Shown piece by piece: positions 1 through 64,000 of a stretch of 64,000 bases of DNA. The notes beneath the pieces are model-generated. The model searched no databases, was not told the DNA's origin, and saw nothing but the letters and a program-made list of their open reading frames with translations. The stretch's first letter is position 1. Every line of letters starts with the position of its first letter. The DNA lies in NCBI GenBank assembly GCA_030748575.1, contig JASMLR010000006.1:62001-126000 (forward strand). Direction: 5' to 3'. Both the position numbers and the translations under genes were made by a program. This DNA comes from Phycisphaerales bacterium. Its GTDB lineage: Bacteria; Planctomycetota; Phycisphaerae; Phycisphaerales; SM1A02.

Positions 1-1209
1 CCGATCGTCCGGCAAGGCGTCCCGGCCCTGCTCGGCGCAGGCCAGTTCGACGGTCTCACCGATCCGCAGTTCGCCGCAGTCCGGTGGTTCATCACCAAGC
101 AGCATGCGAAAGAGCGTGGTCTTGCCTGCGCCGTTGGGCCCGACGATGCCCACGATGGCCCCGGGGGGAATGGAGAACGCCATGTCCTCGACCAGCACGG
201 TGTCGCCGAAGCTCTTTCGAACCCCGTCTGCGTCCACGACCAGATCTCCAAGCCTTGGCCCGGGCGGAATGAAGATCTCCACACGCCGCGCCTGCTCGGG
301 CCGGTCCTGAGCCATGAGATCTTCATAGGCCGTGATGCGGGCCTGGCTCTTGGCTTGACGCGCCTGGGGGCTCCGGCGGACCCACTCAAGCTCGCGCTGC
401 AACGCCTTCTGCCGTTTGCCTTCACGCCTGGTCTCGGCAGCCAGCCGCTTCTGCTTCTGCTCAAGCCACGACGAGTAGTTGCCCTCCCACGGAATCCCCT
501 CGCCCCGGTCCAGTTCCAGAATCCAACCCGCGACGTTGTCGAGAAAGTAGCGGTCGTGCGTCACAGCAATGACCGTGCCCGCGTACCGCTGCAGGTGTTG
601 CTCCAGCCAATCCACGCTCTCAGCGTCGAGGTGGTTCGTCGGCTCGTCCAGCAGCAGAATGTCCGGCGTCTGAAGCAGGAGCCGGCACAGGGCCACCCGC
701 CGCCGCTCGCCCCCCGAGAGCGTGTCAACCTGCCGATCGTCGGGCGGGCAGCGGAGCGCGTCCATCGCCATTTCCAACCTGGAGTCCAGGTCCCACGCAT
801 CCGCCGCATCGAGCGCCTCCTGGACTTCGGCCTGCCGCGCCAGCAGTGCCTCCATGGCGGCGTCATCCATGGGCTCGGCAAAGGACGCATTGATGCGATC
901 GAACTCCTTCATCAGCGCGACGGTGTCGGCCATGCCGTCTTCAACGACCGCTCGCACCGTTCGCGTCTCGCCAAGCAGCGGTTCCTGTTCCAGATAGCCC
1001 ACGCTGTACCCCGGCACCCGCTGAACCTGGCCGTCAAAGTCGGTGTCAACGCCGGCCATGATCTTCAAGACCGTGCTCTTCCCCGCGCCATTGAGCCCCA
1101 GGAGTCCGATCTTGGCCCCGTAGAAGTACGACAGCGAGATGTCCTTGATGATGGTCCGCTTGTCGATGGTCTTGGACACTCCGAGCATGGAGTAAATGAT
1201 GTCGGGCAT
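1..1209 (-). CDS. ettA: EttA, ABC-F translational throttle ATPase (C-terminus outside window)
   Basis: ABC-F family ATPases bind the ribosomal E site; EttA gates entry into elongation according to the ATP/ADP ratio. The protein begins MPDIIYSMLGVSKTIDKR, which is close to the EttA N-terminus. 403 of about 555 expected residues lie in the window. The first ABC domain has Walker A GLNGAGKS (about residues 37-44), a signature LSGGERRR and Walker B LLLDEPTNHLD. A charged linker rich in Lys/Arg/Gln follows, then the second Walker A VGPNGAGKTT; the gene runs off the left edge inside the second ABC domain. There are no membrane segments, as expected. It is divergent from the ROK kinase with about 35 bp between starts. 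No Shine-Dalgarno is visible. Identification to EttA rather than another ABC-F (Uup, YheS) rests on the N-terminus and the spacing. Confidence 0.93.
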   Translation of the reverse strand, partial: MPDIIYSMLGVSKTIDKRTIIKDISLSYFYGAKIGLLGLNGAGKSTVLKIMAGVDTDFDGQVQRVPGYSVGYLEQEPLLGETRTVRAVVEDGMADTVALMKEFDRINASFAEPMDDAAMEALLARQAEVQEALDAADAWDLDSRLEMAMDALRCPPDDRQVDTLSGGERRRVALCRLLLQTPDILLLDEPTNHLDAESVDWLEQHLQRYAGTVIAVTHDRYFLDNVAGWILELDRGEGIPWEGNYSSWLEQKQKRLAAETRREGKRQKALQRELEWVRRSPQARQAKSQARITAYEDLMAQDRPEQARRVEIFIPPGPRLGDLVVDADGVRKSFGDTVLVEDMAFSIPPGAIVGIVGPNGAGKTTLFRMLLGDEPPDCGELRIGETVELACAEQGRDALPDDR

Positions 1210-1232
1210 AGTGCTGGTTCCATACTCGGGAG

Positions 1233-1238
1233 TACAGT
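1233..1238 (+). promoter_or_regulatory. -10-like box (TACAGT) for the ROK kinase
   Basis: TACAGT lies 6 nt before ATG 1245 and no Shine-Dalgarno is present, which fits a leaderless transcript starting at or next to the ATG. It overlaps a 12-bp inverted repeat, TACTC-GG-GAGTA (1223-1234), in the space between the divergent ettA and kinase starts; this could be an operator. No -35 box is recognisable. Confidence 0.3.
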
Positions 1239-1244
1239 GACGTG

Positions 1245-2138
1245 ATGTTGACTGGCGTGGACCTGGGAGGGACGAAGATTGAAGCCGCCGTACTCGGTGA
1301 CGATGGCGCGGTCCTCGCCCGGCACCGGGTGCCGACGCCGAAGGGACAGTATGACGCAACCATCGAGGCCGTGGCCGCCGCAGTCCGCGTCGCGGAAACG
1401 CAGGCCGGCGGAGGGGGACCCCACATTGGCATGGGCGTACCGGGCAGCCCATCGCCGAGGTCCGGCCTGATGCGAAACTGCAACTCGACGGTGCTCAACG
1501 GCCGCCCGCTGGCCGCGGACCTTCGCGCCGCAACAGGCCGGGAGATTCGCATGGCCAATGACGCCAACTGTCTGGCCCTCTCGGAAGCCACCGACGGCGC
1601 GGCGGCGGGCGTGACGTGCGTGTTTGCGGTGATCCTGGGCACCGGCGTCGGCGGCGGGATCGTGATCGATGGCAGGCTGCTCGAAGGTGCCAACGGCATC
1701 GGCGGCGAGTGGGGCCACATACCGCTTCCGTGGCCGACCGAGCAGGAGCGTTCGGCCCGCACGTGCTGGTGCGGGCGCACCGATTGCCTGGAAACGTGGC
1801 TCTCAGGCCCCGCGATCGAAAGCGAATGGGCCGGCGAGGGCCGCCCGCCGCTTCCCGCGACCACGATCGCTTCGGCCCACGCCGACGCTGACGTGCCACG
1901 CCGCTGGGTGGATCGTCTCGCCCGCGCCACGGCCGTCGTCATCGACCTGATCGATCCGGATGTCATCGTGGTCGGCGGCGGACTCAACGCGATTGAGGCC
2001 ATCTACACCGAGGTGCCGAAGCTGTGGCCCGGTCTGGTCTTCAGCGACGCCGTGGACACCCGCATCGTCCCCGCGATGCACGGCGACGCCAGCGGCGTCA
2101 GGGGCGCCGCCCGCCTTCCAGCACGCTACTCGTCCTGA
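1245..2138 (+). CDS. ROK family sugar kinase (fructokinase / N-acetylhexosamine kinase type)
   Basis: Cytoplasmic ATP-dependent sugar kinase of the ROK family, 297 residues, the usual length. Visible motifs are the N-terminal phosphate loop GVDLGGTKIEA, the catalytic segment MANDANCLALSEA containing the general-base Asp, the glycine-rich GTGVGGGIV, and the ROK zinc site CWCGRTDCLE (about residues 169-178), which is the CxCGxxxCxE pattern of fructokinase and N-acetylglucosamine/mannose kinases. The C-terminal IDPDVIVVGGGL is the adenosine loop. Substrate cannot be decided from sequence. I chose ATG 1245 over GTG 1242 because TACAGT sits 6 nt upstream of it. The 3' end overlaps the convergent small lipoprotein gene by 13 bp. 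Confidence 0.88.
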   Translation: MLTGVDLGGTKIEAAVLGDDGAVLARHRVPTPKGQYDATIEAVAAAVRVAETQAGGGGPHIGMGVPGSPSPRSGLMRNCNSTVLNGRPLAADLRAATGREIRMANDANCLALSEATDGAAAGVTCVFAVILGTGVGGGIVIDGRLLEGANGIGGEWGHIPLPWPTEQERSARTCWCGRTDCLETWLSGPAIESEWAGEGRPPLPATTIASAHADADVPRRWVDRLARATAVVIDLIDPDVIVVGGGLNAIEAIYTEVPKLWPGLVFSDAVDTRIVPAMHGDASGVRGAARLPARYSS

Positions 2139-2497
2139 ACATTGACGCCGGGCTGATCCATCGGATCGCCGGTCGGAGATTCGGCGCTCGGGACCAGGGT
2201 CTCGGCGCCGGGCGCGATGTCGGACTCGTCCAGGTCTGCCTCCCGATCCAGCCGCTCACGCGTGATGAACGGGTCGGGGTCAAACGGGTCACCCTGGGGC
2301 GCGCCGGCCCCGCTGAGCGTGGCGAGCGACGGATCGCCCGCCGTCCCGTCCTGATGACGCATGGCCGCAGACCCTTCGGCCGCAAGCGCCGCTTCCTGCG
2401 CGTTCAGGTCCTTGGTGTCCACCGGGCCGGAGCAGCCGCCCGCGAGGAGTCCAACGCACACAATGAATCGTCCAATCGTCGGCCTCATCATCAGCAT
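2126..2497 (-). CDS. Small secreted lipoprotein, unknown function
   Basis: 123 residues. A short charged N-terminus and a hydrophobic stretch end in a plausible lipobox, LLAGGC (Cys about residue 22), giving a mature acidic, proline-rich and probably disordered tail (repeated DPFDPDPF, ETLVPSAESPTGD). No domain is recognised. The start at 2497 is supported by a GGGAGG Shine-Dalgarno about 10 nt upstream; ATGs at 2491 and 2488 are alternatives. It converges on the ROK kinase with a 13-bp overlap and is divergent from tRNA-Ser. Confidence 0.6.
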   Translation of the reverse strand: MLMMRPTIGRFIVCVGLLAGGCSGPVDTKDLNAQEAALAAEGSAAMRHQDGTAGDPSLATLSGAGAPQGDPFDPDPFITRERLDREADLDESDIAPGAETLVPSAESPTGDPMDQPGVNVQDE

Positions 2498-2602
2498 GGA
2501 TCACTTGCCTCCCTGTTGACCGCAGCATACCGGCCCCACCGGGGACCGGTCGCACCGGCGGCATCGCGGCCCGCCGCAGCAGATACCATGCTCCAACCGA
2601 CA

Positions 2603-2689
2603 GGTGGGGTGGCAGAGCGGTTGAATGCGCCGGTCTTGAAAACCGGTATACGCTTCGGCGTATCGCGGGTTCGAATCCCGCCCCCACCG
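2603..2689 (+). tRNA. tRNA-Ser (anticodon UGA)
   Basis: 87-nt class II tRNA. The acceptor stem GGTGGGG pairs with CCCCACC (2682-2688), with discriminator G at 2689. The anticodon stem-loop CGGTCTTGAAAACCG displays anticodon TGA. A long variable arm (TATACGCTTCGGCGTAT) is diagnostic of tRNA-Ser. The T-arm is GCGGG-TTCGAAT-CCCGC (2665-2681). CCA is not encoded. Confidence 0.97.
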
Positions 2690-2707
2690 TTGGCCGGAGT
2701 TGCCTGC

Positions 2708-3181
2708 ATGCCGACTGTCCACGCCCTGATCCGGCGCCTCTGCACCATCACCGCAGCCGCTGCGTTGATGACCTGGTGCCCAGGCTGCCTGCCGCCTTCA
2801 GCCCCCCTGCACGCCCGACTCGAGGTCCGTGACGCCGCCACCGGCCGCCCGGTGCCGGATGCCACCGTGCGGTGGACCGGAGGCAACCTGTTCATTCCGC
2901 CGCGGGAGGTCCTGGGCCCGCCCATCTCACCGGCGGCCACGCCCGCGGGGGGCCGGGCCGTCACCGATGAGGATGGCGTGGCGACGCTCACGCTCGCGGG
3001 AAACCGACCGAATGACCTGACGGTTCAGGCGGATGGGTACCAGCCTGTGCATGTCGTGCTCAAGGCGTCCGCGTCGACGGTCGGCGGCGCGGTCATCTGG
3101 ACCGAGGGCATCGCGGCGCCATCGAGCCCCGCCCGGCCGGCCGCGCCGACCCTTCAGGTGCGAGTGCGACCGGCTCAGTGA
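2708..3181 (+). CDS. Small exported protein with carboxypeptidase-regulatory-like beta fold
   Basis: 157 residues. The N-terminal signal sequence (MPTVHALIRR, then an Ala-rich hydrophobic core) ends near WCPGCLPP, so either signal peptidase I or a weak lipobox could apply. The mature part has the pattern LEVRDAATGRPVPDATV followed by DEDGVATLTL and LTVQADGYQPVHVVL. This is the signature of small carboxypeptidase-regulatory or transthyretin-like beta-sandwich domains that present a repeat on the cell surface. It starts 18 bp after tRNA-Ser, so it may be read from the tRNA promoter. The 3' end overlaps the convergent sdhB by 7 bp. Confidence 0.6.
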   Translation: MPTVHALIRRLCTITAAAALMTWCPGCLPPSAPLHARLEVRDAATGRPVPDATVRWTGGNLFIPPREVLGPPISPAATPAGGRAVTDEDGVATLTLAGNRPNDLTVQADGYQPVHVVLKASASTVGGAVIWTEGIAAPSSPARPAAPTLQVRVRPAQ

Positions 3182-3951
3182 GCCTTGAGTTGGCCCTGCC
3201 GCGTGTCCGGCTCGCACAGTGAAGCCTTCATGAAGTCGCGGTTCATGCGACCGATGAATCGGATCGAGATGCCCTTGGGGCAGGCATCCTGGCACTCCGC
3301 GTAGTTGGTGCACGCGCCAAAGCCTTCGGCGTCCATCTGGGCCACCATGGTTCTGGCCCGCTTCCAACGCTCTGGTTGCCCCTGCGGGAGCAGGCCCAGG
3401 TGCGACACTTTGGCGCCGGTGAACAGCATCGCTGCTCCGTTTGGACAGGACGCAACGCAGGCGCCGCAGCCGATGCACTCCGCCGCGTCCATCGCCTCTT
3501 CGGCCACCGGATGCGGGACCAGCGACGCATTCGGCTCGGGCTTCGGGCCGCTGTGCGCCGAAATGTACCCGCCCGCCTCGATGATTCGGTCGAAGGCCGT
3601 TCGATCCACCATGAGGTCTTTCACAATCGGGAAGGCGCCGCTGCGAAACGGCTCGATCCAGATCTCGTCACCGTCCTTGAAGGCTCGCATACGAACCTGA
3701 CAGGTGGTCGACTTGTGACCCGGCCCATGCGGCCGGCCGTTGATGACGCAGGAACATGCGCCGCAGATGCCTTCTCGACAGTCACTGTCGAAGGTCACCG
3801 GATCGTCCCCCGCAGCGATGATCCGCTCGTTGAGCGTGTCGAGCATTTCCAGAAACGACATGTCCTCTTCGACGCCGTCCAGTTCGTGCCGCTGAAACCC
3901 GCCTTTGTCTTCGGGACCACTCTGACGCCAGATGTGCAGAATCATTCGCAT
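3175..3951 (-). CDS. sdhB: Succinate dehydrogenase / fumarate reductase iron-sulfur subunit
   Basis: Transfers electrons from the flavin of SdhA to the haem/quinone site through three Fe-S clusters. 258 residues. [2Fe-2S] ligands are at Cys58, 63, 66 and 84 (CREGICGAC plus STTC), the [4Fe-4S] motif CIGCGACVASC at 159-169, and the [3Fe-4S]-type ligands CTNYAECQDAC at 214-224. This is the B-type arrangement seen in menaquinone-linked enzymes. ATG 3951 overlaps the sdhA stop (TGATG), and a GTG at 3954 is also possible; either way translation is coupled to sdhA. It is the last gene of sdhCAB. Confidence 0.95.
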   Translation of the reverse strand: MRMILHIWRQSGPEDKGGFQRHELDGVEEDMSFLEMLDTLNERIIAAGDDPVTFDSDCREGICGACSCVINGRPHGPGHKSTTCQVRMRAFKDGDEIWIEPFRSGAFPIVKDLMVDRTAFDRIIEAGGYISAHSGPKPEPNASLVPHPVAEEAMDAAECIGCGACVASCPNGAAMLFTGAKVSHLGLLPQGQPERWKRARTMVAQMDAEGFGACTNYAECQDACPKGISIRFIGRMNRDFMKASLCEPDTRQGQLKAH

Positions 3952-5861
3952 CACTTGTAGCTCCGGGTCATGAGGGGAAGCGCGTCAAAGGTCAGATCTT
4001 CCGTGGTCTTCTCGTGCGGGCCGTCGTCTTTCCACTCCCACACACCAACATTGCCGAACTCGTCGTCGTTTCGGACGACCTCGCCGTCTTCGGTCTGGTG
4101 CTCTTCTCGGAAGTGGCAGCCGCAGGACTCATCTCGCTCCAGCGCATCGCGGCACATGAGATGGCCGAGTTCCAGGAAGTCGCCAAGCCGCCCGGCACGC
4201 TCAAGCGCCTGGTTCGTCGTATCGGCGCGTCCCGGTACGACCATGTCGTGCTCATACGCGTCCTTGAGTTCATCGATCCTGACGAGCGCCTCTTTGAGAC
4301 CGTCGGCCGTCCGTGCCATGCCGCACTTGTCCCACATGACCTCGCCGAGTTCCTTGTGGATGGCCATGGGCGTCCTGCTACCGGTGCGAGCCATGAGCCA
4401 GTCGATGTGCTCGCGTGCCTGCTTCTCGTGCTGGGCAAACGCGGGATGGTCGGTCCCCACTTTGTCCTGATAGATGTCATGCAGGCTGTCATTGATGGTC
4501 TGGGGCAGGATGAAGTAGCCGTCCGCCAGGCACTGCATCAGGCTGCTCGCGCCGAGCCTGTTTGCGCCATGGTCAGAGAAGTTCGATTCTCCAATGGCGT
4601 ACAAGCCGGGAATGTTGGTCATGAGGTTGTAGTCAACCCACAGGCCGCCCATGCAGTAGTGAACTGCCGGGAAGATCCGCATCGGGGTCTTGAAGGGCGA
4701 GTCGGTCGTGATCTCCTCATACATGTCGAAGAGATTGCCGTATCGCTCTGCAATAACCTGATGGCCCCGCTGCTCAATGGCGTCGGTGAAGTCGAGGTAC
4801 ACCTGCTGCTTCCCGTCGACACCAAGGCCGTCGTCGCAGACATACTTGGCATTCCTCGCAGCCACGTCCCGAGGCACGAGATTTCCGAATGACGGATACC
4901 GCTCCTCGAGGTAGTAGTACCGATCCCCCTCCGGAATCTGGTGGGGCGGACGCGTGTCGCCGGGGTTTCGGGGCACCCACACGCGGCCATCATTCCGGAG
5001 CGATTCGCTCATCAGGGTCAGCTTGCACTGGAAGTGACCACTGACTGGGATGCACGTCGGGTGGATCTGCACGTAGCACGGATTGGCGAACCCTGCCCCC
5101 CGCTTGTGCGCCCTCCAGGCCGCCGTCGCATTGCTGTTGAAGGCGTTAGTGCTGTGGAAGAACACATTGCCGTAGCCACCGCTGGCGAGCACGACGGCGT
5201 CGGCTGCGAGGCTCCGAATCTCCCCGGTCTGGAGGCAGCGGTACACGACCCCGCGGCACCGGCCGTCGATGTTGACGATGTCCTGAACCTCGGTCCGGGG
5301 ATACATGACGGCATTGCCGGCGGCCACCTGCTGATGCAGGGCCTGATATCCGCCGAGCAGTAGTTGCTGGCCGGTCTGGCCGCGACAGTAGAACGTCCGC
5401 TCTACAAGCACGCCGCCGAACGACCGGTTGGCGAGTTGGCCTCCGTACTCCCGGGCGAACGGCACACCCTGCGCCGTGCATTGGTCGATGATCCCGGTCG
5501 CCACCTCCGCCAGCCGCCACACATTGGCCTCGCGTGATCGGAAGTCGCCGCCCTTCTGAGTGTCATAGAAGAGCCGATACACACCGTCACCGTCATTGCG
5601 GTAGTTCTTGGGGGCATTGATACCGCCCTGGGCGGCGATGGAGTGCGCGCGGCGGGACGAGTCCTGAAAGCACATGACATGGACGCGATATCCCTGCGCG
5701 GCGAGGGACGCAGCCGCGGCAGCGCCCGCCAGACCGGTACCGACCACGACGATGTCGTACTTCGGTCGGTTCCGCGGGCCAACGAGTTTCACGTGCTCAA
5801 GGTGATTCCGCCACTTGTCGCGAATGTCACCGTCGGGGATTCCGGCATCAAGTTCAAGCAT
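3951..5861 (-). CDS. sdhA: Succinate dehydrogenase / fumarate reductase flavoprotein subunit
   Basis: Oxidises succinate to fumarate (or the reverse) at a covalently bound FAD; TCA cycle and respiratory chain. 636 residues, typical of the long Bacteroidetes/Chlamydiae-type SdhA. The N-terminal FAD-binding site is [20 protein letters not shown]. The flavinylation His lies in [12 protein letters not shown]. The substrate-capping and catalytic region includes [11 protein letters not shown], and the FAD C-terminal motif [10 protein letters not shown] is present. Start ATG 5861 lies 1 bp after the sdhC stop. The frame stays open further upstream inside sdhC, but that extension has no family similarity. 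Confidence 0.96.
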
Positions 5862-5862
5862 G

Positions 5863-6603
5863 TCAGTGGGTCTCCGACACGTCCGCGGCGTGATCCGCGG
5901 GGGCTGGAAGGATGCCGGTCCAGAAGCAGAACGGCACGGACGAGAATCCGACGAAGAGCCCGAAGGAGAGCAGCCACGCCCAGATTCGGAATCCGCGATT
6001 GCGATCCTGGTTGTCAAGGCCCAGTGTCTGCAGGAATGACCACCCCCCGTGATAGAGATGGATGCAGATGCAGGCCATGACGAAGATGTAGATCGCGGCC
6101 ACCCACCACATGGAGAAGGCGGCGTGGAGATTCCGGTACACCTCGGCCATCTCATGCCCGTCCTCTTCGACGAAGAGCACGGGGGCCGGCTGGATGTCCC
6201 CGGTGGTGAATTGAAGAATGTGCAGCACCACGAAGATCAGAATGACGGCCCCGGACGCCTGCATGAGCCTTGCAGCGATCGTTGACGCCTGCAGGTGGTG
6301 TCGGCGGTACCGCTGTGGCCTGGCCCGCTTGTTCTGTTTGATCAACAGAAAGACCGTCACGATATGGGCAACGACGCAGACCAGAAGGACCGCCCTGGTG
6401 ATCCAGAGCACGCCCGCCCACCCGAAAATGGGCTCCATGATCGTGCGAAGGTGCAGCGCATACTCGTCAATGACACCGGGACCGGCGAACACCTTGAGGT
6501 TGCCTGCCATGTGCAGAATGAGAAACAGGAACAGCACGACGCCGGTCACGGCGACGACGACCTTCTTGCCGATGGCCGTCCGGTAGAAACTCATGACTCG
6601 CAT
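5863..6603 (-). CDS. sdhC: Succinate dehydrogenase cytochrome b558 membrane subunit
   Basis: Single-chain membrane anchor that carries the haems and quinone site of a B-type succinate:quinone oxidoreductase. 246 residues with about five transmembrane helices. Histidines suited to two b haems occur in the membrane segments ([35 protein letters not shown]). The start at 6603 follows AGGAGG with a 5-nt spacer; upstream in-frame ATGs lack this. It is the first gene of sdhCAB, with an upstream promoter at 6641-6669. The two-haem, one-anchor type is usually menaquinone-linked (family knowledge). Confidence 0.92.
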
Positions 6604-6640
6604 GCGGTCCTCCTGCACCAACAAACGCGACGAACGGGTC

Positions 6641-6669
6641 ATCATACAGAAGGGTCAGTCGTGGGTCAG
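6641..6669 (-). promoter_or_regulatory. Predicted sigma-70-type promoter for sdhCAB
   Basis: On the minus strand CTGACC (6669-6664) is followed by a 17-nt spacer and TATGAT (6646-6641). A start near 6634 would give a leader of about 30 nt containing the AGGAGG ribosome-binding site of sdhC. The -35 box overlaps the stop region of the upstream phosphatase gene. Confidence 0.5.
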
Positions 6670-8324
6670 GGCGACGGACCGGCCCAGGCCAGAACACTCG
6701 CGACGGTTGTGTCGTCGGCAAGGGCGTCGCCCCCGGACCACCCGCGCACCGCAGCCAGAAGTTCAACGACGTCCTCGTCCACGGTCCGGGTCCGGGCCAA
6801 TACGGATTCGATGTTCGCCAAGCCGAACTGCTCGCCGGCGGCATCAGGCTGCTCCGGCACCCCATCGGTCATCAGCACAATGCGGTCCGACTCACCCAGT
6901 TGCACGACATTGGCCTGAAACTCGATCCCCTCGATGGCGCCCACGACCGGGGACGTGGCCGCATGGTGCATCTCCACACCGTCGCTCCGAACGTGCACCC
7001 AATATCCGTGACCTGCATCGACGTAGGTCAGCGACCCATCCGCGGCAAAGACGCCGACCCACAGCGTGAGAAACCGGTTGGATGCGCTTCTCGCCAGCAC
7101 AAAGTTGTTCAGGTCCTCGACCGCATCAGCGGGCGAAGCGTGCCGCGCCAGGGCCGCGTGCAGGTAAGCCTGCGCAGCAGCCATCAGAATGGCAGCCCCG
7201 ACCCCCTTCCCGGATACGTCGCCCAGAATGACGGCAATGCGGCCATGCTCCAACTGCACAACATCAAAGAGATCACCCGAAGCCACCCGCCCGGGATGAA
7301 ACTCAACCGCGTACTGGAGGCCGGCGCCCGCCTGCCGCTTCAGCGGGATCATGAGTTGCTGCGCTTCGCGAGCAGCGGCCATCTCTTCGTCGAGTTCCCG
7401 CTGCCTCGCCTGCATCGAGCGTCGTCGCAGGTTAGCCATGGCCAGCCCTGCAAGCTTGCCCAGCGCCTCACAGAATCCGGCTGCATCCGGCGCCACGGCA
7501 CTTTCGCTTGCGCGAGCGTCCAGGTACAGGCAGGCCGCAACCTGATCGTCGACGAGAATCGGGCAGCACATGGCAGAGTGAATCTCAAGCTCTGCGATGC
7601 TCTGGCCCCAATCGGCATTGCTCTGCTGCGCGGCCAGCGTCACCATCTCCCCGGCCGATGCGCGAATGACCAGAGACCGGCTGAACTGTGAGGCCTCCTG
7701 GCCCTCACGCGCCCAGGTCCCGAGCACTTCCACGGCTTCCTGATCGCCGGCGATGCGAACCAACGCCGCGCGACCGTAGCCCGTGCCCACAACCACCGAC
7801 TCCAGCAGCGACTGGGCTAACTCACGCTCGGTGCCTGCGTCGTTGATCCGTCCTGCGCAGTCAATAATCAGTTGAAGGCGATGATGCGCGAGCTTGCCTG
7901 TCGCGGCCGGATCAATCCGCTTGACTTCCGCCGCGTCCTCGATCACCTCGGGCCCCCCGGTCATCGCGACGGTCGTCGGTGTCCACGTCCCCACCTGAAG
8001 CACCCAGGGCCCAACACCAATGCGGTCGCCCGGCGCCAGCGGCATGGGCTGGGTCTGTTCGATCCGCACATCATTCAGCCACGTGCCATTGGGCCCGCCC
8101 AGGTCGCTGAGCAGCCACCGACCTCCGACGTGCTTCACTTCCGCGTGGCGGCGAGACATCGTGGCGTCAACCAGGTGCACCTCGCAGGCACTGCCGCGAC
8201 CGATGACGGCTCCGGCCCGCGTCACCTCCACGGGAGGTACGGCCGGACCGCGCACCGCCACCAACCGAAGCATCCCTGCGGCCTGTTCTGTCTCCACGTG
8301 CGTGTAGCCTCGCTCAGCACTCAC
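6666..8324 (-). CDS. FHA-GAF-SpoIIE/PP2C serine/threonine phosphatase
   Basis: Signalling phosphatase of the RsbU/SpoIIE class, 552 residues, cytoplasmic. An N-terminal FHA domain (about 35-110) has the phosphothreonine-binding pattern GRGSACEVHL, SRRHAEV, DLGGPNGTWLND. A GAF-like sensory domain follows (about 140-300), then a coiled segment with REAQQLMIPL. The C-terminal PP2C_SpoIIE domain (about 335-550) keeps the metal-binding residues in SGDLFDV, GDVSGKGVGAA, TDGVPE and DDTTV. Such proteins usually dephosphorylate anti-anti-sigma factors in partner-switching circuits; no such partner is nearby. The start is GTG 8324, with TAGCAT 6 nt upstream and no Shine-Dalgarno. It is separated from the GTPase-associated locus only by tRNA-Arg. 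Confidence 0.9.
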   Translation of the reverse strand: MSAERGYTHVETEQAAGMLRLVAVRGPAVPPVEVTRAGAVIGRGSACEVHLVDATMSRRHAEVKHVGGRWLLSDLGGPNGTWLNDVRIEQTQPMPLAPGDRIGVGPWVLQVGTWTPTTVAMTGGPEVIEDAAEVKRIDPAATGKLAHHRLQLIIDCAGRINDAGTERELAQSLLESVVVGTGYGRAALVRIAGDQEAVEVLGTWAREGQEASQFSRSLVIRASAGEMVTLAAQQSNADWGQSIAELEIHSAMCCPILVDDQVAACLYLDARASESAVAPDAAGFCEALGKLAGLAMANLRRRSMQARQRELDEEMAAAREAQQLMIPLKRQAGAGLQYAVEFHPGRVASGDLFDVVQLEHGRIAVILGDVSGKGVGAAILMAAAQAYLHAALARHASPADAVEDLNNFVLARSASNRFLTLWVGVFAADGSLTYVDAGHGYWVHVRSDGVEMHHAATSPVVGAIEGIEFQANVVQLGESDRIVLMTDGVPEQPDAAGEQFGLANIESVLARTRTVDEDVVELLAAVRGWSGGDALADDTTVASVLAWAGPSP

Positions 8325-8330
8325 GCCCGC

Positions 8331-8336
8331 ATGCTA
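8331..8336 (-). promoter_or_regulatory. -10-like box (TAGCAT) for the SpoIIE phosphatase
   Basis: Read on the minus strand, TAGCAT ends 6 nt before GTG 8324, and no Shine-Dalgarno is present. It is one of about ten similarly placed TANNNT boxes in this window and fits a leaderless transcript. No -35 box is recognised. Confidence 0.3.
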
Positions 8337-8395
8337 CCGCCCCGCTGGCGTGCTGGCGGCCCTCGTGGGCCCCGCAGTACACTCTCCCCCTTCGA

Positions 8396-8469
8396 GTCCA
8401 CGTAGCTCAATTGGATAGAGCGTCGGCCTCCGAAGCCGAAGGTTGCAGGTTCGAGTCCTGCCGTGGACG
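8396..8469 (+). tRNA. tRNA-Arg (anticodon CCG)
   Basis: 74 nt. The acceptor stem GTCCACG pairs with CGTGGAC (8462-8468), with discriminator G8469. The D-arm is GCTCAATTGGATAGAGC. The anticodon stem-loop TCGGC-CTCCGAA-GCCGA gives anticodon CCG, reading CGG. The T-arm is GCAGG-TTCGAGT-CCTGC. CCA is not encoded. It stands immediately upstream of the accessory nine-gene locus. Confidence 0.96.
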
Positions 8470-8506
8470 TCCCCCGCGGGGCGGCGTTCCTCACGATGTC
8501 CGGGAG

Positions 8507-8512
8507 TAGACT
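8507..8512 (+). promoter_or_regulatory. -10-like box (TAGACT) heading the plus-strand accessory operon
   Basis: TAGACT lies 7 nt before ATG 8520, in the 50-bp gap after tRNA-Arg. There is no Shine-Dalgarno at a usable distance, so the operon may start with a leaderless mRNA. Read-through from the tRNA promoter is an alternative. Confidence 0.3.
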
Positions 8513-8519
8513 CCAGCAC

Positions 8520-9236
8520 ATGCCCTCCATCGCCTGCCCCTGGTGCGGACACGACACCGACGCCGCTGATGCCCGGTTCATCGCCGCCTCGCCCACGCTC
8601 GCTGGCGACCCGGTCCTCGGAGCAGCCGCCCAACTGCGATTCCTCCCATGCAACTTCGACGCGGGCGCCCGGCCTCTTGACCCGGCGGGCGCGCCTTCCA
8701 CACGCCCAGCGTGTCCCGCATGCAGAGTGGAGTGGCCAACCCCCATCTGGTACGCGCGGGGCTATGGCATCGTGCAGGTTCCGGACTGCCAGACCGCGCA
8801 GGCTCTGCTGACCGGCGCGTCCACTGCCCTGCACCAGGCAGGCTGGAACCTGCATGACATCACCCCCGAAGGTCTTCGGTCTGCGCTCTCGGCTGACGCC
8901 GCCTCGCCTCGCATCGGCTCGCTCCAACTGGAACGGGCCGACGAGCGGTGGGTCATCCTGCTCGCAGTGGATCCTCCTGCCATCGGCCCCGATGTCGTCG
9001 TTGCCGACGAACCGGAACCTCCGGCTTCGGGCGTCGTCCGAGTCGTCCGTTCCTCGACAAGCGACCGGCCGATTGCGGCTCCGGCGGATCTGCAAGACGC
9101 CATGCCGATCACCGCGGGCGACTTTGAACATCCTGCCGGGTGGCCCCCGCGGTGCGTCCGTGTGGCTGCCGACGGCCGCGGCGATGCGATGACCCTGCTG
9201 CTGGCAGCGACCGCAAGGACCTCGTCCGATGCATGA
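8520..9236 (+). CDS. Zinc-ribbon protein of the GTPase-associated locus, function unknown
   Basis: 238 residues, first gene of the six-gene plus-strand operon. The N-terminus begins MPSIACPWCGHDT; this CPWC knuckle and a second one, CPACRVEW (about residues 65-72), could together bind one zinc. The rest is a predicted alpha/beta region with no signal peptide or membrane helix, and I recognise no further domain. The start at 8520 is preferred over ATG 8496 because the zinc knuckle begins directly after it and TAGACT lies 7 nt upstream. The 3' end overlaps the next gene by 8 bp, so the two are probably translationally coupled. Its role may be as a scaffold or sensor within the system; this is inference from context only. 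Confidence 0.65.
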   Translation: MPSIACPWCGHDTDAADARFIAASPTLAGDPVLGAAAQLRFLPCNFDAGARPLDPAGAPSTRPACPACRVEWPTPIWYARGYGIVQVPDCQTAQALLTGASTALHQAGWNLHDITPEGLRSALSADAASPRIGSLQLERADERWVILLAVDPPAIGPDVVVADEPEPPASGVVRVVRSSTSDRPIAAPADLQDAMPITAGDFEHPAGWPPRCVRVAADGRGDAMTLLLAATARTSSDA

Positions 9237-10059
9237 ACTCGTTCACACCTGGGCCGGAATGGGCGCCGAGGGCGGGTTCCAGACCGTCCGGCGATCGCCC
9301 GGCCTCAGTGACGCGGCGGCGGAAGCATTGATTGATCGCTCAGGCATGGTCGTCTCGGATCCACCGGCCAGACCGATTCTGGCCTTCCGCATGCTCCCCC
9401 TCGACGGAACGCCCACGGCCGTGCTGACGCGGATCGTGCAAACGCCCGGCCCCACCCCCGCCAGACCCTGCAGGCTCGCGCACCACCTGGTTCTCAACGC
9501 ACATGAGCGGCCCGAGTGCGGCCCGGCAGCGCTGCTCACGGGGGGATGGTTGCCCGACGTGTGGCAAGACGACTGGGAAGCCACCGCCGTGCCAGAACAC
9601 GTCGCGGCGACACCACCGGGCGAGCTGGACCCGGCCTGGTCTGAGTTCGTGCTTCGCCGCGCCGAAGGTGCTGCCTGCACCACGCTGATCACCCCGGAAG
9701 GGACGGCCCCTGAAGCGTGCCTTGCTGCGATGTTTGCCTCCTTCCCCGCGGAGGACCGCTGGCGTGTGACGTTTCTGTGTAACGGCTTCCAATTGCCGGA
9801 TGCGGCGCTGCTTCGACTGGTGTCGGACGGCTCCGTCGCGGCCGCCCGCCTGGCCCATGCCGGCGAGGGGCTGACCGTCCATCTGACCGAAGAGCCACCC
9901 CGGCCCGAGCCCATCACGCCGCCGCGCCGCGAGCAGCCGGACATCCCGCTGCGGCTGGAGGCAAGAGAAGGCCCACCCATCCTGGTGCTGGTGCTGGCCG
10001 TCCTCACGCTGATCGCCCTGGCGGTGGCAGCATGGACGCTTGGAGTGTTCGGGCCATGA
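9229..10059 (+). CDS. GAP1 N-terminal type 2-like protein with C-terminal membrane anchor
   Basis: 276 residues. The N-terminal region resembles, from memory, the GTPase-associated protein 1 N-terminal type 2 domain. HELVHTWAGMGAEGGFQTV followed by SPGL (about residues 2-26) matches the family's start, in which an initial Tyr/Thr-Ser stretch is followed by GFQ and SPGL. LAHHLVLNAHE (83-93) matches the conserved FAH-hLL segment, and WRVTFLCNGFQLPD (178-191) the later FTTYLQ-like strand. A single C-terminal TM helix (about 250-272) would anchor it with the domain in the cytoplasm. Overlaps with its neighbours (8 bp upstream, ATGA downstream) show tight coupling. The molecular function of this domain family is unknown to me; the family assignment needs a profile search. 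Confidence 0.62.
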   Translation: MHELVHTWAGMGAEGGFQTVRRSPGLSDAAAEALIDRSGMVVSDPPARPILAFRMLPLDGTPTAVLTRIVQTPGPTPARPCRLAHHLVLNAHERPECGPAALLTGGWLPDVWQDDWEATAVPEHVAATPPGELDPAWSEFVLRRAEGAACTTLITPEGTAPEACLAAMFASFPAEDRWRVTFLCNGFQLPDAALLRLVSDGSVAAARLAHAGEGLTVHLTEEPPRPEPITPPRREQPDIPLRLEAREGPPILVLVLAVLTLIALAVAAWTLGVFGP

Positions 10060-12896
10060 CCATCGCCCAGAATCTGCAGCGGGCGATCGCAACGCCCCAC
10101 GAAGATGCCGCCGACCTGTGCGCGGCGGCGAACCAGACCGTCTCCAGGTGCGCCGACTGGCTGGAGCGGGGCCTCATCTTTGAAGCCGCCGCGCTCAATG
10201 CCGATTCGGGAAACCTCATTGGCCTGCTGATCCGATTGAAGACCGGGTCCACGCCGGTCCCCGATGGGCTGGCGATTCCGCCGACTCAGATGCTGGACCG
10301 GCTCGCCCGCCTTCCCGCCATCGCGGCCGACCACCGCGGCGAGTTTGCAGCCTGGATCACGGCCAACCTGACCGACGCGCCCCTGCTGGACCGACTCGCC
10401 GCCATCAACCGGCTGCACGCCCTGGATCCCACCAACCCGTCATGGCGATCCAGCCATGAACGGCTGGAGCACGGCGCCGTCGCCGTCTGGAACGACGAAG
10501 TCGATCGATGCATCGAAGAAGGCGACGCAACCTCACTCGCAGCGGCCGGAAGGCAGGCCGACGCGATGACGCTGCTGACCCCGGGCGGCCAGCGTCTCCT
10601 GCACAAGATTGATCGCGCCCAGGCGGCGACCGCCAGGGAAGCTGCCGCGGCGGAACTGGAGGCGGTGGCCGACCGTCTCCATGTGGCATGGGCCGCCATG
10701 GACTTCACGGCAGCGCGGCGATTGCTTGCCGAGTGGAAGGCCCTCGATCAGCGAACCAACGGCGGCAACGAGGCCGACGTACGCGGCGTCGCGGCATGGC
10801 TGCATGCGGAAACCGAGAAGCGACGTCGAGCGGCGCATGTCCAGGACCTGATCGCCGACGTGGTGCGTGCGCTTGACGAATTGGAGCCGCTCGGCGTGGT
10901 CGAGCAGCGGTACGCCGCACTTCTGGGCGTGGCCGACCACGTCCCAGCCGCCGTTGAAGCCCGCGTGTCGCACCGAATTGCGGAAGGCAGGCGGCAGCGA
11001 GGTCGGCGGTACGTGGTTTCGATCCTCAGCATTGTCGCCATCGCATGCCTCATCACGACGGCGCTGGTCGTCCGGCAGCGGAGCATGGAGCGAGCGCGGA
11101 CCATCGAACAACTGGCCGGATGCATGGCGGCCAATCTGGAAGAGGGGCGGCTGCGAGAGGCCGTGGACTGCTGGAACGAGGCGGCGCGGGCCGCGGTCAT
11201 CGATGCGCCGCAGATTGCGGCCAAGCGAGCGGCCATTGTTCGGGCCACGCTGGATCTGCGGGACGCCGAGCAGCGGGCGGTGCAGCAGGTCGTCGAGATC
11301 CAGGCCGCCGTCGGCGAGCCAGACCGCTCGCTCGAGGAGATTGACGCGCTGGTCAAACGGCTCAATGAACTTTCCGCGGATGTGCCCCGCGAGGCGCTGG
11401 ATGTCCATGCCGCCGCCCTTGCAGAGGCGACGTCGGTGCGAGGCACGATGATCGAAACGCTCCGCGCCGGCATCAAAGCTGAACTGACCCGAATTGAGCA
11501 GTTGGTGCCCGAGCGGCATGTGCCCGTGGCGGATCTCCGGGCATGGCGAACCCGGCGTTCCACACTCGCCGGCGCGTTGGACGCGTTGGCAGCCATCGAT
11601 CTCAAGGGCGGGCTTGCAGGCACCGACCTGAGCCTGCGGATCACCCGGCTGGACGCGAGGCTGAACGACTTGCTCGAATCGGTTCAGAGCCGTATCGATC
11701 AACTTGAAGAGGTCGAGACCGTCGCCGCAGAACTGCGACGCATCCCCATCAGCGAAGCAACCTGGATTGCGGCCTGGACGCGGCTGCTGGAACTCAACCC
11801 GGCACTGGTGCATGACATCGACCCGAATGCGTGGACCGAGGCGAGCGAGGCCGGCCGCGCTGCTCAGGCCACTGCGCACTGGCGTGACCACGTGCTGCCG
11901 ATTGTCGAGCAGGCACGGCTGCTGAACCCTGATGGCCCGATCAGTGCTGGCGCTGCCGCGCGGGCCGGCACGACCCTTCGCGCGCACCTGGACCTGTACG
12001 ACCAGTACACCCCCTACCACGACATCGCCACGCATCTGGCCGAAGTCGCCTCGGCAATTCAGTCACAATCCCACCGGGGCGACCTTCGCCAGGCGATGTC
12101 GGATGCCGGGCTGCTTGAGCTCCACCGCGCACCGCACGCAACCGGCTACCGATACCTGCGATCCGAAAACGGCATGTGGCTCCGGGTCGACTCGACGACC
12201 GACCTCGGCTTGAAGCCCGCCGACCTGATCGCCATGTCGGGAGATGACATCGCCAACCTCTACGCGTCACCCGCCGTGGCACCCATGTCATCGGCCCTGC
12301 AGCGAGGGTTGGATGCCTGGGAGCAGCACGATGCGCCGAGCGACGCGGCCATCCTCAACCTGATCACCGTGCTGGAGTCTGGCGTTCAGGCAGATGAGCT
12401 GCTCAGGCTGGCGGTGCTGCGAGCGGTCTGGTCGGCCATGCTGGAGCAGGACGTTCCGATGTCCGACGAAGTCCGCCAAGCGGCAACCGCGTGGCTGGAG
12501 TCCGTCGAGCGAGAGGCGCCGGCCGCGGCGCAGGCGGACTGGCCTCGACTGGCGCAGTCCTCCGGCGAAGGCAACCAGGTTGTCGCCCGCAGGCAGGCGC
12601 GGTACTCCGCAGCCAACGCGCCCCAATCAGACATGATCGAGCGGCTCCTGACCACCGCGGGCCAGGGCGCCACGGCGCAGGCAAGCAAACGCGTCATTGC
12701 CGGCATCCTGATCCCAGAGCCCGGCGGACGCCTCGAGATCAAACTGGTGGAGGAAGCACTCGAGCAGAGCGAAGTGTTGGCGCACGATGGCCGGCAGTGG
12801 CGATGGGTTCCGCTTCCGCCGCTCCGTCATGGCGACGTTATCTCACCTCCCAAAGGCGTGCCCCTCGCGCCGACTATCATCTTCACCACACCATGA
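10056..12896 (+). CDS. Large helical one-TM protein of the GTPase-associated locus
   Basis: 946 residues, unrecognised. The sequence is Ala/Glu/Arg/Leu-rich and strongly helical, with several probable coiled coils (for example about 150-310 and 380-560). A single hydrophobic span, YVVSILSIVAIACLITTALV (about 317-336), is flanked by Arg-rich segments, so the N-terminal third is probably cytoplasmic and the long C-terminal part extracytoplasmic. The last 120 residues are less helical and may form a small beta domain. ATG 10056 overlaps the upstream stop (ATGA), and the 3' end overlaps the ExbB-like gene in the same way. Size and topology suggest a periplasm-spanning or scaffold component that works with the adjacent ExbB/ExbD-like channel; this is inference. 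Confidence 0.6.
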   Translation: MTIAQNLQRAIATPHEDAADLCAAANQTVSRCADWLERGLIFEAAALNADSGNLIGLLIRLKTGSTPVPDGLAIPPTQMLDRLARLPAIAADHRGEFAAWITANLTDAPLLDRLAAINRLHALDPTNPSWRSSHERLEHGAVAVWNDEVDRCIEEGDATSLAAAGRQADAMTLLTPGGQRLLHKIDRAQAATAREAAAAELEAVADRLHVAWAAMDFTAARRLLAEWKALDQRTNGGNEADVRGVAAWLHAETEKRRRAAHVQDLIADVVRALDELEPLGVVEQRYAALLGVADHVPAAVEARVSHRIAEGRRQRGRRYVVSILSIVAIACLITTALVVRQRSMERARTIEQLAGCMAANLEEGRLREAVDCWNEAARAAVIDAPQIAAKRAAIVRATLDLRDAEQRAVQQVVEIQAAVGEPDRSLEEIDALVKRLNELSADVPREALDVHAAALAEATSVRGTMIETLRAGIKAELTRIEQLVPERHVPVADLRAWRTRRSTLAGALDALAAIDLKGGLAGTDLSLRITRLDARLNDLLESVQSRIDQLEEVETVAAELRRIPISEATWIAAWTRLLELNPALVHDIDPNAWTEASEAGRAAQATAHWRDHVLPIVEQARLLNPDGPISAGAAARAGTTLRAHLDLYDQYTPYHDIATHLAEVASAIQSQSHRGDLRQAMSDAGLLELHRAPHATGYRYLRSENGMWLRVDSTTDLGLKPADLIAMSGDDIANLYASPAVAPMSSALQRGLDAWEQHDAPSDAAILNLITVLESGVQADELLRLAVLRAVWSAMLEQDVPMSDEVRQAATAWLESVEREAPAAAQADWPRLAQSSGEGNQVVARRQARYSAANAPQSDMIERLLTTAGQGATAQASKRVIAGILIPEPGGRLEIKLVEEALEQSEVLAHDGRQWRWVPLPPLRHGDVISPPKGVPLAPTIIFTTP

Positions 12897-13786
12897 ACAC
12901 CGAACCGCCGACAGGAACGCCCGCGTGGAATCAGACGCCCACTGAGGTTCTCTCGTGGGCCAGAAGTGACCCCGAACGCAAGTTCGGCCTGCCATCGGGC
13001 CGCTTCACGACGCCATCGGCGACGGCGTCCTTCCTCGTCGGGCTCATCCTGATGGGCGTGATCTACGGCGGCATCTGGACCGTGCGGGAAACAGCGTGGG
13101 GCAGCATGATCTGGGAATACCTGACGGGGTTCTCAGGCATTCCGATCCCGATCATGCTGCTGACCTGCTGGTCGACCGCGATCATCCTCCTCAAGGCGGG
13201 CAAAATCAGCACGCAGCGAAGGGCGCTTCGACTGCGGTTCATGCCGGCGGAACCCGGCTTCGTCCTCTCGGTTGCAACGGTGGACCGCGTGATTGATGCC
13301 ATTGAAGGCGGAGTCGACGAACCGCATCGGTTCGTGCTGCTGGACCGCGTCCTGACAGCGCTCAAGTCCATTCGAAACATCGGCCGCATCGCAGACATCG
13401 ACGAGATGCTCAACTCCGCCGCCGAGGCGGACGAAGACTCGATGGACAGTGGCTACACGATCCTGCGGGGATTCATCTGGGCCATTCCTGTGCTCGGCTT
13501 CATCGGGACCATCATCGGCCTCACCGAAGCGATCGCCGGCTTCGGTGGTGTGCTGGACGCCGGAGAGTCAACCGTCGACATCCTGGCACTCAAGCTGACT
13601 GAAGTCATTGCAGGCCTCAAGACGGCCTTTGTCACCACGGGCGAAGGACTCGTCGCCGCCCTCTTGTTGCACCTGGCGGCCACATTCACCAGAAGAGGCG
13701 ACGAGCGGCTGTTGGACGACTGCCGTCAGTACGCCGCCCGCAACATCACGGCCCACGTCCGCATCAGTTCGGCCGAGTCGGCATGA
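12893..13786 (+). CDS. ExbB/TolQ/MotA-family proton-channel subunit
   Basis: 297 residues with about four membrane helices (43-62, 82-101, 192-214, 240-264) and a cytoplasmic segment between the second and third. The third helix contains IPVLGFIGTIIGL and the fourth EVIAGLKTAFVTTGEGLVAAL. This is the TolQ/ExbB/MotA hallmark (PLLGLLGTVxGM, then ALxTTAxGL), with the conserved polar residues that line the ion path. Members form pentamers around an ExbD/TolR/MotB dimer and use the ion gradient to drive work across the envelope. ATG 12893 overlaps the upstream stop, and the next gene overlaps by 4 bp. It encodes neither the TonB nor the Tol-Pal system, because neither is nearby. The two following genes supply the partner subunits. 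Confidence 0.85.
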   Translation: MNTEPPTGTPAWNQTPTEVLSWARSDPERKFGLPSGRFTTPSATASFLVGLILMGVIYGGIWTVRETAWGSMIWEYLTGFSGIPIPIMLLTCWSTAIILLKAGKISTQRRALRLRFMPAEPGFVLSVATVDRVIDAIEGGVDEPHRFVLLDRVLTALKSIRNIGRIADIDEMLNSAAEADEDSMDSGYTILRGFIWAIPVLGFIGTIIGLTEAIAGFGGVLDAGESTVDILALKLTEVIAGLKTAFVTTGEGLVAALLLHLAATFTRRGDERLLDDCRQYAARNITAHVRISSAESA

Positions 13787-14571
13787 GCCGCCGGCGGCGA
13801 GCCAGTTCACCGATCAGTTTCTTTGCGTTTCAGGACGTCATGATCGGCACGATCGGTGTCGTGATCATCGTCACCGTGCTGCTGCTCATCCAGATCGGAC
13901 ACAGGACCACCCTCGCCATGGCCGCCGCTGCCGATGCCCCGCAGGAGACGGTCGTCCAGTCCCTGACCCAGCGGCTCGCCGCGCTGCAAGCACTCCCGGA
14001 CCCCGCCACTACTGCGGCCGAACTTGAACGCCTGCTGCTTGCCTCGGATCTTGAGGACCTCCGCAACCGACGTCGATCGAGCCTCCTGGCCGAACTCACG
14101 CAGGCCCTCGAAGACGACGCCCGCGAGGAGGCATACTCCAGCGACGAGCTTGAGGCGCAGCGGCTCAGCATCCGAGCCGAACTGCTCCGGGAGGAGATCG
14201 AGCAGGAGGAGCGGCGGCGAGAGATCTCCTATCTCATTGCCGACGAAGACAGCCGGGCCGTCGTTGCCGAACTCTCGGCCGCCCGTGTGGTCCTCTCCAG
14301 TACGGCGGCGAGCGATGCGCCCACCGCCCTGTCCTCAACGGACGCCGAAGTTCTGGCTCGCGCCACGCTCGAGGCCTGGGCCGCGCAGGCCGGCGGCGCA
14401 CCCTCTCACCTGCTGCTCAGCCTCAAACCATCCGGCATCGCGGTATGGAACGCCATCGAACGGCTGCGGTCGGCCGATCCACGCTTCGCCAACCTGCAGG
14501 TCGGCGTCGACCTCATCCCCGAAGACGCCTCGACGACGGCCCAGTACCGCGCCGGAGGTACGGCGCCGTGA
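13783..14571 (+). CDS. ExbD/TolR-like channel partner, first copy
   Basis: 262 residues. After a basic cytoplasmic start (MSRRRRASSP) comes SFFAFQDVMIGTIGVVIIV, a single TM helix (about 19-38) with Asp18 at its cytoplasmic end, the position of the proton-carrying Asp in ExbD/TolR/MotB. A long acidic coiled coil follows (about 70-175). The C-terminal 80 residues (HLLLSLKPSGIAVWNAI, RFANLQVGVDLIPED) resemble the small alpha/beta periplasmic fold of TolR. It overlaps both neighbours by 4 bp. Pairing with the upstream ExbB-like protein is inferred from family logic and gene order. Confidence 0.72.
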   Translation: MSRRRRASSPISFFAFQDVMIGTIGVVIIVTVLLLIQIGHRTTLAMAAAADAPQETVVQSLTQRLAALQALPDPATTAAELERLLLASDLEDLRNRRRSSLLAELTQALEDDAREEAYSSDELEAQRLSIRAELLREEIEQEERRREISYLIADEDSRAVVAELSAARVVLSSTAASDAPTALSSTDAEVLARATLEAWAAQAGGAPSHLLLSLKPSGIAVWNAIERLRSADPRFANLQVGVDLIPEDASTTAQYRAGGTAP

Positions 14572-15485
14572 GACGCGTCGACGACTCCAATTCCAGCCTT
14601 GATCTCCTGCTCGACACGGTCTGCAACCTGTTCGGCATGATCATCTTCATCGCGGTCCTTGCGGCCGTACTCGCGGGCGCCCGTGGGGCGGCGCAGGTCG
14701 ACCAGGCCGAGGATGCTGCAGGCCACTCCGAGGAGATCGCTTCACTCCAGGCCGAGATTGAGGCGCTGCTCGACCGGGAAGACGACTCCCTACGCGTGCA
14801 GATTGACGAAAGCCGCAGACAGTTGGAGGACATGCAAGCGCTCGGGCTCCAACTTGAGACGGCCCTCGCCGAAGCGAGACACATTCTGGGGTGGGAAGCA
14901 GTCGTGCCCGACATCGAAGCGCTTGAGTTGGAGGTCGACGCGCTTGATCGCCGCCTCAAGGACATCAGAGACCTCAAGGACGTCACGCTTCGCACGCCGC
15001 GGCGGAGAGGACTCCACGGCCGCGTTCCGGTTCAGGTGGTGCTCACGGCCGGCCGGATGTACATGATCAACGACTGGTCGGCCTGGCGGCACACGACGGA
15101 TCCGACCTCGCAGCGGTGCATGTTCTGGATGACGTGGAACGATCAGGCCGTCGACGGCGACCAGTCGACCGCGGATGACCACGGCTCATGCGAGTACCGA
15201 ACCGGCTCGCTGCACATCGACCGGTCGATTCGCCTGCGACCGGGCGGAGGATTCGACCCCGCCGACCCGGCCGGGGCTGCCGAACTCTCGGACGTGCTGG
15301 CCGCGCTGGTGCCCGGTCGACACGTCGTGTCGTTTCGGGTCACCCCCGACTCCTTTGACCGCTTTCACGCGGCGCGACGCCTGGCCATCGAGCAGGGCCT
15401 TGAGTACGACGTCACACCCATGTCACCGCTGACTGAAGGCCGGTACGAAGACAGCATCAGACAGGGCACGACGACCGGGCAGTGA
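14568..15485 (+). CDS. ExbD/TolR-like channel partner, second copy
   Basis: 305 residues from GTG 14568, which overlaps the preceding stop (GTGA). Near the N-terminus SSLDLLLDTVCNLFGMIIFI gives one TM helix (about 17-37) with Asp12/Asp16 at its start, again the MotB/ExbD pattern. A coiled coil follows (about 50-130). The periplasmic domain contains VPVQVVLTAGRMYMIN and ELSDVLAALVPGRHVVSFRV. It is clearly different from the first copy, which suggests a heterodimer inside one ExbB-like pentamer. It is the last gene of the operon; 14 bp separate it from the stop of the convergent vWA gene, with no visible terminator. Confidence 0.7.
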   Translation: MRRVDDSNSSLDLLLDTVCNLFGMIIFIAVLAAVLAGARGAAQVDQAEDAAGHSEEIASLQAEIEALLDREDDSLRVQIDESRRQLEDMQALGLQLETALAEARHILGWEAVVPDIEALELEVDALDRRLKDIRDLKDVTLRTPRRRGLHGRVPVQVVLTAGRMYMINDWSAWRHTTDPTSQRCMFWMTWNDQAVDGDQSTADDHGSCEYRTGSLHIDRSIRLRPGGGFDPADPAGAAELSDVLAALVPGRHVVSFRVTPDSFDRFHAARRLAIEQGLEYDVTPMSPLTEGRYEDSIRQGTTTGQ

Positions 15486-15499
15486 GCCCCGCGGCGGCG

Positions 15500-17932
15500 T
15501 CAGCGCACCAACCTCAATTGGCCACCGTGGTCGGACGAAATCTGGTCAAGAAAGGCTTCGTCCACCTCAGCGCCCAGGCCGATCGCGTGGATGCGGGTGC
15601 GCGGCCGGCCGGCATTGAGTTGCAGAAGCCGTGACGCCACGCTGGCCGAGTCATTCAACTTGCCGTCGGTCATGAAGAAGATGACATCCGGCCGAGGATC
15701 GAGATTGCGAAACGCCCACTCAAACGCTTCGGATGGATCGGTTCCCCCGTCGGCCCCGACGGCGGCGAGTCTGGCGCCGACGCGGCGGACAGAACTGGCG
15801 GCGGCACGCGCCCAGGTCGGTTGCAACCGGCGAAGCTCATGATTGAAGGGCAACACCGCAAACCTGGTGCCCGCCGGCAGGGCCGCGAGGGACTGCTCCA
15901 GTTCAGCCTGAAGCCGAACCAGTCCGCCGCTGGGTCCCATGGAGCCCGAGACGTCAATCACGTAGCAGATGTACCTCCCCTCGGCCTGCAGCCCGAAGAA
16001 GTCCACGGTTCGCGCATCGGTTCCCCCGCCGGGCTTCGCCCGAATGACGTCGCTGCTCGCCTCGGCCGACGGTTGATCAAGCGCGGCCGTGAGTACGTGC
16101 GGATCGACCGGGCGGTAGATGCATCCGCCCAGATGCAGCGCGTCCCCTTCGCGTGACCATGGGACTTCCACGGGAACCACGGCGGCGCCCGGCCTGTAGT
16201 CATGTCCGGCGGCGAGCCCGAGCGGCCGGGAGTTCCCGAAGGCCGCCGCGCCCCGCGGGTGATCGACCTCGACCACCTCCGGCCGGAACCCGACGTCATA
16301 GGACGCGGCCACCGATACCCCCGCTGCGCCGTCCCACGCGAGGACGACCTCCATCGTGCGGCCATCCGGGTCAATACCGATGATGCGCGTATCGGACCCG
16401 CTGGGCAGGAAGTCTCGAGCCGGACTCGGCCGCGACACAAGTTCCCACGTGCCGCGCACCTCCCGGTGCCACGGCGGCGTCGCTTCGTCGGGCGATGCCT
16501 CAGCAGGCCGGTCGCCGAGCGACGCGGCCTCTCGAAAGGCCTTGAGAATGGCGGCGGGGTCAGGCGCTTCATCCTGACGCGGCGCGGCAGCCTGGGAGTC
16601 CGGGGATTCCGGGGGTTCCGGGGCGCCCGCCGGCCGCTGGCCTGTTGGCTCGGGGCGTGCTGGGGCCGCTTCCGACTCGGTCTCGCCGGGCGTCGAGCTT
16701 TCGGCGCCGCGGCCAGGTGGCGCTGCGTCGCCGCGTCGCTGCTGCGGCGGGCCGGCCTGCGGTTCACCGGGCGTCACGCCTTCGGCGCCGCCGCCATGCT
16801 CCACCGCCGCGCCTTCGGCGGCTTCGGCGGTCGCCGCCCCGCCCTGCTTGCGTGTCGTCGCCGCTTGATCCGGCGATGCCTCCGGGCGACGCGTGCTTCG
16901 CTGCTCGCCCGACGCCTCGCCCTCGCCCGAGCCGCCAGCAGCGCCGGCCCCGCCGCGGAGCCGGCCGTCGCCGGTCGCGGCCCCGCTGCCGCCGCCACCG
17001 CCGCCTGCTTTCTCGGTGTCGCCGTCCTCGGCATCGGCGTCCTCGCCTGGCGACGCATCGGGCCGAACGGCCCAGGCCGCCGCGGCGCTCGACTGCGCGT
17101 CGGGGGCGGCGGTCGAAGGCGCGAGCCCCAGCAGCGATCGCTCCGATGCACCCGGACCGTCGCCGGCGGTGTCGGGCGACGCTGTATCGGCCCCCCCAGC
17201 GTCGCGTGATGCGCCCGAAATCCGGGCGGACTCCGGCGTGGTCAGTACCTCAAGGCCGCCGCCTGCCGGAGAGCCGCGGCCGGCGCCCGAGCTTCCGCCA
17301 CCTCGCGGCGCGGCGGCGCCCTGCCCCGCCTGTCCCTGCCCCGATTGTCCCTGGCCCGACTGTCCCTGGCCCGACTGTCCCTGACCCGATTGTCCCTGGC
17401 CCGCCTGTCCCTGGCCCGACTGTCCCTCGCCCCCCGGGCTGCACTGGCCGCCCTGACCCTGCCCGCCGGGGTTCTGCCCCCCGGGCCGCGAAGCGGCCCC
17501 TGCCGAAGACTGCCCCGAAGCGGCCCCTGCCGAAGACTGCCCCGAAGCGGCCCCACCCGAAGACTGCCCCTGACTGCCCTGCCCTGCAGCGGCCCCACCC
17601 GAAGACTGGCCCTGCCCCGAAGCGGCCCCCGCCGAGGGCTGGCCCTGAGCCGCCGACCCGCCTCCGCCCGGTCGCTGCGTAGCGGCCCCGCCCGCCCGGG
17701 GGCCCTGGCCCGCGCGGGGACGTCCCGCCCCTGACGCGGGTCCGGCCTGCCGGGTGCTGCGGGCCTGCGGAGCGGTCACCGCCGCCGCCTGCGTGTCCCA
17801 CCCGCTGGAGGCCACCGCGGTGGAGGCGGGCTGCGGCTGCGGGCCCGCCACCTTGTCCTCCGCCGGCGTGGTGGCGCGGCATGAGGCCAGGGCCAGCAGC
17901 GTCAATACGATCGCGCAGTCCCGCTGCGTCAT
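15500..17932 (-). CDS. vWA-domain lipoprotein with Gly/Gln/Ser/Pro low-complexity region
   Basis: 810 residues. The N-terminus MTQRDCAIVLTLLALASC carries a good lipobox (LASC, Cys18), so it is probably lipidated in the envelope. Residues about 25-500 are low-complexity (QGQSG pentapeptides, GAASGQSSA nonapeptides, then acidic and Pro/Ala-rich stretches) and likely disordered. A beta-rich segment follows (about 520-630). The C-terminal von Willebrand A domain (about 652-810) keeps a complete MIDAS: DVSGS (Asp660, Ser662, Ser664), Thr731 in GGTDP and Asp756 in FMTDG. The start overlaps the stop of the upstream GAP1-N1-like gene by 4 bp. vWA proteins often accompany ATPase or GTPase machines as ligand-binding partners. 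It is the last gene of the minus-strand operon. Confidence 0.85.
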   Translation of the reverse strand: MTQRDCAIVLTLLALASCRATTPAEDKVAGPQPQPASTAVASSGWDTQAAAVTAPQARSTRQAGPASGAGRPRAGQGPRAGGAATQRPGGGGSAAQGQPSAGAASGQGQSSGGAAAGQGSQGQSSGGAASGQSSAGAASGQSSAGAASRPGGQNPGGQGQGGQCSPGGEGQSGQGQAGQGQSGQGQSGQGQSGQGQSGQGQAGQGAAAPRGGGSSGAGRGSPAGGGLEVLTTPESARISGASRDAGGADTASPDTAGDGPGASERSLLGLAPSTAAPDAQSSAAAAWAVRPDASPGEDADAEDGDTEKAGGGGGGSGAATGDGRLRGGAGAAGGSGEGEASGEQRSTRRPEASPDQAATTRKQGGAATAEAAEGAAVEHGGGAEGVTPGEPQAGPPQQRRGDAAPPGRGAESSTPGETESEAAPARPEPTGQRPAGAPEPPESPDSQAAAPRQDEAPDPAAILKAFREAASLGDRPAEASPDEATPPWHREVRGTWELVSRPSPARDFLPSGSDTRIIGIDPDGRTMEVVLAWDGAAGVSVAASYDVGFRPEVVEVDHPRGAAAFGNSRPLGLAAGHDYRPGAAVVPVEVPWSREGDALHLGGCIYRPVDPHVLTAALDQPSAEASSDVIRAKPGGGTDARTVDFFGLQAEGRYICYVIDVSGSMGPSGGLVRLQAELEQSLAALPAGTRFAVLPFNHELRRLQPTWARAAASSVRRVGARLAAVGADGGTDPSEAFEWAFRNLDPRPDVIFFMTDGKLNDSASVASRLLQLNAGRPRTRIHAIGLGAEVDEAFLDQISSDHGGQLRLVR
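17331..17435 (+). repeat. 15-bp tandem repeat, seven units, inside the vWA gene
   Basis: Seven consecutive 15-bp units of the form TGTCCCTGGCCCGAC (plus strand), mostly identical apart from one to four substitutions, keep the reading frame and encode the pentapeptide QGQSG on the minus strand. Such in-frame repeats can change copy number by slippage. Confidence 0.9.
17490..17570 (+). repeat. 27-bp tandem repeat, three units, inside the vWA gene
   Basis: Three adjacent 27-bp units starting GAAGCGGCCCC encode a nine-residue repeat (GQSSAGAAS on the minus strand). More diverged copies continue to about 17640. It is in frame and part of the same disordered region as the 15-bp repeat. Confidence 0.8.
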
Positions 17933-19920
17933 GGCCCAGCCCCTTCCTGATTCGCCGCCGCGTCAAGCGCTTTGATGGCCGCGTGAAGACTCCGCCGCTC
18001 CTCTGCAAAGTCCCAGTCATCGCTGAGCGCATCCGCCGGCCACGGGTCATACGCGTCAAGCATCATCTCGACCTGATCGAGCATGGCCCGCAGCCGGCCT
18101 TGCTCGGCCTGGAGCCTATCAATCTTAGTTTTCAGGTCGTGCTTGTGAGCATCCGTCACGCCCGGCGCGTCCCGCTCGCGTTCCAACACTTGCTGATCCG
18201 TCCTGCTGCGATCGAATCTCCGGCTGCCGGTGTCCTGAATCTGCGCCAGCAGTTCTGGCAGCATCTCAAGTTTGCGTTTCAGCTCGTGCGGCTTCGTCTC
18301 CCAGTACTCCTCACGCAGCTTCGTGACGATCTGGTCGACCGCTCGCAGGTCCTGACTCGCTTCGTTCAGGTGAGCCCGCCGCTCCTTCCGCCGCGCCTCA
18401 AACCCGCCCTGCCCTCGCGCCTGCTGAGCCCACTTCCGGCTGGCGTCTTCGGACGCCCAGGTGTCAAACGGAGCCGGCTGGCTGGCTCGAAGCAGGTCGC
18501 GCATGTCATTCAATACGCGGTCGGCGGTCTGAATGCTCCACAGTTCATGGACAATCTCTGGCATGCGGGCCGAGGCCGCCTCGATCAGATCGACCGAGTG
18601 GGCGTCACCAAGATCCCCCAACACCGCTTTGATCGACATGGTTGCTCGCAGTTCGTCCCGTTCGGGCCAGTCGTCCCCGGCCCGCGTCACAAGGGCCGCG
18701 AATAGGGCCTCCCGGAGCGACGCCATCGCCTCAGCCTGTCGTTGCGGGCGGGCGTCGGGATCCATCCAGGACGCGGCGCCGGGCTGCGGCGGCGGGGCAG
18801 CCTGATCCTCCGGTGGGATCGCGGGTCCATCCGATGACGCAGGTTCGCCGTCTGCGGCATCGGCCTGCCCCTCGGGGGGCTCTGGCGACGGTTCTGAAGG
18901 CGTGGCCGCGGGCGTTTGTGAGGACATATGCTTCGGCCCGTGCCGGTGGGGTGCAGACTGTGGTGATGCTTGCTGATCTGCGGGCGAGGGCGCCTCCTCC
19001 GGGCCGTGTGGTCCGGGGCCATCCAAGCCCGCTTCTTCGCCGCCGCGGTCCGCAGCCGGGATCGCCGCGGCGGGCGACGAGGCCCCAGGCAGCGACAGGA
19101 CGGCCACGAGAACGCAGGCGACCAGCAGCACCGCAGCCCCCCCCAGCCACCACATGCGGCGGGAGGGCGGCGTCTCCGCCACAGCCGGTGGCTGCGACGC
19201 AACCTCCGGCGGCGGACCGGCGCCCGGCGTGAGATTCGGAATGCTGTAGGAGGTGCTGCGGCCGTAGGCCTCCTGACTCACCGCATTCAGGTCCTGCACC
19301 GGCAGATTCATGACTGACGCCCCGGCGCCGAGCGTCGCAACATCCAGCGTCCGAATCGCCCGCCCCAATCCAAGCCCCCACGACAAGCGGGCCGCATCTG
19401 CGTCCGACGCCGCGGACAGCAGCGTCAGAACCGCGGCCTCCGACGCTTCGCTCGCATGCAGCAGGACAGGGCGGGGTGTGCTCACCATGAGCCCGCCCAG
19501 AATCCACGACGCGCGGGTGGCCTCCACGGGCACCGCACGCAGCGGCGGAACCGTGAGCGGCTGCCCACGCTGGAACGCGGGGCTCTGCCACACCTCCTGC
19601 GAAGGCAGCAGTACACGGAGCGTCATGCGAACCTGCGAGGTCCACTCGTCGACCGTCATCAGAAGCGTGCGAAACTGAATCGTGCTGCGTCCGGCATCAT
19701 CGGCGGGGCCTCCAACGCAGCGGGTCAAGGCGATGCGCCCCGTCCCCAGCGGCCTGCACAGCACGGCAAGTTCACGCTCAAGCCGCTCGGCCCGCCCGCC
19801 GCCAGGTTGGCCGATGTCGATGCGGCAGAGTTCCTCACGCTCCTGGCGGGTGCACCCCGCAGACGCAGCGAGTTCGCCATACCCGCGCGCGGAACCGACG
19901 AGGTGCGTATCAAACCGCAC
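17929..19920 (-). CDS. GAP1 N-terminal type 1-like protein, one TM, coiled-coil C-terminus
   Basis: 663 residues. The N-terminus MRFDTHLVGSARGYGELAAS, then LCRPLGTGRIALTRC, GGPADDAGRST and RTLLMTVDEW (about 1-93) resembles from memory the GTPase-associated protein 1 N-terminal type 1 domain, whose hallmark is an early G-x-x-x-GY-x-LLAAS strand followed by a tract where the protein is 'fit to print' as ...RT...G...GR...FxHxLhh. One TM helix lies at about 256-277. A Pro/Ala/Ser-rich linker follows, then a charged coiled coil (about 400-660). GTG 19920 is chosen because AAGGG stands 7 nt upstream; GTG 19938 would add six residues. It lies between the GTPase-protease gene and the vWA gene, overlapping the latter by 4 bp. 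Confidence 0.6.
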   Translation of the reverse strand: MRFDTHLVGSARGYGELAASAGCTRQEREELCRIDIGQPGGGRAERLERELAVLCRPLGTGRIALTRCVGGPADDAGRSTIQFRTLLMTVDEWTSQVRMTLRVLLPSQEVWQSPAFQRGQPLTVPPLRAVPVEATRASWILGGLMVSTPRPVLLHASEASEAAVLTLLSAASDADAARLSWGLGLGRAIRTLDVATLGAGASVMNLPVQDLNAVSQEAYGRSTSYSIPNLTPGAGPPPEVASQPPAVAETPPSRRMWWLGGAAVLLVACVLVAVLSLPGASSPAAAIPAADRGGEEAGLDGPGPHGPEEAPSPADQQASPQSAPHRHGPKHMSSQTPAATPSEPSPEPPEGQADAADGEPASSDGPAIPPEDQAAPPPQPGAASWMDPDARPQRQAEAMASLREALFAALVTRAGDDWPERDELRATMSIKAVLGDLGDAHSVDLIEAASARMPEIVHELWSIQTADRVLNDMRDLLRASQPAPFDTWASEDASRKWAQQARGQGGFEARRKERRAHLNEASQDLRAVDQIVTKLREEYWETKPHELKRKLEMLPELLAQIQDTGSRRFDRSRTDQQVLERERDAPGVTDAHKHDLKTKIDRLQAEQGRLRAMLDQVEMMLDAYDPWPADALSDDWDFAEERRSLHAAIKALDAAANQEGAGP

Positions 19921-19962
19921 AGGAGTGCCCTTCTGCACAGGCCGGCTTTCGGTGGCCGGCCA

Positions 19963-22293
19963 CTACTTGAACACCATCACGAGGAAAGCGGCGTCGGTGC
20001 CGCCTGCGTTACGCACCCTGGCGACGATCTTCTCGCCCGCGGCACTCGGCCAGAGACACTTGGCCCAAGCGTGGTCGTCGGCGCGGACGTCCGAGTCGAG
20101 CACGCGGCCCTGCCCGTCGAGCAGCCTCAGGTCCGCGTCGATGGCGGCGCGCGGGCTCACAACCACCAGAATCTCATCGGTGGTATCCCCCCCGAGCACG
20201 CGGGCAAGGTCAACGTCGGCATCATCGCCCGCCTGCAGCAGCAGCCGCTCGCAGCCAACCAGTTGCCACTGCTCGGCCACAACGGCCTCCAGAAGGTCAA
20301 CCTCCTCCCCCGTGAGTGGCCAGTCTTCCAGCGACGGACACTGATCGGCCAGGAATCCCGCACCCTGCGACTCGATCATCGTGGAGGGATCAAACGGCAC
20401 GCCTCCGGCGATGGCCGCGGGGATCTCTCTCGCGTCCACTGCAAAGTTCTGGGAGCCGCCTTCCATTCCAAAGCTCGACCCACGGACGCCCCGCGCGATG
20501 CCGCACACGCGTCCGTCCTCGCCAAAGGCAGGACCGCCGCTGTTACCGGGGTTGAGCGTGGCATCCGTTCCAATCATCCACCCTTCGTCGGGGTCGTCGT
20601 ACACCCGAGACACAGCCCCCTTCGTCAGGTTGAGTGGCTCGAACCCATTGGCACCTCCTCCTCCGGGATGACCGACGAACGCAATGTCACTTCCGGGGGC
20701 CAGCGGCCGGTCGGCAAGGTGCATCGGAACGATCGACGCGGCGGCAAACTGGTCCCGATGTCCGGTCACATCCACCCAGGCAAGGTCTGCGCCGCCAGGG
20801 TGCACGTGGAAGTCGCGTGGAGACACATCGATGGGCGACAGCGTTTCAGAGACGCCGCCCCCACTGCCCAACTCGAAGAAGCGAATGACGATCTGAAAGG
20901 CATCGCCCGACTCAATGACGTGTCTGTTGGTGACGACGAGCAACTGCGCCGCGTGCTCGATGAGCACACCGCTGCCGTGCCCGTGGTATCCGGCGGTGGC
21001 ATGCGGCGTCTGCGGAAGTGGGCAGGCCCCGAACCGGCACTGCGTCTCGATAAAAGGTGTGGCTCGGTGGCCGCGACGGAACACTTCTGCAAACCCACCT
21101 GGCAGCGGGCCTCCGGGGGATGAGCCACCGAGCCCGGTGGAGGCCTGAGCGTCCGCGGGCCGATCTGAGACACCTTCCGGGGCCGGGACCGCCGGCACAT
21201 CTGCGATCAGGTGGTCGACCGGGCCGCCCTCTGGAGCGTCCGCGGCAGACCCATCGGACCCACCCTCTTGAACCGCCTCTGGCTCTGGCGGCGGAGAACT
21301 GCTGCCCCACTGCGACGCCATCATGACCGACACGCCGACCACCACGATGGCCAGCATGGCTGCCGCGACCCAGAAGCCGGCCCACCGTCGCCGAACCTGC
21401 TTTGACTCCGCGGCTTCCGCTCTGGCCAGGTCCGCAGCCTGAGCCGCCCGCGCTTCGTCTGCCCGCCGGCCCGCATCAACATCCATCCTGCGGCCGACGT
21501 GCCGCATGCAGTACACCATCGTGTCAATCAACCCAGCCGGCTGGTGCCGCGTGCTCGGAACCGGCCGCCCGGCGGCATCCCGCCTGGTCCGCACGGCCGC
21601 TGTTGCGAACATCCGCATGCTGCCCCCGTAGCGAAGCAGGTTCGGCAGGTGCTTCTGCACAAAGCCGCGAGCGCCTCCCGCGGCGCGAATGAGCCCGATG
21701 TGGACGTCGCACTTGGTCAACGCCACCGCAATCGGAACGGACTGTCCTCCGGGCGAGCGGCGAATGCGGTCCACCGCCGCCACCATGCCGTAGTCGTCAT
21801 CCACGACCTCATCGAAGTCCCCGGCGTGAACGTTGCCCGGGTCGATCAGGACAATGACGGCGGCCGCATGATCGACATGGTCAACTAGGTCGAGCGCCTG
21901 CTCGTCCGTCGCTCCGTCGACAAACGCCCGGCGAAAGACCTCGCCGGGGTAATCGAGCATGACCATCGTCGCCGTCTTGTCCCGCCAACTCACTTCGACC
22001 CCACCGGCGAGCGACCCCACCGTCGCCGCAGGCCACAAGCCATCCTTGAGCTGCGCCACCATGTCCATGCACAACGCGTGCAGCGGGCCGTCGGCTGCCC
22101 GCATGTGCACGCCGTCGCAGCCACGCCACGCCTGTTCATAGAGCCGCGCCAGGAAGACGGTTTTGCCGGCCTTTCTTCGGCCGAGAATGAGCACGCGGTC
22201 TCGAACGCCCTCCACCCGCGCATCCGGCCCCTCTGCTGAAGGGCGGGCGAGCGGTGCCGGCGGAGGTGGTGGTGGCGGCGGTCCCGGGGGCAT
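19963..22293 (-). CDS. TRAFAC-type GTPase fused through a TM helix to a trypsin-like serine protease
   Basis: 776 residues. A Pro-rich start precedes a GTPase domain (about 30-275): P-loop LGRRKAGKT (37-45), G3-like LDYPG (113-117) and G4 LTKCD (192-196), with Thr in place of the usual Asn. One TM helix lies at about 307-327, then a disordered acidic/Pro linker. The trypsin/HtrA-like protease domain (about 395-640) has a complete triad: His458 in VTNRHVIE, Asp503 in GGADLAW and Ser585 in NPGNSGGP. The last 100 residues form a probable beta domain (DADLRLLDGQG). Topology puts the GTPase inside and the protease outside. ATG 22293 follows GAGGAG by 5 nt. It lies 47 bp downstream of guaB on the same strand and heads the three-gene operon. 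Confidence 0.85.
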   Translation of the reverse strand: MPPGPPPPPPPPAPLARPSAEGPDARVEGVRDRVLILGRRKAGKTVFLARLYEQAWRGCDGVHMRAADGPLHALCMDMVAQLKDGLWPAATVGSLAGGVEVSWRDKTATMVMLDYPGEVFRRAFVDGATDEQALDLVDHVDHAAAVIVLIDPGNVHAGDFDEVVDDDYGMVAAVDRIRRSPGGQSVPIAVALTKCDVHIGLIRAAGGARGFVQKHLPNLLRYGGSMRMFATAAVRTRRDAAGRPVPSTRHQPAGLIDTMVYCMRHVGRRMDVDAGRRADEARAAQAADLARAEAAESKQVRRRWAGFWVAAAMLAIVVVGVSVMMASQWGSSSPPPEPEAVQEGGSDGSAADAPEGGPVDHLIADVPAVPAPEGVSDRPADAQASTGLGGSSPGGPLPGGFAEVFRRGHRATPFIETQCRFGACPLPQTPHATAGYHGHGSGVLIEHAAQLLVVTNRHVIESGDAFQIVIRFFELGSGGGVSETLSPIDVSPRDFHVHPGGADLAWVDVTGHRDQFAAASIVPMHLADRPLAPGSDIAFVGHPGGGGANGFEPLNLTKGAVSRVYDDPDEGWMIGTDATLNPGNSGGPAFGEDGRVCGIARGVRGSSFGMEGGSQNFAVDAREIPAAIAGGVPFDPSTMIESQGAGFLADQCPSLEDWPLTGEEVDLLEAVVAEQWQLVGCERLLLQAGDDADVDLARVLGGDTTDEILVVVSPRAAIDADLRLLDGQGRVLDSDVRADDHAWAKCLWPSAAGEKIVARVRNAGGTDAAFLVMVFK

Positions 22294-22340
22294 GCGCACT
22301 CCTCGGAAGGCGCCGCACTCAACGCGACGCCGCCCGAAGC

Positions 22341-23907
<1,567 letters not shown>

Positions 23908-23919
23908 CAGCCCTTTCCA

Positions 23920-23942
23920 TCTTCCCACCGCCGGCGGGAAGA
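23920..23942 (+). promoter_or_regulatory. 5' leader hairpin upstream of the PilT-like gene
   Basis: TCTTCCC (23920-23926) and GGGAAGA (23936-23942) form a 7-bp stem around a 9-nt loop that is itself GC-rich. It lies near the predicted transcript start and before the ribosome-binding site AAGGAG (about 23960). It may stabilise the mRNA or bind a regulator; there is no T-run, so it is not an intrinsic terminator. Confidence 0.3.
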
Positions 23943-23971
23943 GGGGGCTGCGACGTGTAAGGAGTGAATTC

Positions 23972-25111
23972 GTGTCAACCGGTTCCGCACCCACTGTCCG
24001 GCTCGTCCACCATGCCGAGGGCACCGAGCCCGGCCAGGGCACCAAGTTGTTCCGAAAGTTTCTGAAGGCCTGCATCACCTACGAGGCCTCGGACCTTCAC
24101 ATCAAGGCCGACGGACCGCCCCGGATTCGGGTCCGCGGCGAACTCCGCCCCCTCGAAACCGACCACGTCACGCACAACGAAAGCCACCAGATTGCCAAGG
24201 ACGTGCTGGATGACTACCAGTACGATGTCTTTGCCACGCACGGGCAGATGGACATCGCCTACGACTACGACGACACCCACCGATTCCGCGTGAACATCTT
24301 CATGAGCCGTGGCAAGGTGTCCTATGCGTGCCGGCTCATCACTTCGGACATCAAACGGTTCGAAGATCTGCACGTCCCGCCGCTCCTGGGCGACGTCGCG
24401 CTGGCGGCGAACGGGCTGATTCTCTTTGCGGGCGTCACAGGCAGCGGCAAGAGCACGTCGATCGCTGCCATGCTGCAACACGTCAATGAGCGTCGTCGCT
24501 GCCATATCGTGACGGTTGAAGACCCGATCGAGTACATCTTCACCGAGGCAAAGGCGACGATCAATCAACGCGAGATCGGCATCGACTGCCTGTCATTCAA
24601 CGAAGCGCTGCGGGCACTGGTTCGCGAAGACCCCGACGTGGTGCTGGTCGGTGAGATGCGAGACAAAGAAACCTTCGAAGCGGCGATCCGGGCGGCAGAA
24701 ACCGGGCACCTCGTGTTCGGAACCATCCACGCGTCATCCGCGTGGCAGACCTTCGGCCGAATCTACGACCTGTTCGACGAGGGTGAAGTGCCCCAGATCC
24801 GAAAGCTCCTTGCATTCAACATGCGAGCCATCATCTACCAGAAGTTGCTCAAGACACTGCACCCGGACACCACACCGCGAATTCCAGCCCTCGAGATTCT
24901 GCTCGGCTCGCCTGCAGTCCAGAAGTACATTCTCGAAGGCCGGGAGGGCGAACTGCTCGACATCATCCGGCAGAGCCACGAGGAAGGCATGGTCGACTTC
25001 ACAACGGCGCTTGTCCAACTGGTCGAAGCCGAGTGGATTCACCACCGCGTCGCCATGGACGCCACTCCCAAACCCGAGGAACTCAAGATGCGTCTCAAGG
25101 GCATCTCATGA
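23972..25111 (+). CDS. pilT: PilT/PilU-type twitching motility ATPase
   Basis: Hexameric secretion-superfamily ATPase of the retraction type, cytoplasmic, 379 residues. Motifs: SDLHIKADGPPRIRVRG in the N-terminal domain, Walker A GVTGSGKST (about 154-162), Asp box VEDPIEY, Walker B DPDVVLVGEMRD and His box GTIHASSAWQTFGRIYDLF, matching PilT rather than PilB. The C-terminal AIRAAETGHLV motif is also present. GTG start with AAGGAG about 8 nt upstream. It overlaps the next, degenerate GspE-like gene by 4 bp. No pilin, PilC or PilQ gene lies in the window, so the machine it serves is not shown here. Confidence 0.85.
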   Translation: MSTGSAPTVRLVHHAEGTEPGQGTKLFRKFLKACITYEASDLHIKADGPPRIRVRGELRPLETDHVTHNESHQIAKDVLDDYQYDVFATHGQMDIAYDYDDTHRFRVNIFMSRGKVSYACRLITSDIKRFEDLHVPPLLGDVALAANGLILFAGVTGSGKSTSIAAMLQHVNERRRCHIVTVEDPIEYIFTEAKATINQREIGIDCLSFNEALRALVREDPDVVLVGEMRDKETFEAAIRAAETGHLVFGTIHASSAWQTFGRIYDLFDEGEVPQIRKLLAFNMRAIIYQKLLKTLHPDTTPRIPALEILLGSPAVQKYILEGREGELLDIIRQSHEEGMVDFTTALVQLVEAEWIHHRVAMDATPKPEELKMRLKGIS

Positions 25112-26790
25112 TCCCCATGACCGAACCCATGACACTACTCGCCGACGCGTCCGTCTTTCTGCTCAGCCCGTGGAAGCCTGTCTTCATCTGGGCCTCCTTC
25201 GTCGCGTGGGCGTGGCTTCTGGGCACCAAACTCGATGACGATGCCCGCACGCTGCAGTTGGATGCAGTCAAGTGGAACCTGATCCACCTCGCCGCAGGCA
25301 CTGGTGGCCTGTGCGTCATGCTGTTCGCCGGCGCCTTGACGTTCTACCTGGCGTTTCCATTGGGCCTGCTGGTCATGGTCGCCCCGATCCTCGTGTACTG
25401 GAAGGTGCGGAATGCCGAGGTGAGCGAGGAGCGGAAGTACCGCCTGTTTGCCAAGCCCGCCCACGACGCGGCCCGCCCCCGAAAGCGTCGCGGGCGGCGG
25501 AAGGATGCGACCCTGACCTTCTCGGGCCCGGAGGGTGAATTCCCGGTACCCGACAAAGAGGACGAGAAGCTCGACGCATACGTCGCGCTTGAGGGTCTGT
25601 TTGAGCCGCTCCTCAACGAGAAAGGCACACGAATGGACCTGGCGATCGGCGGAGGCGGACTTGCTTCGGCCATCGTCGTGCACTCGGTACGCAGCAAGCA
25701 GGAGCCCATCCCAGGCGAACTGGGCGGCCAGGTCGTCAACATGGTCAAGCAGATCGCGGGCATGGACCTCAGCGAGACGCGAAAGCGGCAGAACGGAACA
25801 TTCACGGTCTCCAACGACGAGGGTCGCCGGACGGTCACCGCCACCGCGACCGGCTCTTCGAAGGGGCAGTTCATACGCCTCGACGTGGATGAGGCTGCGA
25901 GACTCATCATTCCGATGGATGCGCTCGGCCTCCTTCCTCAGCAACAGGAAGTCCTCGCAGAACTGCTGGATCCGCAGAAGCGTCACGGCCTGGTCCTGCT
26001 GACCTCCCCGCAGGGTCAGGGCCTCTCGACCACCGCCCTCTCGCTCCTTGCCGCGCATGACGCCTACACGAGCAACCTCAAGGTGCTCGAGTACCGCACC
26101 GCACTCCGGCTTGAAGGTGTCGACCACATCGAGTGGGACGCCTCCAACCCCGACCTGGACTTCGCGACAAGTCTGCAGTCGATTCTTCGTCGTGACCCGG
26201 ACGTGGTCCTGACAGAGGCGAAAGACACCGAGACGTCGCAGATCGCCGCCCGGGCAGGACGGGACGGATCGCTTCAGTACCTGTGCTTCCATGCCGACAG
26301 CACGGCCATGGCCATTCGCGAATGGTGCCGACTGGTCGGCGATGTGGACCTGGCAACCAAGCCGCTCCGCGCCGCCGTGTGTCAGCGGCTCGTCCGCGTG
26401 CTGTGCCCGGACTGCAAGCAGGAGTACACACCGGCCAACCCACGAAAGCTCGGCCTGCCGGAGGGCGTCACGCTGTACCGCCAGGGCGGGCAGGTGCAGG
26501 TCCGGAACCGCGTGGAAGACTGTCCGACCTGCGGCGGCTCCGGCTACTCGGGTGTGACCGCGCTCTACGAGGTGTTCCCCGTGGACGAGGAGTGCCGGCA
26601 GATTCTCGCATCTGGCGACCTCAAGGCCGCCATGGTGCATGCCCGACGCAACAAGATGCTGATGCTTCAGGAGGTCGGCCTGCAACGGGCCGCGTCCGGC
26701 GTCACCTCCATCGAAGAAGTGAGCCGCGTCCTCGGAGGCAAGAGTCCGGGACAGGCCAAGGCGGCGCCATCCAGCGCCTCAGCAGGATGA
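25108..26790 (+). CDS. GspE/PilB-like protein with membrane segments and a lysine-less Walker A
   Basis: 560 residues. Two hydrophobic spans at the N-terminus (about 15-35 and 60-90) are unusual for this superfamily. The ATPase-like domain (about 270-500) aligns with GspE, but the P-loop reads TSPQGQGLSTT: the invariant Lys is Leu. Walker B-like DPDVVLTEAKDTET keeps the Glu, and the His-box equivalent YLCFHADST keeps a His. The tetracysteine zinc site typical of GspE/PilB is intact (CPDC, about 436-439; CPTC, about 472-475). It therefore looks like a pseudo-ATPase that retains the fold. Its start overlaps the pilT stop (ATGA), so the two are made together and may form a mixed or regulatory complex. 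Confidence 0.8.
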   Translation: MIPMTEPMTLLADASVFLLSPWKPVFIWASFVAWAWLLGTKLDDDARTLQLDAVKWNLIHLAAGTGGLCVMLFAGALTFYLAFPLGLLVMVAPILVYWKVRNAEVSEERKYRLFAKPAHDAARPRKRRGRRKDATLTFSGPEGEFPVPDKEDEKLDAYVALEGLFEPLLNEKGTRMDLAIGGGGLASAIVVHSVRSKQEPIPGELGGQVVNMVKQIAGMDLSETRKRQNGTFTVSNDEGRRTVTATATGSSKGQFIRLDVDEAARLIIPMDALGLLPQQQEVLAELLDPQKRHGLVLLTSPQGQGLSTTALSLLAAHDAYTSNLKVLEYRTALRLEGVDHIEWDASNPDLDFATSLQSILRRDPDVVLTEAKDTETSQIAARAGRDGSLQYLCFHADSTAMAIREWCRLVGDVDLATKPLRAAVCQRLVRVLCPDCKQEYTPANPRKLGLPEGVTLYRQGGQVQVRNRVEDCPTCGGSGYSGVTALYEVFPVDEECRQILASGDLKAAMVHARRNKMLMLQEVGLQRAASGVTSIEEVSRVLGGKSPGQAKAAPSSASAG

Positions 26791-26800
26791 GTTCCATCAC

Positions 26801-28462
26801 ATGTTCATGAATCTTCTCGTCATCGCAGGCATCGCGCTCATCGGATACTGGTGGGCCAATCAGGGCTTCCTGAGTTCCTTGCTGCATCTGGTCGCCGTCA
26901 TCTGCGCAGGTGCCGTGGCACTGGCGTTGTGGGAGCCGATCGTCGTGGACAATCTGCTCTCGACAGCCTGGTGGAGCGGCCTCATGCCCGGCCTCATTCT
27001 GCTGGGCACGTTTGTCATCACGCTGGCCATTCTTCGGATGGCCTCGGACAAACTCGCCTTTGGCAACGCGCGGCTGCCTCGTGGCATTGACATGGCGGGC
27101 GGTGGCGTGCTTGGCGCTGGCGCCGGCGTACTCACCATCGGTCTGTTGCTCGTCGGCACCGGATATATCGATCGGCCGGCCACAGCGATGGGGTACACGG
27201 GATGGGCGAGAGACCTCGACGGCCGCGTGGCGCCGCCGGCGTCCCCGTTGTGGCTCCCGGCAGATACCTGGACCGTCAAGTTCTACGAAGCCATGAGCCT
27301 GGGGTCACTCCACCCTGACATGGGCGGGCGGCCCATGGCCGAGTGGCGGCCCGAGATCGATGTCCAGTCTTCCCTCCTTCGAGATCGCAAGATTGCAGGC
27401 ACCCGCGCGACCCAGATGTTCCAACCTCCGGATTCGGTCGAGGTGCAGGAGCCGATTGCAGCCACGTCTCCCGAAGGCGACACGTTTTGGATGGTCCCCA
27501 TGCAGTTCGACCACAACGCCATGGATTACGGCAAGGGCCTGGCATTGGGCGTCAATCAACTGCGACTCGTCGGAGACTCGTCCGGCGGAACGTCCATCAT
27601 TTACCCCTCCTATTGGGGACAGTTGGTGGTGGACGACGCCGCGAGTGCCGAGGCCGGGTCGGCGCAGCAGCGTGCCGCGTTCTTCGAGTTCAATTCGGGC
27701 ACGGCCTACGTGTATGACATTGGCCGGACGGACCAGGACGTCCGCATGGTGTTCCAGGTTCCCGACGACTTCTCGCCTCGATTCCTCCAGATTCGAGGCA
27801 CCCGATTCGACATCCCCTCTGTCCGCGAAACAGACGACTGGGACGAGTTTCGAGTGCGGGCCCACGCGGTGGGAACGGGGACGGAGGAAACCTGGGGTGG
27901 CGACATCTCCACGCTTGTGGACATGCGAGGCGGTCTGGGACGGGGATCTCGCCCGAGCCGGAGCGACTTCAAGGGCGACATCGAGATCGAAGAAGAGAAG
28001 GGCCGAATCACCCGGGCCAATGGCGCGACCGTCGGAAACATGTCGCGTGGCAAGGGCAAGTTGCGGGTCAAGGGCTATGGCCTCTTCAACGCCGACGGCT
28101 CCGACTTTGATCGAAGCCGCGGGATCATCAAGATCGACGTCGGCCCTGAGAGCCCCGCCAACATCATTGCGATCGCCCGCCGAATGGGGGGAGACGGCCA
28201 GGTGCTGCTGTACGACACGACGGGCGGAACGTACACCCCGGCTGGCTACGAACGGAAGGACAACGTCCGGACGACGCTTACCTTCGACATGCCGATTGCG
28301 ACGTGGCGGGATGTCCGGCATCCGCCGAGAATGGGTTCAGAGGACCGCTTCGAACTCATCTTCATCGTCCCCGTGGGCCTGACCCTCGACCGGCTCATGT
28401 TCGACGATGAGGTCGTCGGCCTCTTCGAAGGCGTCGTCGTCGAGCCCCCGAGCACCCGCTGA
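26801..28462 (+). CDS. CvpA-domain membrane protein with large soluble C-terminus
   Basis: 553 residues. The first 115 residues carry four hydrophobic helices with the CvpA/colicin V production family look (GIALIGYWWANQGF, LLHLVAVICAGAVALALWEPI, MPGLILLGTFVITLAILR, then GGGVLGAGAGVLTIGLLLVG). CvpA proteins are inner-membrane proteins linked to envelope homeostasis. The remaining about 400 residues are hydrophilic, beta-rich and unlike known CvpA partners such as trypsin; I recognise no domain. The C-terminal part includes VPVGLTLDRLMFDDEVVG. The gene follows the GspE-like gene by 10 bp, so it is probably in the same operon. Confidence 0.7.
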   Translation: MFMNLLVIAGIALIGYWWANQGFLSSLLHLVAVICAGAVALALWEPIVVDNLLSTAWWSGLMPGLILLGTFVITLAILRMASDKLAFGNARLPRGIDMAGGGVLGAGAGVLTIGLLLVGTGYIDRPATAMGYTGWARDLDGRVAPPASPLWLPADTWTVKFYEAMSLGSLHPDMGGRPMAEWRPEIDVQSSLLRDRKIAGTRATQMFQPPDSVEVQEPIAATSPEGDTFWMVPMQFDHNAMDYGKGLALGVNQLRLVGDSSGGTSIIYPSYWGQLVVDDAASAEAGSAQQRAAFFEFNSGTAYVYDIGRTDQDVRMVFQVPDDFSPRFLQIRGTRFDIPSVRETDDWDEFRVRAHAVGTGTEETWGGDISTLVDMRGGLGRGSRPSRSDFKGDIEIEEEKGRITRANGATVGNMSRGKGKLRVKGYGLFNADGSDFDRSRGIIKIDVGPESPANIIAIARRMGGDGQVLLYDTTGGTYTPAGYERKDNVRTTLTFDMPIATWRDVRHPPRMGSEDRFELIFIVPVGLTLDRLMFDDEVVGLFEGVVVEPPSTR

Positions 28463-28573
28463 TTCGACCACACCGAGGGCCCCTCTTCGGGTGCGAGCCC
28501 CCCATACGCTGCGATTCGACTATGCTCACGGTCGCACGCCATTTGGGAGGCGGCGATTCTCGGGGCTCGTCCC

Positions 28574-28605
28574 GCATGCCAATCACCCCTGCATGCCAAT
28601 CACCC
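28574..28605 (+). repeat. Two direct copies of a 15-bp sequence upstream of the CsgG-like gene
   Basis: GCATGCCAATCACCC occurs at 28574-28588 and again at 28591-28605, with a 17-bp period and a 2-bp gap. The pair ends 33 bp before the start codon of the CsgG-like gene, in a 175-bp gap after the CvpA-domain gene. A regulator-binding site or a simple duplication are both possible. Confidence 0.6.
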
Positions 28606-28637
28606 GATCCTCGCTGACTGCCAGGGAGGATCCACCT

Positions 28638-30728
28638 ATGCCGCGGCACATCATTACAGGCCTCGTCCTTTCATCCATGCTCGCAGGCACGGCCATCGCC
28701 CAGCATCAGGCCAAGCCGCGGATTGCGGTCCAGTCAATCTCCGCCACCCCCGCTGTCATGAGTCGGGCTGCGAGCGACGGGTCGGGCGTCAAGAACGTGC
28801 TCGAGCAGATCATGCAGGGCGCCGATTCGAGTCTGATTGACAGCCTGCACAAGACCGGCAGGTTCGAGGTGGTCGCAGCGAGCGACGTCGAGCATGTGCT
28901 CACTGCGCAGGACGTTCAAGCGTCCGGGTTCTATGACACATCCGATCCACAGACAGCCCGCGCCTTCCAACTGGCCGGGTTCAACTTCATCGCCTCCGTA
29001 ACCGTCACGAACTTTCAACTCATTGATCGCGTAGCCGTCATTCCCGACGCATTCGGGGACTCGACCTACACGATCGAGACCATCCAACTCAGCGCGATGC
29101 TCAAGATCTATGACGTCACCCGCGGGACGGTGCTCGGCACGGCGCCGATCAACTCTGAGTTTCAGGAAGAGACACGGCTCATCGAAGGCGCGGCGCAGGA
29201 GGGGTCCTACTCCAATCGACTGATCGCTCTGGCCAGCCAGGACTTTGCCGCAGAGTCCGCCACGACGATCCTCGACTCACTCGCTCCTCCCAAGGTCATT
29301 GGATTTGAGGGCAACACCATCTTCTTCAATCGAGGCGCATCCACGGGATTGAAAACCGGCGACCTCTACGAACTACGTGACCCAGGCACGGCCATGATCG
29401 ACCCCGAGACGGGCGAAAGGCTCGGAATGACGAGCGTCCCGATCGGCTGGGCAATCGTGACCAATGTCGGCCGCAGGCATGCAGAAGCCGCCCCGATCGA
29501 GTTGCAGCGGACCCCGGGCATCAGCCACACCTTCCTGAGAGCGGCCCCGGCGCTCCCCCCACACCTTTCGCCATCTGACCGGGCGACCGGCCCGTACCCA
29601 GCTGCGGCCGAGCACGCCCGACCGGCAGTTCCGGCCGCGATCACTTCCCTCGCAGGACAGCCGGCGACACCGGCTTCACAACCGACCGGGGCCGTCGTCG
29701 CCGTGTTCGTGTCGAATGCATCAGGCGACATTCCAGACGACCGCGTCAACGTGTTTACCTCGCAACTCAGCAGCGGGCTCGCATCGCGAGGTGTCCGCGT
29801 CGTCAGCCGTCAGGACGTCCTCAATGCCGCCAGTTCGCTCGCGCCAGAGGGACCCAATCAGGGCACCGGCACACCGGCCGACACGATGGCACAGCGACTG
29901 CTGTCGGACCGTGCCTCGGCCGTCGCCATTGCTCAGCGACTGGGCGCGTCGGCAGTCCTGTCCGCCACGATTGACTCGCTTGCCGTGGACGTCACTTCAA
30001 CGCCCTCGCTGAACCGCACGGTCGCCGACTACAGCCTGGCCACATCCTGGACGCTACTTGAGAGCAGTACCGGCGCGAGCGTTGGCGGAGGGCAGGCCAA
30101 ATCATCTGAGCGTTTCAAGACCAGCCCGGATCACGATCGCATCGAACTCAACATGGTCGATCGGCTCCTTCGCGCCGACGCGGACCAGATCACCGCCGCA
30201 GTGTCCGAACGCATGGCGACGTACCAGGCGCAAGCCGGGCCAGCCAGCCACCCCGTTCGCATCGAAGCGATTCTCCAGAACATGATGGTCCCCGAGATTG
30301 AACAGTCGTCGGAGGGATGGACGATTTCCGGCAGGACCTATCCGCTCACGGCGTCCGACGCCACCATCTCGGTTGATGGTGTGCTGGTTGGAAGCACGCC
30401 CGGCCCGGTTTCCATTCGTGAAGGAACCCGCCGGGTTCAGATTGAACATCCGCTCTGCGGGCCAGTCGATCGATATGTTCAGGTCGACGAGTTCACCGGC
30501 CTGCTCCGCATACCCATCACCCTCTCGCCTGAGGGCCAGTCTCAATGGGAAGCAAGAACCGCATTCTTCGAGTCACTCAAGGACAACGAGGTCCTTCGAG
30601 AGGTGGCCATCGAGGAAGCAGAGGCGCTGGCTGAGTTCATGAGAAAGAGCCGCATCAACATCGACACGTCGAATGTCCAGAATCTCGGGATCGGCCAGCC
30701 GAGTATCTGGGTCCAGGGAACCGACTGA
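28638..30728 (+). CDS. Exported protein with tandem CsgG-like modules and a C-terminal PEGA-like domain
   Basis: 696 residues with a signal peptide (MPRHIITGLVLSSMLAGTAIA, cleavage near residue 21). Residues about 25-300 resemble a CsgG/curli-type outer-membrane fold: DSLIDSLHKTGRFEVVAASDV, later FNRGASTGLKTGDLYEL. A second related module lies at about 345-560 (VVAVFVSNASGDI, LASRGVRVVSRQDVLNAA). Near the C-terminus (about 600-665) ATISVDGVLVGSTPGPVSI is a PEGA-type beta domain. GGAGGA lies 7 nt before the ATG. It is followed by COG3014-like, YcfL-like and LpoB-like lipoprotein genes in the same direction, a grouping known from other Gram-negatives. Confidence 0.75.
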   Translation: MPRHIITGLVLSSMLAGTAIAQHQAKPRIAVQSISATPAVMSRAASDGSGVKNVLEQIMQGADSSLIDSLHKTGRFEVVAASDVEHVLTAQDVQASGFYDTSDPQTARAFQLAGFNFIASVTVTNFQLIDRVAVIPDAFGDSTYTIETIQLSAMLKIYDVTRGTVLGTAPINSEFQEETRLIEGAAQEGSYSNRLIALASQDFAAESATTILDSLAPPKVIGFEGNTIFFNRGASTGLKTGDLYELRDPGTAMIDPETGERLGMTSVPIGWAIVTNVGRRHAEAAPIELQRTPGISHTFLRAAPALPPHLSPSDRATGPYPAAAEHARPAVPAAITSLAGQPATPASQPTGAVVAVFVSNASGDIPDDRVNVFTSQLSSGLASRGVRVVSRQDVLNAASSLAPEGPNQGTGTPADTMAQRLLSDRASAVAIAQRLGASAVLSATIDSLAVDVTSTPSLNRTVADYSLATSWTLLESSTGASVGGGQAKSSERFKTSPDHDRIELNMVDRLLRADADQITAAVSERMATYQAQAGPASHPVRIEAILQNMMVPEIEQSSEGWTISGRTYPLTASDATISVDGVLVGSTPGPVSIREGTRRVQIEHPLCGPVDRYVQVDEFTGLLRIPITLSPEGQSQWEARTAFFESLKDNEVLREVAIEEAEALAEFMRKSRINIDTSNVQNLGIGQPSIWVQGTD

Positions 30729-30752
30729 GCCGCAACCAACCCGGAGGGAACC

Positions 30753-32345
30753 ATGAGAGTCGTTATCACTGCATGCCTGTATGCCATCGTCGCCGCCGCG
30801 ACGACCGGCTGCCAGCAGGAGTATCGTTCGGACGCACGGAAGCTCGCGGGGATCTGGTCCAATGGAAACTATCCAGCCGCCGCGACACTGGCCTATAAGG
30901 ATGCGAGAGAGGAGGCCAGGCACCGCAAGAACCGGGTGGTGTACTTCCTTGAGGGTGGCCGGACGGCCCAGGCGGCCGGGGACTACGAGACCAGCATCGA
31001 GTGCTATGACGCCGCCTTTGTCGACATGTATCCATACATGAAGGAGGCGCCCGAGGCCACGGTTTCCGAAGCCATCGTGACCACGGCCATGAACGACACG
31101 ATGTCCAGATATCGGGGCACGCCGAACGACCGCATCATGCTTCACGCCGCAAACGCCCTCAACTTCATGGCCATGGGCGAAATGGAAGACGCTCGCGTCG
31201 AACTCAATCGGGGCATCCTGTGGACTGAGGACGCCGAACACCGATACGGCAAAGCCATCGCTCTGGCCCACGAGAAGAACAACGCAAAGGTCGCTGCGGC
31301 TACCGGAAAGTGGGACAGCAAAGGGGGCAGCACATGGTCTGGGAACTCAAGTGGCGTCATGCACAGCAATACGGATCGCATCATGAGCGATCACTACGGC
31401 AGTATCCCGGACCACGCCGAGCATGCCCGTTACGTCAACCCGTGGGCGCTTCATCTCGACGCCGTGTTCCGGCTGACCCGCGGCGATGGCACCTACGACA
31501 ACGACCACTCGATGGCGCATGCGTCACTGGCGGAAGTCATGGGCATGACGCCGCAGTTGAGGCCGCACCTTGCAGCGGAGATGGGCTGGGCATCTGCAGG
31601 ACAGACGCCTCCGCCAACAACCTGGGTCTACTTCATGAGTGGCATGGGCCCCTATCTCGAACAAGAGACGATCGCAATGCCGATTCCCCTTTCGAGCGGA
31701 TTCACGATGCCGACCCTGGCGCTGCCGAAGCTTGAGTTCTCCGACGGCACCTTAGAAGCCCTTCACATCGGAACCTCCGATCGTGCTGGCCTTCAAACGC
31801 ATCTTCTCGCGGACACCGCGGCAATCTCGGCGGCGCAGTTCAAAGAACGACTGCCAATCATCATCTCTCAGGAAGCAATGCGGGCCACAGGCAAGGCGAT
31901 TGCGACCTACTTTGCCATGCAGGCGGCCCAACAGGCCCAGAACAGTTGGGCCTCACTGCTTGCCATCGGGGCGTTGGTGTACCAGATCGGATCGGCCCAG
32001 GCCGATCTCCGCTGCTGGCGTACGATGCCCGCCGAGATTCAGGTGGCGCGGCTGGCAACACCGGCGGACGGGCAGCTTCAGTTCCGCAGCCCGGAGGGGA
32101 CGGCGCTCGGATCGGTCGATCTCCGCCCGGACGAGAGCCACATCGTCGTCGTCTCAGTACCATCAAGGACCGCAACGATGGCGTCCATCATGCCCATCCA
32201 ACTGACCGGACCACGGGACCCGTACGTCCCGACATTCAGCCTCAAGCCTCCCCCTGAGGCCGAGGAAACGGACCCGCTGGATCCGGCGATCGCCGAGGAT
32301 GCGCCTGCCGAGTCCGCCGAATCGACTTCGGCCAATGCCTCCTGA
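30753..32345 (+). CDS. COG3014-like TPR lipoprotein
   Basis: 530 residues. Lipobox at ATTGC (Cys20). The mature part begins with TPR-like helices (LAGIWSNGNYPAAATLAYKD, EGGRTAQAAGDYETSIECYD, NALNFMAMGEMEDARVELNR), as in the COG3014 family. The second half contains LPIIISQEAMRATGKAIATYF and a hydrophobic segment, AQNSWASLLAIGALVYQIGS, followed by PAEIQVARLATPADGQL, typical of the family's C-terminal region. The tail is acidic and disordered. GGAGG lies 5 nt before the ATG. COG3014, YcfL and LpoB proteins are commonly encoded together; the group likely forms an outer-membrane lipoprotein set, with biochemistry unknown. Confidence 0.78.
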   Translation: MRVVITACLYAIVAAATTGCQQEYRSDARKLAGIWSNGNYPAAATLAYKDAREEARHRKNRVVYFLEGGRTAQAAGDYETSIECYDAAFVDMYPYMKEAPEATVSEAIVTTAMNDTMSRYRGTPNDRIMLHAANALNFMAMGEMEDARVELNRGILWTEDAEHRYGKAIALAHEKNNAKVAAATGKWDSKGGSTWSGNSSGVMHSNTDRIMSDHYGSIPDHAEHARYVNPWALHLDAVFRLTRGDGTYDNDHSMAHASLAEVMGMTPQLRPHLAAEMGWASAGQTPPPTTWVYFMSGMGPYLEQETIAMPIPLSSGFTMPTLALPKLEFSDGTLEALHIGTSDRAGLQTHLLADTAAISAAQFKERLPIIISQEAMRATGKAIATYFAMQAAQQAQNSWASLLAIGALVYQIGSAQADLRCWRTMPAEIQVARLATPADGQLQFRSPEGTALGSVDLRPDESHIVVVSVPSRTATMASIMPIQLTGPRDPYVPTFSLKPPPEAEETDPLDPAIAEDAPAESAESTSANAS

Positions 32346-32383
32346 TTCTCTCGCCTCCCACCCTCACTGGAGCTGCACTCACC

Positions 32384-32812
32384 ATGACGATACGCCCAGC
32401 CACACTCCTGCTCACCCTCTCGATGGCAGTTCTGCTGCCCGCGTGCGGGTCGGTCAATACCACCAGCACCCGCCGCGCGCCCGCGGCGGATGAGATCACC
32501 GACACCAAACTTCAGGTCAACGATCTGCTGACGGAGATCTTCCTTCACTGCAGGGGTGTTCGCATGTACCGAAGTCAGCCCTCCGGGCTGCTTGAGGCGC
32601 AGATCGTCGTCGCCAACGACGGGTTCTCCGCAAGAACATTCGGATGGAACCTCCGATGGCTGGATCAGGCAGGCAATCTGATCGCGTCCAAAACCGACGT
32701 GTGGCGTGCCACGAGCGTCCCGGCGGGCGGCACCGTCACTTTGACCGATCTCGCGCCTACGCTTGCCGCCACAGACTTCACCTTTGAACTCCGCAGGTCC
32801 GACAACCGCTAA
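32384..32812 (+). CDS. YcfL-like (DUF1425) lipoprotein
   Basis: 142 residues. Signal with lipobox LLPAC (Cys21). The mature domain has the DUF1425/YcfL features: a short variable start, then VVANDGFSARTFGWNLRWLD, an immunoglobulin-like beta sandwich, and the closing PTLAATDFTFELRR. In E. coli ycfL lies next to lpoB, and here too the next gene is LpoB-like. Function is unknown; it is presumably at the outer membrane. Confidence 0.82.
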   Translation: MTIRPATLLLTLSMAVLLPACGSVNTTSTRRAPAADEITDTKLQVNDLLTEIFLHCRGVRMYRSQPSGLLEAQIVVANDGFSARTFGWNLRWLDQAGNLIASKTDVWRATSVPAGGTVTLTDLAPTLAATDFTFELRRSDNR

Positions 32813-32829
32813 CAACTGGAGCCCTCGCC

Positions 32830-33429
32830 ATGCGTATCCTTCTCGCCGCCCTTTCAATCACGCTTCTGGCCGCGTGTACTCCCGCGCATCGAATCGACAC
32901 GGGTGGCCCGGAGTCGATTACCACCACCAGCCAGATCGACATCCAGGACGTACAGGACGCCTCAGCGAGCATGATTGAGTCCCTGCTTCGCAGCGGCCAC
33001 TTTCAACAATTCGCAGCGACCCATGGCAGGCCGCCGATCCTTCTCTTCAAGGACGGGGCGATCGTCAACGACACGACGACTCGACTGTCCATGCCACTGC
33101 TCACCGGAGACATCAAGGCCGAACTGGTCAACTCCGGCGTCGTGCAACTTGCAACGACCTACGCAGGCGTGAGCGGCCGCGTTCAGGATCAGGACGCCGC
33201 GGCCCATGCTCGAAGGCAGGCACTCCGAAGCCAATCCCCGGAAGGCGACGCCACGCCGGACTTCTCGCTCACAGGCACAATCGTCGAACATTCCAGCCGC
33301 GCAGGAAACACACACCAACTGGACGTGCAGTTTCAGATGACGCTCACCAACTGGTCAAACAGCCTCGCTCAGTGGACCGACACGAAGAAGGTGTCCAAAC
33401 AGGGCGACAAGCCCGCTGTTGGCCTCTAA
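32830..33429 (+). CDS. LpoB-like penicillin-binding protein activator lipoprotein
   Basis: 199 residues. Lipobox LAAC (Cys16). The mature region SQIDIQDVQDASASMIESLLRSG, then ILLFKDGAIVNDTT and LTGDIKAELVNSGVVQLAT, is the characteristic order of the LpoB family (a small CsgG-like fold). The segment FSLTGTIVEHSSRAGN, VQFQMTLTNWSN and LAQWTDTKKVSKQG matches the family C-terminus. In enterobacteria LpoB reaches through peptidoglycan to stimulate PBP1b; whether a cognate PBP exists here cannot be seen. It is the last gene of the lipoprotein cluster, convergent with accC. Confidence 0.85.
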   Translation: MRILLAALSITLLAACTPAHRIDTGGPESITTTSQIDIQDVQDASASMIESLLRSGHFQQFAATHGRPPILLFKDGAIVNDTTTRLSMPLLTGDIKAELVNSGVVQLATTYAGVSGRVQDQDAAAHARRQALRSQSPEGDATPDFSLTGTIVEHSSRAGNTHQLDVQFQMTLTNWSNSLAQWTDTKKVSKQGDKPAVGL

Positions 33430-33442
33430 GGGAACGCGGCGG

Positions 33443-34807
33443 TCAGGACGCCGGCGCGGCTTGAGGGGACTCCAGGAACCGCTCCACCCAGTGGATATCA
33501 AAGTCGTGGTCCACGAAGGGCCGGGCGCCGAGGAGACGGTGGTGCAGCGGAAGGGTGGTCCGAATGGGGCCAACCCGAAACTCATCGATCGCTGATCGCA
33601 TCCTGGCAATCGCATCGGCGCGATCACGCCCGTGGACGATGAGCTTCCCGATCATGGAGTCGTAGTTCGGTGGGATGCGATAGCCGGGACGCACATGGGT
33701 GTCCACCCGGACTCCAAAGCCGCCAGGCGCCTGAAACGACTCGACGAGTCCGGGCTGGGGCATGAACCCTCGATCCGGATCCTCGGCATTGACCCGGCAC
33801 TCGATGGCGTGGCCACGAATCTCGACATCCTCCTGGCTGATGGACAGCGGCGCGCCCGCAGCCACGCAGATCGTTTCCTTGACGATGTCCACGCCGGTGA
33901 TGGCCTCGGTCACCGGATGCTCCACCTGCACGCGGGTGTTGACCTCCAGCATGTAGAACTGCTGGTCGCGGTCCATCAGGAACTCGACGGTCGCAGCGCC
34001 GGCGTACCCGGCGTTTCGGATCAGGGCCGCCGCCGATTCGCAGACCTCGTCCCGAATCTTCGGGTCAACGCCTGGCGCCGGGCCCTCCTCGATCAACTTC
34101 TGATGCCGCCGCTGCGAGGTGCAGTCCCGGTTGTAGAGATGGACGGCGTTGCCATGGGTATCACCAAGGCACTGCACCTCAACGTGCCGGGCCTGCTCCA
34201 GGAACTTCTCCACGTACACCGCACCATTGCCGAACGCCGCCGCAGCCTCCTGGCTGGCCGCGCGAATGCCCTCAACGAGTTCCTCATCAGTGCGGGCGAT
34301 CCGCATGCCGCGGCCTCCACCACCGGCGGACGCCTTCACGATCACCGGAAAGCCGATCCCCCTCGCCACCTCAATGGCTTCGTCCGGGTCCTCGATGGCG
34401 TCCTCACTGCCTGGAAAGATCGGTGTGCCAGCCTCGCGGGCCATCCGCTTGCATGAGATCTTGTCGCCCAACAGGGCCATGGCCTCCGGGCTCGGCCCGA
34501 TGAACTCGATATTGCAATCGCGGCACACGCCCGCAAACTCCGCATTCTCAGCGAGGAATCCGTACCCCGGATGGATCGCGTCGGCGTGGGACGTCTCAGC
34601 GGCAGAGATGATTCGATCAATGCGAAGGTAGGACTCGGTCGACGGACCCGGCCCGATGCAGATCGTCTGGTCGGCCTGTTCCAGCCACGGCCCGTCCCGG
34701 TCTGCCTCCGAGAACACACAGACCGTCCGGCAGCCGAGCTCTCTGGCGGCCCGGATGATTCGAAGCGCAATCTCACCGCGGTTGGCAATCAGAATTCGAT
34801 TGAACAT
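33443..34807 (-). CDS. accC: Biotin carboxylase subunit of acetyl-CoA carboxylase
   Basis: ATP-grasp enzyme that carboxylates the biotin on AccB, the first half-reaction of fatty acid synthesis. 454 residues, usual length. Motifs: N-terminal FNRILIANRGEIALRIIRA, HPGYGFLAENA, ATP-binding glycine loop KASAGGGGRGMRI, biotin-carboxylase signatures NRDCTSQRRHQKLIEE and LEVNTRVQVEHPVTE with the catalytic Glu/Arg. It starts 10 bp after accB. It is convergent with the LpoB-like gene. Confidence 0.96.
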   Translation of the reverse strand: MFNRILIANRGEIALRIIRAARELGCRTVCVFSEADRDGPWLEQADQTICIGPGPSTESYLRIDRIISAAETSHADAIHPGYGFLAENAEFAGVCRDCNIEFIGPSPEAMALLGDKISCKRMAREAGTPIFPGSEDAIEDPDEAIEVARGIGFPVIVKASAGGGGRGMRIARTDEELVEGIRAASQEAAAAFGNGAVYVEKFLEQARHVEVQCLGDTHGNAVHLYNRDCTSQRRHQKLIEEGPAPGVDPKIRDEVCESAAALIRNAGYAGAATVEFLMDRDQQFYMLEVNTRVQVEHPVTEAITGVDIVKETICVAAGAPLSISQEDVEIRGHAIECRVNAEDPDRGFMPQPGLVESFQAPGGFGVRVDTHVRPGYRIPPNYDSMIGKLIVHGRDRADAIARMRSAIDEFRVGPIRTTLPLHHRLLGARPFVDHDFDIHWVERFLESPQAAPAS

Positions 34808-34817
34808 GCTCTCGTCC

Positions 34818-35309
34818 TCAAGCCGGTCGAACCAGCATCAACTCCTGGCCGAACTCGACAGCGTCGCCATTCTTGACGAGCACCTTCTCGACCGTGCCGC
34901 CGATCTCCGACTTGATCTCATTGAAGATCTTCATTGCCTCGATCAGGCATACCACATCATCGACGGCGATCACGTTACCGGTGTCGACGAAGGCCGCTGC
35001 ATCCGGCGACGCTGCTGCGTAGAACGTCCCCACCATCGGGCTCTCAATGGCAACGAGGCCCTCGCGGTCACCGGCGGGGGGTGGTGCCGCAGCAGGCGCC
35101 GCAGCGGGCGGCGCTGCCGGCGCTGGCGCTGCCGCGGGCGGCGGAGCAGTCACCGCCGGAGCCGCCGCCACCTGCTGAACCTGAGGCGCCGCAAACTGAT
35201 TGGGGCGCTGCAACGTCACTTGCTCTTCGCTGTCGCGCAGATCCATCTCGGTGAGATCGTTCTGCACCATCAGTTTTACAAGTTCCTTGAGCTTACGGAT
35301 GTCGATCAT
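34818..35309 (-). CDS. accB: Biotin carboxyl carrier protein of acetyl-CoA carboxylase
   Basis: 163 residues. The N-terminal helix MIDIRKLKELVKLMVQNDL binds AccC, a Pro/Ala linker follows (about 40-80), and the C-terminal biotinyl domain (about 85-163) contains SPMVGTFY and the biotin-accepting Lys127 in IEAMKI. It starts ATGA-coupled to pepP and is followed by accC. The order pepP-accB-accC resembles the common pepP/efp-accB-accC operon, but here efp is absent. Confidence 0.96.
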   Translation of the reverse strand: MIDIRKLKELVKLMVQNDLTEMDLRDSEEQVTLQRPNQFAAPQVQQVAAAPAVTAPPPAAAPAPAAPPAAAPAAAPPPAGDREGLVAIESPMVGTFYAAASPDAAAFVDTGNVIAVDDVVCLIEAMKIFNEIKSEIGGTVEKVLVKNGDAVEFGQELMLVRPA

Positions 35310-36469
35310 CCAGAAATCCCTCCTTGTGGAATCGGCAGCACTGCAGACTCCAGATCCTTACCAAGCGACGCAGAAAGCACTTCCGGTCCCTGCTCGGTGA
35401 TATGTACGTCGTCTTCAATGCGGACGCCCCCGAGTCCGGGGATGTACACACCCGGCTCAATGGTGACGACCATTCCGACTTCAAGTGGCGTCGGCGGCCC
35501 CTTGGCCCCCATGAACGGGAGCTCGTGCACGTCCCGACCAAGCCCGTGGCCGACTCCGTGAGCAAATGCCTCTTCCCAGCCGGCCGCGGCAATGACCTCG
35601 CGGGCCGCAGCATCAACCTCGACTGTGGTCGTCCCGGGTGTGCAGGCCTCGATGGCAGCCCGCTGCGCTTCGGCGACGACCGTATACATGCGTTTGAGTT
35701 CGGGATCGGGCGTCCCCAGAAAGAAGGTGCGGGTCAGGTCACTGCATACCCCGTCCACGCGAGCGCCCCAGTCGATCAACAGGACGCCCGGTTCAACCGG
35801 CGCATCGCCTGGCACATGATGGATGACGCTCGCGTTCGCTCCGCTTCCGACGATGGGCTCGAAGGACGCGCCCTCGGCCCCCCGCAGCCGCATTTCGTAG
35901 ATCAGCCTCGCCGCCACCTGCCCCTCGGTCATGCCGAGTCTCAGGTCAGCGAGCGTGGCAGCCAACGCCTCGCATTGGATATCGATGGCCCGCCGCATGG
36001 AGACAATCTCCTCGGCCGACTTGCAAATCCGCAGGCCCCTGAGGAGCCCCTCGGCGGGTACCACCCGGATGTCACCCATCGCGGTGCTGAGCGACTCGTG
36101 CGCAGCCAGCGTGGTGTGCTCACTCTGCACGGCCAGTTCCCGAATGCCGGCGTCCCGGAGCGCGGCCGCCAACCACACGACCTGCTCGCCGCGTCCTGCG
36201 ATCTCCACCCCGAACACCCCGGCCGCCTGCCAGGGCGAGAGGTACTCCTCATACCTGCGATCTGAGATCAGCACGGCCCGGTCCCGCGTGACCAGCACGC
36301 GGGTGTCGTGGCCAAAGCAGCCCGCCAGACACCGCACATCCTGCTCCCCCACAATCAGAACCGCGTCAAGCCCCCTGCCGGCCATGTCCTCCCGAAGCGA
36401 CGCCAGTCCGGCCTGCATGCGGGCCACGGTGGCGTCACTCAACTGCATGTCCGCAACAACGTGGGGCAT
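35306..36469 (-). CDS. pepP: Xaa-Pro aminopeptidase (M24 family)
   Basis: Metallopeptidase that releases N-terminal residues before proline. 387 residues. An N-terminal creatinase-like domain (about 10-140) precedes the pita-bread catalytic domain. Metal ligands appear in LIDWGARVDGVCSDLTRTFF (two Asp), GVGHGLGRDVHE (His), VVTIEPGVY (Glu) and VRIEDDVHIT (Glu). The start at 36469 has TATACT 8 nt upstream and no Shine-Dalgarno. It overlaps accB by 4 bp, a frequent arrangement in bacteria. YpdF/PepQ-type specificity cannot be excluded. Confidence 0.9.
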   Translation of the reverse strand: MPHVVADMQLSDATVARMQAGLASLREDMAGRGLDAVLIVGEQDVRCLAGCFGHDTRVLVTRDRAVLISDRRYEEYLSPWQAAGVFGVEIAGRGEQVVWLAAALRDAGIRELAVQSEHTTLAAHESLSTAMGDIRVVPAEGLLRGLRICKSAEEIVSMRRAIDIQCEALAATLADLRLGMTEGQVAARLIYEMRLRGAEGASFEPIVGSGANASVIHHVPGDAPVEPGVLLIDWGARVDGVCSDLTRTFFLGTPDPELKRMYTVVAEAQRAAIEACTPGTTTVEVDAAAREVIAAAGWEEAFAHGVGHGLGRDVHELPFMGAKGPPTPLEVGMVVTIEPGVYIPGLGGVRIEDDVHITEQGPEVLSASLGKDLESAVLPIPQGGISG

Positions 36470-36477
36470 GGGGCGGG

Positions 36478-36483
36478 AGTATA
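36478..36483 (-). promoter_or_regulatory. -10 box (TATACT) of pepP-accB-accC
   Basis: TATACT ends 8 nt before ATG 36469 on the minus strand, so the transcript should start within a few bases of the ATG. A hairpin CGCCGC-CATCTT-GCGGCG (36501-36518) sits at the place expected for the -35 region and could be an operator. Confidence 0.42.
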
Positions 36484-36562
36484 ACGATCACAGGGGGATC
36501 CGCCGCCATCTTGCGGCGTTCGGGCGAGATCTGGGTCAACCTTGCCGAGGTCTCGTCCCCGC

Positions 36563-36964
36563 TCAGACCTCGTCGGACCAGCCTTCCAGGCCCCGCGGCG
36601 GGCCCAGGATGGTCTGGGCGATGACCGCCTGCCTCAGGTCGAAGCCGCCGGCCCGTTGGCCGGTCTTCGATGACGCCCCGGGGCCGCCGTTCGCGTGGAC
36701 ATCAGGCACGGCCAACGATGAGGCCGGGGCAAGGGCCGGGGCCGGGGGCGGCGCGGGGTGTGGCTCGCTACGGACGCGGCGTCTGGGCCTCGGCTCGGCG
36801 GGCATCTCCGCGGGCGGCGGTGGGTTCCCCGATGACGCCCCGAGCCCGCCCGCCTGCAATCGCTTCTTTCGCGCGGCAGCCACGGCACTGCCGACGATCG
36901 ACAGGATGATCCCGCCAAAGACAATCAGGTCGCCCAGGTCCATGGCCAGAGTGTACGACATCAT
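36563..36964 (-). CDS. Small single-TM membrane protein, unknown
   Basis: 133 residues. A short N-terminus and one TM helix (LIVFGGIILSIVGSAVAAA, about 10-28) are followed by a basic, Pro-rich disordered tail and a short conserved-looking end, FDLRQAVIAQTILGPPRGLEGW, often seen at the tail of such operon-end membrane proteins. The start ATGATGA overlaps the stop of the FecE-like gene. No function can be proposed. Confidence 0.6.
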   Translation of the reverse strand: MMSYTLAMDLGDLIVFGGIILSIVGSAVAAARKKRLQAGGLGASSGNPPPPAEMPAEPRPRRRVRSEPHPAPPPAPALAPASSLAVPDVHANGGPGASSKTGQRAGGFDLRQAVIAQTILGPPRGLEGWSDEV

Positions 36965-37704
36965 CCGCTCGGGACCAGCCAGGGCGACCCATCGGCCCGG
37001 GCCGCCCACTCGAAGGATGCGCCAAACACGGCCTGAAGGGCCTCAGGTTGAAGCACTTCAGCAACGGGGCCGGCTGCGGCCAACTGGCCACCACCCAGCA
37101 GGAGCGCGTCGTCGGCGCGATCCGCAGCCACGGCCAGATCGTGAACGGCGACCAGCACCCCGCCACCGCCACGGGCGTGCGCGGCGAGCAGGTCCCAGGT
37201 CCGTGCCGCCCACGTGTGATCCATCGGCGCCGTCGGCTCGTCCATGACCAGCACTGTCTCCGGGCCCGCCTGCGCGAGGACCCGCGCCACATGCGCCCGC
37301 TGCGCCTGGCCGACCGACAGGGAATCGACGCCGCGGCGGCGGACCTGCGAGAGCCCACAGGACGCGATGGCATCCCCCACGCGGCTGCCATGCCGGGCCA
37401 GACGCAGGCGGCCCAAACCCACCAGTTGCTCGATCGTCAGCGCGCAGTCCAGCGCTGGCCGCTGAGGCAACATGGCCAACGATTCGGCCCGCGCCCGATC
37501 GCCAAGTTGATGCACGTCCCGGCCATGGAGCCGCACGCAGCCAGCCGAAGGCCGCATCAAGCCGGCCATCGCGTTGAGCAAGGTCGACTTGCCGGCAGCG
37601 TTCGGTCCCACCACGGCCGTGATTCTGCCCGGATGGACCGCGCAGTCGAGTGGGCCGATCTCAAACCCGCCCTGCTGAATGCGGACGCCTTCACACTGCA
37701 GCAT
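36961..37704 (-). CDS. FecE/BtuD-type ABC transporter ATPase
   Basis: 247 residues; ATP-binding subunit for siderophore, haem or cobalamin import. Walker A VGPNAAGKSTLL, Q-loop in LAMLPQRPALD, signature variant LSVGQAQRAHVARVLAQ (normally LSGGE), Walker B VLVMDEPTAPMD and switch His VAVHDLAVAADR. The signature is degenerate but the catalytic residues are kept. ATG 37704 overlaps the permease gene by 14 bp. No substrate-binding protein gene is present nearby. Confidence 0.85.
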   Translation of the reverse strand: MLQCEGVRIQQGGFEIGPLDCAVHPGRITAVVGPNAAGKSTLLNAMAGLMRPSAGCVRLHGRDVHQLGDRARAESLAMLPQRPALDCALTIEQLVGLGRLRLARHGSRVGDAIASCGLSQVRRRGVDSLSVGQAQRAHVARVLAQAGPETVLVMDEPTAPMDHTWAARTWDLLAAHARGGGGVLVAVHDLAVAADRADDALLLGGGQLAAAGPVAEVLQPEALQAVFGASFEWAARADGSPWLVPSG

Positions 37705-38707
37705 CGGTACGCCATCCTGAAGCTGCGCCCCTGCGGAGCATCCACAAGAAGATGGGCCCCCCAGCCAGCGTCGTGAGTACACCGACCGGCAATCGCCCCG
37801 TCCCGAAGTCCACGACCTGCCGCGCCACATCCGCCCCGAGCACCAATCCGGCGCCAACTACCACGGACGCCGGAACAAGTAGACGATGGGCCGGACCGAT
37901 CACGCGCCGCGCCACGTGCGGCGCGACCAATCCCACAAAGCCCAGTGGCCCGCACAAGGCCACCGTGATCGCCGTGAGCGTGCCCGCAGCGGCGAGGCAC
38001 GCCAACCGCGTCGGCCCCGGCGCCGCGCCAATCGTGACCGCCGATGCGTGGTCCAGCAGCAAGGCGTCCAACCGCCCGTGTCCACACTGCGCCACCACCA
38101 GCACAACCGCGAGCGCGACGAACAGGCTGGCGAGCCCTCCCCCTGGCACCGACTCCGGAATGGTCCCCATGGCCCAGGCGAGAAACCGGCCACGCAGCCC
38201 GTCGGGCACCAGGCCCTGGAGCAGCACCATGCCCGCGCCGCACATCGTGGCAACGATGACGCCGGCCAGAATGGTCGACACGGGGTCCGGCCATCCGCCG
38301 CGGCCCCCAAGTGCCAGAACGACCCCAACGGCAAAGCAGGCCCCCAACATGGCGGAAACGCCCCACGGCAGGCTCGACACGCCGGCCTGATGAGCCAGAT
38401 ACAACGCCACCATCACGCCCAGCCCGGCCCCGCTGCTGACGCCGAGCACCGAAGGCGACGCCAGCGGGTTTCGAAGCGCCGCTTGCAGCAACATGCCGGA
38501 AAGGGCCAGCCCGCCGCCGACACCGGCCGCGACCAGCATGGCGGTGGACCGGAAGCCGACGTACGCGGCGTCGGGCCAGGACAGCGCGATCTCATCGGTG
38601 ATCGGGTCTCGGCCGACAAGCATGCGGAGCAGCCCCAGCCCGCACATCATCGCCGTCAGAAGAACCAGCACGCCCGGTCCACCATGGGGCACCCGGCCGG
38701 GAGTCAC
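37691..38707 (-). CDS. FecCD/BtuC-type ABC transporter permease
   Basis: 338 residues with about ten membrane helices. Family motifs include ALSGMLLQAALRNPLASPSVLGVSSGAGLG (residue run near 80-110, shown here in part) with LRNPLA-P-LG, then VALCGPLGFVGLVAPHVAR and the C-terminal GRLPVGVLTTLAGGPIFLW. These are diagnostic of iron-siderophore/haem/B12 permeases. GTG 38707 overlaps the stop of the ABC exporter (GTGA), so an upstream ATG at 38767 inside that gene is unlikely. It forms a pair with the adjacent ATPase. Confidence 0.88.
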   Translation of the reverse strand: MTPGRVPHGGPGVLVLLTAMMCGLGLLRMLVGRDPITDEIALSWPDAAYVGFRSTAMLVAAGVGGGLALSGMLLQAALRNPLASPSVLGVSSGAGLGVMVALYLAHQAGVSSLPWGVSAMLGACFAVGVVLALGGRGGWPDPVSTILAGVIVATMCGAGMVLLQGLVPDGLRGRFLAWAMGTIPESVPGGGLASLFVALAVVLVVAQCGHGRLDALLLDHASAVTIGAAPGPTRLACLAAAGTLTAITVALCGPLGFVGLVAPHVARRVIGPAHRLLVPASVVVGAGLVLGADVARQVVDFGTGRLPVGVLTTLAGGPIFLWMLRRGAASGWRTDAAV

Positions 38708-40521
38708 GACTCGACCGCCACCAGTTGCGTGCGGATGAGCCGCTCGTAGAGGCCACATCGGGAGCACAGTTCTTCGTGCGGGCCGACATCGACAATGCGA
38801 CCCTCATCCATCACGACGATGCGATCACAATCGAGCACCGTCGCAAGCCTGTGGGCGATGACGAGCACCGTGCACCCCTCGATGCCTCGAATGGCGTCGG
38901 CAATGGCCGCTTCCGACTCGCTGTCCACCTGGCTGGTCGCCTCATCCAGAATGAGGATGGCTGGCTTGCGCAGCAGGGCCCGCGCGATAGAGAGCCGCTG
39001 TCGCTGACCACCGGAAAGCGACGCGCCATGCTCGCTGACGACCGTGTCATAGCCCTGCGGCATTTCACCAATGAACGACGCGGCGTGCCCGGCCTCCGCC
39101 GCGGCAACAATGTCCTCCCGCGTCGCATCCGGCCTCCCCAGCGAGATGTTCTCCGCGATGGTCCCCTGAACAATGAACGACTCCTGCGTCACCACACCGA
39201 TCTGCCCACGCAGATCCGAGAGGCTGACCGTCGCCACATCCACATCGTCCACCCGCACGGCCCCCTGATCTGGCACAAGCAGCCGCGGCACCAGACTCAG
39301 CAGCGTCGTCTTTCCCGACCCGTTCGGACCAACCACGGCAACATGCTCGCCAAAGGCGACCCTCAGGCTCGCGTCGATCACGGACGGTCGCTCGGCGCCG
39401 GGATAGGTGAAGGTGACCGCGTCCATCGAGAGCGTCTGCGCATGCCTGGGAAGCGGCGATCCGTCGCGGGGCTCGGCCGCCTCACCAAGCACCTTGAGAA
39501 TACGGGCCGCTGGCGCGGCTGCGGCGCTGATGTCGTTGATGATGGAGGCAAGCGGTCGGAACGAGGCGCCTGCCACGGCGATAGCGCCGATGGAAAGCAG
39601 GAAGTCCTCAAACGGAAGGTCGCCCTTGAGAATGCTGCTGGCCGCCAGGAGCGCCAACGCACCGAGCACGATGATCGCGAGCGTCTCCATGATCGGGGAA
39701 CTCATGGCCTTCGCGGTCCGCATCTTGAGCTCGAACCGCACGACCCGATCATTCGCCTCGTCAAACTGCTCCACCGCCGTGTGCTCAGCGGTACTCGTCT
39801 TGACCGCCCGAAGCCCCTGAATGCGTTCGCCGGAAAGCCGAAGAAGATCCTGCTGCGCAGCAAGCGACCCACGCGCGCCTCTGCGAATGCGCTTGGCGAT
39901 CTTTCTCAGGACAAGGCCGAGTATGGGGCCGACGATGATCGCTACGAGGACAATTCTCCAGTCAAAGACGATGGCCACGATCAGTGCAGCAACGCCCTTG
40001 CTGATTTGCGCGACGGACTTGCCGAGCAAGCCGACAAACCCGGATTCCAGCGCTGCCGCGTCCCTGATGATGCGGGAGACAAACTCGCTCGATCCGCTCT
40101 GGACCACCTTTGAGAGCGGCAGGTCCAGCACGTGCCCGAAGAGTTCACGGCGGATCTTTGCAATCGTGATGGTGGCGAGCGTCTGACTCAGGTACTGGTG
40201 CAGGAAGTTGGCCGTGGCGCCGACGACGGTCAGGCACCAGATCAACACAATGAGGAGCAGGACACCATTGAAGCGTTCTTCCGGAAGCACGGCGACGATG
40301 GCCTCCGGAACCCTCCAGAAACCACCCTCGGCATTGAACCGCTCGGCGAGCTGCCGCAGTCCGTCGCCCGCCTCGGGGTGAAGGATCTGCTCAAGCATCG
40401 GCCCAAGCGCCAGAAGCCCGACGCCCAGCCCCGCCGCCGACAGGAATGCCAGCAGCACGGCCGCCACCAGCATGCCGCGGCATCGGAGCAGTCGCTTCGC
40501 AAGGTGCCAGAAGGGTGCCAT
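38704..40521 (-). CDS. MsbA-like ABC exporter (fused permease and ATPase)
   Basis: 605 residues. The N-terminal exporter membrane domain (about 15-330) has six predicted helices, and the C-terminal nucleotide-binding domain (about 360-600) shows Walker A VGPNGSGKTTLL, Q-loop VTQESFI, signature LSGGQRQRLSIARAL, Walker B ILILDEATSQVD and switch His VIAHRLATV. It acts as a homodimer or with a second half-transporter. Substrate unknown; lipid or lipid-linked export is common for this subclass. It begins 2 bp after the aroA stop. Confidence 0.88.
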   Translation of the reverse strand: MAPFWHLAKRLLRCRGMLVAAVLLAFLSAAGLGVGLLALGPMLEQILHPEAGDGLRQLAERFNAEGGFWRVPEAIVAVLPEERFNGVLLLIVLIWCLTVVGATANFLHQYLSQTLATITIAKIRRELFGHVLDLPLSKVVQSGSSEFVSRIIRDAAALESGFVGLLGKSVAQISKGVAALIVAIVFDWRIVLVAIIVGPILGLVLRKIAKRIRRGARGSLAAQQDLLRLSGERIQGLRAVKTSTAEHTAVEQFDEANDRVVRFELKMRTAKAMSSPIMETLAIIVLGALALLAASSILKGDLPFEDFLLSIGAIAVAGASFRPLASIINDISAAAAPAARILKVLGEAAEPRDGSPLPRHAQTLSMDAVTFTYPGAERPSVIDASLRVAFGEHVAVVGPNGSGKTTLLSLVPRLLVPDQGAVRVDDVDVATVSLSDLRGQIGVVTQESFIVQGTIAENISLGRPDATREDIVAAAEAGHAASFIGEMPQGYDTVVSEHGASLSGGQRQRLSIARALLRKPAILILDEATSQVDSESEAAIADAIRGIEGCTVLVIAHRLATVLDCDRIVVMDEGRIVDVGPHEELCSRCGLYERLIRTQLVAVES

Positions 40522-40523
40522 GG

Positions 40524-41846
40524 TCAGGCAGTATCCCCGGTGGGCGGCTCCGGAGCAAAGGCGAGCAGGTCACGCCAGAAATCCGGGTAGCTCTTGGCGA
40601 CGCAATCCGGGTCCGAGATGCTGACCCCGCCGCGGCGAAGCCCAAGGACGGCACCGGCCATCGCAATCCGGTGGTCGTCCCAGGTTTCCAGCGTCACCGG
40701 CGTATCGGGCAGGATCCCGGGCCGGACGATCAGGTCGTCCTCGACGGCTGCGACGTCTCCGCCGGCCCTTGAAAGCTCGCCCGCGACCGTCGCGACCCGA
40801 TCAGACTCCTTGTGTCGAAGCGTGGACAGGCCCGTGAGTTGCGTGGGCGCGTCGGCAAACAGGCACGCCACGGCAAGCGCCGGGGCAGCGTCCGGCATCC
40901 GGTCGCAGTCAATGCGGCCAACTGACCGGACAGCCTGGGGACCCGCCAGCGTAACGCCCCCCGCCTGCGGCGAGACCTGCAGGCCCATTTCTTCCAGCAC
41001 CGAGAATGCTGCCGCGTCTGGCTGGCCATCGTCCAATGAAACGCCCGGAAGCCGCACGCATGAACCCGGAAGAATCGTCGCGGCCACGCCCCAGAAGAGA
41101 GCCGAGCTGGCATCCGGAGGAATGGCCCGCCGCTGGGCTTGCAGCGGCGTGTGCGGAACCGTGATACGCGCGGCATACCCATCGCCATACCCGGTCTGGA
41201 CTTCCACGCCCCAGCGGCGAAGCTCCGCAATGGTCAGCGCGAGGTACGGGGCGCTGGTCGGCGCGGCCCGAAGCCGCAGTTCCAGACCGTCCGGCATGGA
41301 CGGCGCCACCAGCATCAACGCCGAGAGAAACTGGCTGGACGCCGTTTCGCCGACCTCCAGCACACGCTGCTTCCAGTGACCGCCGCGGACCCGAAGGGGA
41401 AGGTGCTCGGCGTCGCCCAGAGGATCGACGTCGATCCCCAACGCGGCCAGCAGCGAACTCATATCACCCATCGGCCGCTCGCGAAGCCGCGAACTTCCGT
41501 CAATGGTCGTGTCACCTTCCGCTGCCGAAGCGAGCGCCAGAAGAAACCGCGCCGGCGCGCCGCCGTGCCCCACATGCACCGTCTGGCCGCCGCCCGAGAG
41601 CGGCCCCCCGCCCTCCATCACCGTCTCGTCCTCCCCGAGCCTGACGGGCACGCCAAGCGACGCAATGGCCGCGGCGAGCGCATCGGTATCCTCGCCGCGG
41701 AGGAGCCCGCCGAGCTCAGACGTACCACGGGCCAGTGCCGCCAGCACGAGCGCCCGGCACGAGACACTTTTGGAGCCGGGCACGCGGATGGACACGTCCA
41801 CGCCAGACTCGGCCCGCCCAACGGGCCTGGCAACTGCGCTGGTCAT
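40524..41846 (-). CDS. aroA: 3-phosphoshikimate 1-carboxyvinyltransferase (EPSP synthase)
   Basis: Sixth step of the shikimate pathway. 440 residues. The N-terminal site VPGSKSVSCRALVLAALARG has Cys where Asn is usual (SKSxxNR), but keeps Lys, Ser and Arg. Further motifs: LRERPMGD, SSQFLSALMLVAP, DCDRMPDAAPALAV, LRHKESDRV and DDHRIAMAGAVLG. The PEP-site motif G-N-A-G is replaced by GHGGAPARF, a variation to note. It starts 4 bp after the groES-like stop, in a long minus-strand operon. Confidence 0.9.
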   Translation of the reverse strand: MTSAVARPVGRAESGVDVSIRVPGSKSVSCRALVLAALARGTSELGGLLRGEDTDALAAAIASLGVPVRLGEDETVMEGGGPLSGGGQTVHVGHGGAPARFLLALASAAEGDTTIDGSSRLRERPMGDMSSLLAALGIDVDPLGDAEHLPLRVRGGHWKQRVLEVGETASSQFLSALMLVAPSMPDGLELRLRAAPTSAPYLALTIAELRRWGVEVQTGYGDGYAARITVPHTPLQAQRRAIPPDASSALFWGVAATILPGSCVRLPGVSLDDGQPDAAAFSVLEEMGLQVSPQAGGVTLAGPQAVRSVGRIDCDRMPDAAPALAVACLFADAPTQLTGLSTLRHKESDRVATVAGELSRAGGDVAAVEDDLIVRPGILPDTPVTLETWDDHRIAMAGAVLGLRRGGVSISDPDCVAKSYPDFWRDLLAFAPEPPTGDTA

Positions 41847-41850
41847 ACCG

Positions 41851-42168
41851 TCATCCCTCGCGGCGGAACACCGCCACGATGTCCTCTACTGGCACGACGA
41901 ACAGGCGGTTGTCCCCCTCGAAGTCCACGGGCACGGCATGCTTGGGATTGAAGAGCACCTTGTCGTAGCGGGCCAGCGGCCAGTCGTCGTCCGACTCAAT
42001 CTGCAGGCTCACGGCCACAATTCGTCCCGTGATGGTCGGAATCTCGATCTTGTCCGGAAGGTGGATGCCGGACTTGGTCCGCTTGCGATCCTCGTCCTTC
42101 CGGAGCAGGACCCGAAGGCCGAGGGGCTCGACCGTTTCAAGTTTCGTCGTGGCCTTCTTGGCAGGCAT
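41851..42168 (-). CDS. GroES-like co-chaperonin (divergent)
   Basis: 105 residues with the Cpn10 fold: VEPLGLRVLLRKDEDRKRTKSGIHLPD, then VTGRIVAVS-like ITGRIVAVSLQIE, RYDKVLFNPKHAVPVDF and VVPVEDIVAVF. The mobile loop region (SGIHLPDKIEIPTIT) keeps the Gly-Ile-hydrophobic contact used to bind GroEL, but no groEL gene is in the window and the overall sequence is diverged. It may be a specialised paralogue of the housekeeping GroES. It heads the long operon that continues through aroA and the ABC transporters; TAGAAT lies 9 nt upstream. Confidence 0.8.
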   Translation of the reverse strand: MPAKKATTKLETVEPLGLRVLLRKDEDRKRTKSGIHLPDKIEIPTITGRIVAVSLQIESDDDWPLARYDKVLFNPKHAVPVDFEGDNRLFVVPVEDIVAVFRREG

Positions 42169-42177
42169 GGCCCCGGC

Positions 42178-42183
42178 ATTCTA
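42178..42183 (-). promoter_or_regulatory. -10 box (TAGAAT) of the groES-aroA-ABC operon
   Basis: TAGAAT ends 9 nt before the ATG at 42168 on the minus strand, without a Shine-Dalgarno in between. The overlapping plus-strand TACGAT (42182-42187) could serve apt, so the two divergent genes may share one promoter region. Confidence 0.4.
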
Positions 42184-42211
42184 CGATCCGCGGGCCCGGA
42201 AGGAGGCCCCC

Positions 42212-42730
42212 ATGCCCGAACGTCTTCGAGCCCTCGTCCGCGACATCTCCGACTACCCCCAGCCCGGAATCGTCTTTCGAGACATTACGCCACTGCTCAA
42301 GGACTGCGCAGGCCTGGCTCTGGCCGCCGAGCTGATGGTGAATCCGTTCCGGCATACCGGCGTCGACATCGTGGTCGGTGCCGAGTCCCGTGGGTTCATC
42401 TTTGGAACGCTCCTCGCTCGGGCGTTGAACGCGGGATTCGTACCAATCCGCAAGCCGGGGAAACTTCCGGCCGAAACGCACTCCCGGGACTACGAACTCG
42501 AGTACGGAAGCGACACGCTCGAGATTCATGCCGACGCCATCACGCCCGGCCAGCGTGTCCTGCTGGTCGACGATCTCATCGCCACCGGCGGGACGATGGA
42601 AGCCAGTTGCCAGCTCATCAACGCGCTCGGGGGCAACCTCGTGGGCATCACGGTCCTCATCGAACTGGTGTCACTGGGCGGCGCAGCCCGGATTGCGCCC
42701 CACACCATTCACAGCGTGCTGACGTACTGA
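42212..42730 (+). CDS. apt: Adenine phosphoribosyltransferase
   Basis: Purine salvage: adenine plus PRPP to AMP. 172 residues, as usual. Motifs: LVRDISDYPQPGIVFRDITPLL at the N-terminus (hood), GAESRGFIFG, the flexible loop KPGKLPAETHSRDY and the PRPP-binding site VLLVDDLIATGGTM. ATG 42212 follows GGAAGGAGG; upstream in-frame codons belong to the antisense of groES. It is divergent from groES. Confidence 0.95.
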   Translation: MPERLRALVRDISDYPQPGIVFRDITPLLKDCAGLALAAELMVNPFRHTGVDIVVGAESRGFIFGTLLARALNAGFVPIRKPGKLPAETHSRDYELEYGSDTLEIHADAITPGQRVLLVDDLIATGGTMEASCQLINALGGNLVGITVLIELVSLGGAARIAPHTIHSVLTY

Positions 42731-42811
42731 GCCGCCAGGGCCTGAAACATGCGCGGTTCCGACGATTTACCCGGGCCGGGGACGCTTCCGCTTGCGGTAT
42801 CATGGGCGGCT

Positions 42812-42827
42812 CGCAGCGTAGGCTGCG
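42812..42827 (+). promoter_or_regulatory. Hairpin in the hppD leader, downstream of a TATCAT box
   Basis: CGCAGC-GTAG-GCTGCG forms a 6-bp stem with a 4-nt loop. It lies 8 bp after a -10-like TATCAT (42798-42803), so it would be at the very 5' end of the hppD mRNA, 22 bp before the ATG. It may protect the transcript end. No -35 is evident. Confidence 0.28.
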
Positions 42828-42849
42828 GCAACACCGGAGCATCCGTCCC

Positions 42850-44043
42850 ATGACGACCGCCAACATGACGCAGGCCCAGACTTCAGCCGATCCTCTGTCG
42901 CTCATCGACGTCGATCACGTCCGCTTTTTTGTCGGCAACGCCAAACAAGCGGCATTCTTCTACGCCTACACATTCGGCTTTACGATCGAACAGATGGCGG
43001 ACCTGACCACCGGAAGCCGCGATCGTTCCCGGTATCTGCTGACGCAAGGCAACATTCGACTGCTCCTTGAGACGCCGCTCTCGAAGGACGACCCGGCCGC
43101 CGAGGAGATTCGCTGCTACGGGGACGGCGTCAAGGACATCGCCTTCACGGTGGACGATGCCGAGGCCGCCTGGAACCAGGCCATCGCCAATGGCGCAGAA
43201 GCCGCGTACGAGCCGCTGACGCTCTCCGACCAGACCGGCACCGTCACGACGGCGGGCATCAAGACCTATGGCCGCGCGGTCCACTCGTTCGTCAGCCGAA
43301 CCGGCGACTACACGATCGACCGCGTCAAGACGGGCGGCGACTTCGAGCCCGGCTTCTGTCGTGTTGATGGGCTCTCGATCAACGACTTCAACCGCAAGAA
43401 TCCCTGTGGGCTGATGTTCCTGGACCACTGCGTCGGCAATGTCGACGACGGCAAGATGAACCACTGGGTTGACTGGTATGAGAACGTGCTCGGCTTTGCG
43501 ATGTTCAAGCACTTCGATGATGCCGACATCTCGACCGAGTATTCCGCGCTCATGTCCAAGGTCATGGCCTCAGGCAACAACCTCATCAAGTTCCCGATCA
43601 ACGAGCCGGCCCCCGGCAAGAGGAAGAGCCAGATCCAGGAGTATCTGGAGTGGCACGACATGACGCCGGGCGTGCAGCACCTCGCGTTCCGGACGAACGA
43701 CTGCGTCGAGTCGGTCGCCGAACTCCGCCGCCGCGGCGTGGACTTCCTGCACATCCCTGACGAGTACTACGAAACCGTCTGGCAGCGGGTCGACAAGATG
43801 CTCACCGAGAACGGCCACAAGCCCGTGCGGGAAGACCACGAGCGGATCAAGGATCTCGGCATCCTCGTCGACGCCGACGATCAGGGCTATCTGCTGCAGC
43901 TCTTCACCAAACCCCTGCAAGATCGCCCGACGCTCTTCTTCGAGATCATCGGCCGCCGCGGCAGCCAGTCGTTCGGCAAGGGCAACTTCAAGGCACTCTT
44001 TGAGTCGCTGGAGATTGAGCAGGATCGCCGCGGCAATCTGTAG
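42850..44043 (+). CDS. hppD: 4-hydroxyphenylpyruvate dioxygenase
   Basis: Fe(II) enzyme that converts 4-hydroxyphenylpyruvate to homogentisate in tyrosine degradation. 397 residues with two vicinal-oxygen-chelate halves. The iron ligands are His193 (LDHCVGNV), His276 (VQHLAF) and Glu365 (FFEIIGRRG). The C-terminal GSQSFGKGNFKALFESLE matches the gating helix. The ATG at 42850 was chosen over far-upstream ATGs in frame with apt's antisense. hmgA and fahA, later steps in the pathway, are found 2.4 and 5 kb away, not in one operon. Confidence 0.96.
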   Translation: MTTANMTQAQTSADPLSLIDVDHVRFFVGNAKQAAFFYAYTFGFTIEQMADLTTGSRDRSRYLLTQGNIRLLLETPLSKDDPAAEEIRCYGDGVKDIAFTVDDAEAAWNQAIANGAEAAYEPLTLSDQTGTVTTAGIKTYGRAVHSFVSRTGDYTIDRVKTGGDFEPGFCRVDGLSINDFNRKNPCGLMFLDHCVGNVDDGKMNHWVDWYENVLGFAMFKHFDDADISTEYSALMSKVMASGNNLIKFPINEPAPGKRKSQIQEYLEWHDMTPGVQHLAFRTNDCVESVAELRRRGVDFLHIPDEYYETVWQRVDKMLTENGHKPVREDHERIKDLGILVDADDQGYLLQLFTKPLQDRPTLFFEIIGRRGSQSFGKGNFKALFESLEIEQDRRGNL

Positions 44044-44070
44044 GCCTGCGGGCTGAACCCCGGCCACCGC

Positions 44071-45225
44071 TCACACAGAGGGCTGCCACCCGCCGCAGCG
44101 TTTGACCAGTACGCTGGCGTCCCAGTCGCTTGAAGCGATCGCATCCACGATGGCTTCGGCTGCGTGACCATCACCGTACGGATTCTGAAGCCCGGCGAGC
44201 GAGCCGCGAAACGCGGGCGTCGTCGCGGCGGTGATGGCGGCTTTGATGGCCTCCACCTCCGCCGGCGCATCGACGATGTTGGCGGCGCGGGTGCGGCCTT
44301 GCTGGCGGGCGCCGACGTTGACGACGGGCAGTTCAAGCGACGCGGCTTCCATGATGCCACTGCTGGAGTTTCCGGCCAGGCAGGCAGCGTGCTGGAGGAG
44401 TCCCCAGTAGTGCAGGTGGTCGAGATTCACGCGAAGCACCGCGTCATCGCGGCGGCTGCAGATACCTTCGGCCAGCGTGATGATGCGGGAGTAGCCGGCG
44501 TCGGCATTCGGGAAGCAGAAGACCAGCGGCGGCGTCGCCTGCTCGATCGCCTCAAAGAAGACTTCCGCTTCATCCACCGTGTCTCGGTGCATGGTGGTCG
44601 GATGAAACGCCACGACGATAGGCGGCGGATCAAGGGTCCGACCGACGGCGGCCTCCACGGCGGCCCGGCCCGAAATCTCATCCAGCCGCAGGTGATCCAG
44701 CGACGGCGCGCCTGTGACATGCACGCGGCCTGGTTCTTCGCCCATCGCAATCACCCGGTCCGCGGCGTCCTGCGTTGGCACCAGATGCAGGTGGCTCATC
44801 TTGGTCAGCGCATCACGCACCTGCTGGTCGATCGCCCCCTCACTGATCTCGCCGCCCTCGATGTGCGCGATGGGAATGCGGAGCGCCATCGCCGCAGCCG
44901 CCGGGGCAAGCATCTCAAAGCGATCGGCAATGAGCAGCAGCAGGTCTGGCCGCAGGCGATCCAGCGCTTCAGTAAACCCGAGCACCGCGCGTCCGATCCC
45001 CTCGCCCATGCCCCGATCTGAGTCATCGGCGGCCAGGAACGGAATCTCGGCGGCGACGTCATATCCGGCGGCGCGGACGGCGTCGATCGTCCGACCGAAT
45101 CGATCATCCAGATGCGCGCCGCCGACGAGCAGAGACGTCTGCATGCGTCCTCGCATGGCTCTGAGGACCGGCTCGACGTGCCCCCAGTCGGCCCGCGAGG
45201 TCGTGACGACGGCGGTGTGCAGCAT
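44071..45225 (-). CDS. Hydrolysing UDP-N-acetylglucosamine 2-epimerase family (NeuC/LegG-like)
   Basis: 384 residues, GT-B-like fold. N-terminal AVVTTSRADWGHVEPVLRAM, GGAHLDDRFGRTID, then AHIEGGEISEGAIDQQVRDALTKMSHLHLV and GNSSSGIMEAASLELPVVNVG-QGRTRAANI are the signatures of hydrolysing NDP-GlcNAc 2-epimerases (NeuC, LegG), which make ManNAc-type sugars for sialic/legionaminic acids. No other nonulosonate gene lies nearby, so the product's use is unknown. ATG 45225 was chosen: TATCCT stands 8 nt upstream, and an earlier start would overlap the ACR3 gene. Confidence 0.86.
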   Translation of the reverse strand: MLHTAVVTTSRADWGHVEPVLRAMRGRMQTSLLVGGAHLDDRFGRTIDAVRAAGYDVAAEIPFLAADDSDRGMGEGIGRAVLGFTEALDRLRPDLLLLIADRFEMLAPAAAAMALRIPIAHIEGGEISEGAIDQQVRDALTKMSHLHLVPTQDAADRVIAMGEEPGRVHVTGAPSLDHLRLDEISGRAAVEAAVGRTLDPPPIVVAFHPTTMHRDTVDEAEVFFEAIEQATPPLVFCFPNADAGYSRIITLAEGICSRRDDAVLRVNLDHLHYWGLLQHAACLAGNSSSGIMEAASLELPVVNVGARQQGRTRAANIVDAPAEVEAIKAAITAATTPAFRGSLAGLQNPYGDGHAAEAIVDAIASSDWDASVLVKRCGGWQPSV

Positions 45226-45233
45226 GGCCAGAG

Positions 45234-45239
45234 AGGATA
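45234..45239 (-). promoter_or_regulatory. -10-like box (TATCCT) for the NeuC-like gene
   Basis: TATCCT ends 8 nt before ATG 45225 on the minus strand, in the 26-bp gap after the ACR3 gene. No Shine-Dalgarno is present. Read-through from the ACR3 gene is also possible. Confidence 0.25.
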
Positions 45240-45251
45240 GGCCCCCGCCGC

Positions 45252-46310
45252 TCAAGCGGAGGTCCGAAACCACCGCCGGCCAATCCAGAGCGAAACGCTG
45301 ACCAGGCCGATCAACACCGGCACCTCCACGAGCGGGCCGATGACGGCTGCAAACGCGGCGCCGCTTCCGATGCCGAAGACGCCCACGGCGACGGCGATCG
45401 CGAGTTCGAAGTTGTTGCTCGCAGCGGTGAATGACAACGCGGCCGCCTGTGGATAGGTGGCACCGGCCAGACCGCTCATGGCGAAACTGATGAAGAACAT
45501 GAGCACGAAGTAGATGAGCAGCGGCGCGGCCACGAGCAGTACATCACCCGGCCTCGCCACGATCGTGGCGCCCTGCATGCTGAACATGATGACAATCGTG
45601 AAGAGAAGCGCTACCAGCGTCAGCGGCGAGATCAGCGGGATGAAACGCTCGTGGTACCACGCTTTGCCCCTCGCTTTCACGAGCACCAGGCGCGTCAACG
45701 CTCCCGCCGCAAATGGAATGCCCAGATAGATCAGCACGCTCCAGGCGATCTCCGCCATGCTGATTGGAATGTCGGCGCCGTCCAGACCCAGCAGAGGCGG
45801 CAGCACCGTGACGAAGACCCAGGCGTAGAGGCTGTAGAAGAGCACCTGGAATATCGAGTTGAATGCCACCAGGCCTGCTGCAAACTCGGTGTCACCCTCG
45901 GCCAGTTCATTCCACACGATCACCATCGCGATGCAGCGGGCCAGACCGATCATGATGAGGCCGACCATGAGTTCGGGATGGTTGCGGAGGAAAAGGATCG
46001 CCAACGCAAACATGAGCAGCGGCCCGATGATCCAGTTCTGCACCAGCGAGAGGCCGAGGACGCGGACATTCCGAAGGACATCGCCCAGCGTTTCGTACCG
46101 CACTTTGGCCAGCGGCGGGTACATCATGAGGATGAGCCCCACGGCGATCGGGACGCTCGTGTCCGAGCCGGCCAGCCGCAGCGACCCAATCCAACTGCCG
46201 AAGGCTGGCGCTGCAGACCCCAACGCCACACCCACGGCCATGGCCAGAAAGATCCAGAGCGTTAGAAAGCGGTCGAGCACACCGAGGCGCGCGGGGGTCG
46301 TGCGGGGCAC
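45252..46310 (-). CDS. arsB: ACR3 family arsenite efflux permease
   Basis: 352 residues with ten membrane helices, of the ACR3 (BART) superfamily that exports arsenite using the proton gradient. The essential Cys is Cys126 in [13 protein letters not shown], with the conserved second motif [19 protein letters not shown]-terminus and length agree with ACR3 rather than E. coli-type ArsB. GTG 46310 follows AAGGAG by 7 nt. No arsR or arsC lies next to it. Confidence 0.92.
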
Positions 46311-46444
46311 TGCAAGACTCCTTGGCAGCAGGAACGCGGCAAGGTATCACTGATCGCCGCCGCCGGAAACCCCGCGGGCGACCCCGAAAGCAGGTCCCGG
46401 AAGCAAGGCCCCGACGCCGCCTTCCGTGCTCCGGCCCACTCCCG

Positions 46445-46450
46445 TACAAT
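46445..46450 (+). promoter_or_regulatory. -10 box (TACAAT) of hmgA
   Basis: TACAAT is 19 nt before the hmgA ATG, with the strong site GGAGGTGA (46459-46466) between them. The -35 region (TTCCGT, 17 nt upstream) is weak, which suggests an activator or an alternative factor. Confidence 0.38.
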
Positions 46451-46469
46451 CCGGACTTGGAGGTGAGCG

Positions 46470-47684
46470 ATGCCCTACTACACCAGTCTCGGTGAGATTC
46501 CCCCGAAGCGGCACATTCAGTTCCGCCGCCCCGACGGTGTGCTGTATTCGGAGGAGGTCTTCGGCACCGAGGGCTTCGACGGGCCCACCTCCACCATGTA
46601 TCACATTCACCCGCCAACCCAGGTGACGGGTTGGACCTGCGAGTATTCCACCAAGGTGGACTACCTCGAGTCCAACGTCATGCGGATGCGGCACCTGACG
46701 TCGATGGACCGCCAGCCAAAGGGTGACCCCATCACCGGCCGGACCGTCCTCTTTGGGAATGTCGACTGCGAGATCGGCATCTGCGTCCCCAATGAGCCGA
46801 TGGACTACCACTTCAAGAACGGCCAGGGCGACGAGTGCCTCTACATCCACCACGGCACCGGCACGCTCTACACCATGTTCGGCACGCTGACCTTCGGGCC
46901 ACGCGACTTTGTGGTCATTCCGAAGGGCACGATTTACCGCATGGTCTTTGACCCACGTGAGGCAGACGCTCCGAACGATCGCTTCCTCTGCATCGAGACA
47001 GCCAATGCCTCGCACATCCTGCCGCCCAAGCGGTATGTCTCCGAGAAGACGTCCCAGTTTCTTGAGCATGCCCCCTACTGCGAGCGGGATCTCCGCATTC
47101 CCCAGATGCCGCTGGCCTACGACGAACTCGGTGACTTTGAGGTCCGGATCAAGGCTGTCAACAGCGTTCACTCGTACACCTATCCGTACCACCCGCTCGA
47201 CATCGTGGGCTGGGACGGCTGCTACTACCCGTACTGCTTCAATTGCGATGACTTCAGCCCGATTGTGGCCAAGCACCACATGCCGCCGCCGACCCATCAG
47301 GTCTTTGCCGGTGGAGGCTTCGTCATTTGCGCGTTCTGCCCGCGGATGCTCGACTTCCACCCGGAGGCGATCAAGGTGCCGTACAACCACAGCAACGTCG
47401 ACAGCGACGAAGTGATGTACTACTGCGACAGCAAGTACACGGCCCGGCGAGGCATCGCCGAGGGGTCGATCACCATGCACCCGCAGGGCATTCCCCACGG
47501 GCCGCACCCGGGCACGGTCGAGAAGACCCTCGACCAGACCTACACCGACGAACTCGTGGTCATGTGCGACACGTTCCGCCCGCTCTACCCGACAGCTGCG
47601 GCGCTTGAACTGGACGACGCCGACTATCCGCAGTCCTGGGCGGACTGGAAGCCCATTCCAGTCGGTTCGCCCGTGACGACTTGA
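46470..47684 (+). CDS. hmgA: Homogentisate 1,2-dioxygenase
   Basis: Opens the homogentisate ring to maleylacetoacetate. 404 residues, shorter than the usual 430-450. The Fe ligands are expected at His307 (YNHSN), Glu314 (DSDEVM) and His343 (IPHGPHPG), the order known for the family. Other marks are IHHGTGTLYTMFGTLTFGPRD, VIPKGTIYR and WDGCYYPYCFN. GGAGG with a 6-nt spacer sets the start. It is divergent from the ACR3 gene and convergent on fahA. Confidence 0.93.
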   Translation: MPYYTSLGEIPPKRHIQFRRPDGVLYSEEVFGTEGFDGPTSTMYHIHPPTQVTGWTCEYSTKVDYLESNVMRMRHLTSMDRQPKGDPITGRTVLFGNVDCEIGICVPNEPMDYHFKNGQGDECLYIHHGTGTLYTMFGTLTFGPRDFVVIPKGTIYRMVFDPREADAPNDRFLCIETANASHILPPKRYVSEKTSQFLEHAPYCERDLRIPQMPLAYDELGDFEVRIKAVNSVHSYTYPYHPLDIVGWDGCYYPYCFNCDDFSPIVAKHHMPPPTHQVFAGGGFVICAFCPRMLDFHPEAIKVPYNHSNVDSDEVMYYCDSKYTARRGIAEGSITMHPQGIPHGPHPGTVEKTLDQTYTDELVVMCDTFRPLYPTAAALELDDADYPQSWADWKPIPVGSPVTT

Positions 47685-47748
47685 GTCTGCCCGCTCCCTG
47701 AACAACGCGCTGCATTTCCCCCCATGCCTGCGCAGTGTCTGGGCGGAC

Positions 47749-47901
47749 ATGTGGGCGCTTTCAGAAGAGACCCATCTGATGTTGAGCGGCGCGTGCGCGA
47801 AGTCGATCGAATGGGAGCCGTACTGCCTTGGCGATGCGTGGAACATCCCCTTCGGGCACGAAACGCCGATGGACTGCCTGATGCAGGGCGCAACCCCCTA
47901 G
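47749..47901 (+). CDS. Possible 50-residue protein or gene remnant between hmgA and fahA
   Basis: ATG 47749 to TAG 47901 encodes MWALSEETHLMLSGACAK and, later, EWEPYCLGDAWNIPFGHETP. The frame is open on the 5' side back to 47677, giving LRSVWAD before the ATG. Composition is protein-like, with aromatic and acidic residues and mainly G/C in third positions, unlike the shadow frames. No Shine-Dalgarno stands before the ATG. I do not recognise a family; it could be a short protein or the decayed end of a larger gene. It ends in a shared CTAG with fahA. Confidence 0.3.
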   Translation: MWALSEETHLMLSGACAKSIEWEPYCLGDAWNIPFGHETPMDCLMQGATP

Positions 47902-49187
47902 TTGGCTGGCAGGACCACCCCGCTGCAAGTGCCAAACCCGACGCGTCCGGCGCCTTCCCGCTCGCACCACGCGGCAATCGTCAACTCGTCACCATCCTGC
48001 AGGAACCGCCGCTGCGTGCCATCGGGCAGATCGATCGGCTCGGTGCCCCGCCAGGTGAGTTCGAGCAGACATCCGCGGCTCTCCTTCTCGGGGCCACTGA
48101 CGGTGCCGCTTCCAATGAGGTCGCCCGGCCGCATGGGGCACCCGGTGCTGGTGTGATGGGCGAGCATCTGCGCGAACGACCACGACAGGTCCGCGAGCGT
48201 TCCGCGGCTGAGTTGCACGGGCGCCGTACCGGCGCCCCGCATGGCCGCCGACGACAGCGTCACCACAGCCTGCACGTCGATGGCGTCGCGGCTCGCTCCA
48301 GTGGGCGTCAGGTAGTCCAGCAGCGGCGGATCGTCGGCTGCCCGTGCCGGGCCGTGGCTGCGATAGGGCTCCAGCGCCTCCATCGTGACGACCCATGGCG
48401 AGATCGTGCTTGCGAAGTTCTTCGCATTGAACGGGCCGAGGGGCTGGTACTCCCACTTCTGCACGTCGCGGGCTGACCAGTCATTCAAAATCACCACGCC
48501 GAAGAGTCGATCGCTCGCTTCACCAATGGCCACGCGGGATCCCATGGGATTGCCCGTGCCGATGAAGGCGCCGAACTCCAACTCGTAGTCGAGCAACCTG
48601 CACGGACCGAAGGCCGGCGGGCCATCGTCCGGCTTGAGTTGCCCATGGGGACGCATGATGTCCGTCCCGGACACGACCACACTGCTCGCGCGGCCGTGGT
48701 AGCCCACGGGCAGGTGCAACCAGTTCGGCATGAGGGGCTCGCCGTCCGGCCTGAACATTCGACCGACATTCGTTGCATGATGCCGCGCTGCGTAGAAGTC
48801 GGTGTAGTCCCCAATGTCCGCAGGAAGCCGCATCACGGTCTCGACCATGGGACGCACCAGTCGGTCCTGCCTCGGAGACTCCGCATCAAGCAAGTCACCG
48901 ATGGCGACCCGAACGCGATGCCACACGTCGGGCCCCAGCGCCATGAAGTCATTGAGCGACTCGGCGCACAACGCGCACGCAGCCTCGCCTTCAAGCGCCA
49001 GGGCTCCGGTCTCAATCGCAGCGGTCACGTCCAGGACCTGCCTGCCGATCGCCACGCCGATACGCCCCGCCCCGTCTTCGCCCTCGAACACGCCGAATGG
49101 CAGGTTCTGGATTGGAAAGTCGCACCCCAGCTCGTTTGCCGATTCAATCCAACTTTGTCGAGCGGGATCGTGTGTCGCGTTGGTCAT
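47898..49187 (-). CDS. fahA: Fumarylacetoacetase
   Basis: Last step of tyrosine degradation: fumarylacetoacetate to fumarate and acetoacetate. 429 residues. Motifs: N-terminal FPIQNLPFGVF, DYTDFYAARHHATNVGRMF, metal-binding LLDYELEFGAFIG, NDWSARDVQKWEYQPLGPF and C-terminal GDLIGSGTVSGPE, all as in FAH. ATGA overlap with the upstream unknown gene implies co-translation. The 3' end shares a stop region with the possible small gene. Confidence 0.95.
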   Translation of the reverse strand: MTNATHDPARQSWIESANELGCDFPIQNLPFGVFEGEDGAGRIGVAIGRQVLDVTAAIETGALALEGEAACALCAESLNDFMALGPDVWHRVRVAIGDLLDAESPRQDRLVRPMVETVMRLPADIGDYTDFYAARHHATNVGRMFRPDGEPLMPNWLHLPVGYHGRASSVVVSGTDIMRPHGQLKPDDGPPAFGPCRLLDYELEFGAFIGTGNPMGSRVAIGEASDRLFGVVILNDWSARDVQKWEYQPLGPFNAKNFASTISPWVVTMEALEPYRSHGPARAADDPPLLDYLTPTGASRDAIDVQAVVTLSSAAMRGAGTAPVQLSRGTLADLSWSFAQMLAHHTSTGCPMRPGDLIGSGTVSGPEKESRGCLLELTWRGTEPIDLPDGTQRRFLQDGDELTIAAWCEREGAGRVGFGTCSGVVLPAN

Positions 49188-50116
49188 GAACCTGTCGTCT
49201 CCGTCTGCGGCGTCAGCCAGTCAATGGCCTCCAGATCCTCCCACGGCTCGTCAATGCTGCACGAGCCGTACGAAATCGCAAAGCCAAGTCGGGCCTCCTC
49301 CAGATCGTCACGGGTCAGATGAAGGTCCGAGACCGTGAGCGATGCGTCGTCGAATGCAAAGGCCGAGGGGTCGTCAATCTCAATGATCCTGCGTACCGTT
49401 TCCGCATCGGCCTCCGCCGCATGGGCGGCCGCTGCAGCGGTGTACACGCCGATGAATCCGTGCTGCCGCGCCGGCACCACCGGATGGTCGTTCGGGAACG
49501 GGTGGTGCAGGCCCGCCGTTGCCTTGAATGGCACGCCGGCGGCAGCCGCCGCCACCAGGAACCGCGCGACCTCGCCGCTTCCCGGATACAACTCCGGCCG
49601 CACACCACCGGTGCGAATCTTGGCGGCAGCCTCGGACCCCGCGAGCACGGCAAGAAGCCCGCGTGGATCACCTGCCAGCGGAATCTCGATGAAGGGAAAC
49701 AGCGTGTCGGGCATCAGGTCCAGCGCCCGGTCGATGGCCTCGGCGCAGTCGCCGGCAGCTTCGATCACGTCGACCACGGCCCGCCCTGCTGCCGGCTCCG
49801 CGTGCCGCTGGTTGAAGGCTTCAATGGTGTCCAGATCCTCGGCAAAGCCATCGTCACCACATGGCCGCGTCAACGCGCTGAGGCACCAGGGCTCGGCCTC
49901 TTCCTCGTCCGGAAGCAGATCGGCCGCCGCCTGCTCAAACTCCGCGAGTCGGGCGACCGGAACAATCACGCGGCCGACCATCCAGCCGCGGGGATCGAGC
50001 ATCACCCTGCGGTAGGTCGCCACCATGTCGGGCATGTCCAGCTTGGCCGGCGGGAACAGTCCCGCGTAATCGATCAGCCCGTCTAGAAGCACGCTCAGCG
50101 TGGCAGGCGTCTTCAT
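49184..50116 (-). CDS. Unknown conserved protein (DYAGLFPPA family), coupled to fahA
   Basis: 310 residues. The N-terminus LLDGLIDYAGLFPPAKLDM is a motif I have seen in uncharacterised bacterial proteins. Later parts look like a TIM-barrel-type series of beta-alpha units: FPFIEIPLAG, AKIRTGGVRPELYPGS, then PFKATAGLHHPFPND and FIGVYTAAAAAH, where KIRTGG and FKATAGLHHP look like active-site loops. No signal peptide or TM. Its start overlaps the gltX stop and its end overlaps the fahA start, both ATGA. Function unknown; the context suggests a link to aromatic amino acid breakdown. Confidence 0.75.
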   Translation of the reverse strand: MKTPATLSVLLDGLIDYAGLFPPAKLDMPDMVATYRRVMLDPRGWMVGRVIVPVARLAEFEQAAADLLPDEEEAEPWCLSALTRPCGDDGFAEDLDTIEAFNQRHAEPAAGRAVVDVIEAAGDCAEAIDRALDLMPDTLFPFIEIPLAGDPRGLLAVLAGSEAAAKIRTGGVRPELYPGSGEVARFLVAAAAAGVPFKATAGLHHPFPNDHPVVPARQHGFIGVYTAAAAAHAAEADAETVRRIIEIDDPSAFAFDDASLTVSDLHLTRDDLEEARLGFAISYGSCSIDEPWEDLEAIDWLTPQTETTGS

Positions 50117-51792
50117 GTCGCCGCTCCCATCAGTTCGCTCCGGGCAGCAAGACACCGATCAACTCTCGTAAGCGTCGCGTCCCGACCAAGAATGTCCAGC
50201 GTGTCAAAGATGGGCGGGCTCACCGGCCCTCCGGCGACGGCCACGCGGATCGGCTGGGCCACCTTGCCGAGGTTGCCCTCGCAGTTCGCCTCGGCCCAGG
50301 CAGTGATTGCTGCTTCAAGATGCGGCGCGTCCCAGTCGCCCACGTCAGCCAGCACAGGCCTGACTGCCTCAAGCCGATCAAGCCCCGAAGGCGTTCCCTT
50401 GCACAAGGCCTTCCGAACCGGCTTACTTGCCGGCCAGGCAATCGACTCGTCCGGCTCAATGAAGAACCTCCCGGACTGCATCGGATCCAGCAGCGTCTTG
50501 CTCCGCTCCTTGTTCGAGAGCGCAAAGACCCTGAACTGCTCCGGCGACATCGCTTCGAGAAAGCGAGGCTCGTACCGAGCGCAGAATGCCTGCAACCGAT
50601 CGACGAACATCTCCTCGCTCATGCTCTGAATCGCGTCAAGATTGAATGCCAGAAGTTTGGCCCGGTCGAACTTGGCCGGGCTCTTGACGATGCGATCGAG
50701 GCTGAAGTGTTCACACAGGAACGCCGCATCGAACTGTTCGCAATCACCTCCGGGCGACCACCCCAGGAGCGCCAGATAGTTGAGCAGCACTTCGGGCAGA
50801 TAGCCCGCTCGTCGAAAGTCATCGACATTGATCGCGGGCAGTTGCACATCCAGCGTTCTGGCGAGCCGCTCAGCCGCGTCCGTCTCCAACTGCACCGTCT
50901 TGTCGGCCAACCAGGCCTCCCAATCGGCGGGGCTGATTCCCGCCTCGGCGGGCGGCGAACCCATGTCCCGCTCCCGCACCGTCGCTCGGAGGAACTTGTC
51001 CTTGTCTCGCTTGGACATCTTCGACCCGTCCGGGTTGAAGATGAGCGACACGTGCGCCCAGACGGGCCGCTGGAAGCCCAGGGCATCCTGCAGCACCGCG
51101 TGCTTGGGACTGTTGGCAAGATGCTCCTGGCCCCGGATCACATGCGTCACGCCCATGAGTTCGTCATCGACGACGACGGCAAAGTGATAGGTCGGAAAGC
51201 CGTCAGCCTTGCGAATGACAAAGTCCTCAAGTGTTCCAGGTTCGACGCAAACCTCTCCGAGCACGGCGTCCTGAATCACAATCGGGTCTTCATCCGGCAC
51301 CTTGAACCGAACGACGTGGGGCCGCCCTTCGGCCACCCATGCCTTCACGGTTTCCGGATCCAGATCAAGCGCCGCTCGGTCGTAGCGGTAGGCCCGCTTC
51401 TCCTTGCGGGCCAGACGCCTCGCCTCCTGCAGTTCCTCGGGCGTCTCGAACGCACGATAGGCGGCGCCGGACTCCAGAAGCGTGTTCATGTACTGCTCAT
51501 ACACATCGAGCCGGTGGGACTGGTAGTACGGCCCCGTCTCTCCGCCGCCGTTTCCCTTCCACTCCGGGCCCTCGTCCCAATCGATGCCGAGCCACCCGAG
51601 GTCTTCAAGAAAGCCCTCGCTCGCGGCGTCACTGGACCGCTTCTGGTCGGTGTCCTCGATCCGAAGCAGAAACTTGCCGGCGCTGCGGCGAGCAAACGCC
51701 CAACAGAACAGGGCCGACCTCGCCCCCCCGACATGCAGATGGCCGGTCGGGCTGGGAGCAAAGCGCGTACGAACGATGGCGGGCTCGCTCAT
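50113..51792 (-). CDS. gltX: Glutamate-tRNA ligase
   Basis: Class I aminoacyl-tRNA synthetase, 559 residues, longer than the usual 470-500. HIGH motif PSPTGHLHVGG (14-23), KMSKR at 258-262. TRFAPSPTG and LLRIEDTDQKRS are typical of GluRS. The C-terminal anticodon-binding domain has small insertions. Whether it is discriminating or also charges tRNA-Gln is not decided here. It overlaps pssA upstream and the unknown protein downstream by 4 bp each. Confidence 0.95.
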   Translation of the reverse strand: MSEPAIVRTRFAPSPTGHLHVGGARSALFCWAFARRSAGKFLLRIEDTDQKRSSDAASEGFLEDLGWLGIDWDEGPEWKGNGGGETGPYYQSHRLDVYEQYMNTLLESGAAYRAFETPEELQEARRLARKEKRAYRYDRAALDLDPETVKAWVAEGRPHVVRFKVPDEDPIVIQDAVLGEVCVEPGTLEDFVIRKADGFPTYHFAVVVDDELMGVTHVIRGQEHLANSPKHAVLQDALGFQRPVWAHVSLIFNPDGSKMSKRDKDKFLRATVRERDMGSPPAEAGISPADWEAWLADKTVQLETDAAERLARTLDVQLPAINVDDFRRAGYLPEVLLNYLALLGWSPGGDCEQFDAAFLCEHFSLDRIVKSPAKFDRAKLLAFNLDAIQSMSEEMFVDRLQAFCARYEPRFLEAMSPEQFRVFALSNKERSKTLLDPMQSGRFFIEPDESIAWPASKPVRKALCKGTPSGLDRLEAVRPVLADVGDWDAPHLEAAITAWAEANCEGNLGKVAQPIRVAVAGGPVSPPIFDTLDILGRDATLTRVDRCLAARSELMGAAT

Positions 51793-52724
51793 GGGGCAGC
51801 GACTTCCTTACGGCGTAGGCGCTGCAGAAGCAGCCGCCAGGGTCCTGAGAGCACATACAACACGAACACGATCGCCAGTGTTTCCTGCAACCACCAGATG
51901 GCACAGGAAAGGACCACGGCAGCGCGAACCAGATACGTGAACGAACGGGCGCCGCGGAGGTACTTGTTTGCCATATGCGCGTACGGGACGGCCGAGACCA
52001 TCATCACAGCGGCAACGAGCACAATCACCGGGACCAGCAGCACGATGCCGGCCGCGATGCCCGCGAGCACCTCGTTGCTGGCACCATCTCGAATGGCTTC
52101 GACGTGCTCGTGGAGCAGCACCAGCCCAACCACAGCCCCCGCTGCGCCGGGTGACGGCAGACCACGAAAGGTCAGATGATCGCCCAACCTCCCGCTCGCG
52201 GTCTCCACATTGAACCTGGCAAGCCGAAGTGCCCCGCAGCAGACGTAGATCGCCGCCACGGCCCAGCACAACTTGCCCAGCGTATGGCCCGCGTCCGGGC
52301 TGATGATGGGATCGCCGGATCCCAGGTACTGACTGAGCAGATTCAGCATGATGAATGCAGGCGCCACCCCGAACGTGACGACATCGGCAAGCGAGTCAAG
52401 TTGTCCACCCATCTCGGTCACGCCATCGGTCAGCCGCGCCACGGCCCCGTCGAGTGAGTCCAGCACGATGCCCAACAGAACGAGCGACGCTGCCACCGTC
52501 AAACTGCTCCAGCCCCACGGGCCGAATCCATCCCCCTCCACAAGTGGTTTCGCCGCGTAATGGATGGCCGAAAACCCGGAGACCAGATTGCCCAGCGTCA
52601 GCAGCGTCGGCCAGACGCCAGCGGGCCCCATGCGGCGCAGCCTCGCCAATCCGCCGCGAGATCGCCTCCGCCGCGCCCCGGGTGGGTGCGATCCTTCGAC
52701 CTCTGTCTCGTGTTCCAGGCGCAT
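51789..52724 (-). CDS. pssA: CDP-diacylglycerol-serine O-phosphatidyltransferase
   Basis: Integral membrane enzyme, 311 residues, that makes phosphatidylserine from CDP-diacylglycerol. The CDP-alcohol phosphatidyltransferase motif D92-G-x2-A-R-x8-G-x3-D110-x3-D114 is complete in LDSLDGAVARLTD to LADVVTFG. About eight hydrophobic helices; the N-terminus is basic. GLPSPGAAGAVVG is typical of type II PssA. The ATG at 52724 has TAGAAT 6 nt upstream, so it may be leaderless. It is the first gene of pssA-gltX-unknown-fahA. Confidence 0.9.
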   Translation of the reverse strand: MRLEHETEVEGSHPPGARRRRSRGGLARLRRMGPAGVWPTLLTLGNLVSGFSAIHYAAKPLVEGDGFGPWGWSSLTVAASLVLLGIVLDSLDGAVARLTDGVTEMGGQLDSLADVVTFGVAPAFIMLNLLSQYLGSGDPIISPDAGHTLGKLCWAVAAIYVCCGALRLARFNVETASGRLGDHLTFRGLPSPGAAGAVVGLVLLHEHVEAIRDGASNEVLAGIAAGIVLLVPVIVLVAAVMMVSAVPYAHMANKYLRGARSFTYLVRAAVVLSCAIWWLQETLAIVFVLYVLSGPWRLLLQRLRRKEVAAP

Positions 52725-52730
52725 CGACGC

Positions 52731-52736
52731 ATTCTA
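52731..52736 (-). promoter_or_regulatory. -10 box (TAGAAT) of pssA-gltX-fahA operon
   Basis: TAGAAT ends 6 nt before the ATG at 52724 on the minus strand, which places transcription start at the A of the start codon. No Shine-Dalgarno could fit. No clear -35 is found. Confidence 0.42.
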
Positions 52737-52765
52737 CCGGGAGGTGGCGCCGGCTCCCACGCAGG

Positions 52766-53419
52766 TCAACGCCCTTCGAATCTGGGCCGAAGCACAAGCA
52801 GGGCCAGCGGCGATTCCGATTCCCATCCGAATGCACGCCGAACGCCGCCCTCCGGAGGGTGCCGCATCCCGGCCGGGGCAGGCCACTGTGGCGACGCAGC
52901 GGTCACCGCCAACGCTTCACCCTGGACCAGCACCAGTTCCCTGCGGGCAGACACCTGCTCGCCCTCCCTGACCACGAACTCCACAATGGATCGGGGCCCC
53001 AACTCGGTGATGACGTGAAAGGAGCGAAGCTCATACGTTGTGTCACCGTCACGAGCCACGGTCGTCCACCGGACCGGTATCCCGAGCCACTCGACTGGCG
53101 GAGCCGACTCCGGCAGCAGCGCGCGGACGATGGGATCCACGACCACATCACGCACGATGACGAACTCAAGGCCTGTCGCAGGGTCCGGATCAATGCGGCG
53201 CCCGCCAGCGCGGGCCAGTGCTTCGTGCACATCTCCAAGACCCACTGTGGATCGAACCGGATGCAATTCCGTCCCTTCGCCGCGAATCCGCAGCGTGGCC
53301 CGCCCAGCCGGGCGGGCTGCAACAGCGGCGGCGCCTGGTGCAGTCGCCTGAGGCTCAGGCTGCGGGGCCGCGCACCCGACCATGCATGCCAGCGAGAGAC
53401 CGGCGAGCCGCGTCAGCAT
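52766..53419 (-). CDS. Lipoprotein, unknown function
   Basis: 217 residues. Lipobox MVGC (Cys16) after a hydrophobic signal. The mature domain is beta-rich (ATLRIRGEGTELHPV, GLEFVIVRDVVVDP, VVREGEQVSARRELVLVQGEA) with no family I recognise. ATG 53419 overlaps the stop of the LOG gene by 7 bp, so it is the distal gene of an AsmA-LOG-lipoprotein run. Confidence 0.65.
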   Translation of the reverse strand: MLTRLAGLSLACMVGCAAPQPEPQATAPGAAAVAARPAGRATLRIRGEGTELHPVRSTVGLGDVHEALARAGGRRIDPDPATGLEFVIVRDVVVDPIVRALLPESAPPVEWLGIPVRWTTVARDGDTTYELRSFHVITELGPRSIVEFVVREGEQVSARRELVLVQGEALAVTAASPQWPAPAGMRHPPEGGVRRAFGWESESPLALLVLRPRFEGR

Positions 53420-54480
53420 GATCCGTCGAGGGGAAGTAGATTGATCCGATCGATCAACTCTCGCATGCGGCCCCAACCACGGCGGGTATGCACAAAGGCA
53501 AGCCGGGGCAGGTCGAGATGATCCGTCTCGCCAGGCAGCGCGTCACATTGCCGCATGTCGCCTGCGTCCACCAGATCGGCAAACTCCTCGGACAACATGT
53601 CGATCTGTTTGGGGCTCAGTGGCGTCACCAGCCGCAGCACGTAGGTCGCACCGACGTACCGAGCGGAGTGATAGCGGCGATAGAACAGCCTGATGTGTTC
53701 GCCGGCTTCCTCCGGTGATGACGCAATGTGCAACAGCGACAGATCTTCCGGGCTGATCCAGCCGTTGTCACACAAGTGTTCGGTAATCCAGGCCAGCCAG
53801 TCCTCCCAATAGGTCCTGCCTTCACCTTCGAGAAGCACGACCGGAATGACATTGGACTTGCCAGTCTGGATGAGCGTCAGGCACTCAAACAACTCGTCCT
53901 GGGTCCCAAAGCCCCCCGGGAACACCGACACGGCATCGGCGTGCGCCATGAACATGAGTTTGCGCGTAAAGAAGTAGCGAAAGCTCACCAGTTTCGGATC
54001 GCCCTCGATCACGGCATTGGCTGAAGTCTCAAAGGGAAGCCGAATGCGAAGGCCGAAGATGGACTCCCTGCTCGGCCCCTCATGCCCCGCCTTCATGATC
54101 CCGTCACCTGCCCCGGTGATGGTCATCCAGTCGTGCCCGGCCATGTACGCACTGAACTGCTTGGCTGCGAGGTAGTCCGGATGATCCTCGGGTGTCCGCG
54201 CGGAGCCATAGATGGTGACCTTGCGGGTGCCGCGATACTGATTGAACAGCACCCACGAATGCCGCATCTCCTTGACGGCCCGACTGACCAGCCGCAACTG
54301 CCCGTCATCGCTTCCATCATCAAGGAGACGAATGCCGGTACGAACAAGATCCTCGACGTGCCGGCGACGCTCTTCAGGAATTTCGGGGGCGATGTCGGTG
54401 AGAAAAGTCTCGACTTGACGCCGAAGCCCTTCCCTCACCGCGTTTGGGCGTGGTGGGTGCCTGTCCATGGAACCGTGCAT
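53413..54480 (-). CDS. LOG family protein (Rossmann-type nucleotide hydrolase)
   Basis: 355 residues. The core RKVTIYGSARTPEDHPDY, ITGAGDGIMKAGHEG, and PGGFGTQDELFECLTLIQTGK is the LOG/TIGR00730 signature (PGGxGTxxE), found in cytokinin-activating phosphoribohydrolases and in the nucleosidase PpnN. The added N-terminal helix region (about 60 residues) and the long C-terminal region resemble the larger group. Substrate unknown. Start is not certain (54480 or 54468); the region lies just after the AsmA-like gene. Confidence 0.85.
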   Translation of the reverse strand: MHGSMDRHPPRPNAVREGLRRQVETFLTDIAPEIPEERRRHVEDLVRTGIRLLDDGSDDGQLRLVSRAVKEMRHSWVLFNQYRGTRKVTIYGSARTPEDHPDYLAAKQFSAYMAGHDWMTITGAGDGIMKAGHEGPSRESIFGLRIRLPFETSANAVIEGDPKLVSFRYFFTRKLMFMAHADAVSVFPGGFGTQDELFECLTLIQTGKSNVIPVVLLEGEGRTYWEDWLAWITEHLCDNGWISPEDLSLLHIASSPEEAGEHIRLFYRRYHSARYVGATYVLRLVTPLSPKQIDMLSEEFADLVDAGDMRQCDALPGETDHLDLPRLAFVHTRRGWGRMRELIDRINLLPLDGSC

Positions 54481-54502
54481 GGTACCCGCATGCGGGGAGC
54501 CA

Positions 54503-57500
54503 TCAACGATTGCCGCCCGACGCCAGACCGGGCAGGGGCACAATGCCGGCCTCAGGGTGGCCAACCGGACCCTCCAGCGACACTTCGTACAACTGGTCCT
54601 GTACCAGTCCAATGATGTCCCGAATGATCGGCCAGCTTCCGCGTGGCCTCAGCCTCGCCCGAACGTCCATCGTGGACAGGTCGAGTGTGCCCACCCCATC
54701 CAGGCTGAAGCCTCCGCCGCCCCACGGCCCACTTGCCAGGTGAATCGCCTCAAGCGTCGCGGTCCCGCCCCGCAGGAAGAACTGGACATCGACGAAGGAA
54801 AGCGCCCCCACGACGGGAGAGGACAGGTGCATGACCTGTTGCACTGCCACGAGCGCGGGCAGCGTCCGCAGGTGGCCTTCCGATACGCGAAACATGCCAA
54901 CCCCCGTCGGACCTGCAGGATCTCCCGCGCGGCCTCGAAGTTGCACGGCAGCATCGACCTCGCCGGTCGACGCCGCCTCCCCTTCGACTTCGGCATCTGG
55001 AAACAGCCGCGACAGCCGCGCGTTGGTGAGGCTCGCCTCGAGGGACCACGCCCCATCAGCACCAGCGGCGTAGCCGTCGACCACCACCCGGCCGTCGCCC
55101 AAACGCCCTGCCAACGCATCAATGGCCACTCGGTCGGGCGACTCGTCCGTCGGGTCCGACACGATGCGTCCGGACACGTCGGCAAGCCGGGCTCGCTTGA
55201 CGGTGGCATCGGCGGACCGAACATCCAGATCAACCGACGGATGGTCGTCCTGCAGCGTGATCGACACATCGACGGAGGCCCGCACCTGCTCAAGCCGAAG
55301 TCCGGTGCTGAGCGCAGCGTCGTTGAGTTGAACCTGCCCCTTCACGGCGCCCGACCATCGTCCATCGGGCTGCTCCACCAGATTCACCCGGCCGGCGTCA
55401 ATTCGGGACCCGCCCCCATCGTCGAAGGCGACCTCGTTCAGGATGTTCGTCCACCCCGGGCCGCCGAAGGCTCTCAGGAGCCCGCCGTCCAACGGGCCCT
55501 GCACGCTGCCACCCACATCGATCTCGATCGGGTCAAAGCCCACACGACCGGTCACGTCCACGCGGCTCTGCAGGACGTCGCCAACCACGCGATCGAGCCT
55601 GACCTCTCCGGGATGGACCTCGACCCGCGTGTTTCCCATGTCACGAAACGGCAATCGCCGGCCCCGCCAATGCACCTCGGCGGTCATTGGATGAATCTCC
55701 ATCGACCAGATGGACGCATCCTTCCGGGCCTCCCACTGAGCCGTCAACGCCACCACGCCGTCCGGGTCGAGCGACTGCCAGGCCTGCTCGCCCTCCGGGC
55801 CCGCCATGATTCGAATGAGATCCCTGAGCACGGGGAGTCCGAGTGAAAGCGGATCGACCGCGACGCTGATGTGTCCGTCAGATCCGCCGCCTCGAACCTC
55901 ACCAACGGCATCAACCGACGCGGTATCCGCCCCGGACGCGACGTTCAGGTGGAGCGCGTGAAACCCCGTGCCGTCCTGGTCAATCTCGACGCTTCCGTCT
56001 CTCAGTTGAACCCGCTGGCCCGGCTCCAGCAGGACGTCGGCCGCCGTGACTTCGACGCGGCGCACAGCATGGTCCTCGCCCGCAAGCTCAAGAGACACAT
56101 CGAAGGTGCCTGAGGGCTGCCAGGTGTCCCACGATTCCGCGATCGCATCTCGAATCCCGTCGGGGAACTTCTGCAGCAGCCACGAGCCAACGTGCAGGCC
56201 TTCGGCAGCAATCTCCAGCCCGGACGGGCCGCCGAGCATGCCCTGCAACTGCAGTTCCGTCTCGCCCGCACGGACCACCAGCGGCGTGGCCTCGGTTCCC
56301 GACGTATGCACCCGCAGATGCCCGGCAAGATCCAGAAGCCCGAGCCCGCCGAGCGGCCCGTCGAGCGACTCGCCTACGGTCTCTTCGAGGCTGGGCGTCA
56401 CCGCAAGTGTTGCGCGGCGAACGTCCACCTCTATGTCGTGCCTGATGTCTGTTCCATCGATCGACACGGTGCCTCGCGCATCGAGCAGCCCTTCCAGGCC
56501 GCCATCAATCAGCGGCGCGGTCTTGCCATCGGTGACAACCAGCAACGCGTCGAGCAGCGACTGGTCAACCTGCTCGCCTGTGACATCGAATTCAATCCGG
56601 CCCCCCGCGGGCCCGGAGCCAACAGGAATGGTGATCGCGCCGCTGATCCATCCCCGACCATGCCCCTGCGTGGTGCGCATGTCGACCGGGCCGCCATCGG
56701 CGCCTTCCAGGTACAAGCGATCCGCCCATCGCAATCGGCCTGCGCCGAGGCGAAGCGGAACCGGGAACTCGTTCCACGTCATGTTGAGACGTTCAAACGG
56801 AATCTCGCCGGAGATGACAAGATCGTGCTCGTCCTGCCGAACCACCAGATCAAGACCGACATGCTGGTGCGTCGTCCCGTCCAGCGCCGGCGCATCGACA
56901 TGCTCCCGGCTGAACACGTCGCGGAGGGTCTCTGCCGCTCGCGGCGGCAACGCCTGCAACAGAACGGAATCAAGCGGCACGTCCCAGGCGGTGACCTCCA
57001 CTTCAAGATCCTGACCGCGTGTGGCTTCCACCCGACCCCGGATCGACACCTTCGACTCCCCGCTCCCCTGCGCCCCCATCCGGCGAACCACAATGTCGCC
57101 GCCCTCAAGCCCGATGTCGGCATGCAGGCCGTGGAGTGGATAGGGAAACTTGGCGTACGAACCAAGCCCGTTCAGAAGATGCATCGTCCCGACGATGTTG
57201 ACAGGGGCTCCTGTTTCGCTGCGATGGAAAGCGATTTCCATCAGGTCGACGTCGCACTGCCGCACCTGAAACAGTTCCAGAATTCGAGCTGCCTCGGATG
57301 GCACAATGACCCTGCTGCCCTGCTCCAGCTTCACCGTGCCGGACGACCGAATGTCCAGCACGAACGGCGCGCGTGAGATGGCTTCCTCCAGCGTGACCAG
57401 ATCCGAATCGAAACCCACATCCGGGAGATCGGTGATCTCCAGGTCCACCCGATACGGCACATCGACGGACTGTTCCCAGCCGCCGCCCGCCTCAAGATGT

Positions 57501-58453
57501 CCGACCAGACCGTTGATGCGGAGCGTGTCGCCGACAAACTCAACGAATCCGGACGAGGCCACCAGCCGCGGAGGCACGAGCCCTTCCGTCGTCGCCCGCC
57601 CGTTCTGGAACATCTTCCAGAATGGGCCATCGCCTTCATCGAGTTGCAACGCATCCGGGTCCAACCGAAGGGACACGTCGCCCAGCCACAGAGACGCCGA
57701 AGGCTGCTGATCCCGAGCAAGTGTCACGCTCAGATCCACCTTGCCCTCCAGTCCCAGACGCCGCGCCATGCTCCGGACACGTCGAAACGGAACCAGTTCC
57801 TGCGACTGCTTGCCCAGCGACACCCCCTGAGCCACCGCCTCGAGCCGTTCCCGGTCGGCACTGATGAGCCCACCGAAACTCGCCGATCCGGCCTCTTCCC
57901 GCAGAACAAACACGGCCCCGCCCTTGTCATCGGGCACCGGCTCCACAGCGCCAACAAAGATGGCGTTGCCCGACCGAACCATGCGGCCACCGCTCACCCA
58001 CCCGCTTTCAACCCGAAGTGACTGCAGACGCACGCGTGGGATGGGACCTCCCCCCTCCACCGATTCGGGCGCAAGCCCTCCGATGGTCAGGCCCCACGCC
58101 TGCTGCTCGATGAGCCGAAGCACCGCATCGTCCACCACGAGGTCGTCGATCTGAAACCCGCCGGGCCCATTGGACCAATGCACGCCCATCCGCTCAATCC
58201 AGATGACCTCCCCGGCGACGCCATCGACCCCCGGCACACGGACGGAAACGTCCTCCAACTGAATGTCCATGCCCTCGAGCCAGACGACATCGCCAATCTG
58301 AACGTCGCCCCCGGTCATCGCTGCCAGCCGGCCCTCGATCCACCAGGAGATGGTCGACGGTCGCACCAAGATCACCATCGCCGCCACAATCGCCAGCACA
58401 ACGCACCCGGCCAGACCCAGCAGAACCCATCGAATTGCTCGTCTCGGCTTCAT
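54503..58453 (-). CDS. AsmA-like very large inner-membrane-anchored periplasmic protein
   Basis: 1,316 residues. A short basic start, one TM helix (WVLLGLAGCVVLAIVAAMVILV, about 6-27), then a very long beta-rich extracytoplasmic region with repeated strands, characteristic of AsmA/TamB/DUF3971 proteins, which form lipid-transporting bridge-like grooves between membranes. The C-terminal portion (about 1150-1310) holds the AsmA-C-like region (VDAAVQLRGRAGDPAGPTG, FSLDGVGTLDLSTMDVRARL). It lies next to the LOG gene; divergent from the epimerase. TAGAAT lies 14 nt before the ATG. Confidence 0.8.
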   Translation of the reverse strand: MKPRRAIRWVLLGLAGCVVLAIVAAMVILVRPSTISWWIEGRLAAMTGGDVQIGDVVWLEGMDIQLEDVSVRVPGVDGVAGEVIWIERMGVHWSNGPGGFQIDDLVVDDAVLRLIEQQAWGLTIGGLAPESVEGGGPIPRVRLQSLRVESGWVSGGRMVRSGNAIFVGAVEPVPDDKGGAVFVLREEAGSASFGGLISADRERLEAVAQGVSLGKQSQELVPFRRVRSMARRLGLEGKVDLSVTLARDQQPSASLWLGDVSLRLDPDALQLDEGDGPFWKMFQNGRATTEGLVPPRLVASSGFVEFVGDTLRINGLVGHLEAGGGWEQSVDVPYRVDLEITDLPDVGFDSDLVTLEEAISRAPFVLDIRSSGTVKLEQGSRVIVPSEAARILELFQVRQCDVDLMEIAFHRSETGAPVNIVGTMHLLNGLGSYAKFPYPLHGLHADIGLEGGDIVVRRMGAQGSGESKVSIRGRVEATRGQDLEVEVTAWDVPLDSVLLQALPPRAAETLRDVFSREHVDAPALDGTTHQHVGLDLVVRQDEHDLVISGEIPFERLNMTWNEFPVPLRLGAGRLRWADRLYLEGADGGPVDMRTTQGHGRGWISGAITIPVGSGPAGGRIEFDVTGEQVDQSLLDALLVVTDGKTAPLIDGGLEGLLDARGTVSIDGTDIRHDIEVDVRRATLAVTPSLEETVGESLDGPLGGLGLLDLAGHLRVHTSGTEATPLVVRAGETELQLQGMLGGPSGLEIAAEGLHVGSWLLQKFPDGIRDAIAESWDTWQPSGTFDVSLELAGEDHAVRRVEVTAADVLLEPGQRVQLRDGSVEIDQDGTGFHALHLNVASGADTASVDAVGEVRGGGSDGHISVAVDPLSLGLPVLRDLIRIMAGPEGEQAWQSLDPDGVVALTAQWEARKDASIWSMEIHPMTAEVHWRGRRLPFRDMGNTRVEVHPGEVRLDRVVGDVLQSRVDVTGRVGFDPIEIDVGGSVQGPLDGGLLRAFGGPGWTNILNEVAFDDGGGSRIDAGRVNLVEQPDGRWSGAVKGQVQLNDAALSTGLRLEQVRASVDVSITLQDDHPSVDLDVRSADATVKRARLADVSGRIVSDPTDESPDRVAIDALAGRLGDGRVVVDGYAAGADGAWSLEASLTNARLSRLFPDAEVEGEAASTGEVDAAVQLRGRAGDPAGPTGVGMFRVSEGHLRTLPALVAVQQVMHLSSPVVGALSFVDVQFFLRGGTATLEAIHLASGPWGGGGFSLDGVGTLDLSTMDVRARLRPRGSWPIIRDIIGLVQDQLYEVSLEGPVGHPEAGIVPLPGLASGGNR

Positions 58454-58467
58454 AGTCGCGTGGCCGG

Positions 58468-58473
58468 ATTCTA
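58468..58473 (-). promoter_or_regulatory. -10-like box (TAGAAT) of the AsmA-like gene
   Basis: TAGAAT ends 14 nt before the ATG at 58453 on the minus strand, implying a leader of only about 7 nt, with no Shine-Dalgarno. Confidence 0.35.
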
Positions 58474-58529
58474 CTCCCGCATCGCCCTCGGCCGCGGGCC
58501 ATCCCAGCGGCACCGGGCCAACCGCCTGA

Positions 58530-58535
58530 TAGCCT
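58530..58535 (+). promoter_or_regulatory. -10-like box (TAGCCT) of the epimerase gene
   Basis: TAGCCT, preceded by TGA as TGATAGCCT (extended -10-like), ends 6 nt before ATG 58542. It is a weak match on its own; it is listed because it is placed like the other TANNNT boxes in this window. Confidence 0.22.
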
Positions 58536-58541
58536 GCAGGC

Positions 58542-59432
58542 ATGATTGCATTGACCGGTGCCACCGGGTTCATCGGCGCGGCTGTCGCACGCCGCTTTGC
58601 GAGTGACGGCATCCCCGTGCGGGCGCTCGCGCGGGCGTCCTCCAACCGAGGGCACGTCCAGGACGTCGTGACCGAGTTTGTGACCGGTGACCTTGCCGAC
58701 CGCGACTGGCACGAGACACTGCTTGACGGCGCCGACACGTTGATTCACAACGGCGTCGACTGGAAGTTGGCCCGCGGCGGCGATCTGCCCCGGCACCTGG
58801 ACGTCAACATTGCCGCCTCGATCGAACTGCTCGACCTCGCCGCCAGGCGTGGCATGCGCGTGGTGTTCGTCAGTTCGGTCGCCGTCCATCACCACATGCT
58901 TCCCGAGTGGAACGGGCAGATCGACAGCATGCACCCAACACGGCCGGGAAACCTGTACGGGGCATCCAAGGCGGCCATCGAGGCACATCTCTGGTCGCTG
59001 CGAGCGTCCCACGACCTGCGGTTCACGATCATCCGCCCGGCCGCGGTCTACGGGATTGACCCCACGCTCATGCGATCGATCGGCGCCCCCATCATCGAAC
59101 AGGTTCGCAAGGGCGAGGCCTTCACGCGATCAGGCGGAGGTAAGTTCGTGCACGTCGACGACGTGGCTGAGTCCATGTGTGCCGGGGCTGCCGCGGCCGA
59201 CTGCGGCGTGTACCACCTGGCCGACTGCTACGCCAGATGGTGCGACTGGGCTACCTGCGTCTGCGAGATCGAGGGCGTCGACGTCGACATCGACCGCTCC
59301 AGCCCGACCAAACCGGCCAACATGTTCACAACGGACGCGCTGTCGGCGGATCTCGGCGTCACGCTTGAGCGTGGGATGGACGGCATTCGCACGCACCTGC
59401 GAGCGCTGAGCGATCTCCTGCCCCGCGACTAA
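58542..59432 (+). CDS. NAD(P)-dependent epimerase/dehydratase (extended SDR)
   Basis: 296 residues. The Rossmann motif is LTGATGFIGAAVARRF, followed by DLADRDW, VFVSSVAVHHH with the catalytic Ser region, and the catalytic pair Tyr/Lys in NLYGASKAAIE. FVHVDDVAESM is the usual post-catalytic motif. Substrate is likely an NDP-sugar or a sterol/flavonoid-like ketone; it cannot be decided. It overlaps trpE by 4 bp tail to tail. Confidence 0.85.
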   Translation: MIALTGATGFIGAAVARRFASDGIPVRALARASSNRGHVQDVVTEFVTGDLADRDWHETLLDGADTLIHNGVDWKLARGGDLPRHLDVNIAASIELLDLAARRGMRVVFVSSVAVHHHMLPEWNGQIDSMHPTRPGNLYGASKAAIEAHLWSLRASHDLRFTIIRPAAVYGIDPTLMRSIGAPIIEQVRKGEAFTRSGGGKFVHVDDVAESMCAGAAAADCGVYHLADCYARWCDWATCVCEIEGVDVDIDRSSPTKPANMFTTDALSADLGVTLERGMDGIRTHLRALSDLLPRD

Positions 59433-60961
59433 CGCGCTGCCTCGGCAAGGTCTATCGCCCGCCCGAGTGCCGCCGCCTTGTTGACCGTCTCGTCGTACTC
59501 GCGCGACGGCACGGAGTCGAGTACAACGCCGGCGCCGGCCTGAAGGTGATAGGTCCACGGCGGCCCGGGATTCGACGCGGGAACGACGATGGTTCGAAGC
59601 GCGATGGCAATGTCAAGATCGCCTTGAAGGGACACGCATCCGATACCACCAGCGTATGGACCTCGCCGCAGCGGCTCGAGTTCATCGATGATCTGCATGG
59701 CCCGAATCTTGGGAGCGCCGCTGACCGTGCCGACCGGCAGGGATCGCCTGAGCGCATCCCAGCAGTCCATGGCCTCGGAGAGTCGTCCGGTGACCGTGGA
59801 ACTCAGATGCATGACGTGGCTGTACCGCTCCACGTCCATCAACCGGTCCACCGAGACGCTTCCGGGCTCACACACGGTGCCAATGTCGTTTCGCGCCAGG
59901 TCGACCAGCATGGCGTGTTCGGCGCACTCCTTGGCGTCGCCGCGAAGGTCGCCCTCAAGCGCCAGATCGGCCGCTGCATCCACGCCTCGCTTGCGGGTGC
60001 CGGCGAGGGGACGGCTGGTCACGCAGCCTCCATGCACCCGGCACAGAATCTCGGGGCTCGACGCGATCAGGACCACGTCCGGCGACTGCATGTAGATCAT
60101 GTAAGGGCTCGGATTCACCACCCGCAGTGCGCGGTAGACATCAAAGGGATCCACATCACTCACGCGGTCAAACCGCTGCGACGGAACCACCTGAAAGATG
60201 TCACCCGCCCGGATGTACTCGATGCACCGCTCAACCGCCGACTCAAAGTCTGCCCGGTTCGTGGTCGGCGTCCCCGGCAGTTCGCCGCCTGCGGGCGCCT
60301 CGAGGTCCACCCGGCCTGCTGGCAGCGTCACCGAGTCGGCAGAGAGCCGGGCCAGGACCGCGTCGATGGCTGCCGAGGCCTCCGACCAGGCTGCGTCGGG
60401 CGCGGCCTGCCGCAGGTCTGCCCAACAGGTCACCGAGAGCGTCTTGTCGACATGATCGAACACGACAACGGTGTCGTACAACCCGAAGTGCAGATCGGGC
60501 AGTCCACGGTCATCCCGAGGCGCATTCGCTTCCGGGAGCGACTCGGGCTCGAGCCATCGAACACTGTCGTAGCCGAGCCATCCTGCCCACCCCCCTCGAA
60601 AGACATCCGTATCGCAGCGGGCCACCCGAATGCCATCGGTCAGGGCGCGAAGGTGGCCCAGCGGGTCCTCGCACGCCGTCTTTGTTCGGGTGCCACTGCG
60701 GTGATCAACGACCTCCATCTCGCAGCGACGGGCGGTCACCTCCAGGGCCGGCTGCGCAGCAACAATGCTGTATCTGCCCACAGAGCCCCCGACCTCAACC
60801 GACTCAAGGAGAAAGCTCGTGTCGGTCCGCGAGTCACCGTGCACCAACCGCCGGTAGGCAAGTACCGGAGTCAGGTGGTCAGACAACACACGCCGCGTAA
60901 CCGGGACGAGGTCATGGTCGGTAGCGGCTTGCATGAAAGCCTGCGGCGTGGGCTCGGTCAT
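59429..60961 (-). CDS. trpE: Anthranilate synthase component I
   Basis: First step of tryptophan synthesis, chorismate to anthranilate. 510 residues. The N-terminal SFLLESVEVGGSVGRYSIV contains the LLES tryptophan-feedback motif, which argues for TrpE against PabB. The catalytic chorismate-binding domain (about 240-500) has IRAGDIFQVVPSQR, PSPYMIYM, TSRPLAGTRKRG, LVDLARNDIG and GTVSGAPKIRAMQIIDELE. No trpG or trp operon gene is adjacent. The ATG at 60961 is placed 7 nt after TACACT, consistent with a leaderless mRNA. Confidence 0.93.
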   Translation of the reverse strand: MTEPTPQAFMQAATDHDLVPVTRRVLSDHLTPVLAYRRLVHGDSRTDTSFLLESVEVGGSVGRYSIVAAQPALEVTARRCEMEVVDHRSGTRTKTACEDPLGHLRALTDGIRVARCDTDVFRGGWAGWLGYDSVRWLEPESLPEANAPRDDRGLPDLHFGLYDTVVVFDHVDKTLSVTCWADLRQAAPDAAWSEASAAIDAVLARLSADSVTLPAGRVDLEAPAGGELPGTPTTNRADFESAVERCIEYIRAGDIFQVVPSQRFDRVSDVDPFDVYRALRVVNPSPYMIYMQSPDVVLIASSPEILCRVHGGCVTSRPLAGTRKRGVDAAADLALEGDLRGDAKECAEHAMLVDLARNDIGTVCEPGSVSVDRLMDVERYSHVMHLSSTVTGRLSEAMDCWDALRRSLPVGTVSGAPKIRAMQIIDELEPLRRGPYAGGIGCVSLQGDLDIAIALRTIVVPASNPGPPWTYHLQAGAGVVLDSVPSREYDETVNKAAALGRAIDLAEAAR

Positions 60962-60968
60962 CCCGGGC

Positions 60969-60974
60969 AGTGTA
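60969..60974 (-). promoter_or_regulatory. -10 box (TACACT) of trpE
   Basis: TACACT ends 7 nt before ATG 60961 on the minus strand, without a Shine-Dalgarno. It lies 11 bp from the opposite-facing TATGAT of the ABC ATPase gene. Confidence 0.38.
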
Positions 60975-60985
60975 CCGCCCTGACG

Positions 60986-60991
60986 TATGAT
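60986..60991 (+). promoter_or_regulatory. -10 box (TATGAT) of the ABC ATPase gene
   Basis: TATGAT ends 7 nt before ATG 60999. No Shine-Dalgarno is present; this placement favours ATG 60999 over ATG 60987 as the start. Confidence 0.4.
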
Positions 60992-60998
60992 CTCCGGC

Positions 60999-61724
60999 AT
61001 GGGCGAGCAGCCGAACAACATCATCGACATCAGGGAACTGCAGCGGTTGTACTGCCGGCCCGATGGCACCGTGCTCGTCGCCGCGCTCGGGGGAGTGGAT
61101 CTGAGCATCGAGCGTGGCCGCTACGTGTGCATCATGGGGCAGAGCGGATCGGGCAAGAGCACACTGATGAACATCCTGGGCTGCCTTGACCGGCCCACCC
61201 AGGGGACCTATCGGCTCGCGGGCGAGGACGTGTCGGACATGGACGACACGGCGTTGAGCGAGATCCGAGGCCGTCAGATCGGGTTCATCTTTCAGTCGTT
61301 CAATCTCATCCCCGAGTTGACCATCGTCGAGAACGTCGAGGTCCCGCTCTTCTACCAGAACGTCCCCCGCGCCGAGCGTCACGCACGCGCGCGTGCGGTC
61401 CTCGAACGCGTCGCGTTGACCGACCGCCTGAGTCACCGACCGAACCAGCTCTCGGGTGGGCAGCAGCAGCGAGTGGCCATAGCGCGAGCGCTCGTGGGAG
61501 ATCCTCCATTGCTTCTGGCAGACGAACCGACCGGCAATCTGGACTCAGCGACGGGTGAGACCATTCTGGGGCTGCTGGATGATCTGCACGCCGAAGGCCG
61601 AACCATTGTCATGGTGACGCACGACGAAGAAACCGCCAAGCGGTCGCAGCGGGTCATCCGGCTGCGTGATGGGCTGGTCGACTCGGATGTCTCAAACCAG
61701 GCCGCGGCCACCGCGGGCCGATAG
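60999..61724 (+). CDS. MacB/LolD-type ABC transporter ATPase
   Basis: 241 residues. Walker [23 protein letters not shown] is typical of the MacB/LolD/FtsE group; Q-loop [24 protein letters not shown], signature [15 protein letters not shown], Walker [13 protein letters not shown] and switch His VTHDEETAK. These ATPases work with MacB/FtsX-type permeases in lipoprotein release or efflux. No permease is in the next gene (ruvC), so the partner must be elsewhere. ATG 60999 is selected; ATG 60987 would add MISG. Confidence 0.87.
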
Positions 61725-61733
61725 GAGAGCCGC

Positions 61734-62231
61734 ATGCGTGTCCTTGGTCTTGACCCCGGCTTGCGGCGCACCGGGTACGGGTGCATTGACGCAAACCCGG
61801 CAGGAACAGCCCACGCGGTGGTCGAAGCGGGCGTTGTCAACGTTCCACAGCGGCAGCCGCTCGCTACGCGGCTCCATACGCTCCATACCGAGGTTGCCCG
61901 CATCATCGAGGAAACCAGCCCCGAGTTGGTCGTGATCGAGCAGGTGTTCGTGCATCGGGATCGCGCCCAGACGGCCATGCAGATGGGGCACGGTCGGGGC
62001 GTGCTTCTGCTCGCTGCGGCCCAGCACGGCCTGGAGGTCGGCGAACTCTCCCCCGCCGAAATCAAACGCGCCGTCACCGGCAGCGGGCGGGCGACCAAGG
62101 AGCAGATTCAGCTGGCGGTCACGAGCCTTCTGGGCCTCACCGTCGTCCCCGATCAGCCCGACATGGCCGACGCGCTGGCGGTGGCGATTGCCGGCGCCGC
62201 CCGGGCCGCCTCGGCCCGGCCAGCAGGTTGA
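61734..62231 (+). CDS. ruvC: Crossover junction endodeoxyribonuclease RuvC
   Basis: Holliday-junction resolvase, 165 residues. Catalytic acidic residues: Asp7 in [15 protein letters not shown], Glu69 in LVVIEQVF, and Asp143/Asp146 in [27 protein letters not shown] and [20 protein letters not shown] are family motifs. GGAGAG stands 4 nt before the ATG. The C-terminus AASARPAG lies in the first unit of a 31-bp tandem repeat, so the stop codon is within the repeat. No ruvA/B in view. Confidence 0.94.
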
Positions 62232-62286
62232 CGGTGCCGCCTCGGCCCGGCCAGCAGGTTGACGGTGCCGCCTCGGCCCGGCCAGC
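62205..62286 (+). repeat. 31-bp tandem repeat across the ruvC stop codon
   Basis: Two full identical units of 31 bp (62205-62235, 62236-62266) plus a 20-bp partial third (62267-62286). The unit begins GCCGCCTCGGCCCGGCC and contains CAGCAGGTTGACGG; the TGA inside it is the ruvC stop in the first copy. 31 is not a multiple of 3, so copies gained or lost upstream of the stop would change the end of the protein. Confidence 0.9.
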
Positions 62287-62291
62287 GCAAG

Positions 62292-62328
62292 AAAAAGGCC
62301 CGGCAGCGGCAAAGCCGCATACCGAGCC
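62292..62328 (-). terminator. Intrinsic terminator of the candidate small RNA
   Basis: GGCUCGGUA pairs with UGCCGGGCC (two G-U pairs), a bulged U follows, then GCGGC-UUU-GCCGC, i.e. 14 base pairs capped by UUU, and finally UUUUU (62296-62292). The G-U pairs and the T-run both point to minus-strand transcription. On the plus strand there is no T-run after the hairpin. Confidence 0.65.
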
Positions 62329-62369
62329 CTTCCGGGGGCAAGTTGAGGTCGGGCCGTTGCCGGCTCGAC
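62292..62369 (-). ncRNA. Candidate small RNA, about 78 nt
   Basis: On the minus strand a promoter (62376-62403) is followed, 7 nt after the -10 box, by G62369, the first base of a hairpin GUCG-A-GCCG/GCAA/CGGC-C-CGAC (62369-62348), with a GNRA tetraloop and one A-C mismatch. A linker with little structure, beginning CUCAACUUGCCCCC (62347-62329), precedes an intrinsic terminator. The three elements fit one transcript exactly. It does not resemble SRP RNA, 6S RNA or a tRNA. The target is unknown. Confidence 0.55.
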
Positions 62370-62375
62370 GGGGGA

Positions 62376-62403
62376 ATCATACTCACCCCACGGCTTCCGT
62401 CAA
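62376..62403 (-). promoter_or_regulatory. Predicted promoter of the candidate small RNA
   Basis: TTGACG (62403-62398), 16-nt spacer, TATGAT (62381-62376) on the minus strand; five of six matches to each consensus hexamer. It is the best sigma-70-type promoter I found in the window, and no minus-strand protein gene lies downstream before ruvC's 3' end. Confidence 0.55.
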
Positions 62404-62518
62404 CGACCGTAGAACCAAAACCCAAGAAATATTGACTTCGCCGCCCCGCCGGCCAGCACGACCCCACCGTAGGTCAGGCCATGTCGGGGCCCCCGCGCCG
62501 CAGTATTCCCTATCCGCC
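62404..62518. other. Remainder of the 402-bp ruvC-cyclophilin gap: nothing recognised
   Basis: Between the small RNA promoter and the plus-strand promoter candidate lies a locally A/T-rich stretch (AACCAAAACCCAAGAAATATTGAC) in an otherwise GC-rich region. I see no open frame with protein-like codon use, no tRNA and no further hairpin with a T-run. Confidence 0.5.
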
Positions 62519-62547
62519 TTGACGACGTCTGGTCGATCACGAAGAAT
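62519..62547 (+). promoter_or_regulatory. Promoter candidate for the cyclophilin-domain gene
   Basis: TTGACG (62519-62524), 17-nt spacer, AAGAAT (62542-62547). Start near 62554 leaves a leader of about 80 nt before ATG 62634. The -10 has only four matches. Confidence 0.33.
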
Positions 62548-62633
62548 CACGATCCACCGCACGCGATTCCAACCCTTCACGGGATCGATCTGACCGGGCC
62601 GCCTGGCCCCGATACCCACCGGACCCGAGACCC

Positions 62634-64000
62634 ATGCTCATCTTCTCGCTCATGCTGGCGTTCGCCGCTCCACAACCTCCGCCGTCCTCACCCCCTCAGT
62701 CTTCACCCCCTCAGTCTTCACCCCCCCGGGCACCGGTCGAGGCGGACGCGGAAGCCCTGCAGGATGCACTGAGGTCGATGCCGCCGCGGGCCGACGCCGA
62801 GGCATGGGCCGAAGCGGCGGCCGCGGCGCGGCTGCAGGCGCGGCAGTTCACGGCGACCTATCCCAATGACACCCGCGGGCTTGAGGCCGATGCGTCGCTG
62901 AGCATGGCGATGTCAGACGATGATGGGGTGGACGCGGCCTTTGCCGCCCTGATGGCGTTGGCGCCCGAGAAAACCTCGGGTGGACTCGCGTGGGCCGAGT
63001 ACTGGGCCGCACGTGACACGGCCCGATCGGTGCATGTGCTGGAGCGACTGCTCGATGATCGCCCGGACGCCAGGCTGTACATGAAGTCGTTGTTCCAATT
63101 GCTGTCGCAGACGGAAATCCAACGGCTTCACGATCGCATGCAAAAGCATGCCGCCCCCGACGCTGATCTTGACCGGGCCGCACTCGAGTTGGACATGCTC
63201 GCCCGCACGGTGCCCCCGCTTGCCGCCATCCATGGCTTCAACATCCTGCAGGCCCACCCGGACCACCTCGACCTGCGCATCGCCACGGCACGCGGCCTCC
63301 GGCACGCCAACCGCTTTGCAGATGCCCGCCGCATGCTTGAGGCGATCGAACCGCCACTTCAGGATCCCGGCCACGTCTACCTGTGGTCCGATGTCTGCTA
63401 CGCAGATCACGACTTTGTCCGCGCCCTGAGGCTGCTCGAGTCGATCGACCTTGAGGCTATTGAAACGTCCAGGCCCGGCCTCCACCGGCGACTCAACTTC
63501 ATGCTGCCCGTCCGAAGAGAGGCTGTTGACTCCTGGCCTGATGAACTGGTCCTTCGAGCGTCGGAGGCAAAGCGTGGCGCCAACCCCCTGGCCCGAATGC
63601 AGATCGAGGGGCAGGAAGTCATGGTTGAACTGTTCGAGGACACCGCCCCGAACACAGTGGCGAACTTCATCGCCGCGGCCGACCTGGGCATCTTCGATGG
63701 ATATGAGGCCGGTCAGGTCCATACGGGCTTCCGGACCATCATGGGGGGACGCCACGATGGCGACGGCCTGCCGACCTGGACCATTCCCGATGAACACGAG
63801 TCCATGGAAGCCAGGCCCATTGTGTCCGGAAGCCTCGTCGCGTACCGCACGTCTCGTCCAGCGTCGGGCGACACGGAGTTCTTTGTGCTTCACTTCCCCG
63901 CGCCGCATCTCAACACGCTGCGAACGACATTCGGCCGCGTGCTGAGCGGCCTGGACGTCATTCGAGGGATGGAGCAAGGCGACGAGGTTGACTCCATCGA
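62634..64000 (+). CDS. Exported protein with C-terminal cyclophilin-type PPIase domain (3' end outside window)
   Basis: 455 codons visible. A short hydrophobic start (MLIFSLMLAFAAPQ) acts as signal, followed by PPQSS repeats. Residues about 35-310 are helical and TPR-like (LEADASLSMAMSDDDG, FADARRMLEAIEPPL, FVRALRLLESIDLE). From about 320 onward a cyclophilin domain appears: GQEVMVELFEDTAPNTVANFIAAADLG, then the F-x-I-x-GG equivalent FRTIMGGRHDGDG, and TEFFVLHFPAPHLN, TTFGRVLSGLDVI. The usual catalytic Arg of FHRVI is Gly-Phe-Arg shifted (HTGFRTI), so PPIase activity needs checking. The frame is open to the window end. Confidence 0.8.
   Translation, partial: MLIFSLMLAFAAPQPPPSSPPQSSPPQSSPPRAPVEADAEALQDALRSMPPRADAEAWAEAAAAARLQARQFTATYPNDTRGLEADASLSMAMSDDDGVDAAFAALMALAPEKTSGGLAWAEYWAARDTARSVHVLERLLDDRPDARLYMKSLFQLLSQTEIQRLHDRMQKHAAPDADLDRAALELDMLARTVPPLAAIHGFNILQAHPDHLDLRIATARGLRHANRFADARRMLEAIEPPLQDPGHVYLWSDVCYADHDFVRALRLLESIDLEAIETSRPGLHRRLNFMLPVRREAVDSWPDELVLRASEAKRGANPLARMQIEGQEVMVELFEDTAPNTVANFIAAADLGIFDGYEAGQVHTGFRTIMGGRHDGDGLPTWTIPDEHESMEARPIVSGSLVAYRTSRPASGDTEFFVLHFPAPHLNTLRTTFGRVLSGLDVIRGMEQGDEVDSI
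62688..62726 (+). repeat. 15-bp tandem repeat encoding PPQSS
   Basis: TCACCCCCTCAGTCT is repeated twice exactly (62688-62702, 62703-62717) with a partial third copy. It is in frame in the N-terminal linker of the cyclophilin-domain protein. Confidence 0.75.

What the first reader, a model, noticed from the sequence alone, without database searches (positions are those of the whole stretch)
8520..22293. Nine-gene GTPase-centred, channel-driven, protease-bearing system in two converging operons
Directly visible: six plus-strand genes overlapping by 4-8 bp each and three minus-strand genes converge with only 14 bp between. Contents are a zinc ribbon, two proteins that resemble the type 2 and type 1 N-terminal domains of GTPase-associated protein 1, a 946-residue one-TM helical protein, an ExbB/TolQ-like subunit, two ExbD/TolR-like subunits, a GTPase-TM-trypsin fusion and a vWA lipoprotein. 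GTPase-centred operons with GAP1-type domains are known as predicted conflict systems (family knowledge, from memory). The inference is one envelope-spanning machine: cytoplasmic GTPase and GAP1 domains sense, the ion channel supplies force across the envelope, and the protease and vWA lipoprotein act outside. I know of no description of this combination.
Basis: partly seen in the sequence, partly recalled or inferred. Interest (0 to 1): 0.87.

Follow-up and report, generated by a model that had tools for sequence, protein, structure and literature searches.

The report
GTPase-linked proton-motor envelope machine
Some marine and freshwater planctomycetes and their relatives carry a conserved gene set that appears to couple paired GTPase switches to a proton-driven motor and a long envelope-spanning protein, a combination for which I found no description, whose purpose (defence or envelope work) is still unknown.

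Summary
The nine genes are real and laid out as described. Pfam places the set in the GAP1-N2 type of "double-GTPase" (DO-GTPase) systems predicted by Kaur et al. 2020: gene 2 is GAP1-N2, gene 9 is DO-GTPase2 plus trypsin, gene 4 is MotA_ExbB. Two corrections. The second GAP1-like protein is also type 2, not type 1. The zinc-ribbon gene is what remains of a zinc-ribbon-DO-GTPase whose G domain has been lost in this lineage. The converging operons belong together: another genus has them as one tight operon (GTPase, GAP1, trypsin, ZnR-GTPase, GAP1, helical protein, ExbB, ExbD, ExbD), vWA gene convergent. The order ZnR-GTPase, GAP1-N2, ~1000-residue one-TM helical protein, (GYF), ExbB, ExbD, ExbD recurs in Planctomycetota, Lentisphaerota and Verrucomicrobiota, patchily (20 of 392 Planctomycetota genomes). 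In the window's genus it is syntenic between guaB and sdh genes, not a mobile island. The trypsin fusion is absent from other genus members but recurs in a second genus. Best reading: a GTPase-controlled, ion-driven trans-envelope force machine. The ExbB/ExbD/helical module is not in Kaur et al.'s main text; my searches found no other description. Function, defence or envelope upkeep, is undecided.

The parts
8520..9236 (+). Zinc-ribbon protein (238 aa): remnant of a ZnR-DO-GTPase that has lost its G domain
   Evidence: CPWC/CPAC kept, no P-loop, DxxGE or NKxD; only residues 1-77 well conserved in the genus; full-length relatives are ZnR + DO-GTPase2
9229..10059 (+). GAP1-N2 protein with C-terminal TM (GAPa, 276 aa)
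   Evidence: Pfam PF20013 E 9.1e-7, above cut-off; relatives have GAP1-N2 + GAP1-M; TM at 251
10056..12896 (+). HEL: 946-aa bitopic helical protein, N-in, TM near 320; proposed force transducer
   Evidence: AF2 pLDDT 88.4; Lys/Arg bias N-in in 73/73 homologues; upstream of ExbB in 52/57 loci
12893..13786 (+). ExbB/MotA-type channel subunit (297 aa, four hydrophobic segments)
   Evidence: Pfam MotA_ExbB 3.4e-12, all 15 aligned members match; four segments in 48/50
13783..14571 (+). ExbD-like subunit 1 (262 aa)
   Evidence: FQD motif at TM start; AF2 pLDDT 87.6; homologous to ExbD2, hhalign prob 99.4
14568..15485 (+). ExbD-like subunit 2 (305 aa)
   Evidence: LLLD..CN.FG motif with invariant Asp16 at TM start; homologous to ExbD1
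15500..17932 (-). vWA protein with lipoprotein-type signal (LASC) and MIDAS DVSGS (810 aa)
   Evidence: VWA_3 6.3e-14; conserved C-terminal part in genus; sequence
17929..19920 (-). GAPb: divergent GAP1-N2 protein with TM at ~259 and helical periplasmic part
   Evidence: GAP1-N2 weak here, 1.6e-6 in L198 relative
19963..22299 (-). DO-GTPase2 - TM - trypsin fusion (778 aa)
   Evidence: DO-GTPase2 5.2e-8, Trypsin_2 5.9e-21; GRRKAGKT, LDYPGE, TKCD motifs; His/Asp/Ser triad

Best explanation
One trans-envelope machine of the GAP1-N2/DO-GTPase class, powered by ion flow. Shown by sequence: a MotA/ExbB-type channel subunit, two paralogous ExbD-like subunits with the TM Asp, a 950-1030-residue bitopic helical protein, membrane-anchored GAP1-N2 proteins, and DO-GTPases. 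Relatives have two GTPases, one with a zinc ribbon and one with a TM; the window's lineage keeps only the TM one intact. Inferred: ExbB with an ExbD1-ExbD2 pair forms an ion-driven motor; the helical protein is the TolA/TonB-like lever, with a cytoplasmic helical part, one TM and a long periplasmic stalk; the GTPase/GAP1 pairs at the inner face decide when or where the motor engages; the periplasmic trypsin domain (here fused to the GTPase) and the vWA lipoprotein are output or docking parts. Purpose is inferred only weakly: envelope surveillance or defence is somewhat likelier than housekeeping.
For: Domain assignments. Gene order kept across PVC phyla: HEL upstream of ExbB in 52/57 loci, two ExbD downstream in 65/76. 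ExbB and HEL co-occur in 19 genomes against 1 and 7 singletons of 392 (p 1e-25), and HEL with GAP1-N2 in 22 of 26 (p 9e-23) (relatedness not corrected for). A single tight operon holding both halves in L198. HEL is N-in in 73/73. The TM Asp is kept in both ExbD-like proteins. Intact GTPase motifs and trypsin triad.
Against: No experiment on any member. Some genomes have ZnR-GTPase, GAP1 and HEL without ExbB/ExbD, two of them with HEL cut down to its cytoplasmic part and TM (L193-L196), so the motor is a module, not indispensable. ExbB/ExbD/ExbD sets of a longer-ExbB subfamily occur without HEL or GAP1 (L080-L082). ExbD identity rests on TM motif, topology order and operon position: no Pfam match, a weak profile match, and no ExbD entry among the rows Foldseek/VIA listed.
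Confidence: 0.6

Rival explanations
1. Conflict (anti-phage or anti-competitor) system: GTPase/GAP1 sense an intruder; the motor and the protease are effectors, as Kaur et al. predict for GAP1-N2 systems and as Zorya uses a MotAB-like motor.
For: Membership of the GAP1-N2/DO-GTPase class; patchy distribution, 20 of 392 genomes; variable trypsin placement; fast divergence of HEL, 28-48% where ExbB is 67-78%.
Against: GTPase gene kept in all nine genus genomes, and the locus syntenic between guaB and sdh genes, not in a defence island; no nuclease, NADase or pore effector; PADLOC hits only remote ZorA and RT-protease models.
Confidence: 0.3
2. Envelope housekeeping machine (Tol-Pal or Ton-like) adapted to PVC envelopes, with GTPases timing its assembly.
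For: ExbB/ExbD/ExbD with a TolA-like bitopic helical protein; vertical inheritance in the genus; vWA lipoprotein.
Against: The same genome has two other ExbB-type genes and three other ExbD genes; absent from about 95% of sampled phylum genomes, so not a general need.
Confidence: 0.25
3. GTPase-steered surface motor like the Myxococcus Agl-Glt gliding machine (MglA GTPase, one MotA/TolQ-like AglR with two MotB/TolR-like AglQ and AglS).
For: Same one-plus-two set of motor subunits and GTPase control (PMC9120999; PMC3169522); GYF domains in some relatives.
Against: A different GTPase family; no Glt homologue was identified; AglQ and AglS match Pfam ExbD whereas these do not; no motility known to me for these mostly uncultured MAGs.
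Confidence: 0.1
4. Two unrelated operons that merely converge.
For: Each half also occurs alone: the motor half in L075-L079, and the GTPase-GAPb half apart from it in L069 and L070.
Against: Linked in 25 loci, with one continuous same-strand arrangement in L073, L124, L129, L131 and L198 (L073 and L124 are the same contig region).
Confidence: 0.05

Closest known systems
GAP1-N2-type DO-GTPase (GTPase-centric) systems, Kaur et al. 2020 (PMC7159879)
   Same: DO-GTPase2, GAP1-N2 (and GAP1-M in relatives), ZnR on GTPase, paired GTPases, TM anchors, GYF/trypsin partners in planctomycetes, vWA partners in other phyla
   Different: ExbB/ExbD/ExbD module and the ~1000-residue helical protein are not mentioned in the main text; no FNIII-repeat protein recognised here
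Zorya (ZorA/ZorB) anti-phage motor (PMC11890865)
   Same: MotA/ExbB-type motor in a putative defence setting; conserved B-subunit Asp
   Different: No ZorA-length cytoplasmic tail on the 297-aa ExbB; no ZorC, ZorD or ZorE; two ExbD-like subunits instead of ZorB with its peptidoglycan-binding domain; GTPases
Tol-Pal / Ton motors (TolQRA, ExbBD-TonB)
   Same: Ion-channel subunit plus ExbD-type subunits plus a bitopic helical periplasmic protein
   Different: Four-segment ExbB, two different ExbD-like proteins, large cytoplasmic part on the transducer, GTPase control
Myxococcus Agl-Glt gliding machine (PMC9120999, PMC3169522)
   Same: GTPase-controlled motor made of one MotA/TolQ-type and two MotB/TolR-type subunits
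   Different: Ras-like MglA rather than DO-GTPase; no Glt proteins recognised; no known motility role here

Membership tests
GAP1-N2-type DO-GTPase system | DO-GTPase gene | tested here: met
   PF19993 above cut-off in the window and in the L074 and L071 relatives
GAP1-N2-type DO-GTPase system | GAP1-N2 domain protein next to the GTPase | tested here: met
   PF20013 above cut-off in gene 2; GAPb relative above cut-off
GAP1-N2-type DO-GTPase system | GAP1-M domain | tested here: inconclusive
   Not found in window protein; above cut-off in L076, weak in L074
GAP1-N2-type DO-GTPase system | FNIII-repeat component (typical partner; treated here as typical, not as defining) | tested here: inconclusive
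   No FNIII match in any of the nine window proteins; relatives not scanned in full, so a diverged or distant FNIII partner is not excluded
GAP1-N1-type system | GAP1-N1 domain | tested here: not met
   No GAP1-N1 match in any protein; GAPb and its relatives hit GAP1-N2
MotA/TolQ/ExbB family | MotA_ExbB domain | tested here: met
   PF01618 in the window and all 15 aligned members
ExbD/TolR family | ExbD domain with TM Asp | tested here: inconclusive
   No PF02472 match; TM Asp and bbb-a-b-a-b order present; profile comparison weak
Zorya | ZorA and ZorB with ZorC/D or ZorE | tested here: not met
   PADLOC finds only weak ZorA similarity, no ZorB, ZorC, ZorD or ZorE among the nine
Tol-Pal | TolA, TolB, Pal with TolQR | tested here: not met
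   No TolA, TolB or Pal/OmpA match among the nine; tolQ model 15 bits against cut-off 221
Agl-Glt gliding machine | MglA/MglB and Glt proteins | not tested
   No Glt or MglA profile was run against the genome

The most novel reading that the evidence does not exclude
A new class of GTPase-switched, ion-driven trans-envelope machine found in PVC bacteria, in which DO-GTPase/GAP1-N2 pairs gate an ExbB-ExbD1-ExbD2 motor that drives a conserved ~1000-residue transducer, with periplasmic proteolysis as one output.
Probability: 0.5. Interest if true: 0.87.

Novelty: new variant of a known kind. Interest (0 to 1): 0.72.

Why it matters
GAP1-N2/DO-GTPase systems were predicted in 2020; my searches of the held open-access library found no experimental study of one. 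A mechanical, ion-powered module conserved next to the GTPases gives the class a testable physical mechanism and links it to Tol, Ton, Zorya and gliding motors. It also gives PVC bacteria, whose envelope biology is unusual, a candidate force-transducing machine of their own, and names a cultured carrier (Botrimarina colliarenosi Pla108, L137) in which to test it.

Tried and rejected
Second GAP1 protein as type 1: rejected. Trypsin fusion as a core feature: rejected; other genus members have 350-aa GTPases without it, though L071 has a second such fusion and in L198 the trypsin is a separate gene. Zorya membership: rejected. Mobile island in this genus: rejected by synteny. HEL against the PDB by sequence and structure gave nothing convincing (a weak or missing match does not show a new fold). 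ExbD1 periplasmic domain ranks RNase H/actin-like and ribosomal folds at Z about 6-8, within the range of common arrangements; no ExbD entry is among the listed rows. The first ExbD profile comparison used wrongly extracted sequences and was repeated. The 460-510-aa gene at the trypsin position in L123, L124, L129 and L131 is not significantly trypsin-like. Literature searches for TRAFAC + ExbB and planctomycete ExbD + GTPase returned nothing on point.
Full report
Observation. The nine genes, their overlaps (8, 4, 4, 4, 4 bp) and the 14-bp convergent gap are as stated. Pfam gives GAP1-N2 for gene 2, MotA_ExbB for gene 4, vWA for gene 7, and DO-GTPase2 with Trypsin_2 for gene 9; GAP1-N2 is weak on gene 8.

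What it belongs to. Relatives in other genera make the assignment firm. The gene upstream of GAP1 is a zinc-ribbon DO-GTPase (2.5e-9), the next is GAP1-N2 (6.6e-22) with GAP1-M (up to 2e-10) and a TM, and the second GAP1-like protein reaches GAP1-N2 cut-off in L198. This is the GAP1-N2 type of GTPase-centric system of Kaur et al. 2020 (PMC7159879), which mentions planctomycete members with GYF-trypsin and GYF-TM partners, but in whose main text ExbB, ExbD, TolQ, MotA and proton do not occur. In the window's gene only the zinc ribbon survives: no P-loop, DxxGE or NKxD, and only residues 1-77 are well conserved in the genus.

Linkage. In the window's genus the locus sits between guaB and the FHA-SpoIIE/sdh genes wherever the contig is long enough to tell. 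ExbB is 67-78% identical there, HEL 28-48%. In one genus genome (G005) only the GTPase half was found, on a contig that ends there. Of 25 loci holding both halves (some are the same genome fetched twice) most are convergent, but L073, L124, L129, L131 and L198 have them on one strand. L198 is a nine-gene run with spacings of -4 to +36 bp and the vWA gene 18 bp away, convergent. The halves also occur apart: the motor half alone in L075-L079, the GTPase-GAPb half apart from it in L069 and L070.

Distribution. A scan of 84,980 genomes found 402 ExbB relatives; apart from one bin labelled Bacteroidia and some records without a phylum name, the best 80 are from Planctomycetota, Lentisphaerota and Verrucomicrobiota. 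Gene order ZnR-GTPase, GAP1, HEL, (GYF), ExbB, ExbD1, ExbD2 recurs. The ExbB tree has two main groups, one holding the window and one spanning the three phyla. In an even sample of 392 Planctomycetota genomes, 20 have close ExbB (E <= 1e-84, a cut-off chosen after seeing the gap to a second, longer subfamily), 26 HEL and 36 GAP1-N2, strongly co-occurring (relatedness not corrected for). The motor is absent from L193-L196, and in L194 and L195 HEL is cut to its first ~370 residues.

Proteins. HEL: AF2 pLDDT 88.4, all-helical N-terminal part, TM near 320-365, long helical periplasmic part, small C-terminal beta domain; N-in by Lys/Arg bias in 73 of 73 homologues. ExbB has four hydrophobic segments in 48 of 50. 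ExbD1 and ExbD2 are paralogous and keep the TM Asp; ExbD1 is modelled as TM helix, coiled coil and a bbb-a-b-a-b domain, which I read as the same strand-helix order as canonical ExbD (inference from the sequences and from memory of the ExbD fold). The trypsin triad is intact.

Mechanism (inference). Ion flow through ExbB-ExbD1-ExbD2 moves HEL across the periplasm; GTPase and GAP1-N2 pairs at the inner face control engagement; vWA and trypsin act outside. The closest working analogies are TolQRA, Agl-Glt (GTPase plus one-plus-two motor subunits, PMC9120999) and Zorya (PMC11890865). It is not Zorya or Tol-Pal on the features tested; Agl-Glt membership was not tested.

Verdict. New variant of a known, experimentally unexplored kind. 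The machine reading is well supported by comparative genomics; the biological purpose is not settled.

Noticed in passing
window 6669-8324 (-): FHA-GAF-SpoIIE phosphatase gene, divergent from the locus across tRNA-Arg, kept next to it across the genus; possibly regulatory.
   Followed up: partly
window 18774-18865 (+): ARAGORN tRNA-Pro call inside GAPb; Rfam does not support it, so probably spurious.
   Followed up: yes
L080, L081, L082: Subfamily of ~500-600-aa ExbB proteins with two ExbD-like genes but no HEL or GAP1 nearby; recurs in some planctomycete families.
   Followed up: no
L194, L195: HEL variants reduced to the cytoplasmic part and TM, in operons without ExbB/ExbD.
   Followed up: partly
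L073:8613-11144: GAPb homologue carrying TSP3 repeats in its outer part.
   Followed up: no
L071:16741-18522: DO-GTPase2-TM-trypsin fusion in a second genus of the same family.
   Followed up: yes
window 23972-28462 (+): Genes resembling PilT/GspE-type ATPases and partners downstream of guaB, by sequence look only.
   Followed up: no
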